DNA of 64,000 bases from Bugula neritina (lineage: Eukaryota > Bryozoa > Gymnolaemata > Cheilostomatida > Bugulidae). Made by a program: the position numbers and the translations under genes. The notes beneath the pieces are model-generated. The model saw only the letters and a list, made by a program, of their open reading frames with translations. It was not told where the DNA came from and did no database searches. Shown in pieces: positions 1 through 64,000 of this stretch (position 1 is the first letter of the stretch; each line of letters opens with the position of its first letter). Location of the stretch: NCBI GenBank assembly GCA_964035545.1, contig OZ037766.1, positions 12,099,722 through 12,163,721 on the forward strand, written 5' to 3'.

Positions 1-2
1 AC

Positions 3-620
3 CAGGCTGGCGATTGGGTATGGATGATTAGTTACAGGAGGAAGCGCGGACAGTCGGCTAAATTACAGCCCAAGTTCGTGGGACCATACTGCATCATCGA
101 AGTGCTACCCAATCACACGTACCGCGTAGAACGCTCCGGACAGATTTCCGTCCAAAGCGAGAAACGCTTAAAACCGTACTGGGCCAGCCCTGGGGCAGTA
201 GGACAAGCACCACCACTCCTGGAGCCAGCACGACGACCCACCGGGGGAGGAAGGGTGCCTCCCACCCGAGAGTGGGAACTTCCCTATAACATACCGGAGA
301 GAAACCCCGAAGCACAAGAACCACCCCCCACTGTGCAAGAGCCCCCCGAGCAACCAGCACCTCAGGCGCCCCCACCAGTAAGACCACCCCCCGCCATACC
401 AGAGAGGTTAGACCCACCTACCCTGGAAGTAGGAGAGAGTAGAGCCACCAACCCTGGGGGACAGGCCACTTTGCCAGACACAGAAGGCCTAAGGCGTAGC
501 CAGAGGACTCGAAGACCTCCTGGGTACTTAGGGGAATATTACTGTGGCCAGATAGGGAAAGGATACCTTAGCTCGGAGGACGAAGGGCCCCCCCTTGTAT
601 TACAACTATTCACCACCTAA
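3..620 (+). CDS. gypsy pol polyprotein, C-terminal fragment (integrase tail)
   Basis: The frame is open from base 3, so the ATG at 24 is internal and not the start. The first residues (GDWVW, then a basic RRKRG stretch) match the segment just after the integrase core in the other element's pol. A GPY/F-type module follows (KFVGPY ... NHTYRVER ... LKPYWAS, about residues 20-60). Next comes about 110 residues of proline-rich, low-complexity sequence and a terminal SQRTRRPPGYL motif that is also present in the other element. There is no chromodomain. The frame ends at 620, overlapping the next ORF by 26 bases. Family knowledge: this tail binds the integration complex or target DNA. Its exact role here is inference. 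Confidence 0.8.
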   Translation, partial: QAGDWVWMISYRRKRGQSAKLQPKFVGPYCIIEVLPNHTYRVERSGQISVQSEKRLKPYWASPGAVGQAPPLLEPARRPTGGGRVPPTREWELPYNIPERNPEAQEPPPTVQEPPEQPAPQAPPPVRPPPAIPERLDPPTLEVGESRATNPGGQATLPDTEGLRRSQRTRRPPGYLGEYYCGQIGKGYLSSEDEGPPLVLQLFTT

Positions 621-2097
621 CCACACCACCAGGGAGGCTCGATATCGGCAGGGGATCACTTCGATGTTCCTCACCCAGATCGGACAAAAACCCGATCCCG
701 AAGTTGGAAAAACCCAGGCGAGGGACTCTCGCGATAAACCACGAACGCATACTTCGTTCATTCCAATCGCAGCAAGCACACACGCCACACGGAATTTAAT
801 CTCTCGCCATCTAACAAATATGGATATTACACCCACTCACCTGAATGTTGAAGAAGAGTCCGGCGCACACCCTGGTAAGTCCACTAGACTAGAATTACCT
901 CCTATACCGGAAAATTGTCTAGGTGGTGATGACCGTAGGAACTCGAACTCTGATTCCCAGAGTAAGTTCGAGATGTGGAGAACTCACACTTGGAACTCTG
1001 GAGGGTCAGAGTCACCCAACAGAGATTACCTACTTGACCAGGACATCCAGAGTGTCACTCTACCCCCACCCCGGCAGCTCGCAGTATCGCGACGAGTGCC
1101 ATATAAGGATATCACTAATAATAGAGTGAGTCAGCCATCACGAGTTGGAGATATCGGTCAGACTCGACCAGCTCAACTCTCTATTTCTGTTGTAGACACC
1201 GACAAAGTCGTAGAGCCTGCCTCTACGACTCTCACCTCATTCGGAAGATCCTCCGAAATCGCGACACCCCAGGAACAAGTAATGGAGGGAGATACAGAGA
1301 CCCCTGCCACTGTCGTCGATATTGGACTAGATGAAGGGGAGGAACAGTCTATCCTGTCCTCATCTGAGACTACAGACCCCCCTCAAGGACTAGGAGGAGC
1401 TGGAGAGCTAGGATTACCACGCGTTTTCAGCACCCGGTCTCACTGGACCAGCACCAAGACGCGGATCCTGATAGCTGAGGCCTGCGGGGAGCCTAGCAAC
1501 ACCAAGTGCCCCACCTGTGGGCGGAGCTTTACCTCGCACAGGCGACTACGGATACACGTCCAACAACATTACGTCAACTCATTCTGTCCGTGTGGGGAGT
1601 TTAGCTTCCAGCGTGACTACGTGCTCAAGCACCAACGTATCGGCCGCTGCCACACGGGCAGAATTTTTGATGTAGATGCAGACAATTATCTAGAATTCAG
1701 GGACCTGATTCTCCCCCACATCAGCGATCCCAAGAAGAGGGAGCTGTTGTCCCAAGGGTTCCCGGCCTGTCGACCCACTAGTCAGACTCAACCGCCAGAA
1801 GACCCCCCAAGTTGTGAGTTGCCACCCACCCAGCCTCTCCGGGTAGTGGTAACTCGAGCCGAAGCTACTGCAGAAGGAGACCGCTGGACGCCACGAGAAA
1901 CGGCCCGAACTAGAAGAGAACGGCGTAGACAGGGCGCACCGAGGCCGCGTAGTACCACTCCCTATACTACTAGGCACACACACCGTGGGCCCCCGGAGAG
2001 TCTGGAGGATGTATATCGTGGCCTGGACAGGATCTCTGAGGAACTAAGACGCATACGACGCAGACTGCAGGACCTGGAGCAGCCCGCTCGACCCTAA
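595..2097 (+). CDS. retrotransposon ORF3: C2H2 zinc-finger protein after pol
   Basis: Open frame of about 500 codons in the +1 frame relative to pol. It is open upstream of its first ATG (664), through a TTG at 595 and a run of seven C at 588-594 inside the pol overlap. It could be made by internal initiation at 664, by splicing, or by a frameshift on the C run. The N-terminal 280 residues are Ser/Thr/Pro-rich without a recognisable fold. A classical C2H2 finger (CPTCGRSF ... HVQQH, C-x2-C-x12-H-x3-H) lies near 1509-1570. A degenerate second finger (C-x-C-x12-H, then C/H) follows. The C-terminus is Arg-rich and ends in a short charged helix with heptad-like Leu/Ile spacing. It sits where env lies in some gypsy elements, but no signal peptide or membrane segment is visible. 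A DNA- or RNA-binding accessory role is inferred. Confidence 0.65.
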   Translation: MYYNYSPPNHTTREARYRQGITSMFLTQIGQKPDPEVGKTQARDSRDKPRTHTSFIPIAASTHATRNLISRHLTNMDITPTHLNVEEESGAHPGKSTRLELPPIPENCLGGDDRRNSNSDSQSKFEMWRTHTWNSGGSESPNRDYLLDQDIQSVTLPPPRQLAVSRRVPYKDITNNRVSQPSRVGDIGQTRPAQLSISVVDTDKVVEPASTTLTSFGRSSEIATPQEQVMEGDTETPATVVDIGLDEGEEQSILSSSETTDPPQGLGGAGELGLPRVFSTRSHWTSTKTRILIAEACGEPSNTKCPTCGRSFTSHRRLRIHVQQHYVNSFCPCGEFSFQRDYVLKHQRIGRCHTGRIFDVDADNYLEFRDLILPHISDPKKRELLSQGFPACRPTSQTQPPEDPPSCELPPTQPLRVVVTRAEATAEGDRWTPRETARTRRERRRQGAPRPRSTTPYTTRHTHRGPPESLEDVYRGLDRISEELRRIRRRLQDLEQPARP

Positions 2098-2626
2098 TGG
2101 TGGCACTTCTCTTTATGTAAATATATATTCTTGTGTGTATTAATTCATTATCCCTTAACATTTTCTATCTTATATATTTTTGTTTGTGTGACTAGATTAG
2201 CCATTCCAGAACTCCCTTACATGTATTTTCTTTTATTTTCTTCCTTTTTTTATTATTATATTATTTTTTTTGATTATATCAGAAAGGGGTTGTACTTTCT
2301 GATGGAGGGGAGTGTGTGGTAAAATTGTGTATAGTATAACTAAGGCTGTATTTCCCTTATTCTTATTAACTTCATTCCCATGGAATGCGTGTTTTCCTAG
2401 ATATACATCATTACATAGCTATAGTATTGTAACAGCTAAGTGTTAGTTGGCAATGATAGGATTAGCTATTATTCCCAGCTACTTATTACTACTGACGTGA
2501 CTGGATTAGCTATTGTTTCTGACGGCTCACAGGAACACTTATATAATCAAGATAACCGGGATTTCCCTGCGAAGTTCGCTCGATTCGAGCGATTCCTTTA
2601 TTCTAGCCCTGCGAATCCCTGCGATT

Positions 2627-2652
2627 CGAGCGAATTCCCTCGAATTCGCTCG
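2627..2652. repeat. U3 inverted repeat (11-bp arms)
   Basis: CGAGCGAATTC and its reverse complement are separated by four bases. Several related CGATTCGAGCGATTCC-like pieces lie just upstream (2572-2600), making a GC- and CpG-richer island in an otherwise AT-rich LTR about 30-110 bp before the TATA box. This position is typical for promoter or enhancer binding sites. Function is inferred. Confidence 0.5.
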
Positions 2653-2681
2653 GAACATTCTAGTGGAAATGTTTCCCAACG

Positions 2682-2688
2682 TATAAAA
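2682..2688 (+). promoter_or_regulatory. TATA box of the LTR promoter
   Basis: TATAAAA in the context GTATAAAAGGAGG. It is followed at +25 to +35 by ACACAGTAGAGTCAGTC, a plausible start region. Its place within the LTR fits the U3/R boundary. Confidence 0.55.
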
Positions 2689-2885
2689 GGAGGCCCTCAA
2701 CACAGTAGAGTCAGTCTTCAGCCAGCAGCACAACAGGACACATCTCGGAGCTACCAAGCCAGGACAATAACACACTTAGTTAATTATCTTATACTTTGTT
2801 TACCAATTTACTAGTAAGTTTTCCATACATGTAAGGAGTTGTCCTCCCTAACTGCTATTTTTGGATTTATATATATTATGGAGTA

Positions 2886-2891
2886 AATAAA
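2886..2891 (+). terminator. polyadenylation signal of the LTR
   Basis: AATAAA followed by GT/T-rich sequence (GGGGATTGTGAGTATTAC), 53 bp before the inferred LTR end. This fits the R/U5 boundary. Confidence 0.5.
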
Positions 2892-3804
2892 GGGGATTGT
2901 GAGTATTACATTTCTTATTTATTGTGCATAAATACCCTCCTACAAAGAGTCACTGTGTTCAATCAGCTAACAACCCACACCAATAATTGCATGCAGCGAA
3001 TCATAACATTCTACGCATAAAATTATTACAATATTCATATTGATATATTTCGAATTTACTTCGATGTTAAAATAAATAAAAAGCTTAATCATAATGAGGT
3101 AGTGAGCATGATCTAAAGCAATGAAGTTAACAGTATATTTATTTCTTTAAATATTGGTATAATATTACTATTAGTATCAGTAATAGTATTACTATTACTA
3201 TTAGTATTACATTTACAATTACTGATTTAGTTTTACAGCTTTAACTTTAAGTTTATTAAATTTAATGTTATTATAATTATTTACTTTTACTATATCTCTA
3301 AACTTCAATGACAGTTTTATTTCCACATCAATAATTACAAAGACCAGATAAGAACTAAATAAATCGTATACTTTGATTTAATTTCAAATATAACTAGTAT
3401 TTATAATAAGTAATTATTAAACTACAATCACAATCATCATCTTAGATGTTTTCTGGCAGTCACTTTAATTTGACTAACGATCGAGTTAGGCTCGCTAGTT
3501 TTCGTATGGGGGCTTTAGTTAATTGATAATCGAGCTGTACGGGGGATAAGTGTGGGCAGATAAAATATTAGTTGGGATTTGAGAAAAGGAGACTACCACT
3601 ACGAGTGTAATTCTGATATCTTTCATGATTATTATAAATATTATTAATTTATTTTCATTATGATTATGTTTTACGCTAAAAAATAATGACCTCATATCTT
3701 TTGAAATAGTAAATTTAGTGCGTACCACTGTAATAAAATATACTGTACTCATATTTTATTCTATTTCAATAGTACACACAGTGCACATCAATTTACTTGA
3801 GACT

Positions 3805-3912
3805 CAGACTGAGTAACAATACCAATACTAATAGTCATACTCATACTCATACTGATACTGATACTGGCAATAGCAATACTAATACTAATACTAATAGCAT
3901 TAGTAGCAATAG
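3805..3912. repeat. degenerate hexanucleotide repeat (ACTAAT/ACTCAT type)
   Basis: Runs of ATACTA, TACTCA, TACTGA and TAGCAA units keep a 6-base phase for about 100 bp, with point changes between units. Similar pieces recur at 3170-3200 and 4500-4640. Confidence 0.6.
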
Positions 3913-4285
3913 CATTTCCCCGTTTAAAATTAACTAAAATTTGATTTTCATTTTGATTTTGTTTCCAGTTTTACTTTTGCAGTCTCACTTTCTAATAACT
4001 ATAACTATAAGTAATTTATCTGATCTCAGCGAATCGCTCACCAAAGTTAAAGTAACTAATTTTATTAATTATTATTATTATTATTATAAATTATGATTAT
4101 TGATATTATTAAATTTAACATTATTATCATAACAATTATAAATATGATTATCAATATCATTATGGATATGATATAATATTATAATTATTAATAATATTAA
4201 TATTATAAATGTTGTTAATATTAATTTTAATTATTATATTAATATTTATTTTTAATTCCAATACCATAGGACTAGGTAGTAGGTA

Positions 4286-4390
4286 ATCATAATCATAATG
4301 GTATTGCCATAAGATACTCATGTCTCATAGTCATACTGAGTATGACTATGAGACATGAGTATCTTATGGCAATACCATTATGATTATGAT
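4286..4390. repeat. perfect 105-bp palindrome
   Basis: Bases 4286-4337 and 4339-4390 are exact reverse complements (52-bp arms) around a single central G at 4338. Pairing stops at the outer ends (A at 4285 faces A at 4391). The arms are made of the same ATC/ACTCAT-type words as the neighbourhood. This suggests a local inverted duplication rather than a known transposon, and no target duplication is seen. Confidence 0.9.
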
Positions 4391-5545
4391 ACTCATACTG
4401 ATGAGACTAGCCCTATAAGTATAATTATTACTTATTATATCGATTACTAATATTATTAGTGTTACATTTACTAATACTTAAAGTTAGTTAAACTTTTAGA
4501 CTTACTCTTACTCTTAGTATAACTATAAATAATGGTATTACTAACACTTATAGCTATACTATTATCAGTACTAATAGTACTAGTACTATAACTTATAAGC
4601 TATAAGTAAATAGTACAGTATAACTATAAGTATAACTGTGTTAGTCTATTGCTATTATAATTATTAGGTTTAGCATTTATTTATGATTATATTTATATAC
4701 TTTTAGTAATACCATTACCGCATTAGTATTAGTTTTATAGTTATACCTATGCTAAGTTTAATAAGTGTAAACAGTTTTATTGAACATGAGCATCACAATA
4801 AGTATAACAACTGTGCTTTACTGTGTATCAGTATGGCTATGAGTATGAAAAATTGAGTTAGACAGTAAATGTGACTATCATCCTATTGATTGACAATGAC
4901 CAAATTCAGTTTGACTTATTCTTACAGCTGTAGGCTAGCTCTATGCTTACATCCAGTTTTACATCCCTAAGCCTAGCGCTATGACTTTGATAATCAAAAT
5001 TTGAAGTGAAGGTGATGGTTCTGTGTCACTATGTCTAGTCAATAGTGCCTATTAGAGAATCACATTAACTAATTGAGGTCCGTGGAGTATGTTAAAACAT
5101 AGTTTGAAATAAGCACTTTATTGATTGTTATAAATAGTGCTCAACAATTTCTGTAAAGATGTTTTATCTAATTACTAAGCAGAATTAGTGTATCTCAAAT
5201 TTTTTGGTGGCGCCAAAAAAATATTAGGTGTTGAAAATAATTTAATGAAGATTTTTGTTCAAAAGTTTTACCTAGAAGAATATGTTGTTGGCAGTTGAAA
5301 TGGGCATAGAATGTGTTTGCTAGAGATTATACTTGAGGAACCTACTGATAAACTGAACCAACAAATGAGATTGTGATTTTTTGTAGCAGATTCTTTGCCA
5401 GTTAATCTTGCTTTTTTCTGTGTAGTTGACTAAATAAGTTCAAGTAGCTTTATAAGTAATTTTCTATTTAAGTTAGCATTTTGTTGAAATAACATAATCA
5501 TTTTGGTAAATTAATATGTAAAAAGTGATTAAGTTCTTGCTAAGA

Positions 5546-5924
5546 AACCTGCCACACACAATGCGTGTGTTGCAGGTGTGGAAATTTATTGGCTAGTGAT
5601 CTTGGAGTTTAACTTTACTGCTCGCCTACAGAAGTTTGTTTTTGAATCTATGTCATTGGCAAAGTGATTTTAGATATAAAAGCAGAAATGCAAACTATAT
5701 GAAACTGTTTTAATTTAGTTCGCTAAAAGCTAAAACATGAATTGAAATAAAAAATGGGCTCGCTAAATGGTAATCAGCCAATTAAATCAAACCCGCATTA
5801 GCTTTCTGCACTTCCAGCTCAGCTTGTTATCCGCATAAAAATCTGCACACCACGCCCCATTTTTGGGCTAGAAGGTTCCCCCCCCATTTCCGGAGCGGGT
5901 AGCCCTTCCTCATGTGGCCCTACG
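5546..5924. mobile_element. MITE, copy A of the GTAGGGCCACAC family (5' end lost)
   Basis: Shares long blocks with 50255-50673, including GCCACACACAATGCGTGTGT, the CTTTACTGCTCGCCTACAG block and GTTCGCTAAAAGCTAAAAC. It ends in ATGTGGCCCTACG, the right terminal repeat. The left terminal repeat found in copy B is missing here. No coding capacity. Confidence 0.7.
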
Positions 5925-6234
5925 CTAAATCGTTTCATCACAGACTTGGAAAATTTGACATAAGTCCTGCAACTTAAAACTACTTTAGTTTAATATATTG
6001 GTACATATATTAACTATTTTGTAATAGCAATATTTTTATAACGTATAACTTTCTTCAATATGCTAATGATTCTTTCTACTCTTTATCCTACTAATCAGTA
6101 ATGTAATAGAGCTACTGCAGATTTTCCATCTCTTTTAGGATACATCCATTATTGGAAAGAGTCTGATGGCTACCACTAACATAATCCATAGAGAATAAAT
6201 GACTAGTAGAAACCAGTTACGTTTCAGTTGAACT

Positions 6235-7035
6235 ATGGGGAGTATTTACAGTTGCTGTGTCAGGTCACCTAGGAATAGCCCCAAGGAAGCTGCAACTTCT
6301 GTGTCCTTCACACACAAAAATGTAGTTTCTGATCCTTTGGCTACTACTAAATCGCCAAACAAAGATGCCTTTCAAGAATTTTCCATTCTGCCTGAGGCTG
6401 GTGCTATACCAGTTCACGCAGGCTCTACTTCTTTATCAGTGCCTGATTCTTCAAGTGTCATTAATTTATATAACAGATATGTAAACCCAGACATGGGGCA
6501 AATATCAGCTGAAGGTATTGAACAGTTATGCAATGACCTTAATCTCAATCCAGAAGACTTTAGAGTTTTAGTATTAGCTTATTCTCTTGGTGCTCAAGCT
6601 ATGTGCCGGTTTACGGAAGATGAGTTTGTCAATGGTTGCTTACGGCTGGGCATCACTAGTGTGGAAACAATGAAACAATCGATTCCAAACCTGCTCAAAA
6701 GTGTTCAAGGTGCTTCATTCACTCCTTTTTATCAATGGACTTATAAATTTGCCCTTGATGTTGAAAGCGGTCAGCGAACACTCCCTGCCGATCTGGCCAT
6801 TAGTCTTTGGAAGCTTGTATTTTATCAAAATTGTCCTCCTATATTAGATAGATGGCTAGACTTTCTGCAGCATAATACGTCAATAAAAGGTATATCAAAA
6901 GACACTTGGGACATGTTTCTTATTTTTGTAAATCAAATTGGAGAAGATCTTAAATCGTATAATGATGCTGAGGCATGGCCAAGCTTGCTTGATGACTTTG
7001 TAGAAAGTCAACTAGCTCTTGCTGATAACATTTAA
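6235..7035 (+). CDS. DCUN1D3: DCN1-like protein 3 (defective in cullin neddylation)
   Basis: A 266-residue protein in one uninterrupted exon. The N-terminus MGSIYSCC has Gly2 for myristoylation and Cys7/Cys8 for possible palmitoylation, the hallmark of the DCUN1D3 branch, which is membrane-tethered. Residues ~80-262 form the potentiating-neddylation (PONY) domain: an EF-hand-like start, LVLAYSLGAQAMCRF, FYQWTYKFALD, and the cullin-binding C-terminus with the D-A-E-A-W patch followed by SLLDDFVE. Family knowledge: DCN1-like proteins act as co-E3 enzymes, bringing UBE2M/UBE2F~NEDD8 to cullin WHB domains. The type-3 member can also hold cullins at the plasma membrane. Length matches the family. 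A TTTCAG 11 bp before the ATG could close a 5'UTR intron. An AATAAA near 7362 may be the polyadenylation signal. Confidence 0.92.
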   Translation: MGSIYSCCVRSPRNSPKEAATSVSFTHKNVVSDPLATTKSPNKDAFQEFSILPEAGAIPVHAGSTSLSVPDSSSVINLYNRYVNPDMGQISAEGIEQLCNDLNLNPEDFRVLVLAYSLGAQAMCRFTEDEFVNGCLRLGITSVETMKQSIPNLLKSVQGASFTPFYQWTYKFALDVESGQRTLPADLAISLWKLVFYQNCPPILDRWLDFLQHNTSIKGISKDTWDMFLIFVNQIGEDLKSYNDAEAWPSLLDDFVESQLALADNI

Positions 7036-10012
7036 AGGATATTTATTATTATTTCAACTGCTTACGGGTGCATTTTATGTTAATCACATGTAAGTACTTT
7101 GTTTTTCTTCATATAAGAGATGTTCTCTGTATTGCTTATATTCCTTAGTTCTATTCCTTGGATTATTTAATGTGAACTGGTACAGTATATAATACTAACA
7201 AAATATATAACTAGGATTTTTTTGCTATAGCATTCAATAGCATTGGCATTAAACTCAGTAAAGTATGCATTTATAATTTATAATGTTGTACAAATTTTGT
7301 AGTCTATTTTTATATAGCTGACAGGCCTGGTTGCCTAAAGTTTTTAATATTCATAAAAACAAAATAAACTTCAGTTTGGACCAAACATAATATTTATTGG
7401 ATGTTTTATAATATATTGGTAGTTGCAGTAAAACCAGAATATTAAAACATTGAGCAAAATTCATTCATAAATATTACTGCAATACATAAAATTGCATAAT
7501 TATGCCACTTAGTCAAACGTCAATGCTATGAATAATAAACTCTTCACTAAAGGTTACCAGTAGACTATATTATAAGTTGTGTTCCCTAGTCTTCAGAAAC
7601 AATAATATTATGAAGCATAGAAATTAATTTTGTGATAAATCTGTAGCACCAGTATTAAACTTTATTCAGCCTTATTGGTAACATAAACAGTAGGCTATAA
7701 TAGCTTTTTTTTATAAATGCCACATCAAATAGGAATTGTATTTGTATATTCCAGCAAAGACAATGCAGCATTCTATAGAATAACACTATTATATAATATT
7801 ATAATTTTTTTGTGTTTTTTCTATACATATGAAACTGAATTGACATAACATCACACTTCAGTGGTTAGCAAGGAGCTTAACGAGAAGTAACTTTTTTTGT
7901 AGTTGCACCCTGTATTATAGCAAAATAAAAATCTGCATGTTTGCTTATTTAAATTAGATGCTTTACTTGGCTTGTACTATTATATAATATTAGGAAGCAT
8001 AAATATATGGAAGTAAATGCTGATATTTCTAGTTGTATACATTTTTATACAACCATTAAAATTTCACAGTCCAGAACTAATTTTTTGGACTATAAAGTGT
8101 AAAATGAGTTTGAGTTGATCATGTTAATTGGCTGCAGCTTTGTTCAGGATGCACAATACATCTGTGGTTGACATAAGCTAGTAGATGCAGCAATGTATTT
8201 TAGTTCATATCTTTTTGTGCAACCAAAGTACAGTATCTAATTTTGTACCCACTTCATAAAATGAGTCATGATTTGAAATTATGAGTTTATAATAAACATG
8301 TGATTTGCTGAGTTGCTTTTCTTGCATTTTATTATATTTATTTGTTTATTTACTTACAAATAATTATCTACCTATAGGATTATTTCTTATTTTACATTTT
8401 ATATAAGGGCAATCTATTTTGTTTGACATAAATACATATTTCATTTGCTTATAATTTCATAATCCATATAACTAAACCAACTTGTATATATCTATATAGC
8501 ATATAATATAATATTATGTAGCTACCTACATCGTGGTCGACAAAATATTATGTTCATAGTTGTTTTTATAGAGTTGTCTCTTTTATTTAGAAGAGAACTG
8601 TTGAGGCTATAGAAATTGTAACCTGTGTTCTCAAGCTAACAATTTATCGCCGCTGAACAAACGGACATTGACGACCTTGGCCTACGCACTACGAAAATAT
8701 AGGTCAAAACTGCTAAGCAGCAGATAAACATTTTCAATAATATTGCTATAGTCGAAGGGTTAATGATACATTATAGTAAACCATTTCTTCAACACTACTT
8801 TCACCTCAAATCTAATTTTGTGCCGGGTACGCCAATGGCGGCGTTTATTTAGTTAAAATTATATTTAAAAGTCGCTACGATGTACATGTCACTCTCACAA
8901 TCAAGAAAATACGCTTCTTTGTTGGCAAAGTTTCAGTTTGAAATAAAATTAAAATGTTAATATTTTAATTTATATTCATATTGATATTAAATTAAAAAGT
9001 TGAAACTTAAACAATGTGAATTGTATGTAAGAATAATTCTAAAATAAATTGGTGGCCATGGTGCATGTATAACTTAGCTTACTTTGTAAATGTTACTTTA
9101 TTTGGCTAATTTTAATTACTTTTTTGCAACGATAAGATATATTTAACAGATATTCATAATGATAATGCGATCATAATCATACTCATAGTGATAGATGTAA
9201 TTGTAATTCAAATTTAGTCAAATATTCAACAAAGGTTTGCAGATTAGGCAATCTTGACTTTTTATTTGCTCAGTTTTAGAAACTTTCTTAAAAATTCAGC
9301 ACTTATATTAGTTAAGAAGGTAAAGAAAGTTCATAATTTTAACATCTACTAAGCTAGAATTCAAAAAGTTTCAGCAATTATAAATCTAGCAAATAAGTAT
9401 TCGATATTTATATAAGTAACTACCAATTGTGATGATTTTGTGGGTTGTTATTGGAACCTAGCTAGTAGAATATAAAGCTCTTTGCTATCAGAGAGAGAAG
9501 ACAGGTTACTGGTTGAATGTATCTTTATTACAACTGCAATAAAAGAGACCCAGGTGTGGTCTCACACAACTAGTCTTGATTTCCAAGGTGTAAGTGAAAT
9601 GGTTGAGCTCCAGTTGCAGACTAATTTATAACTAGCAAGCTTGTGCTTATATACACAGTATTTTCGAATCGGAGGGTCTGAATTCGGATGTCCAAATGAC
9701 ATTCGGGCGTCCGAAATGTCCAAATCGGACATCTGGTTTGGAATCAGATGCCCGATTTGGACGGAATCGGACGTCTGAATTCCTCCGAGCTGGACATCCC
9801 AAATAATTTTGGGGTGTTCGATTCGCCCGAATTTGGACTCACAAAAAAACAAAGAAAGATTACACAAACACACTACTAACATAATAGTAACTCCTAAAAT
9901 CTGCTACACAGTTACTATCAACTGTTTACCTGAAGTCAATTTTTTTTATTGAGGATTGCATTTCTTTTTCAAGTGCTTACACAAATCAGAATATTAATGA
10001 AAGACGTTGAAT
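7036..10012. other. intergenic region, DCUN1D3 3' flank
   Basis: AT-rich. The first few hundred bases are probably DCUN1D3 3'UTR (candidate AATAAA near 7362; others near 8291). No reading frame is credible. The only structured part is the CpG-rich block at 9655-9845. The promoter of the next gene must lie toward the right end, but no convincing TATA box was found. Confidence 0.55.
9655..9845. repeat. CpG-rich block of repeated TCGGA/TCCGA words
   Basis: Within ~190 bp, variants of GAATCGGACGTCTGAATTC and its reverse complement occur at least four times, in both orientations (for example near 9665, 9722, 9752 and 9772). Base composition is sharply unlike the surrounding AT-rich DNA. It reads as a degenerate short tandem/inverted repeat, not a gene. 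The 106-codon minus-strand frame across it looks incidental. Confidence 0.5.
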
Positions 10013-10237
10013 ATGGAAAATGAAAAAGATACTAACCTTGAAAAGGAAGCTATTCATGTAGCATCATCTAAACAGGTGAATTGTATTTTTGTAATTTATT
10101 TCATTTACAAATTTTTGTATAATTAAACAATCAAAAAATGTCCTACCTGCAAAATCCAAGAAAAATTTCATAACTATTTTAATGAATTATTGTTTCTATT
10201 TTATAGTTATTCAAAGTGAAATATATTTGTATTAAAG

Positions 10238-10314
<77 letters not shown>

Positions 10315-13300
10315 GTTTCGAACCAAAAAAACGATGGCTTAGAAACACGAACATTTCACAGCTTTAGAAATGAAGATCCACATTCATACAATGCTGATGT
10401 GTATTCTGATGAGGAAATTTCTATTGGTTAGTTTGTGTTTAATACATACATATTTAGTCTTTTAGTATTAAAATGTTTACTGAGATGAGGCTGTAAATTT
10501 AGTAGCTCAACTGTAATTAAGTATTTTAATTGTTTAGCAGTAGTAATGATTTTCAACATATATTTAGGAGAGTTTGATAAAAATTTGATAAAGGAAGGTT
10601 TTAAGCAAATACATCAGGGCAAAACTAAACATTATTATGCAAAGTATTTATATTTAGGCAACATAGCGCCTATAGTTATCAGATTTAAAAATCGACTGAG
10701 GAGTTTGACATGAAATTCAGAAACAAGTATGCAGTTTAATTTTACATAAATTTACAATTTATACAACATCTTCAAATATTTTTGTTTTGCAAATAGAAAA
10801 AGCATTTTCTAGAGAAAAAATTTTCTGTAAGTGAGTTAAACTCTTATTTGATGGTGATTGCTAATTAAAAAGAGAATAGCAATCTCTTTTGCTGAATTAC
10901 TGTTACTATGCATTGTTTATTTGAAGCAAAACATAAATTAGCATTCGTGTAAAATAAGTTAGAAATGGTTTTTGTCTTAAACCGCCATGTTGTAGATAAC
11001 ATAATTTTAATTGTTTTTAAAACTAGTTGTATTAGTTTGCTGCAGCTTTTATAAAATCAAATCAAATATGGTTAGCAAAGGTATTCGGTATAACATCAAA
11101 TAGGTAAGTAATGTTTTGGATAAAGTGTAAGTTTGTTAACAACATTTGTTATTTATTTAGATGCAATGGAAAAGCAAGAACATCTGCCTGATCTATACAC
11201 ATACCTTCAAAGTCTGCAAGAGGGTACCACAGATCTTGAAAATAATCGGTAAAAAGCTTAATATAGTAAATTGTTAAATATGGAAATTTTGAGGACTTCC
11301 GTTTGAATAAATAGAATGATAGCAATAAATTGAGGCTAATTGATATTTTTATTTTATTTCAAAAACTTAACATATTTATTCAATTGTAAGTTTTAAACTT
11401 GTAAAGAACTGTTATATCTACTATTTTAGGGATCCACCATCCTTGTTTAACCGTCCTGAGCATGTTGACAGTTACAAAAACATGTCCACTTTAAAATACA
11501 AAGTGAACACAACTTCTATGCCTCAGTATGTCGATGAGTTTGAAATAGGAGCTAAAGATGATGTTCTGATGATTGCTAATATTTCACTGGAGGAGATTCA
11601 GGTACACCAGTTTAAGTTGTGCTGACAATACAATCACTCCATGCAAACAAAATAATATAATACTTTCTTTTGAATATGTATGTTTATCCAAAATTATTTT
11701 TTATCTATTAAAGCAATTTAAGTATTTTTTCAAGTAAATTTGAGTGAAGTAGGTAAAATGGAGTTAGATATAAATTAAAAAGAGCACTTCTTTAAAAAGG
11801 TATTGAACAACTCTTTTAATATTAGGCTAATTAGTTTTGTTCAGCTGGTGGTTTTTTAGTTAGTTTAAGGCTATTGTCAGCTGAATATGCAAACATAGTA
11901 GTTAAAATTAAAAGAGCACGTACCCACAAATATATTTCTGTTCTCTTAAGTTGATTGATCAGTTTAATATCCTATTTGTATTAGATGAACTTATTGGAAT
12001 ATTATGTATATATTATTAATAATTTCTTTAGAATTTTATGTTTGTTTATTTACAGGAAGAGGAGAAGAGAATGCGAGATGAATACATTGCCTTTCAACAA
12101 CAAGAGCTTGAGAAACAACTGCAGAAGAAGAGAGAGTTGGCCCAATTAGAAAATACAACAAAGAAACGACTAGCTCAAGAAAATAAAGGTTTGTTTCACA
12201 ATTGATAAATTTAAACATTGATTACTTTTCTAGTTCAGAGGTGTCCAACCTTTTCAGACCGAGGGTTACTGAAAGGGAATATTCTGGTGGCGAGGGCCAC
12301 ATTGTAAACTTCAGTTTGAGCTAGAGGCCAAAGCATCAGCATTTTTCCAACTACTTTATTCTTAAACTTTATGAATCATTACACAATTAAGTCCCAATAG
12401 TTGCTGCAGGCTGCATGTTTTGTAGCATGTGTTATATAAACAAGGCATTTAAAAGATGGTTTTTCACTTTAATTGATGTATACTTGTGACAAACAATTTT
12501 AGCTTTATGCCTTCGAAGGCCACATAAATGTAGGCTAGGGGCCAAATCCGGCCCTTGGGCTGCCTGTTGGACAGACCTGTTCTAGTTTAACATGCTACAT
12601 TTGTATTATTATCAAAAAGAACTGGTGATAGTTTTGTTTGCTTACTTTTTTAAAATGCTTCACTAGTAAAACTGCATTGCAGAAAAAAGAAGACAGCTAG
12701 CTCAAATGGTTGCAGTTTCTAAGCAAAAGGAAGAATTTCAAAAAGGGCTCTTATTGAGGTCATTTGAAAATTCTGAAAATCAACTTCGATATGCTCTGAA
12801 AAAGCGCAAGTCAGAAGTCAAGGTACAAAGTATATATATTAGTGAGAAGAAAGATATCATCAATGATGCTAATAAAACTAATTTAACCAGTGGGTGTGGC
12901 CAAAATTCTTTCTGCAATAAATGTATTTCAGTGTAAGAATGTTCGGCCACTTCAAACTCTTTAACGTAACATATGTCAACACATAAACAAGGTTATCAAT
13001 AAATATTTGGCTATATTACATGATTGATAAATTACAAAACTTTGGTCCAACACTTTACAGTACCACACATAAGCCAAGCTGCCCTTAACCTTTATACGAT
13101 TATTTTCATTTCTTTCTAGCTAAAAGTCACAAAATAATATGGTATAATATACTCGTATAATATATTGCTCTCTGTAGTAGTGCAAACTAGAATACAGCTG
13201 CTTATATAGCAAGCTTCAATACAAATTTACGGAATTCTCCCAAACTTAGATAAATTAAATTATAAATTACAATTTATCACTATAATAAAGAAATATTTGT

Positions 13301-16300
13301 TGGGGAAGGGCAGTTTTACCCTTAGTTAAAAGGTGAATTGGTCACCCTGGCCCTTTAAGAAGACTTTGGCTGCACTGAATATCTTTATTTTTGTCACGAA
13401 CTGCTGTGAAATGGTAGCTCAAAATAAACTAAATCTTAGCCAATTGTACTAGCCTACACTACATTTTTGCCAATAATTGTTATAGACTGGGTCTTATGGT
13501 CAATTTATTAATGAATTGAAGTCAAGTTTTAGGATGCCTCGAAATAAAAGTTGTTAAATATGTGTAACTGTTTTGTATCTTCTAGAAAATGTATGGAAAC
13601 TTGGCATCTGCAGATGGGGAATATGGTGGCTCAAAGGGGAAAAGATGGAAACTAGACTGGGACAAAGCTCCTCAGCCCATAGAGATTAAGCTGAAGACTC
13701 TACGAGGAGTTCGAGATAAACTTCCAGGTAGTTTGATTAGCTATTAACCAATTATTATGACCAGTCACTTAGATTTGAAGGCTTATTTTGCTGTGTATTT
13801 TCTACAGTTTAATGTAATATAATGTTGATTTTAGCTGGAAGATATGTGATGAGAGTATCACTGTTTAACAGACTAGGTGGGCACGTTATGCATTGGTCTC
13901 AGTTACCTGAACAGAGGTGGGGTGGTGAAACACTTCCCATCATTCACGAGGGAAGGTTTTACAACAGTGAGATGAAGGTATTGTTTATTAGCAAACCATC
14001 AATTAGAAAAATGTTATGTTTTTATGCAGTGCATCACATCACAATAAACAATGTTAAATGTAAGCAGAGTGTCAGAAAACCGCTTTTTGATAAGTTTTAC
14101 AACAATGTTTATTTGTGTGATTTAATGCATAGCTTTTAAAGTGCATAGGCTTAACATTAAAGATATCTCAGGCGCATTTGGTTGATTAGTCTTCATTACT
14201 GAAGACCAACTTTGTAGCAGAATTATTCTATCATCCATATATAAATCAAACAGTTTTCTTTCTCTCCAAATTGCACACTAAAATATTGCCTAGCAAAATT
14301 CTTTACTCTCTTCATCAATTAACAGAAAGAACGAAAATATATGTTAAAGACTTTGACATACTTGCAAATGTTATATGAATAAGCTTGAAAAGCTCAACCT
14401 TTTTATAGAAGTATTAGTTAACATGTGTAATAAAATTATATGTAAAGTTCAATGAAATATCTTTATTTAGAAAATATAACTGATCACTGCAAACACATCT
14501 TCAAGACTGACAATATATACAATTAGTGTGTCTATTACATTGACCACACTGGTTGCTTGCAAAACCACAAAGATAAAGGCTATTTAGGACATAAAACAAA
14601 ACAGCACAATTACAGTATTTACAAAACAGCTTACATAACTGCATGATACAATGTCATGCACATTACAACATGTTCTAAAACTTTCAACTGAGTGATATAC
14701 CTGCAGGCAGCAGTAGCAGCCATAGTATCCAGGTAGGATTTATGACATAAAAAGTACCACTAATATTTATTTTAAAAGCTTATTCTCATGACTGAAAATG
14801 GTGATAACTATGAGTGGCCCTACAGCCCTACCCTCTAAAGTCTAAAAGGTGATAATTTATTTTACCACTTCAACAGTTAATAGTAAAACTGAGGTACAAT
14901 TTAGTTGGAAAATATCAATACATTTTTTTAACTAACTGTAGCACCTGTTACTGAAAACAACAAAGCAATTAAATTGTCTACACAAATTCAGTGTACAATA
15001 TTTGTAGCTTGCAATTAACCCTTTCAATCTCTAAAGTATTGAAACAGCTGGTGTTGTTTATAATTTTAATTATATATCACTATATATTAGTGTACTAATA
15101 TATATAATAATAACAACGTTATAAGTATTGAGTTTGTTGCATTTGGGCAAAAGTCTCACATGCAAGCTCCATTCACTATAATAATAATAATGGCAGGTTT
15201 AGAAACTAGGCTATGTTTCTCAACTCAGTTTAATATGATGTCTGTCTGTTGTTTACCTCAAGTAAAAATAGTTTAATATCATGTGGGTTGCTTATAAGAG
15301 TTTATTTGTACAAATTGAAAAATTTGTTTGTGAAATCTTTAGCTGCGCTGAATTTGTTAAAAAAGACATATGATGTATAATTTTGCGATGTTGACATACT
15401 TAAGCTACTCTTTTTTTGTCATTCACATAATTACATTCTATGAACAACAATTGCTGTTATTTTCAGATTGGTAGCAGCCTCTATACTGTGCTCCCATCTA
15501 AACCTTCCATGAGACCTGGAATGATCATAACCTTTGAACTGTTTCTCTTGAAAGGACATATTTTAAAAAGTGACCGAGTAGTAGCTTGGGGCTGTTTCCC
15601 TGTTTGTGATGGATCCTTTGAAGTTATTGAAGGAAAGTAAGATATATGTGCGTGCTAGTGTGTGTGGTGTGTGCGAGTGCGTATACACACTGTGATAGAA
15701 TAAATAAAGCAATTCCTTTAAGTTTATGTATCTTAAGGTATGTTTTTTATGTTTTCATCAAATGTAATATAAATTGATTCTAATATGCTGTCTATGTGGA
15801 AGCATTTTTCCCGAACTTAGCTATTTATGTAGTTCTAAATTATTTACCATGCAATCACAATTACCTTAGTGAAGTAATGGAGATTTTATAATTTAGATGG
15901 TTATATTTAACAGTTACATTAAAATGCATCGTCGATTGAGCTTTGTATTTTATTCTATGTTTGTATTTGCTCTGCATATGAAACCTCTATTAAATTGTTG
16001 GTGTGATGTTAAAACTTGATTGTTTTATTTTCCAACTTTTTGTTAACTTTATCTCAACTTTATATAATAGAGATTACTGCGTATTGCGTTTCAGGTATAA
16101 AACTCCGCTAATCAGAGGTGAGATGGACTTCCGAATAGATAAACACAGCCAAATAGAGCAAGTGATTGCATCAGATCTGGACCACTGGCTGTGCAATGCC
16201 TACTTTGAAATAGTCCGACTTCCAAGGTGGGCTGATCAATATAAACAATATTGGTGTAGAATTTTTTGTAGTAAAATGATGAGAAAAATAGCCTTTAACA

Positions 16301-19300
16301 TCAAAAAGTGTCTCAAAAAACAGCTTGCTCACAAAATTTTCACAAAGTTTCCTAAAGCTACCATTTACTAGATTTATTGTTCATAAAGTTGGATATTGCT
16401 TATACAATTTAGCAATATACGCAGTTTATGAATTACAAGTTCATTTATATAATGCTATAGTCAGGGTGGTAACTATTTGTTCATTTCTTTGATTATTTTA
16501 CGTTGTAGGTATGTTTCTGGACAAATGGAGTATGAAGTGGAGCTACAATTTACATCTTCTTTGGTCAACCACCCAGACAGAATCAATCTCAATGGTGAAG
16601 AGTACAAAGACTCTGAATATCCTGTGCTGGGATCCGTGGCCAGTAGTCAGTCTGACAAGATGTCTTCCAGGTGACTCCTCATTATAGTATTAATTACACT
16701 AAACTTGTTCGACCTTTTCATTTGGCCTAGTCTTAGAGGTTTTTGGTATGTTAATTTTGAGTGCTTCTATATATTTATAAGATACTCATTTCTTTAGTTG
16801 GAGTTACTCTATTGTCTTGTTCAATCAGACTAACTCTATGGCTAATTATGGATAACTAAAGTCTGTATAGAGTTATGTTCTCTTAACAAATACTCTAAAC
16901 AGCAAATGAAATTTTCCCATGTTTACTTAATATCCCAATTATTTTGTACAGTATAAAAATTTTAAAATTGAGAATAGAGTAGTAAAACTAGCTATATTTT
17001 TAAAAGTGATTTTAGCAGTACAAAATACTCTAAGTATAATTTTTAAACCACAAATAATTTTTTTTTACAAAATTATTAATAGTATTTGATAACAAAACTC
17101 ACGTTAGGGACATTTCTGTGCTGGTTTTTGTTTTATTAGTGACACCTTACTGTCATTACTGAATAATTGTATTCAAGTTAATATATTTGTATATGTATGG
17201 CTCGCAAACTTTAAAAAAAAACAAAAATTTCAAGATAGCTGAATTTACACTGTAGTCAAAAGCATGCTGCTATATTTGTAGAAACGATTAAAGTTTCATG
17301 AAATAATTATGACAAAATTACAATATAGGTACTTTTACTGCGTTACAAAGATTCTATATTTTTTCTCTCAAATGATAAAAAGCTGTATCTAATATAAAGT
17401 ATGTGTGTTTCATTGAATGGATGTAGTACAAGTGATGTCACTTCTATTGAACACGATGCTACTATGGAAGCATTCTCAACTGAATCTCTAAACCACGAAG
17501 ACGACGACACTGATGAGTCTCTTCGTTCCTACAAACTCTCAATGCTGACTTCTAACAGAAAGGTAATAAAATATGTTCTTTTGTTAACAGCATTGTTTAT
17601 GTGTTGTGTAATTCAAATAATTTCTTTTATATTGTTTAGATGCTAAGGTTTTGTTACAGTGTTTTAGTTATTGGGCTTGCTTACAATATTTAAATTGTTT
17701 GGGAATTACTGAATTTGATATCTGCTAGAGATTGTTGACATGTTACAGTGAATACCTAAAATTTCACTGGCAATTTTCTATTCAGTTTACATTGAACAGT
17801 CAATCATCTTTTTATCAATGCTCTTGTTAGGTACAATAATGTAGATTTTTGTTTATCTTGGGTTAATGCTTTCCTTTTGGCATTAAGGTTTAGAATGTTG
17901 TTACTTCATTCTATCGCCAGACAACTTTTTCTGCTACAGAGTTCACTGAAGCTAGTGCTATTTTGCAAACCGCACTTACTTACAAAATGAGTACAATGTG
18001 CAATGAGGCAGCAGCGTGTTCAAAAAAGTCTATACATGCTTATTAAAACGTTACTTGTTCATTCAACACTGAGAATGTTACTAATCAATAGGCTTTATTA
18101 GCTCAAAAATCTGATCTTATTTTAAAGCATATTTATGATATATTTACCTTTTAGTCTTTATTACAATGCTTACTCTCAGTAAAATTGATATAATATTTGA
18201 TGAGCTGTGCATTTTTTGACTTAATTACCTTCCTTTTTGTGTTAAATTAGAAGACAAGATATAAAATGCTTTTTGTTTATATTTTAATTATTTTATGTGC
18301 TGTTAGTAGTGTTTAGTGTGAATGATGAAATTCTATTAAAGGTCAAGAGCAAGTTTTATGCAAGCTGCACCAATTAAAAATTTAGAAAAGAAATTTTAGC
18401 TAGATGGCACATTTTCATTAAGTTTAGGGGGAATTACTCTAGAAGTACAAATAATGCTGTTAATGATTTACAAAGGACATCTTTTGCAGCTAACTAAATT
18501 CATTTATGCACCATTAATAATGTTTTTCAATAAAATTGCTACTGCTTATATTCCATTTACTGTAAATGCTTCAAATGATATTTCAAGTTTGTTATAAAAA
18601 AGTATGAAGCTAAAATTTACTAAATTATTTTGACTAATTTACTACTTACTTGCCTGGCTAGTGATTGTTTTCAAAGCATTCTTGTTTATATATCGAAGTG
18701 TTGACTTTTAAATTATCCTTTTATAGTCCTTAAAAGCAAAAACAAGCCAAGGACTCCGTAACAGGAAATCAGACAAAGCTACAAGGTTAGATGATAGCAC
18801 CGAGAGCGAGGCAAGTGTGGGTGATGAAGATGTGTTCAAATTAAAGAAAGATACTGACGAATTTCTACCTGTTGAGGGTGATCCTGGACTGTATTACAAG
18901 GTATAGTTTGCATTTCTCACATGTACAATGTTGACTGCGGATTATTAACACAACATTCTTGTTAGTTAGGACAACAAACATTTAGTTATGTGTATAAAAA
19001 TATGTACTGATATGTTGCAGTTTTCTAAAAAAAAATTGGCTTTAATTGCTATTTAACAGAGCAATATGACAATATGCTCTAATTTCAAACAAGGTGGCCT
19101 CAATCTTGTAGCGTCTATTATATAGACTTTGACTAAAATTAGAAATCAAAAACATGTATGGGAGTAGGTTTAACAAAAAAACAATTATTGCATATTTTTC
19201 TGAACAAATTATGAAAATTAATTTATGTCCTTGTTCATATATTATTCTCTACTGAAATATACTTTTTTATAGTGAACATTAGTTGAATATTATTTAAATT

Positions 19301-22300
19301 TCACAATGTCAATGTGTAAATAAGAAATGCTCATTTTAAAGTAGACAGAGTAAAACCATTTTTTGTGTTAGGAGCAAGAAATTTAAAGTATTTTGTTACC
19401 TTCAACATATGTGTCAGACTGCTATACTAAGTACAAGTTAACATGCTTTATGTGCAAGACTTTATATGGGTTTGTATTCGTTGTCCGGTTAATTATAACT
19501 CTACCCTAACAAGATTTTTTTCTGTTGGGTAAGTTTTTATATTGCAATTTTTCATCATAAGGGTCAGCAGTTTTTCATATTCGGCATCTTGCCTCTACCT
19601 TCATGAGTTCTGAATTAAATGCAACATAAATCTCCAACAAATGGATGCCAGAAAATTTTCAACTGATAAGCTGTAATTGACCATTGTAGAGATATTTAAA
19701 CAACCCTGTGGACATATACACAAAGAAAGTGTTTGGTGTTTTGTCAAAGGCCAAAGATAAAACACCAAAAAGACATAAGCATAAGATGACTTATGCAGAA
19801 GAGTTGGAGGAATACACTGCTAGTGTTAAGTAGGTTTCCAGTAGTTGCATGTCAATATCTAATGTTTTAGTATGAATATCTTTTGTAAATGTCGAAAATG
19901 AATATAATTAGTTTCAACAGTTGGGTAGTTGTGAGAAATTAATTCTATTTGCTTGTTTAAAGTTGGTTACCATCACTTATACTGTCATTGGTTATCAATA
20001 ATTGTTAAATTAATTTTATGGGGCGCTCATATCCTGTGTGCGTTGATTTGTTGCAGAGCACCATTTTCAGAGAAAGGACGTTTAGCAGAGAAAGGTTGGA
20101 AGAAGGTGTCTTACTTGGGTCGAATGTTCTTAGCAGAACTTGGTCTATCGCAGTGGTCAAGCAAAGAATTTTGGGCTATGCTACTTCTGTTTGTGTTTAC
20201 TTTCTTCATGAGAATTTACATTCACTATTGTGGACAGTATCTGTACTTGAAAGGAATGAAAATACCTATCAACAGGTGATTAGTTAGTGATTTTCCTCTA
20301 AACTGTCAGCTATAGCCTGTGTACACCTATTCCATACCTTTTAAATAGTTCATAGCTTGAAAACTATAAATGTTAAAGTTTATATATATTTAGTTTAAAT
20401 CAGGAGTGAGTATCAATTGGATGTTTTGGAAAACCCTGTGTTAATGTTACAAACTTAATAACTGTTGTTTGTTCCGTTGTAGCTTCAACTTTCTGCCCTA
20501 TACAGTACACCTGAACTACCAGGCATCATTGCTGCATGTGATGGAAGAAATGCTGGTGGTTATTCTGGGTCCTCTGGCTGTATTTGTAGTATTTGCATTC
20601 TGCGTTATTCTTACATGGCTCTCTCAACTTATTATGGGCATCTTCCCAGACTTGGGCTCTAAGTTTGTTCTCATGATTGGAATTCAGTCTATTTTAAACC
20701 CACTTCTACTAATCATAGTGGACTTGATTCAAGGGGTAAGTTAAACATGTTATCACTCCGTCATATTTTTGGCTAACATAATATTTAGTTTACAGAATTC
20801 TACTCTATGCATGCTTCAAAAATGTTGTCTATAACCATAGTTTTTGTAGAACTATAACTACAATATGTTGACGACAGCGCAACCACTTGCTGACTTTACC
20901 AAACTCTACTGGTTTTTCACAAGAACTCAAGGCTCTGGTGTTGGTGGCGCCTTCATCACTGTCTTTGTGTACATCTTCACCATGTTCATATCTATTGCCG
21001 TACTTTACATGTTCTTTCTGAGGTACACACATGGGCATCGTTAGCTTTATTTTTTAATAAACCTTTTATTTGACTAAAAATCAAATAAACTTCAAGTAAT
21101 GGTTTTCTTGCACATACATAGTGAGTAACCTTTAATTATGAACACAAACCTTAGTTTTACTTGAGAAGTTAATTTTCTTTGCAATTTTCATTAGCAATTA
21201 GTCATAACCACTGAAAGATATTTAAAGTCTCTTCAATAATAAATGCAAGCTAAAAATATGTAAGTTTTCATATCTAATTTCTTTTGGTTTTTCGATTTGT
21301 CTAGACTCCACAACAATGGCAGACTGCTTGATATCTACTGGAGACTGCACTGTCAGCAAGAAGACATCTTTGTGCCGTATGATCTGGAGATATCTCTGCA
21401 AGAGTTTGAGTATGTGTGTCAGAAAGCTGAACAGTGGAGAGGAGAGGAAGGGGCAAGAAGAAAGGTGGCCGTGTATGATTACGTCTGGGAAGAGGAAGAT
21501 GTAAGTAACTATATTTTACTGTATTTGTGCCAATACTTCTTCAGCAGATAAATAAATCTTTTGTCATATTCACTGGATCACTATCTAAACTTTGAATGGT
21601 ACTTAAAACTTGAAAACTCTTGTGGCTAAAACTGTTGCAACTTTTATCATTAAATACATGTCTTTAAGTCAATATCATATTGGAAGTTTAGACATATTTT
21701 ATGCAGGCATTTAAGTAGTTTTCTTTATTTTTTCTAAAAATTCATAATAAGCGGAAGTGCCCTCCATACACTGTAATTTCTCATGTAGATGGAGTTTTCT
21801 GCCTTTGATGAAGCAATTGATAAAGTCAAGCAGCACAAGAAAAAAGAGAAGACAAGTCATATTGCTATTCACACACTACACACAGATGGCTTGCGGGAGC
21901 TCTACAGACATTTCTTAGCACTTCCGGATGGAGCCATTGTAGAGGTAATTGCAGAGCTAGATGTATCAATGACAATAGAATTAAGTGGTTGCTAAACTGT
22001 TGGCATTTTAGCCTTCTGGTAATTTTGGTACTTTGATTTTTTTTCTACAACTCATTCCTTCTTGAATTTGTGGTCACTGAACAAACAAAATTTCGTGTTT
22101 GGTTTGCATTGGATATATGTCACATTATCAAAAACTTTGATCAATAAAATTTGGTACATAGGAAGGAAAAAGGTTTACAGCTAAGCTGAAAACTATAAAT
22201 TTAAATTAAGTGATTTTAGAGATAATTTTAATCAGATTTATGCCAATACAATATGTTGCAGTTGTTCCAAATTATGCAATCTTTTAAATGAAAAATACTA

Positions 22301-24875
22301 TTAATTATAAAATTGATTTATTTAAATTGCTTTCATCAGGTATTTGGTGAAATGTCATATGTGCCTGGGCTTACTAAAGACATCAAGAAAGCTATCAACA
22401 GTGGAGCTAAAAAACTTGAAGATTTAGTGGACTTCGGGTCTAACACCAGCATAAACATGGTACAAAAACTTTTAATTTTTGTCTCTTCACAAGATGTAGA
22501 AGTTCTTTAAGATAACACTTAAATTACTTCAATGCAACCCAATATGTGCCACTTCACAAATGCTATACAGTTTGATGACCTGTTTATTAAACTCAAACCT
22601 GGTTGCTATATATAAGTATAGTCTGTTATGCTGGCAGCTCACGCAAGTTTATAGTCACCATCCCTTTGAGAAACCCCTGATAGAAAGCTTTTATAAAGTA
22701 GACTAAGGACTTATTCATATGTGGCATCAGAGCAATTATGATTGGATGCTTTTCCTAACAACACCAATGGTCTTTACTAGGAATCAAACCCATGACTCCT
22801 GTTCACTAAGCCAGCACTCTAACTCCCTAAACCACCCTGCTCATCAAGGGCTGACAAATTAGACTAAACGATTAAGCACAAATTGATATAGCATATAATT
22901 TATTCTAATTAGGCATCTAGACAACAGAGGCGTGGAAGTCACACTGCTACATCTTCAGTAGCAACTGTGTCCAAAATTCAGGTTACACAGCTTATATTCA
23001 TAACACATTGCATGCAGTTGAGTCATAGTGTCTAACCCTGTAATGCTTATTAGAGCGAATTCCTTAACTATCACCCAATTTGTGTACAGCGGCTGCTTTA
23101 AAATTGATTGTCTTGTCGTAGTTATATATATATATATTTTTTTTACAACCGTGGCAAACTATTTTTAAGGCTTTCGTTAGACCACCTGCTTAATTGTTTA
23201 TGCTTAATTTTAACATAGAATTTGAATTAGTGTTATGAAATTTGAGGTAAAGCTATTAACGTACTAAGGTATGATCTACTTTATAACCTTGTAAAAATAT
23301 TATATATGAATCAATGTCATTATTTTTATAACAAAGTGTAGTGACCTTAGGCCATCTTCATTAGTAAAAGTAATATTGCAACTTGCATACAAACTCTTAA
23401 AGCTTTTTAGTGAAGAGAGCTCTGCAGTGCCGAGGTTGAGCTAAACAGCTAATGCTGAGAGCTATAACTTATTACTCAATAATCTCAGCTTGTCATTTAA
23501 ACAGCAGTGTTGCTCCTAGTTGCTTTGGCTGCTGAAGGGCATATAATTGAAAGCATATATTATTTGTATATAATACGTAACTATTATACAGGATATTCGC
23601 AAAGTAGGTGCAGTAGTGGAGAAATTGAAAAGAGCCTGTGTTCTAGATTAGAAATGTAGCAAAAGAAATTATGCTCTTGCGAGAATTTTAGCTCACACAC
23701 TAAACTAAAATTTATTAAGAAATTGAGGGAACTTGGGCTATGGAAATTTCTCCACTACTGCACCTAAGTATTGGTCATTAGATAATATATGCAATGGACA
23801 TGAATTGAAATTATCTGCTGCATGCAGTCTTTTGCTACTGTTGAATTAAAAGTGTGTGACCTTTTTGGTGTTGTAAACAGTGTCTAAGTAGAAATTTAGA
23901 TAAATAATTTAAATTTAACTTTTTAAAATTTTGGATGCAATAAACATACATCTAGCAAGTTTTGGTGTTTTGCAGGTAAGAAAAAGCTCTGGTTTTGTAT
24001 CCGATGAACAGACACTGCCAGTACTAACTCCTGTTACTAAACAGAGTGTGTTGGTGAGTGTGAGAACAGAATCACCTTCTTCTGAGAGTGACATCGCTCC
24101 TGATTCTCACGAACCCAAGGTACCCAAACCTGTACTAGGAAAGATACTGGCAATACCAGAAGTAAAACCTGTGCCACCAGAAGTAAAACCTGCACCTTCC
24201 GAGGTACCACCTAAGCATGTTACAAAAGTAAACCCTGAATCACCAATGATAAAGCCTGTATCACCACAGGTAAAACCTGTACCATCAGAAGTGAAACTTG
24301 AACCAATGGAGGTAAAACCTGTACCTTCAAAGATGAAACCTGAACCACCAGAGGTAAAACCTGTACCATTAGAGGTAAAACCTGAACCGATGGAGGTGAA
24401 ACCTGTGCCATCAGAGGTGAAACCTGAACTACCAGAGGTAAAACCTGTACCATCAGAAGTAAAACCTGAACCAATGGAGGTAAAACCTGAACCACCAAAA
24501 GTAAAACCTGTACCTTCAGAAGTGCCACCTAGGCATGTGCCAACAGTAAAACCTGAATCCTTACAGCCTGTTGAGCCAGAAACAAAACCAAATATGTTTC
24601 CCCAAGAAAGGTCCTCACAAAAGAAAAGAAAAGCCAGGTCAAGGTCATCTAGCAGCAGCAGCAGCTCATCATCTAGCAGCAGCAGCAGCAGCAGTTCCTC
24701 ATCCAGCAGCAGCAGTTCCTCATCCAGCAGCTCTCATTCCTCAAAATCCTCATCAAAGCAGTCCGAGAAGACCAAGAAGCAACAGAAAAAGCAAGATGAT
24801 AAAGAGAAGGAAAAAGATAAGAAAGACAAGCCCAAAAAAGACAAGAAAAAATCAAGCAAACATGAAGATGGCTAA
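10013..24875 (+). CDS. large multi-domain membrane protein, unknown function (22 exons, 1330 aa)
   Basis: All joins keep frame: 10013-10075, 10315-10426, 11161-11248, 11430-11601, 12056-12188, 12683-12822, 13586-13727, 13835-13977, 15467-15636, 16095-16226, 16509-16670, 17427-17562, 18727-18900, 19690-19829, 20057-20275, 20483-20735, 20850-21022, 21305-21500, 21789-21944, 22340-22459, 22913-22981, 23976-24875 (3993 nt). Order of parts: acidic N-terminus; charged coiled coil (~145-238); beta-rich, C2-like segment (~240-470, starting GKRWKLDWDKAP); acidic linker; hydrophobic helices near 670-700, 725-790 (two or three passes) and 820-850; conserved-looking block with CQKAEQWRGEEGARRKVAVY and LRELYRHFLALPDGAIVE; a tail of EVKP repeats, poly-Ser and Lys-rich sequence ending KHEDG. 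I do not recognise the family with certainty. A link to proteins annotated OFCC1-like is a vague recollection only. The start is the first ATG in frame, and upstream exons cannot be excluded. Confidence 0.8.
10239..10309. repeat. (TA)35 microsatellite at a 3' splice site
   Basis: Thirty-five uninterrupted TA units end five bases before the AG (10313-10314) that starts exon 2 of the large membrane-protein gene. They replace the usual polypyrimidine tract. Confidence 0.95.
12236..12579. mobile_element. non-autonomous hAT-type MITE (344 bp) with 8-bp TSD
   Basis: Terminal inverted repeats CAGAGGTGTCCAAC and (right end, reversed) CAGGTCTGTCCAAC. It is flanked on both sides by the identical 8-bp TTCTAGTT (12228-12235 and 12580-12587). 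The 8-bp duplication and CAG...CTG ends are hAT hallmarks. The inner ends are rich in GGCC words. No coding capacity. It lies in intron 5 of the large membrane-protein gene. Confidence 0.88.
22631..22843 (-). mobile_element. tRNA-derived SINE, older copy
   Basis: On the minus strand: tRNA-like head with an A-box-like GTGGTTTAGGG and a B-box variant GGGTTTGATTCC. The central segment CATTGGTGTTGTTAGGAAAAGCATCC and the 3' end CTATAAACTTGCGTGAGC are shared with 37519-37707. Internal differences show it is older. It lies in the intron before the 69-bp exon 21 of the large membrane-protein gene. Confidence 0.75.
23605..23766. mobile_element. 162-bp MITE, copy 1 of the TAGGTGCAGTAGTGG family
   Basis: Ends are perfect inverted repeats of 22 bp beginning TAGGTGCAGTAGTGGAGAA. 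Related copies are at 31157-31304 and 53562-53720. Target duplication is not resolved. It lies in the last intron of the large membrane-protein gene. Confidence 0.8.
24157..24530 (+). repeat. coding minisatellite: EVKPVPS/EVKPEPM heptads
   Basis: About sixteen imperfect 21-bp units encode variants of EVKPVPS, EVKPEPM and EVKPEPP, breaking into VPPKHV/VPPRHV at both ends. The repeat is part of the last exon of the large membrane-protein gene. It predicts an extended, proline-kinked, alternately charged linker. Confidence 0.85.
24643..24760 (+). repeat. poly-serine run (AGC/TCA codons)
   Basis: About 38 serines in a row, encoded by mixed AGC, TCA, TCC and TCT codons, follow a short KARSR motif and precede a Lys/Asp-rich end. 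Codon mixing argues that the serine run itself is retained, not a fresh trinucleotide expansion. It is in frame in the terminal exon. Confidence 0.85.
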
Positions 24876-26374
24876 AAAGTTAAAAAGAAAGGAAAAAAGT
24901 AATTTATTCAAATGACTGACTTTTTTGTTTTCATTTTATACACCATACTTTATTAAGGTTTGACTAACAACTTTTAGTGTTATATTTATATAATATATTT
25001 TTTTAAATTTGAAGCATGAGTTATCATTTACATGTATATGAAAACTTATTTGAGAAATTTTTTAATGTATTTCTACATGCAATATATTTTGTTTGTATCA
25101 TTTGCATAATATTATATATAGACTGAAGCTGATAAAAATCTGTCTCAGAGTTTCACAAATATTTTCCTTATTGCTATTGAGTTTGTGATTAAGTTATGAT
25201 TATCTTTTTGTGTACTTGAAAATAAAAAAAGAAACAGTTGAAATATATTTATTTTGAAACTTGGTTAGTGTATGACACAAGTAGCCATTTATAGGTATAG
25301 CACCATCTAAGTTTCATAATTCAAGTGATTATATGTTCATAAATAACTTAAAATATCAGAAGTTTTCTCTAAAATTTGAAACATGTACTCTCTCCATCAT
25401 ATTTCAAATACATTCAAGATTCTTTTAGATTTAATTTTAGACCAAATGACATTTAATTTGCTAAATTGCTCATCATTGTAAAATTTTATAAGAAAAATTG
25501 TAACAATCAACAAATATATCAAGTTTGCTTATACATTTATTTACTGCATGGTGTTAATTACTGTGAACCTTTTGACCAAAACAAAAAGTGCTCATATATT
25601 TTATTAGAATGCCAATAATCAACAAGCTACCAATGATTATATTTTTCAGGGGTATAATAGAAAAATGAAAAACAAATTCAACATGTGTATAAAAATAATG
25701 ATTCATTCATAACTGAAACCTGTGAGAAAAACAGAAAAAAAATGAAATAAATGAACAGACTGTACAAAAGTTGCTTTTAGCCTACTAACATAATACTGCA
25801 ACTCAAATTCTTGTAAAACTGTGCAAAGAAAAAAGTATAAACTATGAACAATGAATTATATTTCATATAAGATAAACTTTATGTTGAATTGTTATATATA
25901 TCATTTATAAATTTGAATGCATGAAGTTGCCAATGTAAAGAAACTAGAGTGTAATAACTTTTCAGATGTTTTTGAGGTGCAAAACACAAGTGAGTAAAAC
26001 AATATAATATAAGTCAAGTTTAGTAAAATACAAATAAGCATAGTTAATGTTCTCAATCATGGAGCTACTGTACATGTTTTCAACATCCCCTGAGCAAAGT
26101 TAAAATACATCGTATGCATATGTGTTATGAATAATAATATAGCTAGAATTAGCCCAATACACACATTTTTGCTTGAAAAATGCTTATAAGTTAAGCAGTG
26201 GTGTCTTTTTGGCTCAGAAAATATGCCAATTATGCATGCCAAGTACATTTACTTTTATTACCATAATGCAAATAAATAATAGTGTAATATATAGTATATA
26301 CTGTTTAATGTATAGATTTGGATTTAATTCGAGTATTAGTAGCAAAGCATGAGGTATCTTTGAAGCACAAGTGG
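24876..26374. other. region between convergent genes (two 3' ends)
   Basis: The large membrane-protein gene ends at 24875 on the plus strand and the next gene ends at 26375 on the minus strand. This AT-rich stretch therefore holds both 3'UTRs. An AATAAA near 25222 is a candidate polyadenylation signal for the plus-strand gene. Nothing else is recognisable. Confidence 0.6.
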
Positions 26375-29300
26375 CTAAAACCTTTCTTCTTCCGTGTCAT
26401 ACTGTTCCAGAAACTTGAACTGATCTGTAATTCCAGCTCCTATAAAAGAATGCAACCAGACATTGAGTTATGGCACAAAAATTGATAAAAATAAGTGTTC
26501 TCTGTTCAACCATACACATAATTGCTAATTCATTAAACTAATCATACTCATTAAACATTTGCTCAAACTGAAGTGCTAAATGCTTTTGTTTAAAAACTAT
26601 TATAATTGTATTGCGTTCATGGTACTATGTGGTACTGTTTTGATTGTTTAATAAAACCAGAGTAATTATACAGGATAATAATTAATACAGTGAGTTCATT
26701 TGAGGGGTAGTAGCTGTGTTTAATAATTTCTTTACTAGAGGCTGCATGTAGTTAAAAGGTATGGAAACCCAGATCTGAGACTGCTGACTAGATTTTCACC
26801 AGCTGCTAACATAATTTTGCAGTGGTTGAGGGTCACTTCCGACTCCCCAACAATTTGTTTCAGCTTTTCATAAAAATTATACAGTCAATTATTTATTTTG
26901 TGTCACATATCATTGCTAAATAATTGATATATTGCTAATCGAGCGATAGAAAACTTGAAACCAACGCCTCTATTGTTTATAGATGCTTAATTATGTTCAT
27001 GAGATAGCAACATTCCAATTAATAGAAGACTGTATGGTAGATCAAAATCTTAACTAAAGCCATAAATTTAAGTCACTGTTTATAATCTTTTCAATAATTA
27101 GTAAATACATGCATTTACACACATCAAAGTAGATTTGAAACTTTTTATACCTGTTTAAACTAAAATGTCCTAACTGCACATAACTCAAATACAGAAATAT
27201 AGCGGTAGCAATTATGTGTCTTTTTAGGTCATGTAGCACAGTTAAGAAACAGAGTGGTTGGTTATAGCAAAAGAAGCAATATTATGATTTAACCAAGTAC
27301 AAAGAGTTGGAATAACATTACGCACTATAGTCAAGTATCACTGGTCTCAGAGTAAACATTCCTCAGTGAAAGCAACGTGTATAAAAGAGTCTAATATTTC
27401 TATAGGCATCACAATTATGAATAGATATATAGAATAGATTTCAAATAGTTATCCATTAATAAGATTGAGTCTTGGCATGTGATAACAAAATCTGCTTAGT
27501 TTAGTATTTCAATATCAAATGCTACAATCACATCAGTGATAGAATCCTGTAGGTACACTTGCTTTTGATAATAGAAAGTAACAGCCGTGCAGTTTTATGT
27601 ATGCTTGACTGCTTATAAGTTTGGACTTGAATTTTCTCTGCACAACGTCCTAGAGTTTCACAGTATGCAAAAAGATTTTTCATGGGAACAGTGTCAATCG
27701 AATGAAACCACAACCATAGGTTAAGCAACTGCAAATTCATACGGTCATCTTGTGAGAATCCATTCGGATCCATTAGAAACATGGGAACATACTCAGTGTG
27801 AATTCACTGACCGATTACTGTGCATATTAAACTGTAAACACAGTTGAGGAAATATCTCTAAGCTAGCTTTTAACATATTAATTGTTGCCTCAAAACAATT
27901 ACGTCCAAGTTGATTGAACTACAGACCTAGTGACTTCATAGTAGATGCGCTGCCACTTCTCTCCCTGTGCTGCTCATTGGGTTTCTCGTTCTTGCTATCT
28001 GCTACTCTCCCCTTGCCTTTGAGTTTTGGGCTCTCTTCAATAACACTGATAGGTCTTCGATTTGGATTCTAGGAACATGCAGTTAGCATTAGGGCACTCA
28101 TTCCTGACATTTGCATAGCAAAGTGTCTCAATGCTTAACTTTGAAACAAAGAACTTGCTCCATGTGAAAGATTTTGTAAAACATGTTTAGCTTTATTGTT
28201 TCTACACTACACTGGGCTTGTATAGCTTTGTAATATATTGGGTGTAATCTTACATAAGAATACTGAACGTAGTAAAAATAAGCTACTATCTTTTCAATTT
28301 GAATGTGCTGCAGTTGCACTAGTAAACAGACATGTAAGAAACTAATTTAGAAAAAATAAATCATCTTATATAATACAAATTTATCCTTGCACATGTATAC
28401 CACAAACCTATCAACTTTTCATACTTTCAAAATAAATCTTACAGGTTTCAAAAAAACTACAAACCTAAAACTTGATGCGGATATAAACTATCAACACTAA
28501 CGATTACTTATAAACAAGAGACTTCTAGCAGTATCATGAAAAACTCAAATCTTTATTTTTAACCTTTTAATTAATAAAAATGACTTACACAACTGACCAG
28601 TTAACACAAATTGACTTTTAGTAAGAAGTAATGTAAATTTTATCAGTTTTTTGATAGTTTACAAAACTGAGATTCTTATAGGAATTACAGTCTCACCTCT
28701 CTAATCTGTTGTACATCTCCATTCAATGCATTCTTTTGCATAACTTTAGCATAAGTTTTTTCATCAAACTTCTGTTGCTTGTCTACAGCCCCCATTGAAG
28801 TTTGTCTTTTCACCATTTTTTTATCTTTGTATGGTGAGCCATGCACATCTGTGCGAGGTAAAGAAGAGTAATGTGGTTCTACATTGCTGTTTGATCTTGA
28901 TAAATTTGAACCGCCAAGGTAGTACCTGGGCATTCGTTCTGCTGCACCAAATGGCGTGGCAATCATGCCACTACTACCTCCAACTGGTCGAGCTATGAAA
29001 GCATTCTCTCTGTCATTATAACTGCCTGTTTTACTATTTTGGGAGTTGGAAGATTTTGGCGCTTTCGGCTTCTTACTAGGTCTTTTAGGTCGATTCGGCA
29101 CGTTTGATTTAGGTTTCACTAGCCAATCACCCAACCTTGATTTTCCAATTATGTCAAAGTGATCAGCAAGCATACCTCGGTAGTCCTGCCTTTTGCACAA
29201 GTATAAAGGTCGGCCTGAATGAGTGTGTATGGTGTCGACTAATTTACTATAGAATGAATGATACAAGGCTTGAGAGTCATCGCTGATTGATTGTGTAGAC

Positions 29301-32300
29301 TGAGACAGCTGCGGCATAACCCCGTACTGCCTAACATCATTATTGTATTTCCTATGCTGGGCATCTATCATGCTAGCTCCATGGCTCATAGGCTGTATGT
29401 AACGTGGGCCATCTGCCAATGGATTGACTCTGAACTCTCCAATGTCTAAGCCGTTGTTGTCGTATCCATTGGCTGTGTAAAAATTATTATAATAAAAATT
29501 ATGTATATATTGCAGCTGAAGCACAATACCGCATTTAGTTTTTTGAGCAGTTTTTAAAGAAACAACTAAAATAAGATTTCTTACTTTCAATGTATACTAT
29601 GTAAACAAATTTCCAAATTTATCTTGCAAAGCTAGACCAGAAACAGTTAATATTGATAAAATAAATGTTTAGATTAGTACTACTACTGCTAATATATGAT
29701 AAGAGAAAGTGATGCCAAGCAGTTTAATGTGAGATTCTTATCTCACAAGTACCATACAGGTCTCTTTAAAACTGACTTGAAAAATACTATAAGGAATTTG
29801 TGCAAATACTGGCAAGCATTTTATCTAATACCAACAGACACTAAGTTTTGTGTGATCAAGTTATCATAACTTTTACTGAGTGGCTGGTGTAAACAAATCT
29901 TAGCGATAAGAGAGTTCTTTACTGTATTTGCACATCTAGGAGTAAAAAATAAAAAAGTTTAAACCACAACTTATTGCAATTACGCTGCCAATGTGTACTT
30001 AAATTGGCAGCATCAATAACTATGGAAGTTTACTTTAGTTAAGCACCACTGGAACAGCACATGGTTCTACTATACTCTATAGTCTATATAGAGTTGAAAG
30101 TAGGAACTTGACCAGTTAAAGTGGCTGCTTATAGTAAATGGCAATGTGTTGCATTAATATTGTATTATAATATGCAGGCTACTACATTCACGTTAGAACA
30201 CTAAGCATAAATTATTTTCTGTGACTCTAAACTGTGAGCAATGTACTTGGACTTGCACAGTCATCTAAATAATTTTCCCACCCATCACACCATAAAGTGA
30301 TTCTGTATTTTGTTACAATGAAGCAGTCACACAACAATGTTGGTGTAATAAATGTGTGCAAAATGAAATAGGTAGACAGCAGCAACGTGGACATGGTTAA
30401 GGCACCAGCAATAATACAGCTTACATAAAGACTGCATTTTTATCAGCAACAGCAGCCATAAGCAGTTTAAGATGTGATGCAGCAAGAGCAAGGTACAAAG
30501 AACTTAGTCACTCAAGTGCATGGTTTAAATCTACAAGAGCTTTAGCCAGTGGGAATAATTTTTTACTGCAAATCCATCAAGTTTTTTAATATTGCTTTTA
30601 CTAAACATATAATTTTTGAACTGTGCATGTACCGAAATATTTAAAATATCAAAGTGTGGTCATGTAATACTCGTACAGTCAACAGCTTAGTGATGATTCT
30701 TACAGTCTACATTGAAACAATTCGGGTACATTTTTTAAAAGTAGACTTTAGACAAGTTACAAGGGTACCTTATATTACATAGTGGTGGAGCATGCTGCCT
30801 TGTTACACACAACATAAGGTCTAAATGAACAAGAAAAGAAAATCAAGTATCCCATACTCACCAAGAAAGAAACTAGAACCCCAAAGGCCAGGTGTAACTA
30901 TAGTTAACAAACAAAAGTATGTGGTGTTAAATTGGAGGTGTAAGCTGGATTAATACTTTTCACAACTAACTAATATAATTCGTTTGTTATTCATACAGTG
31001 AAGAGGTTGTGGGTTGAGTGTTAATTTATGAAATTGCTAAAACCTTGATTGAGAAAGACTAAAAAAGTTATTCAGGCTCTATGGGTTTCTCAACCACTCA
31101 CAAAGTGCAGCTGTACCATGCACAATCTTCACCTACATGCTACTTGTGCAATGAGGTAGGTGCAGTAATGGAGAAATTGAGAAAAGCCTGTGTTCTAGAT
31201 TAGAAATAGGCTATAGTATAAGAAGTTATGTTCTCGCCCCAAACCAAAATTTAATAATAAAATTAAAGAACTTAGGCTATCTCAATTTCTTCCCTACTGC
31301 TCCCAAGTGTGTGCAATGCACATTAGAAATGCTAGAACAGTAATGGAAAAATTTATCCTACAAAGCTGTATAATTTTTAAACTAGTACACACTGTATACT
31401 ATATAATTTATTATCAAAATAAGTGAATTGTGTAGAACGAAGATTAACCTGCTGATGAAATCTTACCATTGAGAGAATGAAGACCTCCAGGAGATGGCCC
31501 ATTCACGCTGCTGTAAGGAGAAGCAGCATTCTCAGAAACAACATACAGCTGTGTCCGGCTTTTGCTCTTCTTTCTCTTTCTTGAGATCTTTCTACACAAA
31601 ACAATGTTTTCTTCACCAATAGTTGGCTTTACAACAAATGCAATGTTGTCATTAATTTTACAAGCAGTAAGCATTTGAGTTCATCTGCTAAGTAATTACT
31701 GCAGGCACCGAGAGTACTAGAGAGGTGTAAGTGACAACATGTTACCAGCGACTCAAACCCACTGCTGGCATGTTGTTATCGTCATATTATACCACTCAAC
31801 TCACGTTACATTTCATTGTATAGCAGCTATTGTAACGGAAGTTGCCTGTCTAAAAAGCAGAACAAAAGCATTCCAACCTTATATGCTAAACCAAAAGTTA
31901 GAAACTTGATTCATGCAAAAACGTAAGATCTCAGCATTTGGCAAAACTTGTTTAGTTCGGAGTTCTGTTGTTTAGGTTTGATGCCTGATATAATCTACTC
32001 TAGTCCCCAGCTTCTATACTTAGTACTGTCAGTCACTCAAGATTATCTGTCTTATTGACATTTTAAAATGGCCTAGGCACAGACTTTATTCTAGTATTTT
32101 AAATCGCAGGCTTATGAGTTTTGAATAAAGGGTTAGAGAACTTGAGAGAAATAAACAAAGTTGTCTCACCTGCACCAGAAGAAAATACCAATTATCAAGA
32201 GAACTACTAGGATGGTAGCAGTAACGCTAACTCCAACAATCAGTGCTATAGTGTTCACCTCTAAAGTACTGGTGGTACTTTTATCTGTACTCGAGGAAGA

Positions 32301-32303
32301 CAT
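26375..32303 (-). CDS. single-pass membrane protein, unknown function (5 exons, 413 aa)
   Basis: Minus-strand exons in transcript order: 32303-32170, 31591-31467, 29472-28697, 28068-27927, 26439-26375; 1242 nt with consistent phases. A short Ser/Thr-rich outside segment (MSSSSTDKSTTST) has no signal peptide. One membrane helix follows at ~19-43 (IALIVGVSVTATILVVLLII, then GIFFW). A strongly basic stop-transfer segment (RKISRKRKKSKSR) predicts an N-out/C-in orientation. The ~360-residue cytoplasmic tail is rich in Ser, Pro, Asn and basic residues (PNRPKRPSKKPKAPKSSN), with Tyr-containing motifs, and ends EQYDTEEERF. Exon 4 joins exon 5 at a weak donor (TCACTAG|GTCTGT). If unspliced it ends at 27919 with KSLGL. 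A good donor (CAAAGCAAG|GTAAGC) at 32552 suggests an upstream 5'UTR exon. Scaffold or adhesion-receptor function is possible but not shown. Confidence 0.72.
31157..31304. mobile_element. MITE, copy 2 of the TAGGTGCAGTAGTGG family
   Basis: Starts TAGGTGCAGTAATGGAGAAA and ends CCCTACTGCTCCC, the inverted partner with a few changes. The interior AGCCTGTGTTCTAGATTAGA is shared with copies 1 and 3. It is in an intron of the minus-strand single-pass membrane gene. Confidence 0.75.
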
Positions 32304-35300
32304 TCTCTACCTATGAACAAAACCAGAGCTTTAGCTAATACTAATAGCCATATGAACAGCATAGGCAGGCAGCTACAAATACAAGCTTACAACTCTGAAT
32401 ACCTATCAACTGTACACTTTAAATACACTTGCGAATCTATTGTCAACTTGGAATCTCAAATGATTCACGTAGGTACTAGTATTAGGTGCAAATTTTATTG
32501 AGAGAATCTTAGTACATGTTGTATAATTAAAAAAGAGTTGCCCGCGCTTACCTTGCTTTGAATTAGTACAACACCCACCCAGTACAACGCTACAACTAAA
32601 ATATTACTCTCAATGAATATTTGCTCATTGCCAAATGATTTGCTGTCTACAATCACTTTTTACAATTGACAACAATAGTTTATACTAATAACTCAGGTAT
32701 GAATAGGCTTGCATTGATGTTATTGACTAGCTCCATTGTTTTGCCTCAGTTTATAGGCAAGCCATTGATATATTATAATGTGTTTGATTCATAGTCTGTT
32801 GAATTGTCTCATGGGTTTGAAATAAACAAGTATTTAATCATTCTTTACTTGGTTGTCACTTGACTAGTTTTCATCAAATTTGAGATTTTAAATTCAAGTG
32901 CCACCTTAAAAAGCTTATGACAAGTTCTAGTAGCATGTTGGGCAATAAAAGAAAAGTATATATAATAGGCATTAGAGTTAGCAAATCATTGCTACAAATG
33001 AGCAATGCTGTTACTATAAATTATATATTATTCTTGAGTAAGCACAATGGTGCTTATTTATACAAATACATTTATTGATTGAGACTACTTTTGTTTAGTA
33101 ACATGCCCCTAGTAAAAGTAGGCTTTTACAACCTATGTAGTGCACAAAGATCAGTGGACAGAGTGCTGCAATGGTTGAAAACACATTTAATTATAAGTTT
33201 GATTGCATTTGATGTGTTGATCTTTTTAGTCCTTAGTTTAAAAAAGAAAACTTTATTGAGCAACAATTCTACAATATAGTGTAGCTATGAAATCAGAAGC
33301 TACCTAGCCCCCTCCTATCCTGCACAAATTTCAGTTTAGAGCTTTTACTATTACTTGGGTCTGTAATAAAGCATCTCACTTGTACCGCAGCTCTTACAAC
33401 AAAATGTAGACATTTTCAACCTTGCACTGAGCTATTACAAACACAGTTTCGTTAGTCTTTTAAAGCTGAAAAATGGCAACTTTGACCACTTATTATCTTA
33501 ATTGTCAAGCACATATTGAAAACTATCAGCTAATTAGTGTTCTTGTTATTGTATATAATACTGGATTAAATGAACAGCATAGAAGTTAAATCAATTGAAA
33601 AGTCAGATTGTACCAGGTTATTGATTCCTTTAAACAATGATTTCAAGCCACATGTTTTGTCACATAAGCTGTTCAATACAGCAGCTAGATGGCTGAGGCA
33701 TGCTTTTTTATTAACCTGTAAAATTTATATTTATATTATTCAAATTCAATTAGACAGGATTGGCTAGTGTGCTGTGGCCAAATAGAATTATGCAATACCT
33801 TGAAAAAATAACTAAATATTTAAGCACTAGCCATGGTTGCTGTTTTGTCCAAGTACATTATGATTGCGGTAGAGTCATTCTGTACTCAGGGCAATGAAGA
33901 CTCAACTATTAGGTACTAAGTGTTTCTAAATTTTTACTGTACTCTGGTGATGTTGCTTGATATCTAACTGCCTCTACTACATGTATAACTAACAAGCTTC
34001 ATATTTTTAAGCCTTCATAGCACAGGCTCATTCTTTATGTTAATGATAAAATACTTATAATCTACGTTATTGAGCTACTGTATCAAGAGCACATTAATTA
34101 TAAATCATTACTAGGACTATGCATACAACTCACCTTATAATAAAACTAGTAAGTAATCAGATCAGTTTCTTGTCACACAAAGCCTTTCATTCTAGAGTTA
34201 GTGTCAAGGGTTTTCATTAACAGTCACCACTTTTTATTCATTTTAGTAGATCAACATGGATGTCCATTCAACTGGATTAACTAAATATTAGCATGCAAAG
34301 CCTATAGCAGAGTGAGCCTGAGACATAAAAAATGTATTTCAATTGCCTGTCTAGTCTCATAAGTCAGTTAAAGATATACAACTCTTAACGATAACTCTAT
34401 TCAAACAGTTTAAATAGGCAAAAGTGATTGGTCGAATTCTTGACCGATAACTAGCAGTTATTGTAAAGCCTTTTATTCTTTTCTCAAAGCCAGTTTTGAG
34501 CTGGCCACACCCATCAAAAAGAAGACAAGTCCTAAAAACTAAATTACATCTGTATGTATAATATAATATAAAGAAGTCATGGAGAATAAAAAAAAATTAC
34601 ACTGTTTATCAGAAATGATTCCAAGTATAACCTTGAGTCTGGCATCTATTCTTTTAATCGCTCAAGTGAGTAGTAGATATATAGAAATTTACAAATGAAT
34701 TCTAGAAGACCCCTAAGTCAAGACAACAATACCAATGCAGGGACAACAGGCTATATCCCACTAGTACATAGCCTGTGAACTGTGTTAACAAAGGAAAGTG
34801 AAACAGAGGTAATTCACAGCTACTGGTCATAGTCATGATAGATTTAGATTATTTCTTGTTTATCATTTAGTCACTAATGACTATTAGAATAATAAGAAGT
34901 GAACTATTTATCTATAAAACTCATTGCTAATTAGCAACATATTATATAAATATTTGTAGCTGCTGGTACGTCATAATATTTTATGTTGTCTTATATACAG
35001 TTATTTCTATATTTCATGCTAAATCATTAAGTTTTTTATTAGATTTGTATTGTTTATACATGCCAGTATTAATTTGTTATGAAGGTTTAAAATATGGTTG
35101 TATTCACTATAATACAGCATATTATTATATGGGTCTTGAGTTAAAACTAGTCTGAGTAGAGACATGGGAAATTGGGTGTTGCTATTATTTGTCATTTATT
35201 CCAGATAAAGAAAAATATTGTCTCTTCAAGTGGAATTAATGTTTGCACCAATTAAAACAAATATTAGCGTAATATTATACACTGTAAGATACTGTATATG

Positions 35301-35315
35301 TTTATTATTTATATA
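32304..35315. other. intergenic region with probable 5'UTR exon of the membrane gene
   Basis: The left end probably holds a noncoding first exon of the minus-strand membrane gene, ending at the donor at 32552. Beyond it no long frame, repeat family or RNA gene could be supported. Short plus-strand frames at 33079-33279 and 33570-33767 have no supporting context. Confidence 0.5.
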
Positions 35316-36227
35316 TTAACAAAAAAGATAAACACATATATAAACCGCAGAAAAAATTGATCCTTTCTCATCTGGTGCACGACAACAGCAGAAAACCCTC
35401 TGCAAGAACTTCCTCAGTCTTGTTGAATTGCCATCAGTGACCTCTATTGCCACTCTTTCTGCTATAACAGAGAGGATTGCCAGTGTTCCTTATAGCATAT
35501 CATACTTCGTATAACACAGGTCAAGCATTATATAACAACAAGATACTATTTAATCTTCAGGTGCTAAACAAAGACAATATAAGTTTTATGTATCTATTTT
35601 TAACACTAACTCACCATTATTATATACATTAGTATTAACTTCCCCTCCAGCTTCTTTGACTCTGTTCCCTTCTACCAATTCAGGTCCATTGGCTATCTCT
35701 GTCATTCTATCACTGTCTTTGCCTTTCTCAATTTTACTGAACTCTCCTTTCAGAGCCACGTTTCCACAAATTTCTTTTTGTTCAGTGTTCACTTTTTCAA
35801 TTGACCCCTTTTCTGGAAGTTCTTTCTTATTTACATTTTCAGCCTCTCCTTCATTTTTTCCCATCTCAAGCAGATCTTTCTTTACAATCTCATTAGCTAT
35901 TTCTATCTTTACAATTATTTTTTTGCCATTTTGTTCGTTTACCTCTTTCACTAATCCACTTTTCTCTATGTTTCAAAATTTATCTCTTTCTTCGCCTCCT
36001 TTGATTTCATCAATTTCTCTTTGCGTGGTTTTTTCGTTTTCAGCAGGCCCATCTTTTAGTTTTGCTTTGTTTTCTTCTTTTGGCACTTTTGTCTCAACTC
36101 TACCTTCAGTCTTTGCTTTTGTAACTTGCTTGTCTCCATCGCAACGTTTTTTTACTTCTGCTGTCTCATTTTCTTCTTTTTCCTCAAACTTATGACTTTC
36201 CTTTTCCACCACATTTTTCCCTGCCAT
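35316..36227 (-). pseudogene. Lys/Glu-rich reading frame interrupted by one in-frame TGA
   Basis: The frame begins at ATG 36227-36225 (MAGKNVVEKESHKFEEKEEN), just after a good acceptor (TTTTTTTAG, exon edge 36252). It stays open for 204 codons except for a single TGA at 35975-35973 (codon 85), and reaches a strong donor ATG|GTGAGT at 35615. A possible second exon 35488-35316 joins in phase and ends in a TAA followed by AATAAA at 35306-35301. It would add LAILSVIAERVAIEV and a Cys cluster (RVFCCCR), but its acceptor lacks pyrimidines. The first exon is highly charged and probably disordered or coiled. The TGA could be a real inactivating change, a polymorphism, a base error, or read through. 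No known family is recognised. Without the TGA this would be called a gene. Confidence 0.4.
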
Positions 36228-36252
36228 CTCAGCCGAGCCGTTATTTGTCCTT

Positions 36253-37518
36253 CTAAAAAAATTAATATTCAGGCTTAGGTTATATCTGCTTAGCTGAAGT
36301 TGCAAAGTTACATGTTTGCTCACAGTAGCAACTTTTTATAGTTAAAACATACAGTAATAGAGAAGTGAAAGGCTATACTTTTAAAATTATCTAAAATATT
36401 ATATTAATGCATGGATGTCAGAAGTAGCTGCAACCTAGTAGTTAAGGCCTATAATGTTGACACACCGTGCGGCTCATGCCCTAATCATTGGTAATGTTAG
36501 AAAGAGCTTCTGGTCACAATTACTTCTGTGCTACAGTAGAAGCCCTCAGACCATGTAGCCAGCATGATCTGAGGCTTAGCCAGCTTAAAAAATCTCCCAA
36601 CGATGAAGGCATTTCACAGGAATAGAGATTTTGAAGCTTAAAATGAGTTTTGTTAAAAGATGTGCTTAAAAACTGTTAAATACTAAAGGTGTTTGACTTA
36701 AACTTAGGAGGCTTAAGAATAATAAAAACAATTTCCTCAGTGTTATCCTCCTTAGTGCCACCAAGGATTATGCAAAATTTGCATCATACTAGTTTGTAGC
36801 ATCTATCTACTGGAACTAAGTTGCTTTTTTAAATAAATATTATTACACATGGTTAATAAAACCTATTGAGTTTAATTATCTCACAAAATACTTTATTAAA
36901 CTTACGAGTACACAAAGCTGTCTACAGTGCCCAACTTCTTAATCAAGTAGTAGATGCAAAAAGGCAATAAAAATATGCATATCATTTGCAATAAAGAAAT
37001 ACTAAAATAAATAATAGCACTTAGTATCTCCATTTTGTTTAATTTAGTCAATCTAATAATTATGGCAATAGTTTGATTGTTGGGAAGAATGTTTACCATA
37101 TTAGGAAATTTGCTGTCTTATTGTTGCAATTAACCTCTACACATATTTTTGTAAACTTTACTGTTTACAATACAATTATTGTTGCATTTATTTAGGATAA
37201 TATTGCTTTTTTATATTAACTGAGAAGTTGTGTTCTCTAAAAGTTTAGTTGCCCAGTGCTTAACTTTATGTTTTTAAATTATCACTCATAAAGAGAAGTG
37301 TATTTTATTAATAATGTGTTAAATTTGCTTTAAAAGTCTCAGCCTTAATAGGATATATGAATAAGGTTTCTTATATATATATATAAGCAACTATTTTGCA
37401 GAACTATGTACCAAAAATTGTATAATAGCTTCCTAAAAAGTGATTAGTTATATATTACAAATCTTATTTTAATTAATACCTATGAAGTTTATTATATTCA
37501 ATTGTATTAAAATGTTTA
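36253..37518. other. intergenic or intronic AT-rich DNA
   Basis: May include upstream exons or promoter of the Lys/Glu-rich minus-strand frame, since an acceptor sits at its edge, but none can be picked out. It contains a degenerate SINE at 36425-36610. A short hydrophobic minus-strand frame (36902-37099) has no support. Confidence 0.45.
36425..36610 (+). mobile_element. degenerate tRNA-derived SINE
   Basis: Contains an A-box-like CCTAGTAGTTAAGGC. The central block CATTGGTAATGTTAGAAAGAGC is shared with the other SINE copies. The stretch TACAGTAGAAGCCCTCAGAC matches the tail of the copy at 54875-55075 more closely than the young copy. Confidence 0.65.
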
Positions 37519-37707
37519 AGGGAGCAGCCGTGGTCTAGGGGTTAAAGGGTTTGCTTAGTAAACAGGAAGTCATGGGTTCGAACCCCGACAAAGGCCATTG
37601 GTGATGTTAGGAAGAGCATCCAGTCATAACTGCTCCTTTGCCTCATTTGGAGCAATTATAAGGGGTTTCTAACAGGGGTAGCAACTATAAACTTGCATGA
37701 GCTTTTT
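37519..37707 (+). mobile_element. young tRNA-derived SINE (189 bp) with 19-bp TSD
   Basis: Flanked by a perfect 19-bp duplication AATTGTATTAAAATGTTTA (37500-37518 and 37708-37726), the signature of LINE-machinery insertion. The head has RNA polymerase III boxes: A-box GTGGTCTAGGGGTTA and B-box GGGTTCGAACCCC. A central domain, GGCCATTGGTGATGTTAGG followed by AAGAGCATCCAGTC, resembles the conserved core of the MetaSINE type. A 3' end with ACTATAAACTTGCATGAGC and a short T run closes it. The intact duplication and boxes suggest a recent, possibly active source. Confidence 0.9.
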
Positions 37708-37726
37708 AATTGTATTAAAATGTTTA

Positions 37727-38625
37727 TGTAAATATTAACCTTGCATATATAGATATTAAAATATCATATGTCATATTTTATCATAATAATATTTTATTGT
37801 TATATAATATCATGTCACATGCTTGTGCATGGGTCACAGTTGTTCAATGCAAAACTTAAAGAGTTGAATTTTTCTTTTTGCCTGTTCTTCTCCATCATAT
37901 GAAATTAGTATTCCATGACAGTCACAACCGACAAGAAATATAGTATTATTGACATATATTAATGCTGAGTTCTAAAGTAAATGGAGTAAAATACTCACCA
38001 TATTATTGTAGTAAACTGTGAAGTGTCAACAAATTTCGGCTTCATAGAAATTGTTTCAAATGTAACAAAATAATGCATAAGTAACTTCAGGTGAGGTAAA
38101 TTTAAAACATTTATCAAACAAGCATGAGGGAAGCAAAGTTTTTAACCAAACTGTATTTAAAAGGCATGGAAGTTCAGGTGAGATATGAATTTAAGATATA
38201 CTTATCAGACGAGCTAAGCCCATAATATTCATATTAGACTTTAGAGGTTAAGTGGTTATATTAATACTAGAGGTAAAAGGGAGATTGGAACTCATAAGTA
38301 TGTATATTGGAGGAGAAGGAAGAGCAAGTAAATGATGTTTCAAATGTCCCAGTATCCATGCTGACAAGGCTATAAACTCCATCAACTTTCTGAGAAGTAA
38401 ATTTAGTACTGTTTGACTGTATGCTTCATATCAATCATCATATCAATTTGCATGCAGACTAAAGGTTGACTGCCAATTGTTAGAATAATATTGAAAAGGT
38501 TTTACTTAAGTTTTCTTTTTTAAAAGTGAAAAAAAAACTTTAAAAAGGGTTGCATGCTTCTGCAGACAATGTATGCTAATTTAGCTGAACCAAACTAAAG
38601 AACGGTTTAAAGTTTAAGCTAATAT
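37727..38625. other. AT-rich DNA left of the gypsy insertion
   Basis: No frame or repeat could be supported. It ends in AATAT, immediately before the LTR. Confidence 0.6.
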
Positions 38626-39034
38626 TGTAGTGAATTTTGCCAGTTCACTATTATTATGTGTGGGTCTACTTAAACAAAGCCACTGCGACAGGTTGTTTAC
38701 GATAAGATACTTTATTATTTACACAAATACAAGAAGGTTATTTACTGCTAGCACGAATAGAAAACGATTACATAATTAGTGAGCTTTAATACACAACTGT
38801 TCTAAATGAAGTCCCAAGCTGCTCTGCCGGCTAGCTACTCAGCGTACTGCCACTACAAGTAGCTAGCTCCACCTGCTATCAATTAGTGTCACTGTCCTGA
38901 TTGGTGGCTACTAATGGTGCCACTACTGTCCATGGTTACACTCCGACAGTGTCGAACTCCAAGATACATAAAACAATATAGAGTAAACCTTTTCGATTAA
39001 TACAATAATACTTGCACCACTAAAATCTACCACA
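38626..39034 (-). repeat. 3' LTR of element 2 (409 bp)
   Basis: Plus-strand start TGTAGTGAATTTTGCC and end ATCTACCACA, the same as the copy at 45714-46122. On the minus strand it runs TGTGGTAG...CACTACA. It contains AATAAA on the minus strand at 38716-38711. Confidence 0.95.
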
Positions 39035-40262
39035 CTCGCCACACCTATCGAAAAGTACACTCTACGATTGATGCACATAATCTCAAAAAAAATAACAAAA
39101 GGAATAAAGGCAAAATAAAACAAAAAGATCAAAACCACCAGGAATGAGAGAACACAAAATATGTATTCAAAACGATGTCCATGTTGTACACGATCGATCC
39201 GGGTCAGTCACAGGGTAGGGGGGGGGGGAATCTCTTCACCAAATGATGTAGGGTAGCATGAACTTAGTGAGAAGGAGATGTACTGCTTCACACTCGTCTA
39301 GTCGAAGCCAAGCGATGGGGGAATCGATGAGTCCCCAGAAGAATCAAGCGTGGCAAAGGAGTCTCTCCCAAAGGGGGGAGAGAGTGGAAGGAATCTCCCC
39401 AAAGGGGGGGAGATGGAGGGGGGTTGACTGGTCTCTTTACTACCAACGTCTACCTCGTCGTTGTCGAATTCCCAAAAGGAAGAAAGGGAAGTCTTCTTCT
39501 TCTTAACTTCTATTTTTACTTTTTAACTTCATGCAGGAATCTTTAATATTACTTCTTCTTCTTATTAGGATGTAGCCACAGGAGAGAAGAGGGAAGAGCT
39601 ACTCTGCCTATACCGGAACGTGATCGCCAGAGGAGGGGAGGAAGGAGCTACGTGCCAGTTGTCTCTGGCACTTCTGTTATGACAGCCATCAGCACTGCTG
39701 TCATGTCGCTACAAGAATCTAGTCAAGCAGCCAGCATCTAGCCAAAAGTTGAGATGAATAATGTGACTGCGCTATGCCATGAGAAGGAATTTGGCCCCGC
39801 CATTCCAGTCTCACCTGCAACAGAATGCCAACAACTGTTGAAGGGGTTTGCACCTGTCAGTACGACACCTCGACTGAGTCTCGCAATCACTAACCACTGA
39901 TTAATAATTAATCATGTGGTCGACCGCCCCACTCAAGTCGTCAGTGAATCACCTGACTTGGGAAATCAACTTTATCGTTATGATAAAGCGAGACTGATTT
40001 AGGCTACCAGCTTGAATTCTACCTAAATAATAGAATTATACTAGTAGACTTACCATAAGACAGCCCTGACTTTAGTCTGCTGCCCACTTAGGCTACGTAG
40101 TGCGCCAGCCTGCCAAGTACATGCGTGCACGTTGGCAGTTGAATCAGAAAAGAACGCTTTCCGCAGTGAAAGTGATTGTATAACCCCCTTTCACTAGCGA
40201 GCTGACTTCGCTCATTTCTTACCCCCGGTGGTGTTTTGTGTCACACCACTGGGGTAGGCAAC
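39035..40262 (-). other. 3' noncoding region of element 2
   Basis: Between the pol stop and the 3' LTR. No convincing minus-strand frame remains, whereas the related element 1 has its zinc-finger ORF in this place. It has a run of ten or more C on the minus strand (about 39217-39229), Lys-codon-like purine tracts and the hairpin at 40220-40256. The polypurine tract directly beside the LTR is weak (GGTGTGGCGAG). Confidence 0.6.
40220..40256 (-). repeat. hairpin just downstream of the pol stop
   Basis: TACCCC and GTGGTGT pair with ACACCAC and GGGGTA, giving about 13 base pairs with a small bulge and an 8-base loop. It starts 7 bases after the pol stop codon. It may be an RNA structure of the genomic transcript. 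Its role is unknown. Confidence 0.5.
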
Positions 40263-43200
40263 TCACAATTGCGTCTCCTTATACCTTGGAAACGCAACTC
40301 TCAATTGCTCGTCCCCCCAGATTTCTTTTATGATAGCAGATGGATGTTTTTCCACTGCATCACACAAGAAATCTTTTAAATAAGATGGAGGCGCCCTAGT
40401 GCGTTGGCTACGCTCCAACTGCACTGGGGAATTTGCTACGACTGGTGACTCTTCCACCACGGGTGGTGTCGCCAGTACGGGGGGGTCCACCAGTACGGGT
40501 GGCCCCCCCCCAGCTGCCTCTTCCTCATGATTTTGAGGAATTGCCATCTCATCCGGGACGATGGGCCTGTCGACCGGCTCCACAGGTGGTGGGGCCGGCT
40601 CCGACAGGTCTTCAGGTGTGTCGACCTCCTCTTCCTGGGGTGGAGGAGGTTGGGGCTGGTCGGCTGGCGCATCAGCCGCCCCGTCCTGATCTGGCAGTAT
40701 CTCCTCAATCTCTCGATATGCCATGGGTCGCCCCCTCATAGGAGGGCGCCTAGCTGGCTCTAAGAGAGGAGGTGCTTGACCTGCCGCATCAAGACTTGCC
40801 CAGTGAGGTTTTAGCCGTGCCTCGTTCTGGACCGACACTTGTCCAGACCGTTCCACTTTGTATGTATGATTTGGCATTACCTCAATTACGCAGTAGGGAC
40901 CTACGAACTTCGGCTGCAACTTGGCTGCCTGTCCGCGCCTGCGGCGATGACTGGTCATCCAGACCCAGTCCCCCACCTTGTATAAAGGTGGGTCGTCAGA
41001 GTCACCACTCCTGACCTGCCACTGCTGCTCACGTAGCACCTCGTGAGCCGTCCCCATGCGTTTTACGAGCTTGTCCACGTAGTCGTGGACATTGCTCTCT
41101 GGATTCGGAACATGATAGGTTACGTGCTCAGGAACCCTTGTTTCTCTCCCCAGCATGAGAAAATTAGGGGTCTCCAGTGTACTGGAGTGAGGGGTACTAC
41201 GGTACGCTCGCATGATCTGCGGCAACACCAAGTCCCACTCTTCCTGGCTCCTACCGATAAGCAGGCTTCTCAGAGAGTCCCCTAGCATTCGGTTGTTCCG
41301 CTCCACGACCCCGTTCCCTTGCGGGTGATACGGGGTCGTCCGACTCTGGTTTACCCCCCACATTCTACAGAGATCGCTCATAAGTTGCGACTGAAACTGG
41401 GCGCCCTGGTCAGAGTGTATCTGCTCCGGCAAGCCGAAATAGCAGAACACCTGTTGATCCAGAGCTCTGGCCACCGAGGGGGCCGACGCATCTGGAATAG
41501 CCAGTGCATCAGCCCACCGCGTGAAATGGTCAGTTAATACCAGTATCCAGTTATTACCTCTCGCTGTAGTGGGCATGGGGCCTACCAGATCGACAGCAAC
41601 CACCTGCCACGGACGACCGGCATGGAGGCGACGCCTCCCTGCGGTCTCAGTGGGGCGGCCATGCTTGCTAGCTTGGCACACCTCGCACTTCCGCACCCGG
41701 AGTCGGACATCCCGGGTCATACCGGGCCAAAACCACTGGAGTTGAAGACACCTGATCACCCGGCTAGCTCCTGCGTGAGCTTGCTTATGGGTGTCCCAGA
41801 TCAACTCCCGCCGCAGAGCTGACGGGCAGACTACCCTCTCTCGTTCACTGCGATTGGTGCCGACTGCCAACGTGATCGTTAGCAGCCCATCGCTGTTGAA
41901 CCTTAGGGAGTCCCAGCGGTCACAGAAGTACTTAAACTCAGTACTCTTCACTCGCTGTTCGGCCTCACTCGGCCGCCGTCCCTCCTTCTTGGCCCGGACT
42001 AGGTCAGCTACCACTCCTGGTAGCGTGGACTGGAGCCGACATAGCTCCCTGACGTTCCGAAGCAACGTGGGGTTTGCGTGAAGGTTGTTAACAGCCTTGT
42101 TGGGTGATTCGGACAGGAGTTGCCCTTCTTCCCAGCTGTACACACCCGCTTTCCCCAACTGCGCTTCGACGTCCGAGCGAGGGGGTCCACCGTCCCTGCG
42201 CTCGATATTCTGGCATTGCTTACACCCATCTGCCTGGCGGCGGCTGAGTCCATCTGCATTACCGTGTTTCTTACCGGGTCGATGCTCGATCCGATAAGAA
42301 AACTCTGCCAGGATCTCTAGCCAGCGCGCCACTTGGCTGGATGGTTCTGCCCGTCGACACAGCCATATCAGGGACGCATGATCCGTCCGAAGCCGGAATG
42401 TGCGCCCATATAGATATGGTCTAAAGTGTTTGACCGCCTTGACTACTGCCAAGAGTTCCCTCCTGGTTGTACAGTAGTTCTTCTCAGGCGCCGACAGGGC
42501 CTTGCTATAGTAAGCCACCACCACCTCGCGACCATCTTGGACCTGCGATAGCACCGCCCCCACATTATGGTTACTGGCATCAGTATCCAAAATGTACTCC
42601 TTCGCAGGGTCAGGATACGCCAAGATGGGTGCCTCCACCAGGCGATCCTTCAGGTGGTCAAATGCCTTCTGCTCAGCCTGCGTCCACTGCCATCGCACCC
42701 CCTTCGCGGTCAGCCGATTTAACGGCTGTGCCATTCCTGCGAAGTCTGGTATGTACTGACGATAGTACCCAACCAGCCCCAGGAACGCCCGCAATTCAGA
42801 GAGGTCGACAGGAACGGCCCAGTCCCTCACGGCCCGTACCTTCTCGGGGTCGGTGGCGACCCCGTCTCGACCAACTACATGGCCCAGGTACTTGACCTCG
42901 CATTGCAGTAATGCACACTTCGAGGGCTTCAGCTTCAGGTTAGCAGCTCGGAGTCTGTCGAACACCTCCCTGAGTCGACTGACATGTGTGTCGAAGTCGG
43001 GGGAGATGACGATGACATCATCGAGATATATGAGCAAGGTCTTCCAGTGCAGTCCACTCAGGACCTGCTCCATGAGTCGCTGGAAGGTGGCTGGTGCGGA
43101 CGTAAGTCCGAATGGCAACACCTTCCATTTCCAGAGCCCATCCCGCATTATAAACGCGGCCTTGTCCTGTGCTTCAGGACTCAGGGGCACCTGCCAATAC

Positions 43201-44837
43201 CCGCTTAACAAGTCCAACGTGCTGAAGAACTTGCTACCAGCTAAGGCATCGAGCGACTCATCGATCCTCGGGAGAGGGTAAGCGTCCTGGATGGTCACGC
43301 TGTTCAGCCTGCGATAGTCAACGCAAAACCTCCAGCTACCATCCTTTTTCCGAACCAGGACGACTGGAGAACTCCAGGCCCCATGGCCTGGCTCAATCAG
43401 GTCCCGGTTCAGAAGGTCTTGCACCTGACGGCTCACTTCTCTCTCCTTCTCAGGACCTAACCGGCGGGTCGGCTGCCGAATCGGCACCGTCCCCGCCGCC
43501 AGGGGTATCTCATGACGAACCGTCTCAGTCAGACCCATGTCATGGTCGCCGCAACTGAACACATCCTTGTACTCAGAGAGTAGCCGCGCCATCTCCAGGC
43601 GTTCTCGCTTGCTCTCACAGCCATCACAGGCATCCTCGTACAACTCTGCTACGTGTTCAGGCACCGGCCCCCTGCCGTCTCTAGTGGGTACTCCCTGGGC
43701 ACCGTCCGCTGTTTCCAGCGCGGGCCCTACATCCTCCTCTTGCACGGAGTGGAACTTCCCTACTAGAGACCCAGCCGGTAATTCTACCGGCTCCGTGAAA
43801 GGGTTTACGCACTGGACCAGGAACTCCCTCCGCTCATCCAGTCTATTCAGACTGTTAGCGAGCTGGACGCCCCCCAGTGCACCTTCCACCACTCCGAGTT
43901 CGGAGATCTCCCTACAGTTCACTCTGCAGCGAACTGTAGCCCGGGAGCGCCCAGGTACAGTACAGCGCTGTACCACCTGCACTCCCCCCACCAAAGGTCG
44001 GCCAAATCGGTCGACACAGGCCAGCTCACGCCCCGCCATCACTACTGCCGACTTGCTAAAGTCGATGTAGCACCTGTGTCGCTTCAGAAATGGCATGCCC
44101 AAGATGGCATCCTCCTTGAGTTGACTGACGATGAAGGTCTCACTGATCATCTGATCACGGACTCTACCAGTCAACTGGATTACCCCATAGAAAGGAATAC
44201 ACGACCCGTCCGCCAACGTGCCGTGTTCCCCTTCATATGGTTCTAGGCTAGCCCTGTCCTTGGCACTGAGAGTGTCGAAGAGACGCCGACTCAGTAGATT
44301 TGTGGTACACCCAGTATCCAACAGGAATGTGGCAGCTTTACCAGCAATTTTGCCGGGGAGGAAATAGCTGCTTCCATATGGCTGGGCGCTCACTGAGCGA
44401 TTTGTCTCTTGAGGCGACACCTCATGTGCATGGAATTGGGGATGCACCTGTGCTTTTCGGTTGCGAGGGGGTCGTCGACGTTGCATGGGCGGGCAGGGTA
44501 CGTCTCGGTCTCGCTCACACACGGGCGGCCGAGTGAGTTCTCGGACTGATGCTCGTGTGGGCAACTGAGGAAAATCCCTGTTGTGCTCCCATTCGTCGTT
44601 CACTCCCTCATCAAGCAAACCTTCAAAGCGGTTTTTGAGTGCCCAAGCCGGAGGTATTGGTGGGCCTTGCGGCCGACTCACTCTCCTTGGGACTTGCCAC
44701 TCTGGCGAAGGCGGCCTCCTCACCCGATGGGGTGGGAGCCGTAGCCTTTGCCTTGGGGGGTTAAACTCGGGCCCACGGTAGGCGGAAGTTACCGTGGGCC
44801 GTCGCTGTTTAACCGCCTCCCACTGCCGCGGAGGCAA
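40263..44837 (-). CDS. pol: gypsy pol polyprotein (protease, RT, RNase H, integrase)
   Basis: 1524 codons from the ATG at 44837, though translation probably enters by -1 frameshift from gag. Protease: FLLDTGCTTNLL (~residue 172). Reverse transcriptase: FCVDYRRLN, STLDLLSGYW and YLDDV (~604). RNase H: ILDTDASNHNVG and RTDHASL. Integrase: HHCC zinc module (HKQAHAG ... CEVCQ), then the D, D, E triad in AVDLVGP, HSDQGAQF and GNGVVERN. A GPY/F-type module (KFVGPYCVIEV) and a 200-residue proline-rich, acidic tail with SQRTRAPPSYL end the protein. All catalytic residues are present and no stop interrupts, so it looks functional. Length is at the upper end for the family because of the tail. Confidence 0.95.
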   Translation of the reverse strand: MPPRQWEAVKQRRPTVTSAYRGPEFNPPRQRLRLPPHRVRRPPSPEWQVPRRVSRPQGPPIPPAWALKNRFEGLLDEGVNDEWEHNRDFPQLPTRASVRELTRPPVCERDRDVPCPPMQRRRPPRNRKAQVHPQFHAHEVSPQETNRSVSAQPYGSSYFLPGKIAGKAATFLLDTGCTTNLLSRRLFDTLSAKDRASLEPYEGEHGTLADGSCIPFYGVIQLTGRVRDQMISETFIVSQLKEDAILGMPFLKRHRCYIDFSKSAVVMAGRELACVDRFGRPLVGGVQVVQRCTVPGRSRATVRCRVNCREISELGVVEGALGGVQLANSLNRLDERREFLVQCVNPFTEPVELPAGSLVGKFHSVQEEDVGPALETADGAQGVPTRDGRGPVPEHVAELYEDACDGCESKRERLEMARLLSEYKDVFSCGDHDMGLTETVRHEIPLAAGTVPIRQPTRRLGPEKEREVSRQVQDLLNRDLIEPGHGAWSSPVVLVRKKDGSWRFCVDYRRLNSVTIQDAYPLPRIDESLDALAGSKFFSTLDLLSGYWQVPLSPEAQDKAAFIMRDGLWKWKVLPFGLTSAPATFQRLMEQVLSGLHWKTLLIYLDDVIVISPDFDTHVSRLREVFDRLRAANLKLKPSKCALLQCEVKYLGHVVGRDGVATDPEKVRAVRDWAVPVDLSELRAFLGLVGYYRQYIPDFAGMAQPLNRLTAKGVRWQWTQAEQKAFDHLKDRLVEAPILAYPDPAKEYILDTDASNHNVGAVLSQVQDGREVVVAYYSKALSAPEKNYCTTRRELLAVVKAVKHFRPYLYGRTFRLRTDHASLIWLCRRAEPSSQVARWLEILAEFSYRIEHRPGKKHGNADGLSRRQADGCKQCQNIERRDGGPPRSDVEAQLGKAGVYSWEEGQLLSESPNKAVNNLHANPTLLRNVRELCRLQSTLPGVVADLVRAKKEGRRPSEAEQRVKSTEFKYFCDRWDSLRFNSDGLLTITLAVGTNRSERERVVCPSALRRELIWDTHKQAHAGASRVIRCLQLQWFWPGMTRDVRLRVRKCEVCQASKHGRPTETAGRRRLHAGRPWQVVAVDLVGPMPTTARGNNWILVLTDHFTRWADALAIPDASAPSVARALDQQVFCYFGLPEQIHSDQGAQFQSQLMSDLCRMWGVNQSRTTPYHPQGNGVVERNNRMLGDSLRSLLIGRSQEEWDLVLPQIMRAYRSTPHSSTLETPNFLMLGRETRVPEHVTYHVPNPESNVHDYVDKLVKRMGTAHEVLREQQWQVRSGDSDDPPLYKVGDWVWMTSHRRRRGQAAKLQPKFVGPYCVIEVMPNHTYKVERSGQVSVQNEARLKPHWASLDAAGQAPPLLEPARRPPMRGRPMAYREIEEILPDQDGAADAPADQPQPPPPQEEEVDTPEDLSEPAPPPVEPVDRPIVPDEMAIPQNHEEEAAGGGPPVLVDPPVLATPPVVEESPVVANSPVQLERSQRTRAPPSYLKDFLCDAVEKHPSAIIKEIWGDEQLRVAFPRYKETQL
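44770..44813 (-). promoter_or_regulatory. -1 programmed ribosomal frameshift signal, gag to pol
   Basis: On the minus strand the heptamer GTTAAAC (44813-44807) is read in the gag frame as G TTA AAC. A 6-base spacer follows, then a perfect 11-bp stem (GGCCCACGGTA paired with TACCGTGGGCC) with a 9-base loop. The gag stop lies within the hairpin. A -1 slip places the ribosome in the pol frame (VKQRRP...). Heptamer frame, spacing and stem all match known viral -1 signals. Confidence 0.85.
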
Positions 44838-45658
44838 CTTCGTAAGAAGTGCCCACCGCTACCACAGCCCCAGCATACGGGGCCGCGCCTGTCGGCGACA
44901 GCTACCGACGACCTCTTGGGTCTCTCGGCTGTCGCCTGCTGGCGCAGTTGCCTGAACTCGGCGAGCAGTTCTCGAATCAAGCTCGTGGTTAAGCTAGATT
45001 CGTCTGCTGCTGCCGCTGCGACTTGTACAGCTGTCTTCGTTGACGACGTCGACACGTCGTCTGCCCCGACTTGCTGTACTGTCGCGCCAGGTCGACTTGC
45101 ACTGTCGGCTTGGAAATAGGCATTCCCAAGCCTTAGAGCTCTCTCCATAGTCTCAACTTCGGCCACCAGCAGATGCTGTTTAAGACCGAGGTTGTTAATA
45201 GACTGGAGGAATGCATCCAGTGCTAGGCTCTGTCGACCATCGGCAGGCAAGTCGCTGTAAGCAACTTGTGCCAGTCGTTCGACTACGGTAGCGTGCTCTC
45301 GCAGATTGGTCTTAGGATTTCTCCTAAGACTCTGCAGTTGCACGCGAGCATCTCGAGCGGTTAATCCAAACCTAGCTCGTATTGCTTCAAATATGTCACC
45401 GACATTCTGGCTTATCCCATAGGGTTTAGCCGGCCCTGTCAGACACAACCGCAGCTGGATCAGAGTAACCCTATTCGGCCATCCGCAGATGTCCGCCACA
45501 TCACTGAACTCAGTGATGAATTGCTCCACATCTTCTTCTCCAGAGAAGGTGGGAGCCCGCAAGTGGTACCTGTCCATAGGCAGCGCTGGGCCGCCTATGT
45601 GATCCTCCTCCATTGCTGCTGGCTCCTGTCGGGGCGCGTCGACGACTTCGTCGGCCAT
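44789..45658 (-). CDS. gag: gypsy Gag protein
   Basis: 289 residues. The start ATG (MADEVVDAPRQ) is the first in the transcript after the primer-binding region. Residues ~30-180 have the retrotransposon-gag capsid pattern: FSGEEDVEQFITEFSDVAD, WP.....QLRLCLTGPAK, then the helical segment with LREHATVVERLAQVAY. One CCHC zinc knuckle, CWGCGSGGHFLRSC (C-x2-C-x4-H-x4-C), lies near residues 262-275 for RNA binding. It overlaps pol by 49 bases, in the frame expected for -1 shifting. Gag forms the particle in which reverse transcription occurs. Confidence 0.93.
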   Translation of the reverse strand: MADEVVDAPRQEPAAMEEDHIGGPALPMDRYHLRAPTFSGEEDVEQFITEFSDVADICGWPNRVTLIQLRLCLTGPAKPYGISQNVGDIFEAIRARFGLTARDARVQLQSLRRNPKTNLREHATVVERLAQVAYSDLPADGRQSLALDAFLQSINNLGLKQHLLVAEVETMERALRLGNAYFQADSASRPGATVQQVGADDVSTSSTKTAVQVAAAAADESSLTTSLIRELLAEFRQLRQQATAERPKRSSVAVADRRGPVCWGCGSGGHFLRSCLRGSGRRLNSDGPR

Positions 45659-45696
45659 CTTACTCCCTGACTAGGGGCATTTGTATTAAGTGAGAT

Positions 45697-45712
45697 CCCA
45701 CCGCTGCCACCA
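45697..45712 (-). other. primer-binding site of element 2
   Basis: One base after the 5' LTR the minus strand reads TGGTGGCAGCGGTGGG. It starts with the TGG complementary to a tRNA 3' CCA. The tRNA species was not identified. Confidence 0.65.
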
Positions 45713-45713
45713 G

Positions 45714-46122
45714 TGTAGTGAATTTTGCCAGTTCACTATTATTATGTGTGGGTCTACTTAAACAAAGCCACTGCGACAGGTTGTTTACGATAAGATACTT
45801 TATTATTTACACAAATACAAGAAGGTTATTTACTGCTAGCACGAATAGAAAACGATTACATAATTAGTGAGCTTTAATACACAACTGTTCTAAATGAAGT
45901 CCCAAGCTGCTCTGCCGGCTAGCTACTCAGCGTACTGCCACTACAAGTAGCTAGCTCCACCTGCTATCAATTAGTGTCACTGTCCTGATTGGTGGCTACT
46001 AATGGTGCCACTACTGTCCATGGTTACACTCCGACAGTGTCGAACTCCAAGATACATAAAACAATATAGAGTAAACCTTTTCGATTAATACAATAATACT
46101 TGCACCACTAAAATCTACCACA
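45714..46122 (-). repeat. 5' LTR of element 2 (409 bp)
   Basis: Same length as, and by eye identical to, 38626-39034. It should contain the element's promoter (minus strand). The right flank ATATCCATG carries the target duplication. Confidence 0.95.
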
Positions 46123-49100
46123 ATATCCATGTCATCTGGTACCTTGTAAGAGTACAATCTTGCTATCTAAAGTTTTTTTGCAATTATCTACTGGTTCAAA
46201 GCAGCAATAGATATAAAATAAATATGAGACAGTCTGTTGGTTTTAATTATTGAAATTATTGTTCATATTTTGCTTGCTACTTTCCGGCAACATATCACAT
46301 AGGGTTCTACAATTATGTTGGTTGACTGTAGGGGAGTAAAACTCCAAATAAAATGCTTGATTGGCCATTGGACACTAACTGTTACACAATCATCTCTTGC
46401 TGGTTCTGCCGACACATACTTTGCAGCCAATTTACTTTAATTTGCAGCCATGCTCTCTCTCAGTTTAGGAATGTGATATAGAATAGTTTGCCATATCATA
46501 GTTTTATCTAGAAGTTTTCTTATTATTATTTGGTCTTATTATTGATCGATATTACTGTCAACATTATACACAAATATCACATTACTATGTTGCAAATTAA
46601 TTCTATTAGTAGAGACGTTGTGAGAATTATACAAAGCCTATTATTAGGTAGATAAGAATAATAAATACAACTTTTATAATTTTAAACTTCGAGGTAACAA
46701 AATAATTATCATTCACGAAAGTGCACATACGCGCTCAAAACGTCATCAACAACCACTTTAGCGCTGAAAACAAAATGCAGGCAAAACTCAGCATGGTAAA
46801 GTACTTCTAACCAGCATATAGTAAGCGAAGAAACTCAGCTATGCAATAAATAGCTACTGGGCAAGGCATGACTCTGAAGAGAGCCGTCGCTTGGTCGGCA
46901 ACAGAAGTAGCTGGTGTAATTGTGTTGGTTAAGGTTTCAGCCTGAGTCGCAACCCAAATAATTTTCATCCAAGTTGATGTTGGGAAATGGCCATAATCTA
47001 CTACAACTCTGACCTTTTTCCACTGAATCTGATTGCCTGGTCTGATTGGATTTGACTCATTCTGATTCAGTGATTCACATTCACATTGTCATTGTGATGG
47101 TGATTACTGTTTACAGTTTGAGTCACTGATTAGTGGTTAAGATTATACTTATTAGCTTTAAGCTAATCAATAATCATTATAATTATAAATATAAACATTA
47201 TGAAAGATATTAATAGTAACAGTTGATGTAATACTAGTATTCTTGAATTCAAATATTAATATTATTGTACTACTACTAGTACAGTAGTAGGATACTGTAT
47301 AGTAGTGAGTAGGTTGGTAGTACTACTACAGTACTAGTATTAGTATAAGTATTAGAAATAGAAGCAATATCAATATGGATATTATTAATTTATTATAATT
47401 ATTACTATTGTTTTTTTGATGCTCATGCACATGTATTTACTCTAAATTTATTTATATAATTATATTTTCAAACTATTTCTGATGTTTACTGGAGTCGATC
47501 TACAGTAGTGAAAAAAGAATTTTAAACTAGATAAATAGGTAAAATCACGTATTGAAATGATCACATAGCATAGATTAAAAAAGCTATTCAAAAACCTTTT
47601 GGGGCCACATATTGGCACTGTTACATTTATTGGTTAAATCTAAAAGAGCAACTGCCATTGTTGGATAAAACCATCGAATTCATTAAAGGATTTTTTTCAC
47701 TAATGAGTTTTGATAATGGGAAGGGAGTTATGGCTATATTCTCCACCTAAGAGACGTTTAGTAAAATAATTCTTGGTGAATATTTCTAGATTTTCTCAAT
47801 TTTGGTCCATGCTACCTTCTGTGATCAAGCTGAACAATACTGGCTGCATGCATAATCAATGTCGGTATATGAGCCATAAAGAATGTCAGCAGACACTTCA
47901 CTAGCCCCCATGCTCTTCACTCTTCATGTATTATTGAGTTGAATAAGACTACGTGTGACAAGATCATTGAAATTTTTTGAAAATGGTGGCTGATTGATGT
48001 CGAATAGTTAAATACTGTTGACATTAAGATGGTGGTTGTCTGCAGACCATGGCTCAATCAGCAAGGATACCATCAGCTGAGTTGTTTATTGTTGAGCTAC
48101 GTGTTCTTCTGTTCGTCTACTTTATTGTCTAGTTCAGAAACTTTTGCATTTCTAACACTACGGGTTTATTATTGTGAATGATGTTGCAGGCTGTGATGTT
48201 ATCTGCAAATGTGCCAGTCTGGCATTGGAGTATTAGCTCATTGATATACACTAACCACAGCCATGGGCCAAGTTTAGTAGCTACTCTGTGGTGACAGGTA
48301 GTGGATGGGAGATGTTGCGATGAATTTTTCTCTACCTGCCCGGTTGGTAAGACAATTATTGATGAGTCCATTCAGTAAATTTATTCCGGAAAGTTTGTTA
48401 ATGAGAGTGTCTGGGTTCATTCGGCAACAGAAATATGACTGGTCTCATGGTTGGCTAAAACTGAATGTCATTGATAAAATCGTTTTACGGTGGCATCAAT
48501 GGTGCTGTCGATATGCAAACTGATCGACATTTAGTTTGCTGTATATAGCAGATTAATGTAGTTGTCTTTCTGTGTCTCAAGGATTTTGTTTTCGATGACA
48601 CAATATATTCAGTTCATTTTATGTTTTTCAACTTACAAATAAGGGTGGTGTATTTTGCCCTAAAGTCATATATTGCTATTTATAACTCGGTGCAGTTAGC
48701 CAACTCTTTTTCTAGAGCATTTGCAGTTTCTGTTCTCAGTTTAAACTAACAACTGTTCTAGTAATAGACTGATTACTAATTGATTGATTATACAGTTCTC
48801 CCTCCATATCTAACGGTCTAGTTCTCATAAAATGCTATAGGTCATGAGAACGGCCTAGACTCTCGTTTTGTGGCTTATGTATGTGTTTATAGGACAAAAT
48901 GGCCAAATTTAGAGGATCTGTGAGTTAAATCTGGTATTCTACTATGTCACGAATTGAGGTTTCGGACCCGTAGGTTAGTGTGATACAGATAGAGCACTGT
49001 TCTTTTGAACATCATTTTACTAGGAAGTTTTTCCTGGAGAGTAAATCAAACTTATAGCCTACATTATGTTCTTTATGTTAGATCAAGCAGAGATGATTAT

Positions 49101-50254
49101 GAATTCACAGCAGCTGTTAATAGACCAATCTGAGTTTGATTTTCTGTTCTCCTGGGTCTATGTTAAAATTTTAGGAGTTGCCTTCACAATATTTGGACTA
49201 GCTTTGATTTTCTTAATAAAGTTCGTTTCACTTTTTTGCAGCATTTCTACTCGTATACTTTAATAAGGCCTCAATTTTGTTTCTTAATAAAAGTTTTCAC
49301 TTGTTTTCTCACTTTTTTCTAGATACTATTTTGATCTTCAATTCAACAAACCAAGTAACCACCTACTAAATCTCTAAATCTTTCTAGAAAACACCTTTAT
49401 ATTTTAGATTGCTAAATATGTATAAGTTATTTTCTTGCTTCAAACAATGTAGGTGGCCATTTGTTTGTGTTACTGGAGCTAAAGAAGTTGAAGTTTGCTA
49501 ATAATTGCTTCCACATGTTGCATAGCAGATATAAATGCATGTTTGTTTGCCATGTTATATGGTCAAATAGTATTCGATTGAGCAATTTCTATATGTATAG
49601 TCTAAACTCTAAGATATATTGCAACATGGCTGTTAGAGTGATAGTTATTTCTCAAATGTGGGTAGAAAATTTAAAGGAAATGTAGGTAATTGGAGGCTGA
49701 TGCAAAGATAAATTGTTTCATAGAATTTGTAGTGCAAGATATGTTGCTGTTTTGATAATATGTAGCATGAAATCACATGTTTTAAAATACTATATACCAT
49801 GCCAGGTTTATGCTGCTATGTAATAGTAATATAATGTTATGAGATTGCATAGTTAATATACTTTAAGATATAGTTATCTCATATATTACTATATAATATG
49901 ATATACTATGATATGTATTGCTTATACTTGTGTACTCAAGAAAGTCACTATTTTACATTTGATGATTGAAAATTGTGTTGTTCAAAATTCAAAACATGCC
50001 AAGATAAAATGCTTCAACAGATGGAATTTAAGCTTTTACTAACTGTAGTTTGTATCAATATTTTAGTTCTCAAAGGGAATCAGGCAAGATATGGCAACCA
50101 GATGAGTTGAAGATGGTCAGACTGGAAATGGAGGACATTTTATAACTATTAAAATAACTCTAGTTCCTACAGGTTTGTAGGTATATTGAAATTTTACAGT
50201 TATAGCTAGTTTATCTTGGTTAGCTGTATTATGTTAGCACTGCACTTGACTAAG
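46123..50254. other. gene-poor AT-rich region
   Basis: No gene model could be supported. It contains imperfect AGTACT/ACTAGT short repeats near 47230-47360 and a trace of a LINE reverse transcriptase at 48130-48371. Short frames such as 49066-49263 (hydrophobic) have no splice or neighbour support. Confidence 0.6.
48130..48371 (-). mobile_element. decayed LINE reverse-transcriptase fragment
   Basis: A short minus-strand frame contains LGPWLWLVYINEL followed by TGTFADNITACNIIHNN. This resembles the GPLLFLIYINDL and FADD blocks of LINE reverse transcriptases, with the catalytic FADD degraded to FADN. Sequence on both sides is not readable as protein. Confidence 0.5.
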
Positions 50255-50673
50255 TGTAGGGCCACACGAGGCGTTTATATACGTCCTAGAAAACCCGTTC
50301 AGATATGCCACACACAATGCGTGTGTTGCGAGTAAGAAAATTTATTAGCTAATGATTTTAGAGTTAAACTTTACTGCTCGCCTACAGAAGTTTGTTTATA
50401 AAACTACGTCATCGGCAAAGTGACTTTAGATATTATAAAAGCGGAAATGTAAATTATATGAAACTGTTTTAATTCAGTTCGCTAAAAGCTAAAACGTGAA
50501 CTGAAATAAAAAAAGTGTGCTCGCTAAATGATAATAAGCCAATTGGATTAAACACACACGAGCTTGCCGCTGAGCTCGCTCAGCATGTTAGACGTGAAAA
50601 TCCCACTCATGACGTTCAATTTTTGGGCCAAACGGGGGTTTCTCGCACGTCATGAACGTAGTGTGGCCCTACA
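50255..50673. mobile_element. MITE, copy B of the TGTAGGGCCACAC family (419 bp)
   Basis: Perfect 13-bp terminal inverted repeats: TGTAGGGCCACAC at 50255-50267 and GTGTGGCCCTACA at 50661-50673. The interior is shared with 5546-5924. No frame. Target duplication is not clear. Confidence 0.85.
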
Positions 50674-53462
50674 TTTGGGAAAAATACCTAAGATTTCTAA
50701 CACCAAGTAAGCCAAATGGATATAATACTAGGTAAGTCAGCTAATGCTATATCTATTAAGGAGATATGTAGTAACCTTACAAAACAGCTGTGTGGTCTAT
50801 TAATCTAATTAACTATTATAATTGGCAAAATAATTCTGTTTGTAGGCCAAAGAATCAAAGCTACTTTATGGCATGGAAGATGGGTTCGAAACATAGCTTG
50901 TATGAACTGAGCTCCATCTGCTAATGTACAGAGCTCTAAAGAGAAGACAATTTTTGTAATGGCTGAGCCAACAGGTAGCCATTTTTTCACAAGTGTTCTA
51001 TTTTGCTATTTATTTCTTGTTGGCATTAATTATGTTTCTCTTTTGCTGCTTCAACTCCTCGGTTGATGTAATACGTATTTGTTTCAAATAACAAGAAATA
51101 ATTCCGTGTATCAAATGATGGGAATAATAACTGCAACATTTTCTCAAGTTGGGAAATATGATTAAGCAACAAAGTTCTATCATTAACATTAAGCAGTGGT
51201 AATTGCTATCTGTGATGTATTGGCTCTTGCTTTGTTGAACCGAATCAGCTGATTGGTGGAGCTATAGTAATTATTACACTCTCAAATCTATATATGGGTA
51301 TGGCCGAGCCTGTGAAATATGATATAGGAGTTAATATGCTGTGCTGCCGTAATTCATATTGTTGTCTATAATGTATGCTTGTAATTACCTACATTCTGTA
51401 ACTGTGAAGGGCAATCTTTACCTGCTTGTTAATAAGTTAATTAAGATTTCCAAAGCAGGCATCTCTCTGTATAATAATTACTCGATTGCTCTTTCTCTAG
51501 TTTCTTAATGGTCTCCCAGTCTATAATATAGTTTGGGGCAGTGCACAGTACACACTTCTAATGCAGATTTGCTTGCAATAGTATCTGAGGCTACACATAT
51601 ATGCTTGTAGTGTATGAATAAGAAGACTTCCTTCCTAAGACGTATAGCCAGCTAGCAAGGAGGTGGATAGAGAATATCTGTATCTCATTACTCTATAATC
51701 TGTTCGAGCAAGTTTTCTTCTAAACTCTTGAATTTTAAAACCCTGAGGTAAGTATCAACTTGATGTGGACAAATGGCCTCATGTGTAGGACCAGTTTTTG
51801 AAAATACTGCTGTATACTATAATGCTATTCTTAAATTGTGTGTAGTGTTTGAAATGATAAACTGATTTGTTTTACCTGCAATCTAGAAACACTAATGTCT
51901 TTAGGATTTATCAATATATGTACAAGTTCGTTATTTTGTTAAAGCAGTTTTAAGTTGCTAGCCTAAAGCTAACTTTTTGCTAAGAGTTGTACAATTTATC
52001 TGCTAGTATTTCTCAATTTCTTTATATAGCAATTTAATAATGCCAAAACTGTTTTTGTGTACAAGCAGTGCAGGCTTTTTGTCACTGAGGTAAAGTGTTG
52101 TGTACCACAGAACCAAAATTCTTATATTTGTTGAAGGGTCATGTGCTTGTGAAAAAATAAATAGTAGACCTTTGCTAATTTTTGTGGAGTTTGAATTGTG
52201 TTTTCATTAAAAATCATTTCAAAAATTAAATTATTCAAACTGAGTCAAGCGAAGTGTTGTTCGCTCAACTCTAAATTACACCTACTGTTGATTTATTTTC
52301 AAAATTCAATTTGAATTTATGTTCAATAACTTGACTTTACTTTTATGAGTTTTATGCAGTTCTGCTCATCAATTTTTTGACTAGTCTAACTAAAACATTA
52401 TTTCAATTTTTAAATGAATTTTGGCTGCTTACAAAAACTGTGACCTTTCTTAGAAGTACAAGAACAAACTTAGCAAACTTGTTGTCCGTACTTATCCTAA
52501 AGTCAATATTTTAAACTTCTGTTTTCCTTTAATAGATTAGAGAATTTAACAAATTCAAGCTTTATTTACATGATCATAGCAGTTCCTCTCATGCTTGCTT
52601 CAAAATGGCTGACTTGATCAGCTTGTCTTTATGAACTATACTTCAATACCTGACTGACCTTTTGGATTGTTAAGCATATTATCTAATGACGAGTCTTAGT
52701 TCATTAGGCATTTGATTGCTTGCCGGTGTTCTAGAACAATCCTTCATTATAATATTGTTGCGATGATAACTTCCCAGTTGATATTTCTGCTCATTAGTCT
52801 CTCAGCGATTTATTATTTCTTTGCTTTGATGGCTGCCTTAACTCAGAAAGTGTATTGATGGTGCTATAAATGATGCTAATTATGATATTTTTAAATTAAT
52901 TAGTCAGCTACAGTTAGCATCTGTAGAGGTGTGTGTAGTGAAGTATAATATATACCAATTGCTTCTTCAGTCTTAGTCTAACTAGTATGCAGTCTGTACA
53001 GTCTGTACTTTGAACTGTATACTCACACACGCTGTACTCACACACCTTGTCCACATACACATTGTTCAGATACACATATACCTAACTATTGTATATTTAA
53101 ACCCTATATGCTTCTACACTGTATGCTTCTACACTGTATACTTGCTCACTTTTACTTGTCCTACACTCTGTACTCACATGCTGTGTCCTTACACATTTTA
53201 TACTTAGACTATTCTTTTGTTTAGTGCTATTCTCATTCACCAGAGAGTGTGATGTCAACATACTAACTCAGAGACCTGTTTACCTGTTTAATAGTAGCTC
53301 AGGTTGTACAGTGCACTACCTCTACCTGTTGCCTATGAAATTGCACTGGATACTGCTATTAGACTTTATAGGAAGTTGAATTATTCTTTAGGCTGATGCA
53401 TAATGCAATTATGTAATTATTGACAATGTAACATATACTGAACTTTGTATATTTCAGACAAA
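50674..53462. other. 5' flank of the calponin gene
   Basis: A strong donor, ACCCTGAG|GTAAGTATC, with its exon edge at 51747 is a candidate for a noncoding first exon spliced to the acceptor TTTCAG at 53457, six bases before the start codon. At 52980-53190, degenerate ~20-bp units of the CTGTACTCACACA and GCTTCTACACTGTAT type form a pyrimidine-biased tandem repeat. The promoter was not located. Confidence 0.4.
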
Positions 53463-56400
53463 ATGGCCAACAGAGTACACGATATGGGAATGGACAGAGC
53501 ACAAGGCTCAAGGGTATGTAGAATCAAACAACACATTGACTTTGCAGTTAAACATTTGAGGTAGGTGCAGTGATGGAGAAATTGAGAAACGCCTGTGATC
53601 TAGAATAGAAATGTAGCAAAAGAAGTTATGTCCACGTGAGAATTTCAACCCGTGCCCCAAACCAAAATTAAATAAAAAAAAAAAACTTAGGCTACCTCAA
53701 TTTCTCCACTACTGCTCCTAAATGACTGTGCAATGCCAAGCTCTATAAATATTGTAAAATATTGATTCTCAAGCATTTCCGATTAGCTTCTATGATCTTA
53801 TTATTTCATTGATATATTTCATCAAGTGTTGTGCTAAAACTGTGGGTTTTTATTTCGAAGACATTTTTTGTACTTTATTTTTTATTTTAAGGCAATTCAG
53901 GTATCAGAATTTTAGATTTACTTTTTAAAATATTTTATTTGGTTTAGTTTAACCATTCACCAATACTAGTAGTCTGGTATATTATGGTGTTTCTGGTCGT
54001 GATAGTTAAACCAGCCATGACTCTAACTTGCGTTATTAAGTGAGTTTGACGCTAGTTAGCTAGTTAGGGTTGGCGGAACCAAATAAATAATTTTCCAGAA
54101 TTTCTTATGACTTTTGGTAATCTACTACATAGAAAGAACCTTCCCTTTGAGCATCTTCTACTAATTAACTACTAGTTACTTTAGCAGTACTCATAATTAC
54201 CTGGTATCATCTGCATGTATACAAACTATAAGATATGCCTGGGAACTTCATTGATGTAATCATAGCCCTATATATTCATACTTTGATTAGTTATATAGGG
54301 ATTATATTTAGTAGTTATGGATATTATATACCATTCATTATAGAATTGCATGATGGTGATACTTATCTGTTTTCCTTGGTTTTTGCTACTTTGTGAAGAC
54401 TACAGTTTAAAGTTTCCACTGAGATTTGTTATTCAATCTACAATAACTACAAACAGAATAAAAAAATATTCACTTTAAATCAATCTGGGAGAAAAATAGA
54501 AAATTTTTATTTTTGTAATAAGAGTATTTAGTAGGAAAAACTTTTCTTGTACGAAAACATGAAGTAATGCTATAACAACATTAATAAATTTTTTATTAAA
54601 ATAATTTTTACAAAAATCAAAGAATGGTTGCATAAAGCCCTGTTAATATTACTTAGTTGGCAGTCCTAACTCAAGGCGCAACATTGTGTTAATTGACGCA
54701 TTTATTTCTGAAAGTTCAAAAAGTATTTTACGCCCCAGCTGATTGTGTTTGAAAAATAATAAATTGCTATGCAGAAGAAGAAGGTGCAATCTTATATATT
54801 TTTTTTTCTCTATAGCTTCAAAATTTTTTGTTGCTGATGATTTAGAAAGCTTTAATTTAGTTAGAATATAAATGATTTCATTGGCCTATTGGTTATAACA
54901 AAGGCCTGGTGTGACACAGGTTATGGGTTCAAATACCAGCACGGCCATTGGTGATGTCAGGAAGATCATCCAATCATATTTGCTCCTGTGTCACAGTAAA
55001 AGCTCTCAAACCATGTTGCTAGCGTAGTCACAGTTCTTAACCCACTCATAAACCCTTGTAATCAGGGATGAAGACTTTAAACAAATGTGATTTTTTCAAT
55101 AAACCTTTTCATTATATTTTGTCTCTTAAGTTTGGGAAGCTTTAGAAAATGCATATTGAAGATTTGAAAACGGAGTTTTGAATTTAAGGATTCTGTGTCT
55201 TAATTGTAGTAATCTAATATAGGGATTAATTTGCTATTTAATATTTAAGTGCAGACTACTTGTACAATACTTTTTGTAAGCAGGATATTAAAACTCAAAC
55301 ATTCAAAGAGACAGCTGCTGATGGCACTGTCACCGTTACAACACGTACCACTACTACGTATGAGGGAGGGGTGAGAGTCGGTTTGCTACGACCTTTATAT
55401 GTTACCCTGACCTTTAAATGTTTCCTTGACCTTACCTGCTGCTTAAGCTATGATCATTAATTGATGGCGCAATGCTTGATGAACTGATTGTGCAAATGCC
55501 TGCAGCTGTTATAAAGCGCATAAGGAATTCAAAATATTTCCATAATGAAGAGCCAAAACGGTTTGGTATGCTCGCAGTAAAAATAGCTAACGTCTGTTTT
55601 CGTTTCGAAGATATTTAAGCAAAACCAATAATTCCAACACACATTGCTCTACGCTGACCCTAAAGCAGTTTGTCTCTGTTAACCCACCTTGTCATTCTGA
55701 TGTCTTCTTTGCTGATGGAATGTGAAAGTCTTACCTAAAAGTCGTGTTTTGACCTCAAAACCAACTTCTTGTCTTTAGCCAGGTAAGCCTAGAATATGCA
55801 TTGAAATGTTATTGCAATTGTTTTCAATCGCTAGAGACTTGATTTTAGTTTTGTTTTATGATATTAACATAGTAAATGTTTCGTGAATTGATATTACGAA
55901 ACTGAACAGTGTTGTGATAATATTTTAGAGAACTGAGGTTCAGGAAAGTAAAGAGGTTCACAAACCTCAACAGCAAATTGTAATAAAACAACCAGAGTCA
56001 CGGCGGCGACAGGTTTGCTATAAGTTTTCTGATCTAAATAGTATAATATATACACATGTAGCCATAACCATTGCTGCTATAGATAATACCATTACTTATC
56101 TTGTTGGTTTGGTTTTGACTGTACAATCACATTTACTGTTCTGTGTAAATGATGTGTATATATGCATGGAAAACTGTTATTTGGGTTTATGCTAAAGCTG
56201 TGTCGCTAGTACAACCTTGTAAAACTATCTGTAGGATGGGAGAACTGTTGAAGAGGTTTTGCCGGATGATAGTGTGGTTAGAAGAAGAACCTCCAGGAGT
56301 AGAGTATCGTCCAGCAGTGGTGATTCGTTGACTTCTCGTAGATTCCAACGTGTATGTATAGTAGTCAATTCATGGTTCTTGTATTTGTGCTATATTCTAT

Positions 56401-59400
56401 AGCTCAAACATAGTTTATATGCTATTTAATGTTACATATATTTATGTTCTAATACACATTGTATAAAATAATTCCAAATATCATTACATAGTCGAGTATT
56501 ACATATAATAACCATTGCTGCTATAGATAATACCATTACTTATCTTGTTGGTTTGGTTTTGACTGTACAATCACATTTACTGTTCTGTGTAAATGATGTG
56601 TATATATGCATGGAAAACTGTTATTTGGGTTTATGCTAAAGCTGTGTCGCTAGTACAACCTTGTAAAACTATCTGTAGGATGGGAGAACTGTTGAAGAGG
56701 TTTTGCCGGATGATAGTGTGGTTAGAAGAAGAACCTCCAGGAGTGGAGTATCGTCCAGCATTGATAGCAGTGGTGATTTGTTGACTTCTCGTAGAGCCCA
56801 ACGTGTATGTATAGTAGTCAATTCATGGTTCTTGTATTTGTGCTATATTCTATTCAAACATACTTTATGATATTCAGTGTTATATATATTTATTTTCTAA
56901 TACGGTTGTATAAAATAATTCCACATATGTTTTTACATAGTAGAGTATTAAATATAATAACCATTGCTGCTATAGATAATACCATTACTTATCTTGTTGG
57001 TTTGGGTTTGACTATGCAATCACATTTACTGTCCTGTGTAAATGGTGTGTATATATTCATGGAAAACTGCTAAAGCTGTGTCGCTAGTACAACCTTGTAA
57101 AACTGTCTGTAGGATGGGAGAACTGTTGAAGAGGTTTCGCCGGATGATAGTGTGGTTAGAAGAAGAACCTCCAGGAGTGGAGTATCGTCCAGCTTTGATA
57201 GCAGTGGTGATTCATTGACTTCTCGTAGAGCCCAACGTGTATGTATAGTAGTCAATTCATGGTTCTTGTATTTGTGCTATATTCTATTCAAACATAGTTT
57301 GTGATATTCAGTGTTATATATATTTATGTTCTAATATGTGCTGTACAAAATAATTCCATATATCATTACATAGTAAAGTATTAAATATAATAATCATTGC
57401 CACCATAGATAATACCATTACTTATCTTGTTGGTTTGGTTTTGACTACACAATCACATTTCCTGCTCTGTGTAAATGATATGTATATATTCATGGAAAAC
57501 TGCCATTTGGGTTTATGCTAAAACTGTGTCACTAGTACAGCTTTGTAAAACTATCTGTAGGATGGGAGAACTGTTGAAGAGATTTCGCCGGATGATAGTG
57601 TGATTAGAAGAAGAACCTCCAGGAGTGGAGTATCGTCCAGCATTGATAGCAGTGGTGATTCGTTGACTTCTCGTAGAGCCCAACGTGTATGTATAGTAGT
57701 CAACTCATGGTTCGTGTAGTGGTGCTATATTCTATAGCTCAAACATACTTTATGATATTCAATGTTATATGTGTTTATGTTCTGAGACATGTATAAAATT
57801 GATTGCATTGACTATATAGTAAGGTATTACATATAATAATGTAGAACGCCGACACTGCTCAGGAACTTGAGGATGATGACTCAATGAATATTGTAAGACG
57901 CTCTCGGACAAGCTTGCCTGGGCGCAGCAGAATTACCCATAGACGTATTGGAAGTGAATATAAGGCGGTAAGCTCATCAACGTTTTTTCTATGACTATTA
58001 ATACTTCTGCTGAAATCAAAACTTTAAAGATTATATATTTCAAAAATCTAAGTTTGAATATTTGTATTTTGTTTGGGAATTTTATCAAAGTCCATAAGTT
58101 GTCAAGTTCTGAACCGAAGTATTCAAGCAAGTCATTGTCTATCCCAGTGAATCTGGTGACATTCTCAATAATGTTGTGTCATATTTCTTTTGCTTACAAA
58201 TTTGCATTTTTAGTATTTCAAGCTGCAAGTTTCTGCAACCACACATTCTTATTACATATGTTGTTGCATGATATGACAGCATTGATGCTGACTAGATTGA
58301 TGTCAGTGTGCGGCTAATATTTCTAGTCAAATGAAGACCAATCAGAAGAAGGCATCTCTTCGAGTTCTCAGCATAGCTTTTCCTATGGAGGTGACGGTGA
58401 AAGCCAAATATTTCGTACAGGTTTAGAAGATAACTTGCATAGTGTGAGTAGTTAGTGAATGGCAATTTGACAAATGTAAATGCCATTCTTGTGATTTTGT
58501 GTGTTTCATGCTCCAGTTTTACTCTGCGTACATTTTAAAGGCAAATTTTAGGTAAATAAAAGAGAGTATGAACGAGATACCAGAAAAGACCCATTTTCTT
58601 CAACTTCAACTTCAACAACTAAATTTGAGTACGGAGAGAGTAGAGATACTGCTCCTACTTTACAAAAAGTAGAAGGCCTCCCAGAAGAAAATGATGATGT
58701 GGTGAGGAAGGAGCAGCCATATGTGTTGACCCAAGACCCGATAAGTTCACCCGTACCCAGTCTATCTCTGCTGTCTATTCCGTGCTTTACCCACGCTACC
58801 ACCATCCTTCTCACCATATATATGACTCATCATTTGACATTGTTTATAAGTAGTGCTCCAACTTTAGTATTGTACCCAGGGTTAGCGTAGTGTTGCATTG
58901 TAGACCAACAGTCACCTGCTTTTAGTGTATGTTATTACTGTTATCCCCGCTCCACTTTTATTGATATTTTTTGTTTAACTTAAAAAAAATTCTTTTCTAC
59001 TACTCACTTAGCTTGGGAGCCCTGCGTTCCCAAGTTCTTGAGTCAGTTTCAAATGTCATGTAATAAACTTGTTAGCATCTGTATCACTAAATATATACAC
59101 ATATTGTACATAAAGCACCATTTTTACATGTAGTAATATTATGGCAATAAACTATTCCAAACAAGAAAGCCACCGTCTGGTTATTGCATGCTATAATAAC
59201 TTTATATACTGCTGCTGTCCTTAGCAGTATTCATATTCACTTGCAGGAACTATTATATTATTTTATTATTATACTATTATATCGCTGTAAATATAATAAT
59301 AGTTGAGAGTGTATTTTGTAGCTGCTGGCTAAATATGATTATGGAGCTGAAAATGAAGTAAGAGAATGGATCCAAGCTGTAACTGGTACCAGTATTCCTG

Positions 59401-62400
59401 AAGGCCCAGATAATGTATACAGAGAGCTGAAAAGTGGAGTTGTGCTGTGCAAGTAAGAGTATAAACAACAGAAAATTCATGTCTTTTATGTCTTCAACCA
59501 TTTAGTAATTAGTACAATTTAGCTGTAACCTAATTTTTGGTAAACTTTTAGTTGTTAGATGCCTCTTATTACATGTTTAAAAAAACATTACACGGTAATT
59601 AAAAGTTGAAAATAGGCTATACTTCTCTTTTTTACACCTACAGTTATACTTTCTTCTTACAATCAATCTTGAAATAAATTAAACTTTTATGAAGAAATTT
59701 TATGTTTATGGTTGCCTGAAGCAAAAAGTTTCAACTGTATTTAGACTCTATGGTAACTTCATAGTCTTGAATAGTTGGTATTGATGTTAGTGATAGCTGT
59801 GAATTCAATGGAACACCTTAGCTTGTGTTTTAACATTTGGTTTGTCTCCTTTTAGCTTAATTTCTGCTCTTTATGATGGATCTTCTAAGTTATCTCCTGA
59901 AGCTCAAGCTTTCCGGCCAAGGATTAAGTCAAGTAACATGGACATTGCCTTTAAGCAGGTAAAGTTTCATAGCAGAGCATTCTTCTATTAGTATTGTGCT
60001 ACTGTCACTCTTTTGGCAGATTAGCAATTGAACTCTTCTGTTGTAAGATTCACACTTCTATAATAATTCCGTCAACTTATTTGGAATTTAATGTATTTAA
60101 ATTACTGATTATCTTAATAATTTATCTTTACTATAAAGTTTTAAAATACGGTAAAGTAAGTTCAGTATACCAGATCTTCATATATAGTAGTTTTCTTTCA
60201 AAATAATGATGTAAGGCTAAGAGATTTTATTACGTTATAATACTTGTAATTTATATGTAATAAAGTTGCATGAGTTTGCTTTTATTTTTCAATAATTATG
60301 TTGTATGATACGGTAATTATACTTATAGTTTTATGTATTCTGCAATAATTTCTATGTCAATATTTTCTTTTCTCAGCCTGACTGCATTTTTCCATACCTC
60401 ATTACTTACTGGCCTTTGCCAATTTCATAAAAAGTCTTAGTTTTTTCTCAGTAAATTAGTTGATCATGTTGTTAGGATGCTGATAAAAAAGATAACACTG
60501 AGGTTGGTTTTTGTACAGCTAAAGCTATTAGCTATAGCATACCTATTACATGTGCCACAAAGTTACCTGTCTCTATGTGTGTTCAGTTTAACAGAAGTGT
60601 CACTTTGCCAGCTGAAAAACTTGTATAATGCCCATTATAGTGAAACGTTCCTGTTTATGCTTATAAGATTATTTGCAACAGGACATTTCTTCCAAGAGTA
60701 ACTTGGTCAAAATAAAGTAAATACTTGAACAATAGCTGTTAAGTATTGCGTTCTGCAGTATACTGATAAATTCAATCATACATACTTTTATAAGTCTGAA
60801 TCATTGCAGCATATTTTGCTTGCCTCTGTCTAAATCCCGTACCCTGTACCTCGGTTATATCCTCAATACACCTGTATTGTACAGTGTTGACTGTATTGGT
60901 ATGTTGCAACCGTAAATGTTGTTCACCTTTCAGCGCCATGTCCTGATTGGGTGGCGGTATGTTGCAGCCGTAATTACTCCTCCAATTTGCACACTTTGTG
61001 ATGCAGGATGTAATATTGTCAGATTGCTTACTATATTACATGCATAATTGTGAAATTGTGTTATATATTTTACTAGTTACAATGAATGTAATAGTAATAC
61101 AGGGTGTACACTTTTATAAGTTTTATAGTTTTCAGCAGTAGCATGTGATGTATCACTTGTATAGTTATTAAAACAAATTGTTCAACATTTGTAGATGGAG
61201 AATATTGAGATATATTTGAAAGCTGCCTCTTTATATGGGGTTCCAATCACTGGCATCTTTCCAACTGTAGACCTATTTGAAAATAGGAATCTAGGTGCCG
61301 TCATAGCAGGTCTTCAATCACTTGGTAGTGAGGTAATGGAATACTTTGCTCTTGATCTACCGGCCCCTTCAACCCTTCAATTATGTTAACAATACTAGCT
61401 GGCTAACATTTCTAGTAGATTCTTCTTTGGTATTCCAAATAACGAAGATGCTAATGGTTGCCAAACTACTGTATGTTGTTATTTTTATGCTGATATTTCT
61501 CTCTTGTTTGACTCTGAACTTATTCAATAGCAGAAAATATTGATATTGTCAGGCACAGAGACATGAATTCAGTGGTGCTACATGCGGTCCCAAACCAACC
61601 GTAAAAAATAAGAGGAACTTTACTATGGAACAGCTCAAAAATGGCGACTCTATCATTGGTCTTCAGTCAGGTAGGTTATAATGCAATGAGTATCAGATGT
61701 GTTACTGGAATATAGTATTTTGTATGGCTTAGTGGTTTTAATGCATAAAATAAGTGGGTCTTTTAAACACATTCTGCTGATTTTCGTATCTGGATTTGAA
61801 AAATATTTAGAGAATACTTTGTTTTTAAATGTCTATTTATATTATATTACTGTGTTTTATACAATACGTGCACATGTATGTATATATCATTATGTGTAAG
61901 AACTGATATTTTCTTAAGTTTAAACTTTAAACAACTTTTTGGAGAAAAGTTAAACAATAACTGTATCTTAAGGCCAATAAGCACGTTTTATGCTGAAGAG
62001 TGGGCTGATGGAGAATTTGTGATGATAGCCTTACTGCATGTTATAAATTTCCTACATTAGAATGCATGTTTTCTGCAGTGAATGTAAATAGTGCAGTAGC
62101 TGTTGATCAGACAACTCTTAAACATTGCAACTGCAGAATTTGTTATTCGTTTAGTCTGTCATTCAACGTGATACAGTGTACCCATCTTTTGTTTTTTTCC
62201 AGATTTCTTTATCTAATTGCTATACATATTAATGAGAAGCAGTGTTTAACCATCATAGGGTGGGCAGATTTGGCTGGTTTTAACACTTGACACATCAAAC
62301 TAAATTATTTATTTAATTGAAACCTTACACCCCCAGTGCTACCTTCCTCTGTCCTGTCTTACCAAACCACCACCTAGTCTTGTGATTCTAGGTACCAATA

Positions 62401-63918
62401 AGTTTGCTTCACAAAAGGGAATGTCAATGGGTGCTGTCCGTCACATTGCGGACATCCGGGCTGATGACATGAATCAAAACGGGCAAGGAATTATCAATTT
62501 GCAAGCAGGCACCAACAAATTTGCCTCGCAGAAAGGAATGAGCATGGGTGCTGTTCGTCATATTGCTGATATTAGAGCTGATGATATTAATCAAGACGGG
62601 CAGGGATTTGTTCAGCTTCAGTCTGGTTAGATAAAGCTCTTTTGAATTTAGTATCCATTTTTAGAAAGCAATTTCTTAAATTCACTTTCAATTCTTCCAA
62701 CATTTAAAGTCTCATCTAAGACATTGACTATTTATTTCCAATATTCCTATAAAACTATGCCAAGTAGATTATTCCTTAATTCTTACTTTCTCACTGTAAG
62801 CCAACATGTAATAGGATCACAGCTGTTGATAATTACATAACCAAAGTTATGATAATAAGCTCCAAAGTCCTTTAGGTACTATTTACTAACTTTAGCAGTT
62901 ATGACTTTATGTAGGAATAAATAGTTTTCTATAATCTTCTTTGATTCAACATGCTTAAATATTTTGGATGCATAAATTTTTTTATATCATTAAATAAAAT
63001 TTGTGCCTTGACAGTGTTTTTGCCGCACATGCTGCTAAGCTCTCAGTAGTGTAAAGTTTCTTGATGGCTTAAACTAATCATAGATGCCAAGTGTTTGAAG
63101 GAAATAGTAGGCTTTATATGCTTTAGATGATATATATGTTTTCTGCCACCACCTACATTGCTTGATTGCACTACTTGTAGTACCTAAAATCTACTCAAAA
63201 TTGTAATGCTGTTAATTGAAATTTTTGGGATTCTAGTTTTGTATATGATGAGCTGGCAAAGTATAATCGGTAGCGATTTGATTTAAATGACGTCTAGGTA
63301 CCAACAAATTTGCTTCGCAAAAGGGAATGTCAATGGGTGCTGTCCGCCATATCTCTGATATTCGAGCCGATGATATGGATCAGAATGGACAAGGAATTAT
63401 CAATTTGCAAGCAGGCACTAACAAATTTGCCTCGCAGAAGGGAATGAGCATGGGTGCTGTTCGTCATGTTGCTGATATTCGCGCTGACGATATGAATCAG
63501 GAAGGGTGTGGTGTCATTGGCCTTCAGTCAGGTATAATTAAATAAGTCATTTAGAATTAGTCTCAAAGTGTCCTAGAATTCTGCATTGAAGAAAGGCTAA
63601 TGCTTCTTTCAATTCTTTTTTAAACTTGGTTTATGCAAGAATACTTGGAGTAACCTGTTTTAAAGTAAGCGCGGGCTATTGTAGGTACAAATAAGTTTGC
63701 TTCACAAAAAGGTATGTCAATGGGTAAAGTACGTCATATTGCCGACATTCGAGCTGATGATATGGTGCCAGAAGGGCATGGTCAAATACAACTTCAGTCA
63801 GGTACAAATAAGTTTGCATCGCAGAAGGGTATGTCTATGGGGAAAGTAAGGCATATAGCAGATATCCGTGCCGATGATTTGTCTCGGGACGGAATGGATC
63901 ACATTCAGTTACAGTCAG
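53463..63918 (+). CDS. calponin-family protein with CH domain, long variable N-terminal insert and calponin-like repeats (5' part)
   Basis: Exons: 53463-53513, 55284-55370, 55929-56012, 56235-56351, 56679-56804, 57113-57238, 57561-57686, 57845-57967, 58327-58443, 58552-58701, 59322-59452, 59856-59958, 61195-61332, 61553-61670, 62392-62625, 63298-63531, 63685-63918, then past the window. Residues 1-17 (MANRVHDMGMDRAQGSR) match the start of calponin/transgelin proteins. The next nine exons (352 residues, all phase 0-0) have no counterpart in the family and interrupt the usual linker. The CH domain follows (LLAKYDYGAENEVREWI ... VYRELKSGVVLCNLI ... VDLFENRNLGAVIAGLQSLG, ~370-493), then a first calponin box (IGLQSG) and six 39-residue repeats (GTNKFASQKGMSMG...RHIADIRADD...LQSG). 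Family knowledge: CH plus such repeats binds and bundles actin in invertebrate muscle. Start is the family-conserved MANR. Confidence 0.88.
53562..53720. mobile_element. MITE, copy 3 of the TAGGTGCAGTAGTGG family
   Basis: Begins TAGGTGCAGTGATGGAGAAA and ends TTTCTCCACTACTGCTCCTA. The interior matches copies 1 and 2. It lies in intron 1 of the calponin gene, 48 bp after the donor. Confidence 0.8.
54875..55075 (+). mobile_element. tRNA-derived SINE, older subfamily
   Basis: Head with TTGGCCTATTGGTTA and the B-box variant TGGGTTCAAATACC, core GGCCATTGGTGATGTCAGG then AAGATCATCCAATC, and a tail with AAAGCTCTCAAACC shared with 36425-36610. It lies in intron 1 of the calponin gene. Confidence 0.75.
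56064..57837 (+). repeat. four tandem copies of a ~445-bp exon-plus-intron unit
   Basis: Units start at 56064, 56508, 56957 and 57390, each beginning ATAA[CT]CATTGC. Each holds one exon with intact AG|GATGGG acceptor and CGT|GTATGT donor. Exon 1 is 117 bp and lacks one ATTGATAGC block; the other three are 126 bp. Encoded sequence: DGRTVEEV(L/S)PDDSVVRRR, then TSRS(G/R)VSSS, then a GDSLTSRR end. Unit 3 lacks a 15-bp intron piece (TTATTTGGGTTTATG), which explains its shorter period. Intron and exon parts are similarly conserved, so the duplications are recent. The last unit abuts the acceptor of the next exon, which has a similar DDS...VRRSRTS layout and may be an older copy. Confidence 0.93.
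62392..63918 (+). repeat. duplicated 234-bp exons, each encoding two calponin-like repeats
   Basis: Exons 62392-62625, 63298-63531 and 63685-63918 all have phase 1-1 and exactly 234 bp, and start GGT ACC/ACA AA(T/C) after joining. Each encodes two 39-residue repeats. The third has K in place of A in MSMGKVRHIADIR. More copies are expected beyond the window. The 62625 donor (TCTG|GTTAGA) is weaker than the others (TCAG|GT). Confidence 0.9.
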
Positions 63919-64000
63919 GTTTGTTTAGCTAGACATTGCTGCGAGGAGTTGAAGATTGTTGTGCATTCTTGCACGAGTCAGCTTGGGAAATTTGTTTGAA

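What the first reader, a model, noticed from the sequence alone, without database searches (positions are those of the whole stretch)
55284..58701. Nine consecutive phase 0-0 exons inserted between a calponin N-terminus and its CH domain
Every exon from 55284 to 58701 is a whole number of codons (87, 84, 117, 126, 126, 126, 123, 117, 150 nt) with phase 0 on both sides. The flanking exons 53463-53513 and 59322-59452 also meet in phase 0. Joining those two directly recreates the normal calponin start (MANR... followed by LLAKYDY). Any combination of the nine can therefore be spliced in, allowing N-terminal inserts of 0 to 352 residues in a family whose N-terminus is usually short and fixed. This looks like a combinatorial splicing cassette in a muscle actin-binding protein. 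I know of no described calponin with this layout.
Basis: partly seen in the sequence, partly recalled or inferred. Interest (0 to 1): 0.88.

Follow-up and report, generated by a model that had tools for sequence, protein, structure and literature searches.

The report
Giant calponin with duplicated N-terminal exons
A moss-animal gene for an actin-binding protein has nine extra exons, partly recent copies of one another, in front of its actin-binding domain, and the gene appears to run on into a titin-sized calponin with about 240 calponin repeats; whether the nine exons are mixed and matched is unproven.

Summary
The nine exons are real candidates at the stated coordinates: all are 3n, phase 0-0, AG/GT-flanked and at least slightly G+C-richer than their introns. 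The same scan found almost nothing in 18 control introns. The 0-0 pattern is not nine independent facts. Four exons (56235, 56679, 57113, 57561) are copies in one 434-448 bp tandem array including introns, and a fifth (57845) is a diverged copy. Joining 53513 to 59322 does restore a calponin start, and three paralogs examined share that phase-0 boundary.

Combinatorial splicing is not shown. In the same locus, 82 of 86 calponin-repeat exons have AG and GT exactly where a symmetric (1-1) exon needs them, so symmetric phase is what exon duplication leaves behind. The larger result lies outside the window. The gene appears to continue to C2:12219910 as about 100 exons and 10,400 residues, with 244 calponin (CLIK) repeats detected, 135 of them in one 15.8-kb exon. 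A 2023 review gives 23 as the highest number reported. Chromosome lengths identify the genome as Bugula neritina. Transcripts could not be examined.

The parts
53463..53513 (+). start exon, 17 codons MANRVHDMGMDRAQGSR, ends in phase 0; preceded by an AG at 53456-53457, so an upstream 5' UTR exon is likely
55284..55370 (+). insert exon 1, 29 aa, phase 0-0
55929..56012 (+). insert exon 2, 28 aa, phase 0-0
56064..57783 (+). tandem array of four ~434-448 bp units (exon plus flanking introns)
56235..56351 (+). insert exon 3, array copy 1, 39 aa (9 nt shorter than the other copies, in frame)
56679..56804 (+). insert exon 4, array copy 2, 42 aa
57113..57238 (+). insert exon 5, array copy 3, 42 aa
57561..57686 (+). 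insert exon 6, array copy 4, 42 aa
57845..57967 (+). insert exon 7, 41 aa, diverged relative of the array exon
58327..58443 (+). insert exon 8, 39 aa, phase 0-0 (recovered only at G+C >= 0.40)
58552..58701 (+). insert exon 9, 50 aa; weakest coding evidence, 3' end uncertain
59322..59452 (+). CH-domain exon 1 (phase 0 start, phase 2 end)
59856..59958 (+). CH-domain exon 2
61195..61332 (+). CH-domain exon 3
61553..61670 (+). linker exon after the CH domain, ends in phase 1
62392..62625 (+). CLIK exon, two calponin repeats, phase 1-1
63298..63531 (+). CLIK exon, two calponin repeats, phase 1-1
63685..63918 (+). CLIK exon, two calponin repeats, phase 1-1; the array continues beyond the window to C2:12219910

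Best explanation
The nine exons encode a disordered, charged N-terminal extension of one giant calponin gene. New symmetric exons arose in, or were inserted into, the phase-0 intron that separates the calponin start exon from the CH domain, and one of them then multiplied by tandem exon duplication. The same process, in phase 1, multiplied the CLIK exons at the other end to 244 detected repeats. Most likely most or all of the nine are spliced in as a block in at least one isoform, and a short isoform joining 53513 directly to 59322 may also exist. The protein would bind along actin filaments through its CH and CLIK repeats, with the extension as a flexible arm. Shown by sequence: exon anatomy, duplications, shared junction in three paralogs, open giant repeat array. 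Inferred: single transcript, actin binding, role of the arm, isoform choice.
For: Exons and phases verified. Enriched over control introns. Tandem array with introns. Pfam CH 5.2e-16 and Calponin repeat 1.3e-25 for the join without the insert. CH exons of three paralogs (C1, C3, C6) start at the same phase-0 boundary, and the C3 paralog has a likely 18-codon start exon with a 4.0-kb intron there. CLIK exons: AG at 84 of 86 and GT at 84 of 86 predicted phase-1 boundaries, against at most 13 and 18 of 86 at shifts of 1 to 6 bases. Gene model: 99 exons, one terminal stop, 10,007 aa, all 98 introns GT-AG after two boundaries were adjusted and one exon left out; with one more 1-1 exon about 10,400 aa. 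Repeats 0-5 and the last two complete repeats are 0.74-1.00 identical to repeat 0, while repeats 6-7 and 220-232 are 0.38-0.64. pN/pS 0.12 among 55 single-repeat exons and 0.10 among 68 A-type repeats. Insert: FoldIndex -0.135 against CH +0.172; no Cys or Trp.
Against: No RNA evidence at all. Among the four array exons the changes are almost all amino-acid changing (8 nonsynonymous and 1 synonymous, counted by hand from the codon list), so protein-level constraint on the insert is not shown. Exon divergence is lower than intron divergence but not significantly over all four copies (8 of 117 against 32 of 250, p = 0.11; p = 0.04 for copies 2-4 and 0.07 for copies 1, 3, 4). B-type repeats show pN/pS 0.82. 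One CLIK exon (90147-90263 in continued window coordinates) has AT instead of GT as donor and was left out. No relative with the insert was found. The 15.8-kb repeat exon is longer than the mean HiFi read of about 9.7 kb, so its repeat number may be off.
Confidence: 0.68

Rival explanations
1. Combinatorial cassette: the nine exons are included in many different combinations, giving N-terminal inserts of 0 to 352 residues.
For: All nine are phase 0-0 and 3n with AG and GT at their ends, so any subset keeps the frame. The four array exons have near-identical splice sites and so no obvious rank order.
Against: 82 of 86 CLIK exons in the same locus are equally skippable by their splice positions, so the signature is not specific. 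No transcript data.
Confidence: 0.15
2. Mutually exclusive choice among the four near-identical array exons, Dscam-like.
For: Tandem homologous exons of near-equal length and equal phase.
Against: RNA duplex energies between the array introns and six unique intron stretches are no better than shuffles (for copy 1, 17 to 49 of 60 shuffles as good; shuffles were run for copy 1 only). Inclusion of two copies would not break the frame. Exon copies differ by only 3-5%, so there is little to choose between.
Confidence: 0.05
3. Some or all of the insert exons are decaying or unused duplicates: open by recency, rarely or never spliced in; the normal product starts MANR...LLAKYD.
For: Excess of amino-acid changes in array exons and a 9-nt length difference in copy 1; no insert found in paralogs or database proteins; exons 8 and 9 have weak G+C contrast.
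Against: Nine in a row with open frame, AG and GT; the one exon indel is 3n while intron indels include 1, 2 and 15 nt; enrichment over control introns.
Confidence: 0.12
4. The CLIK array downstream is not one gene: the window's calponin ends early, and the array is a second, CH-less UNC-87-like gene or a repeat expansion with alternative ends.
For: UNC-87 shows that CH-less CLIK proteins exist (PMC10285543 and PMC2963174 passages); introns of 1.5-5.0 kb interrupt the array.
Against: The modelled junctions run on in phase 1 with no stop before C2:12219908-12219910. Canonical repeats at the two ends are alike: the last two complete repeats are 0.85 and 0.90 identical to repeat 0.
Confidence: 0.2

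Closest known systems
Multi-CLIK invertebrate calponins (mussel calponin-like protein with 5 repeats; up to 23 in molluscs; passages and section 4 of PMC10285543)
   Same: CH domain at the N-terminus followed by a run of CLIK repeats
   Different: about 240 repeats instead of at most 23, an exon carrying 135 of them, and a 352-residue N-terminal insert
UNC-87 of C. elegans (passages of PMC2963174 and PMC3280177)
   Same: tandem CLIK repeats; in UNC-87 these bind along and stabilise actin filaments, more repeats stabilising more
   Different: seven repeats and no CH domain
calponin-1-like isoform X3, Littorina saxatilis (P0001)
   Same: 53% identical over 31% of the query; its start also joins right before VLAKYD
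   Different: 387 aa, short start peptide MAMEYYRKK, no insert
Nebulin (features recalled; compared here only by a Pfam search of this genome)
   Same: works-like comparison only: a very long run of short actin-binding repeats in one giant protein
   Different: a different repeat; not claimed as a member

Membership tests
calponin family | N-terminal CH domain | tested here: met
   PF00307 5.2e-16, residues 27-142 of the joined protein; solved calponin and transgelin CH domains match
calponin family | CLIK repeats after the CH domain | tested here: met
   PF00402 1.3e-25; 244 repeats with score above 20 in 86 exon groups of the locus; 242 with score above 20 in the final model protein
calponin family | binds F-actin | not testable with these tools
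   needs a binding assay
alternatively spliced cassette array | exons are frame-neutral | tested here: met
   also true of 82 of 86 CLIK exons by splice position, so not specific
alternatively spliced cassette array | transcripts differ in exon content | not testable with these tools
   no RNA data available here
mutually exclusive exon cluster | paired intron elements or other exclusion signal | tested here: not met
   duplex test no better than shuffles; other exclusion signals not tested
nebulin | nebulin repeats (PF00880) | tested here: inconclusive
   in the genome the profile gives one partial match, on C4 and not at this locus (22.6 bits, over the Pfam cut-off, E 0.034); a Pfam scan of the CH part plus two CLIK repeats and of the insert listed no nebulin match. 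Only a works-like comparison is made

The most novel reading that the evidence does not exclude
Bugula has evolved a nebulin-like giant from a calponin: about 240 CLIK repeats lie along a thin filament as a ruler or stabiliser (at one repeat per 5.5-nm actin step, a spacing recalled and not measured here, about 1.3 um), with the CH domain and a splice-variable nine-exon arm at one end setting where the molecule starts.
Probability: 0.12. Interest if true: 0.9.

Novelty: new variant of a known kind. Interest (0 to 1): 0.6.

Why it matters
If the whole locus is one gene, it is a megadalton calponin with roughly ten times the highest repeat number given in a 2023 review. It would be a natural test of whether CLIK repeats, reported to stabilise actin increasingly with their number (PMC3280177 passage), can scale to a whole filament. 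The nine-exon insert suggests exon duplication at both ends of one gene in two different intron phases, and it warns against reading symmetric exons as alternative splicing.

Tried and rejected
Ubiquitin matches of the insert in the solved-structure search (best whole-sequence E 8.6e-10; 146 sequences at E <= 1, 60 shown) were rejected: the strongest ones have no single stretch that passes on its own, and rows with a passing stretch are at E 0.11 or worse. The query there left out two of the four array exons.

Kinase-type motif R[RK]x[S/T]: 8 in the insert against 2.3 in shuffles (6 of 2000 as good), but 2 against 0.94 (468 of 2000) once only one array copy is kept, so the excess is just duplication.

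Docking/selector pairing: negative. The inverted repeats I2 and I3, pairing array introns with 59091-59117, were treated as chance.

'84 of 84 non-terminal CLIK exons are 3n' is true by construction of the model, because exon ends were set from repeat matches in one frame. I therefore do not use it. The test that counts is whether AG and GT stand at those ends.

Homologue searches: 533-aa query; 2 of 7993 scored candidates pass, aligned over 31 and 30% of the query; 1392-aa query, region 1-640; 4 of 7986 pass at E <= 0.01, all with CLIK repeats, named as nematode proteins, 17-20% of query covered; 3333-aa repeat region; 3719 candidates, none passes. One search did not return any known CLIK protein either and is not evidence of absence. 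The Pfam scan of the insert gave only two matches far below cut-off. Rfam and tRNA scans of the window were empty.

The PF00402 search of the genome listed 40 matches in all where the direct scan of this one locus found 244 repeats, so the nebulin result (one partial match) is a weak negative too.

A first synonymous/nonsynonymous count on the four array exons (ratio 1.57) had the 9-nt gap misplaced and is replaced by the codon list. My first complete gene model was out of frame because I set one exon end one base too far (61333); one search corrects it. One search failed to place the 116-kb exon; one search does. A diverged repeat exon near 64254-64373 has no good acceptor and its 5' end was chosen by alignment. 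The C3 paralog at 23.1 Mb (L037) and other CH-bearing loci were not compared at the junction.

Literature: 10 of 10 searches used. For calponin with Bugula or Bryozoa the listings held only a barnacle proteomics paper and a kinase review, neither opened. 'Giant calponin' and 'hundreds of calponin' had no occurrence in the 15 of 28 papers listed. Ono 2021, the source of the '23 repeats' figure, was not read.
Full report
The window lies at C2:12099722-12163721 of a 215.8-Mb genome. The contig lengths 35,640,107, 33,575,671, 32,418,041 and 16,049,455 match chromosomes 1, 2, 3 and 6 (35.64, 33.58, 32.42, 16.05 Mb) of Bugula neritina tzBugNeri2.1 in PMC11480708 (found; passages seen). The species is therefore inferred with high confidence. 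That assembly is HiFi-based with QV 53.7.

Observation. All nine exons have the stated lengths, phase 0 on both sides, AG before and GT after, and no stop. Seven of nine have G+C 0.44-0.48 and the last two 0.40 and 0.37, against 0.28-0.36 for the introns. A blind candidate-exon scan gives 7 clusters at G+C >= 0.44 in the 5.8-kb region, recovering 7 of 9 exons exactly. It gives 0 in 18 control introns (17,968 bp) and 0 in the matching intron of a paralog. At >= 0.40 the figures are 9 clusters (8 of 9 exons plus one other), 1 and 0.

What the nine are. Exons 3-6 and their introns form a tandem array (TRF 56064-57783; families D1-D3). The first two units share an identical 171-nt 5' intron stretch (0 of 171 differences), while other pairs differ by 4.5-10.9% there; exons differ by 3.2-5.1% and the 3' intron parts by 8.5-11.7%. 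Exon 7 is a diverged relative. The symmetric phases of these five are therefore inherited, and the array is recent. Substitutions among the four array exons are nearly all amino-acid changing (codon list), and slower evolution of exon than intron is suggestive only (p = 0.11 for four copies, 0.04 and 0.07 for two subsets). The insert is rich in S, R, T, D and E (59%), has one Met, no Cys and no Trp, and is predicted disordered by a simple charge-hydropathy index. It has no Pfam domain above cut-off. Its exons have no convincing match elsewhere in the genome (exons 3-9; exons 1-2, off-locus matches only at E 9.8).

The junction. Without the insert, the protein has a CH domain and CLIK repeats and aligns to solved transgelin-2 and calponin CH domains. 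CH exons of paralogs on C1, C3 (30.5 Mb) and C6 begin after a phase-0 intron at the same place (LVSRYD, LNAKYD, LASKYD). The C3 paralog has a likely start exon MASTRATKSGVNKDIQDK followed by a 4,000-nt intron without candidate exons in the 3,979 bp scanned. Start exons for the C1 and C6 paralogs were not found with the patterns used. The insert thus sits in an intron position that the family already had. Exons added in a phase-0 intron must be 0-0 to keep the frame, which is a simple reason for the pattern.

The rest of the gene. Downstream DNA (L009, L028-L032) was joined to the window. A profile of the 39-residue repeat found 244 repeats with score above 20, in 86 exon groups. Of the 86 groups, 82 had both AG and GT exactly where the repeat phase predicts. 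Taken singly, AG was there in 84 and GT in 84 of 86, against at most 13 and 18 at shifts of one to six bases. Of the four exceptions, two had partial 5' matches and were adjusted, one is the terminal exon, and one (90147-90263 in continued window coordinates) has an AT donor and was dropped. The resulting model has 99 exons, 98 of 98 GT-AG introns (two by choice of boundary), a single terminal stop ending at C2:12219910, 10,007 residues counted with the stop, and 1.06 MDa. An open frame in the 5-kb intron near the 3' end adds a phase 1-1 exon, best read as 116447-117652, with nine TTYQQPGN repeats; its donor is weak. The total is then about 10,400 residues. One exon, 92884-108678 (15,795 nt), holds 135 repeats of two types (68 and 67). 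It is 96-99% self-similar at unit offsets, the longest exact self-repeat is 1,633 bp, and 38 of 67 unit sequences are distinct. Mean HiFi read length is about 9.7 kb, so the count may not be exact.

Selection on the repeats. Variant codons give pN/pS of 0.12 for 55 single-repeat exons, 0.10 for 68 A-type repeats, and 0.82 for 67 B-type repeats, with no stop codon among single-base variants (a crude count against the commonest codon). The first two argue that the array is translated; B does not.

One gene or several. The modelled CLIK exons join in phase 1 throughout. The opening repeats (0-5) and the last two complete ones are 0.74-1.00 identical to repeat 0, while the other repeats printed (6-7, 220-232) are 0.38-0.64 and the class sequences C, A and B 0.38, 0.46 and 0.49. 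That is what internal expansion of a small calponin would leave. Alternative ends inside introns cannot be excluded.

Mechanism. From the literature passages seen, increasing numbers of CLIK repeats progressively stabilise actin (PMC3280177). UNC-87, with seven, has been suggested as a functional homologue of nebulin or Xin in an animal that lacks both (PMC2963174). A genome search for nebulin repeats gave one partial match, a weak negative given that the same tool under-reports repeats. The most likely role is side-binding and stabilisation of actin by the CH and CLIK parts, with the nine-exon product as a disordered arm. How the arm is used is inference.

Verdict on the reading offered. The layout is real, and I saw no calponin described with it in 10 literature searches (listed in Tried and rejected; open-licence papers only). 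The combinatorial claim goes beyond the evidence: the same property holds for nearly all CLIK exons of the same locus. I rate it 0.15, against 0.68 for a duplicated, largely block-included N-terminal extension of a giant calponin.

Noticed in passing
L029:9590 to L031:5423 (C2:12192589-12208422), beyond the window: An uninterrupted open frame of 5278 codons holding 135 calponin repeats.
   Followed up: yes
continued window coordinates 116447-117652 (L032), in the last large intron of the gene: A phase 1-1 exon candidate of about 400 residues with nine TTYQQPGN-type repeats.
   Followed up: partly
continued window coordinates 90147-90263: One CLIK exon whose donor reads AT instead of GT, an apparent dead copy in the array.
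   Followed up: partly
L033, L034 (C1:268-275 kb, minus strand): A paralog with a CH domain and many CLIK repeats, also in repeated exons.
   Followed up: partly
window 40266-45670, minus strand: A Ty3/gypsy-like retroelement (class name recalled): 1531-residue open frame with protease, reverse transcriptase, RNase H and integrase matches, and a neighbouring 293-residue frame without a Pfam match.
   Followed up: no
window 24157-24520, plus strand: Tandem repeat in an open frame (VKPVPSE / VKPEPME type, 21-bp unit, 17 copies) followed by a Ser run.
   Followed up: no
window 6232-7032, plus strand: Frame with a Cullin_binding domain (PF03556, 7.4e-30), a DCN1-like protein (name recalled).
   Followed up: no
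window 58702-58890: Open, relatively G+C-rich stretch right after insert exon 9 with a further candidate 58717-58866; possible alternative donor.
   Followed up: partly
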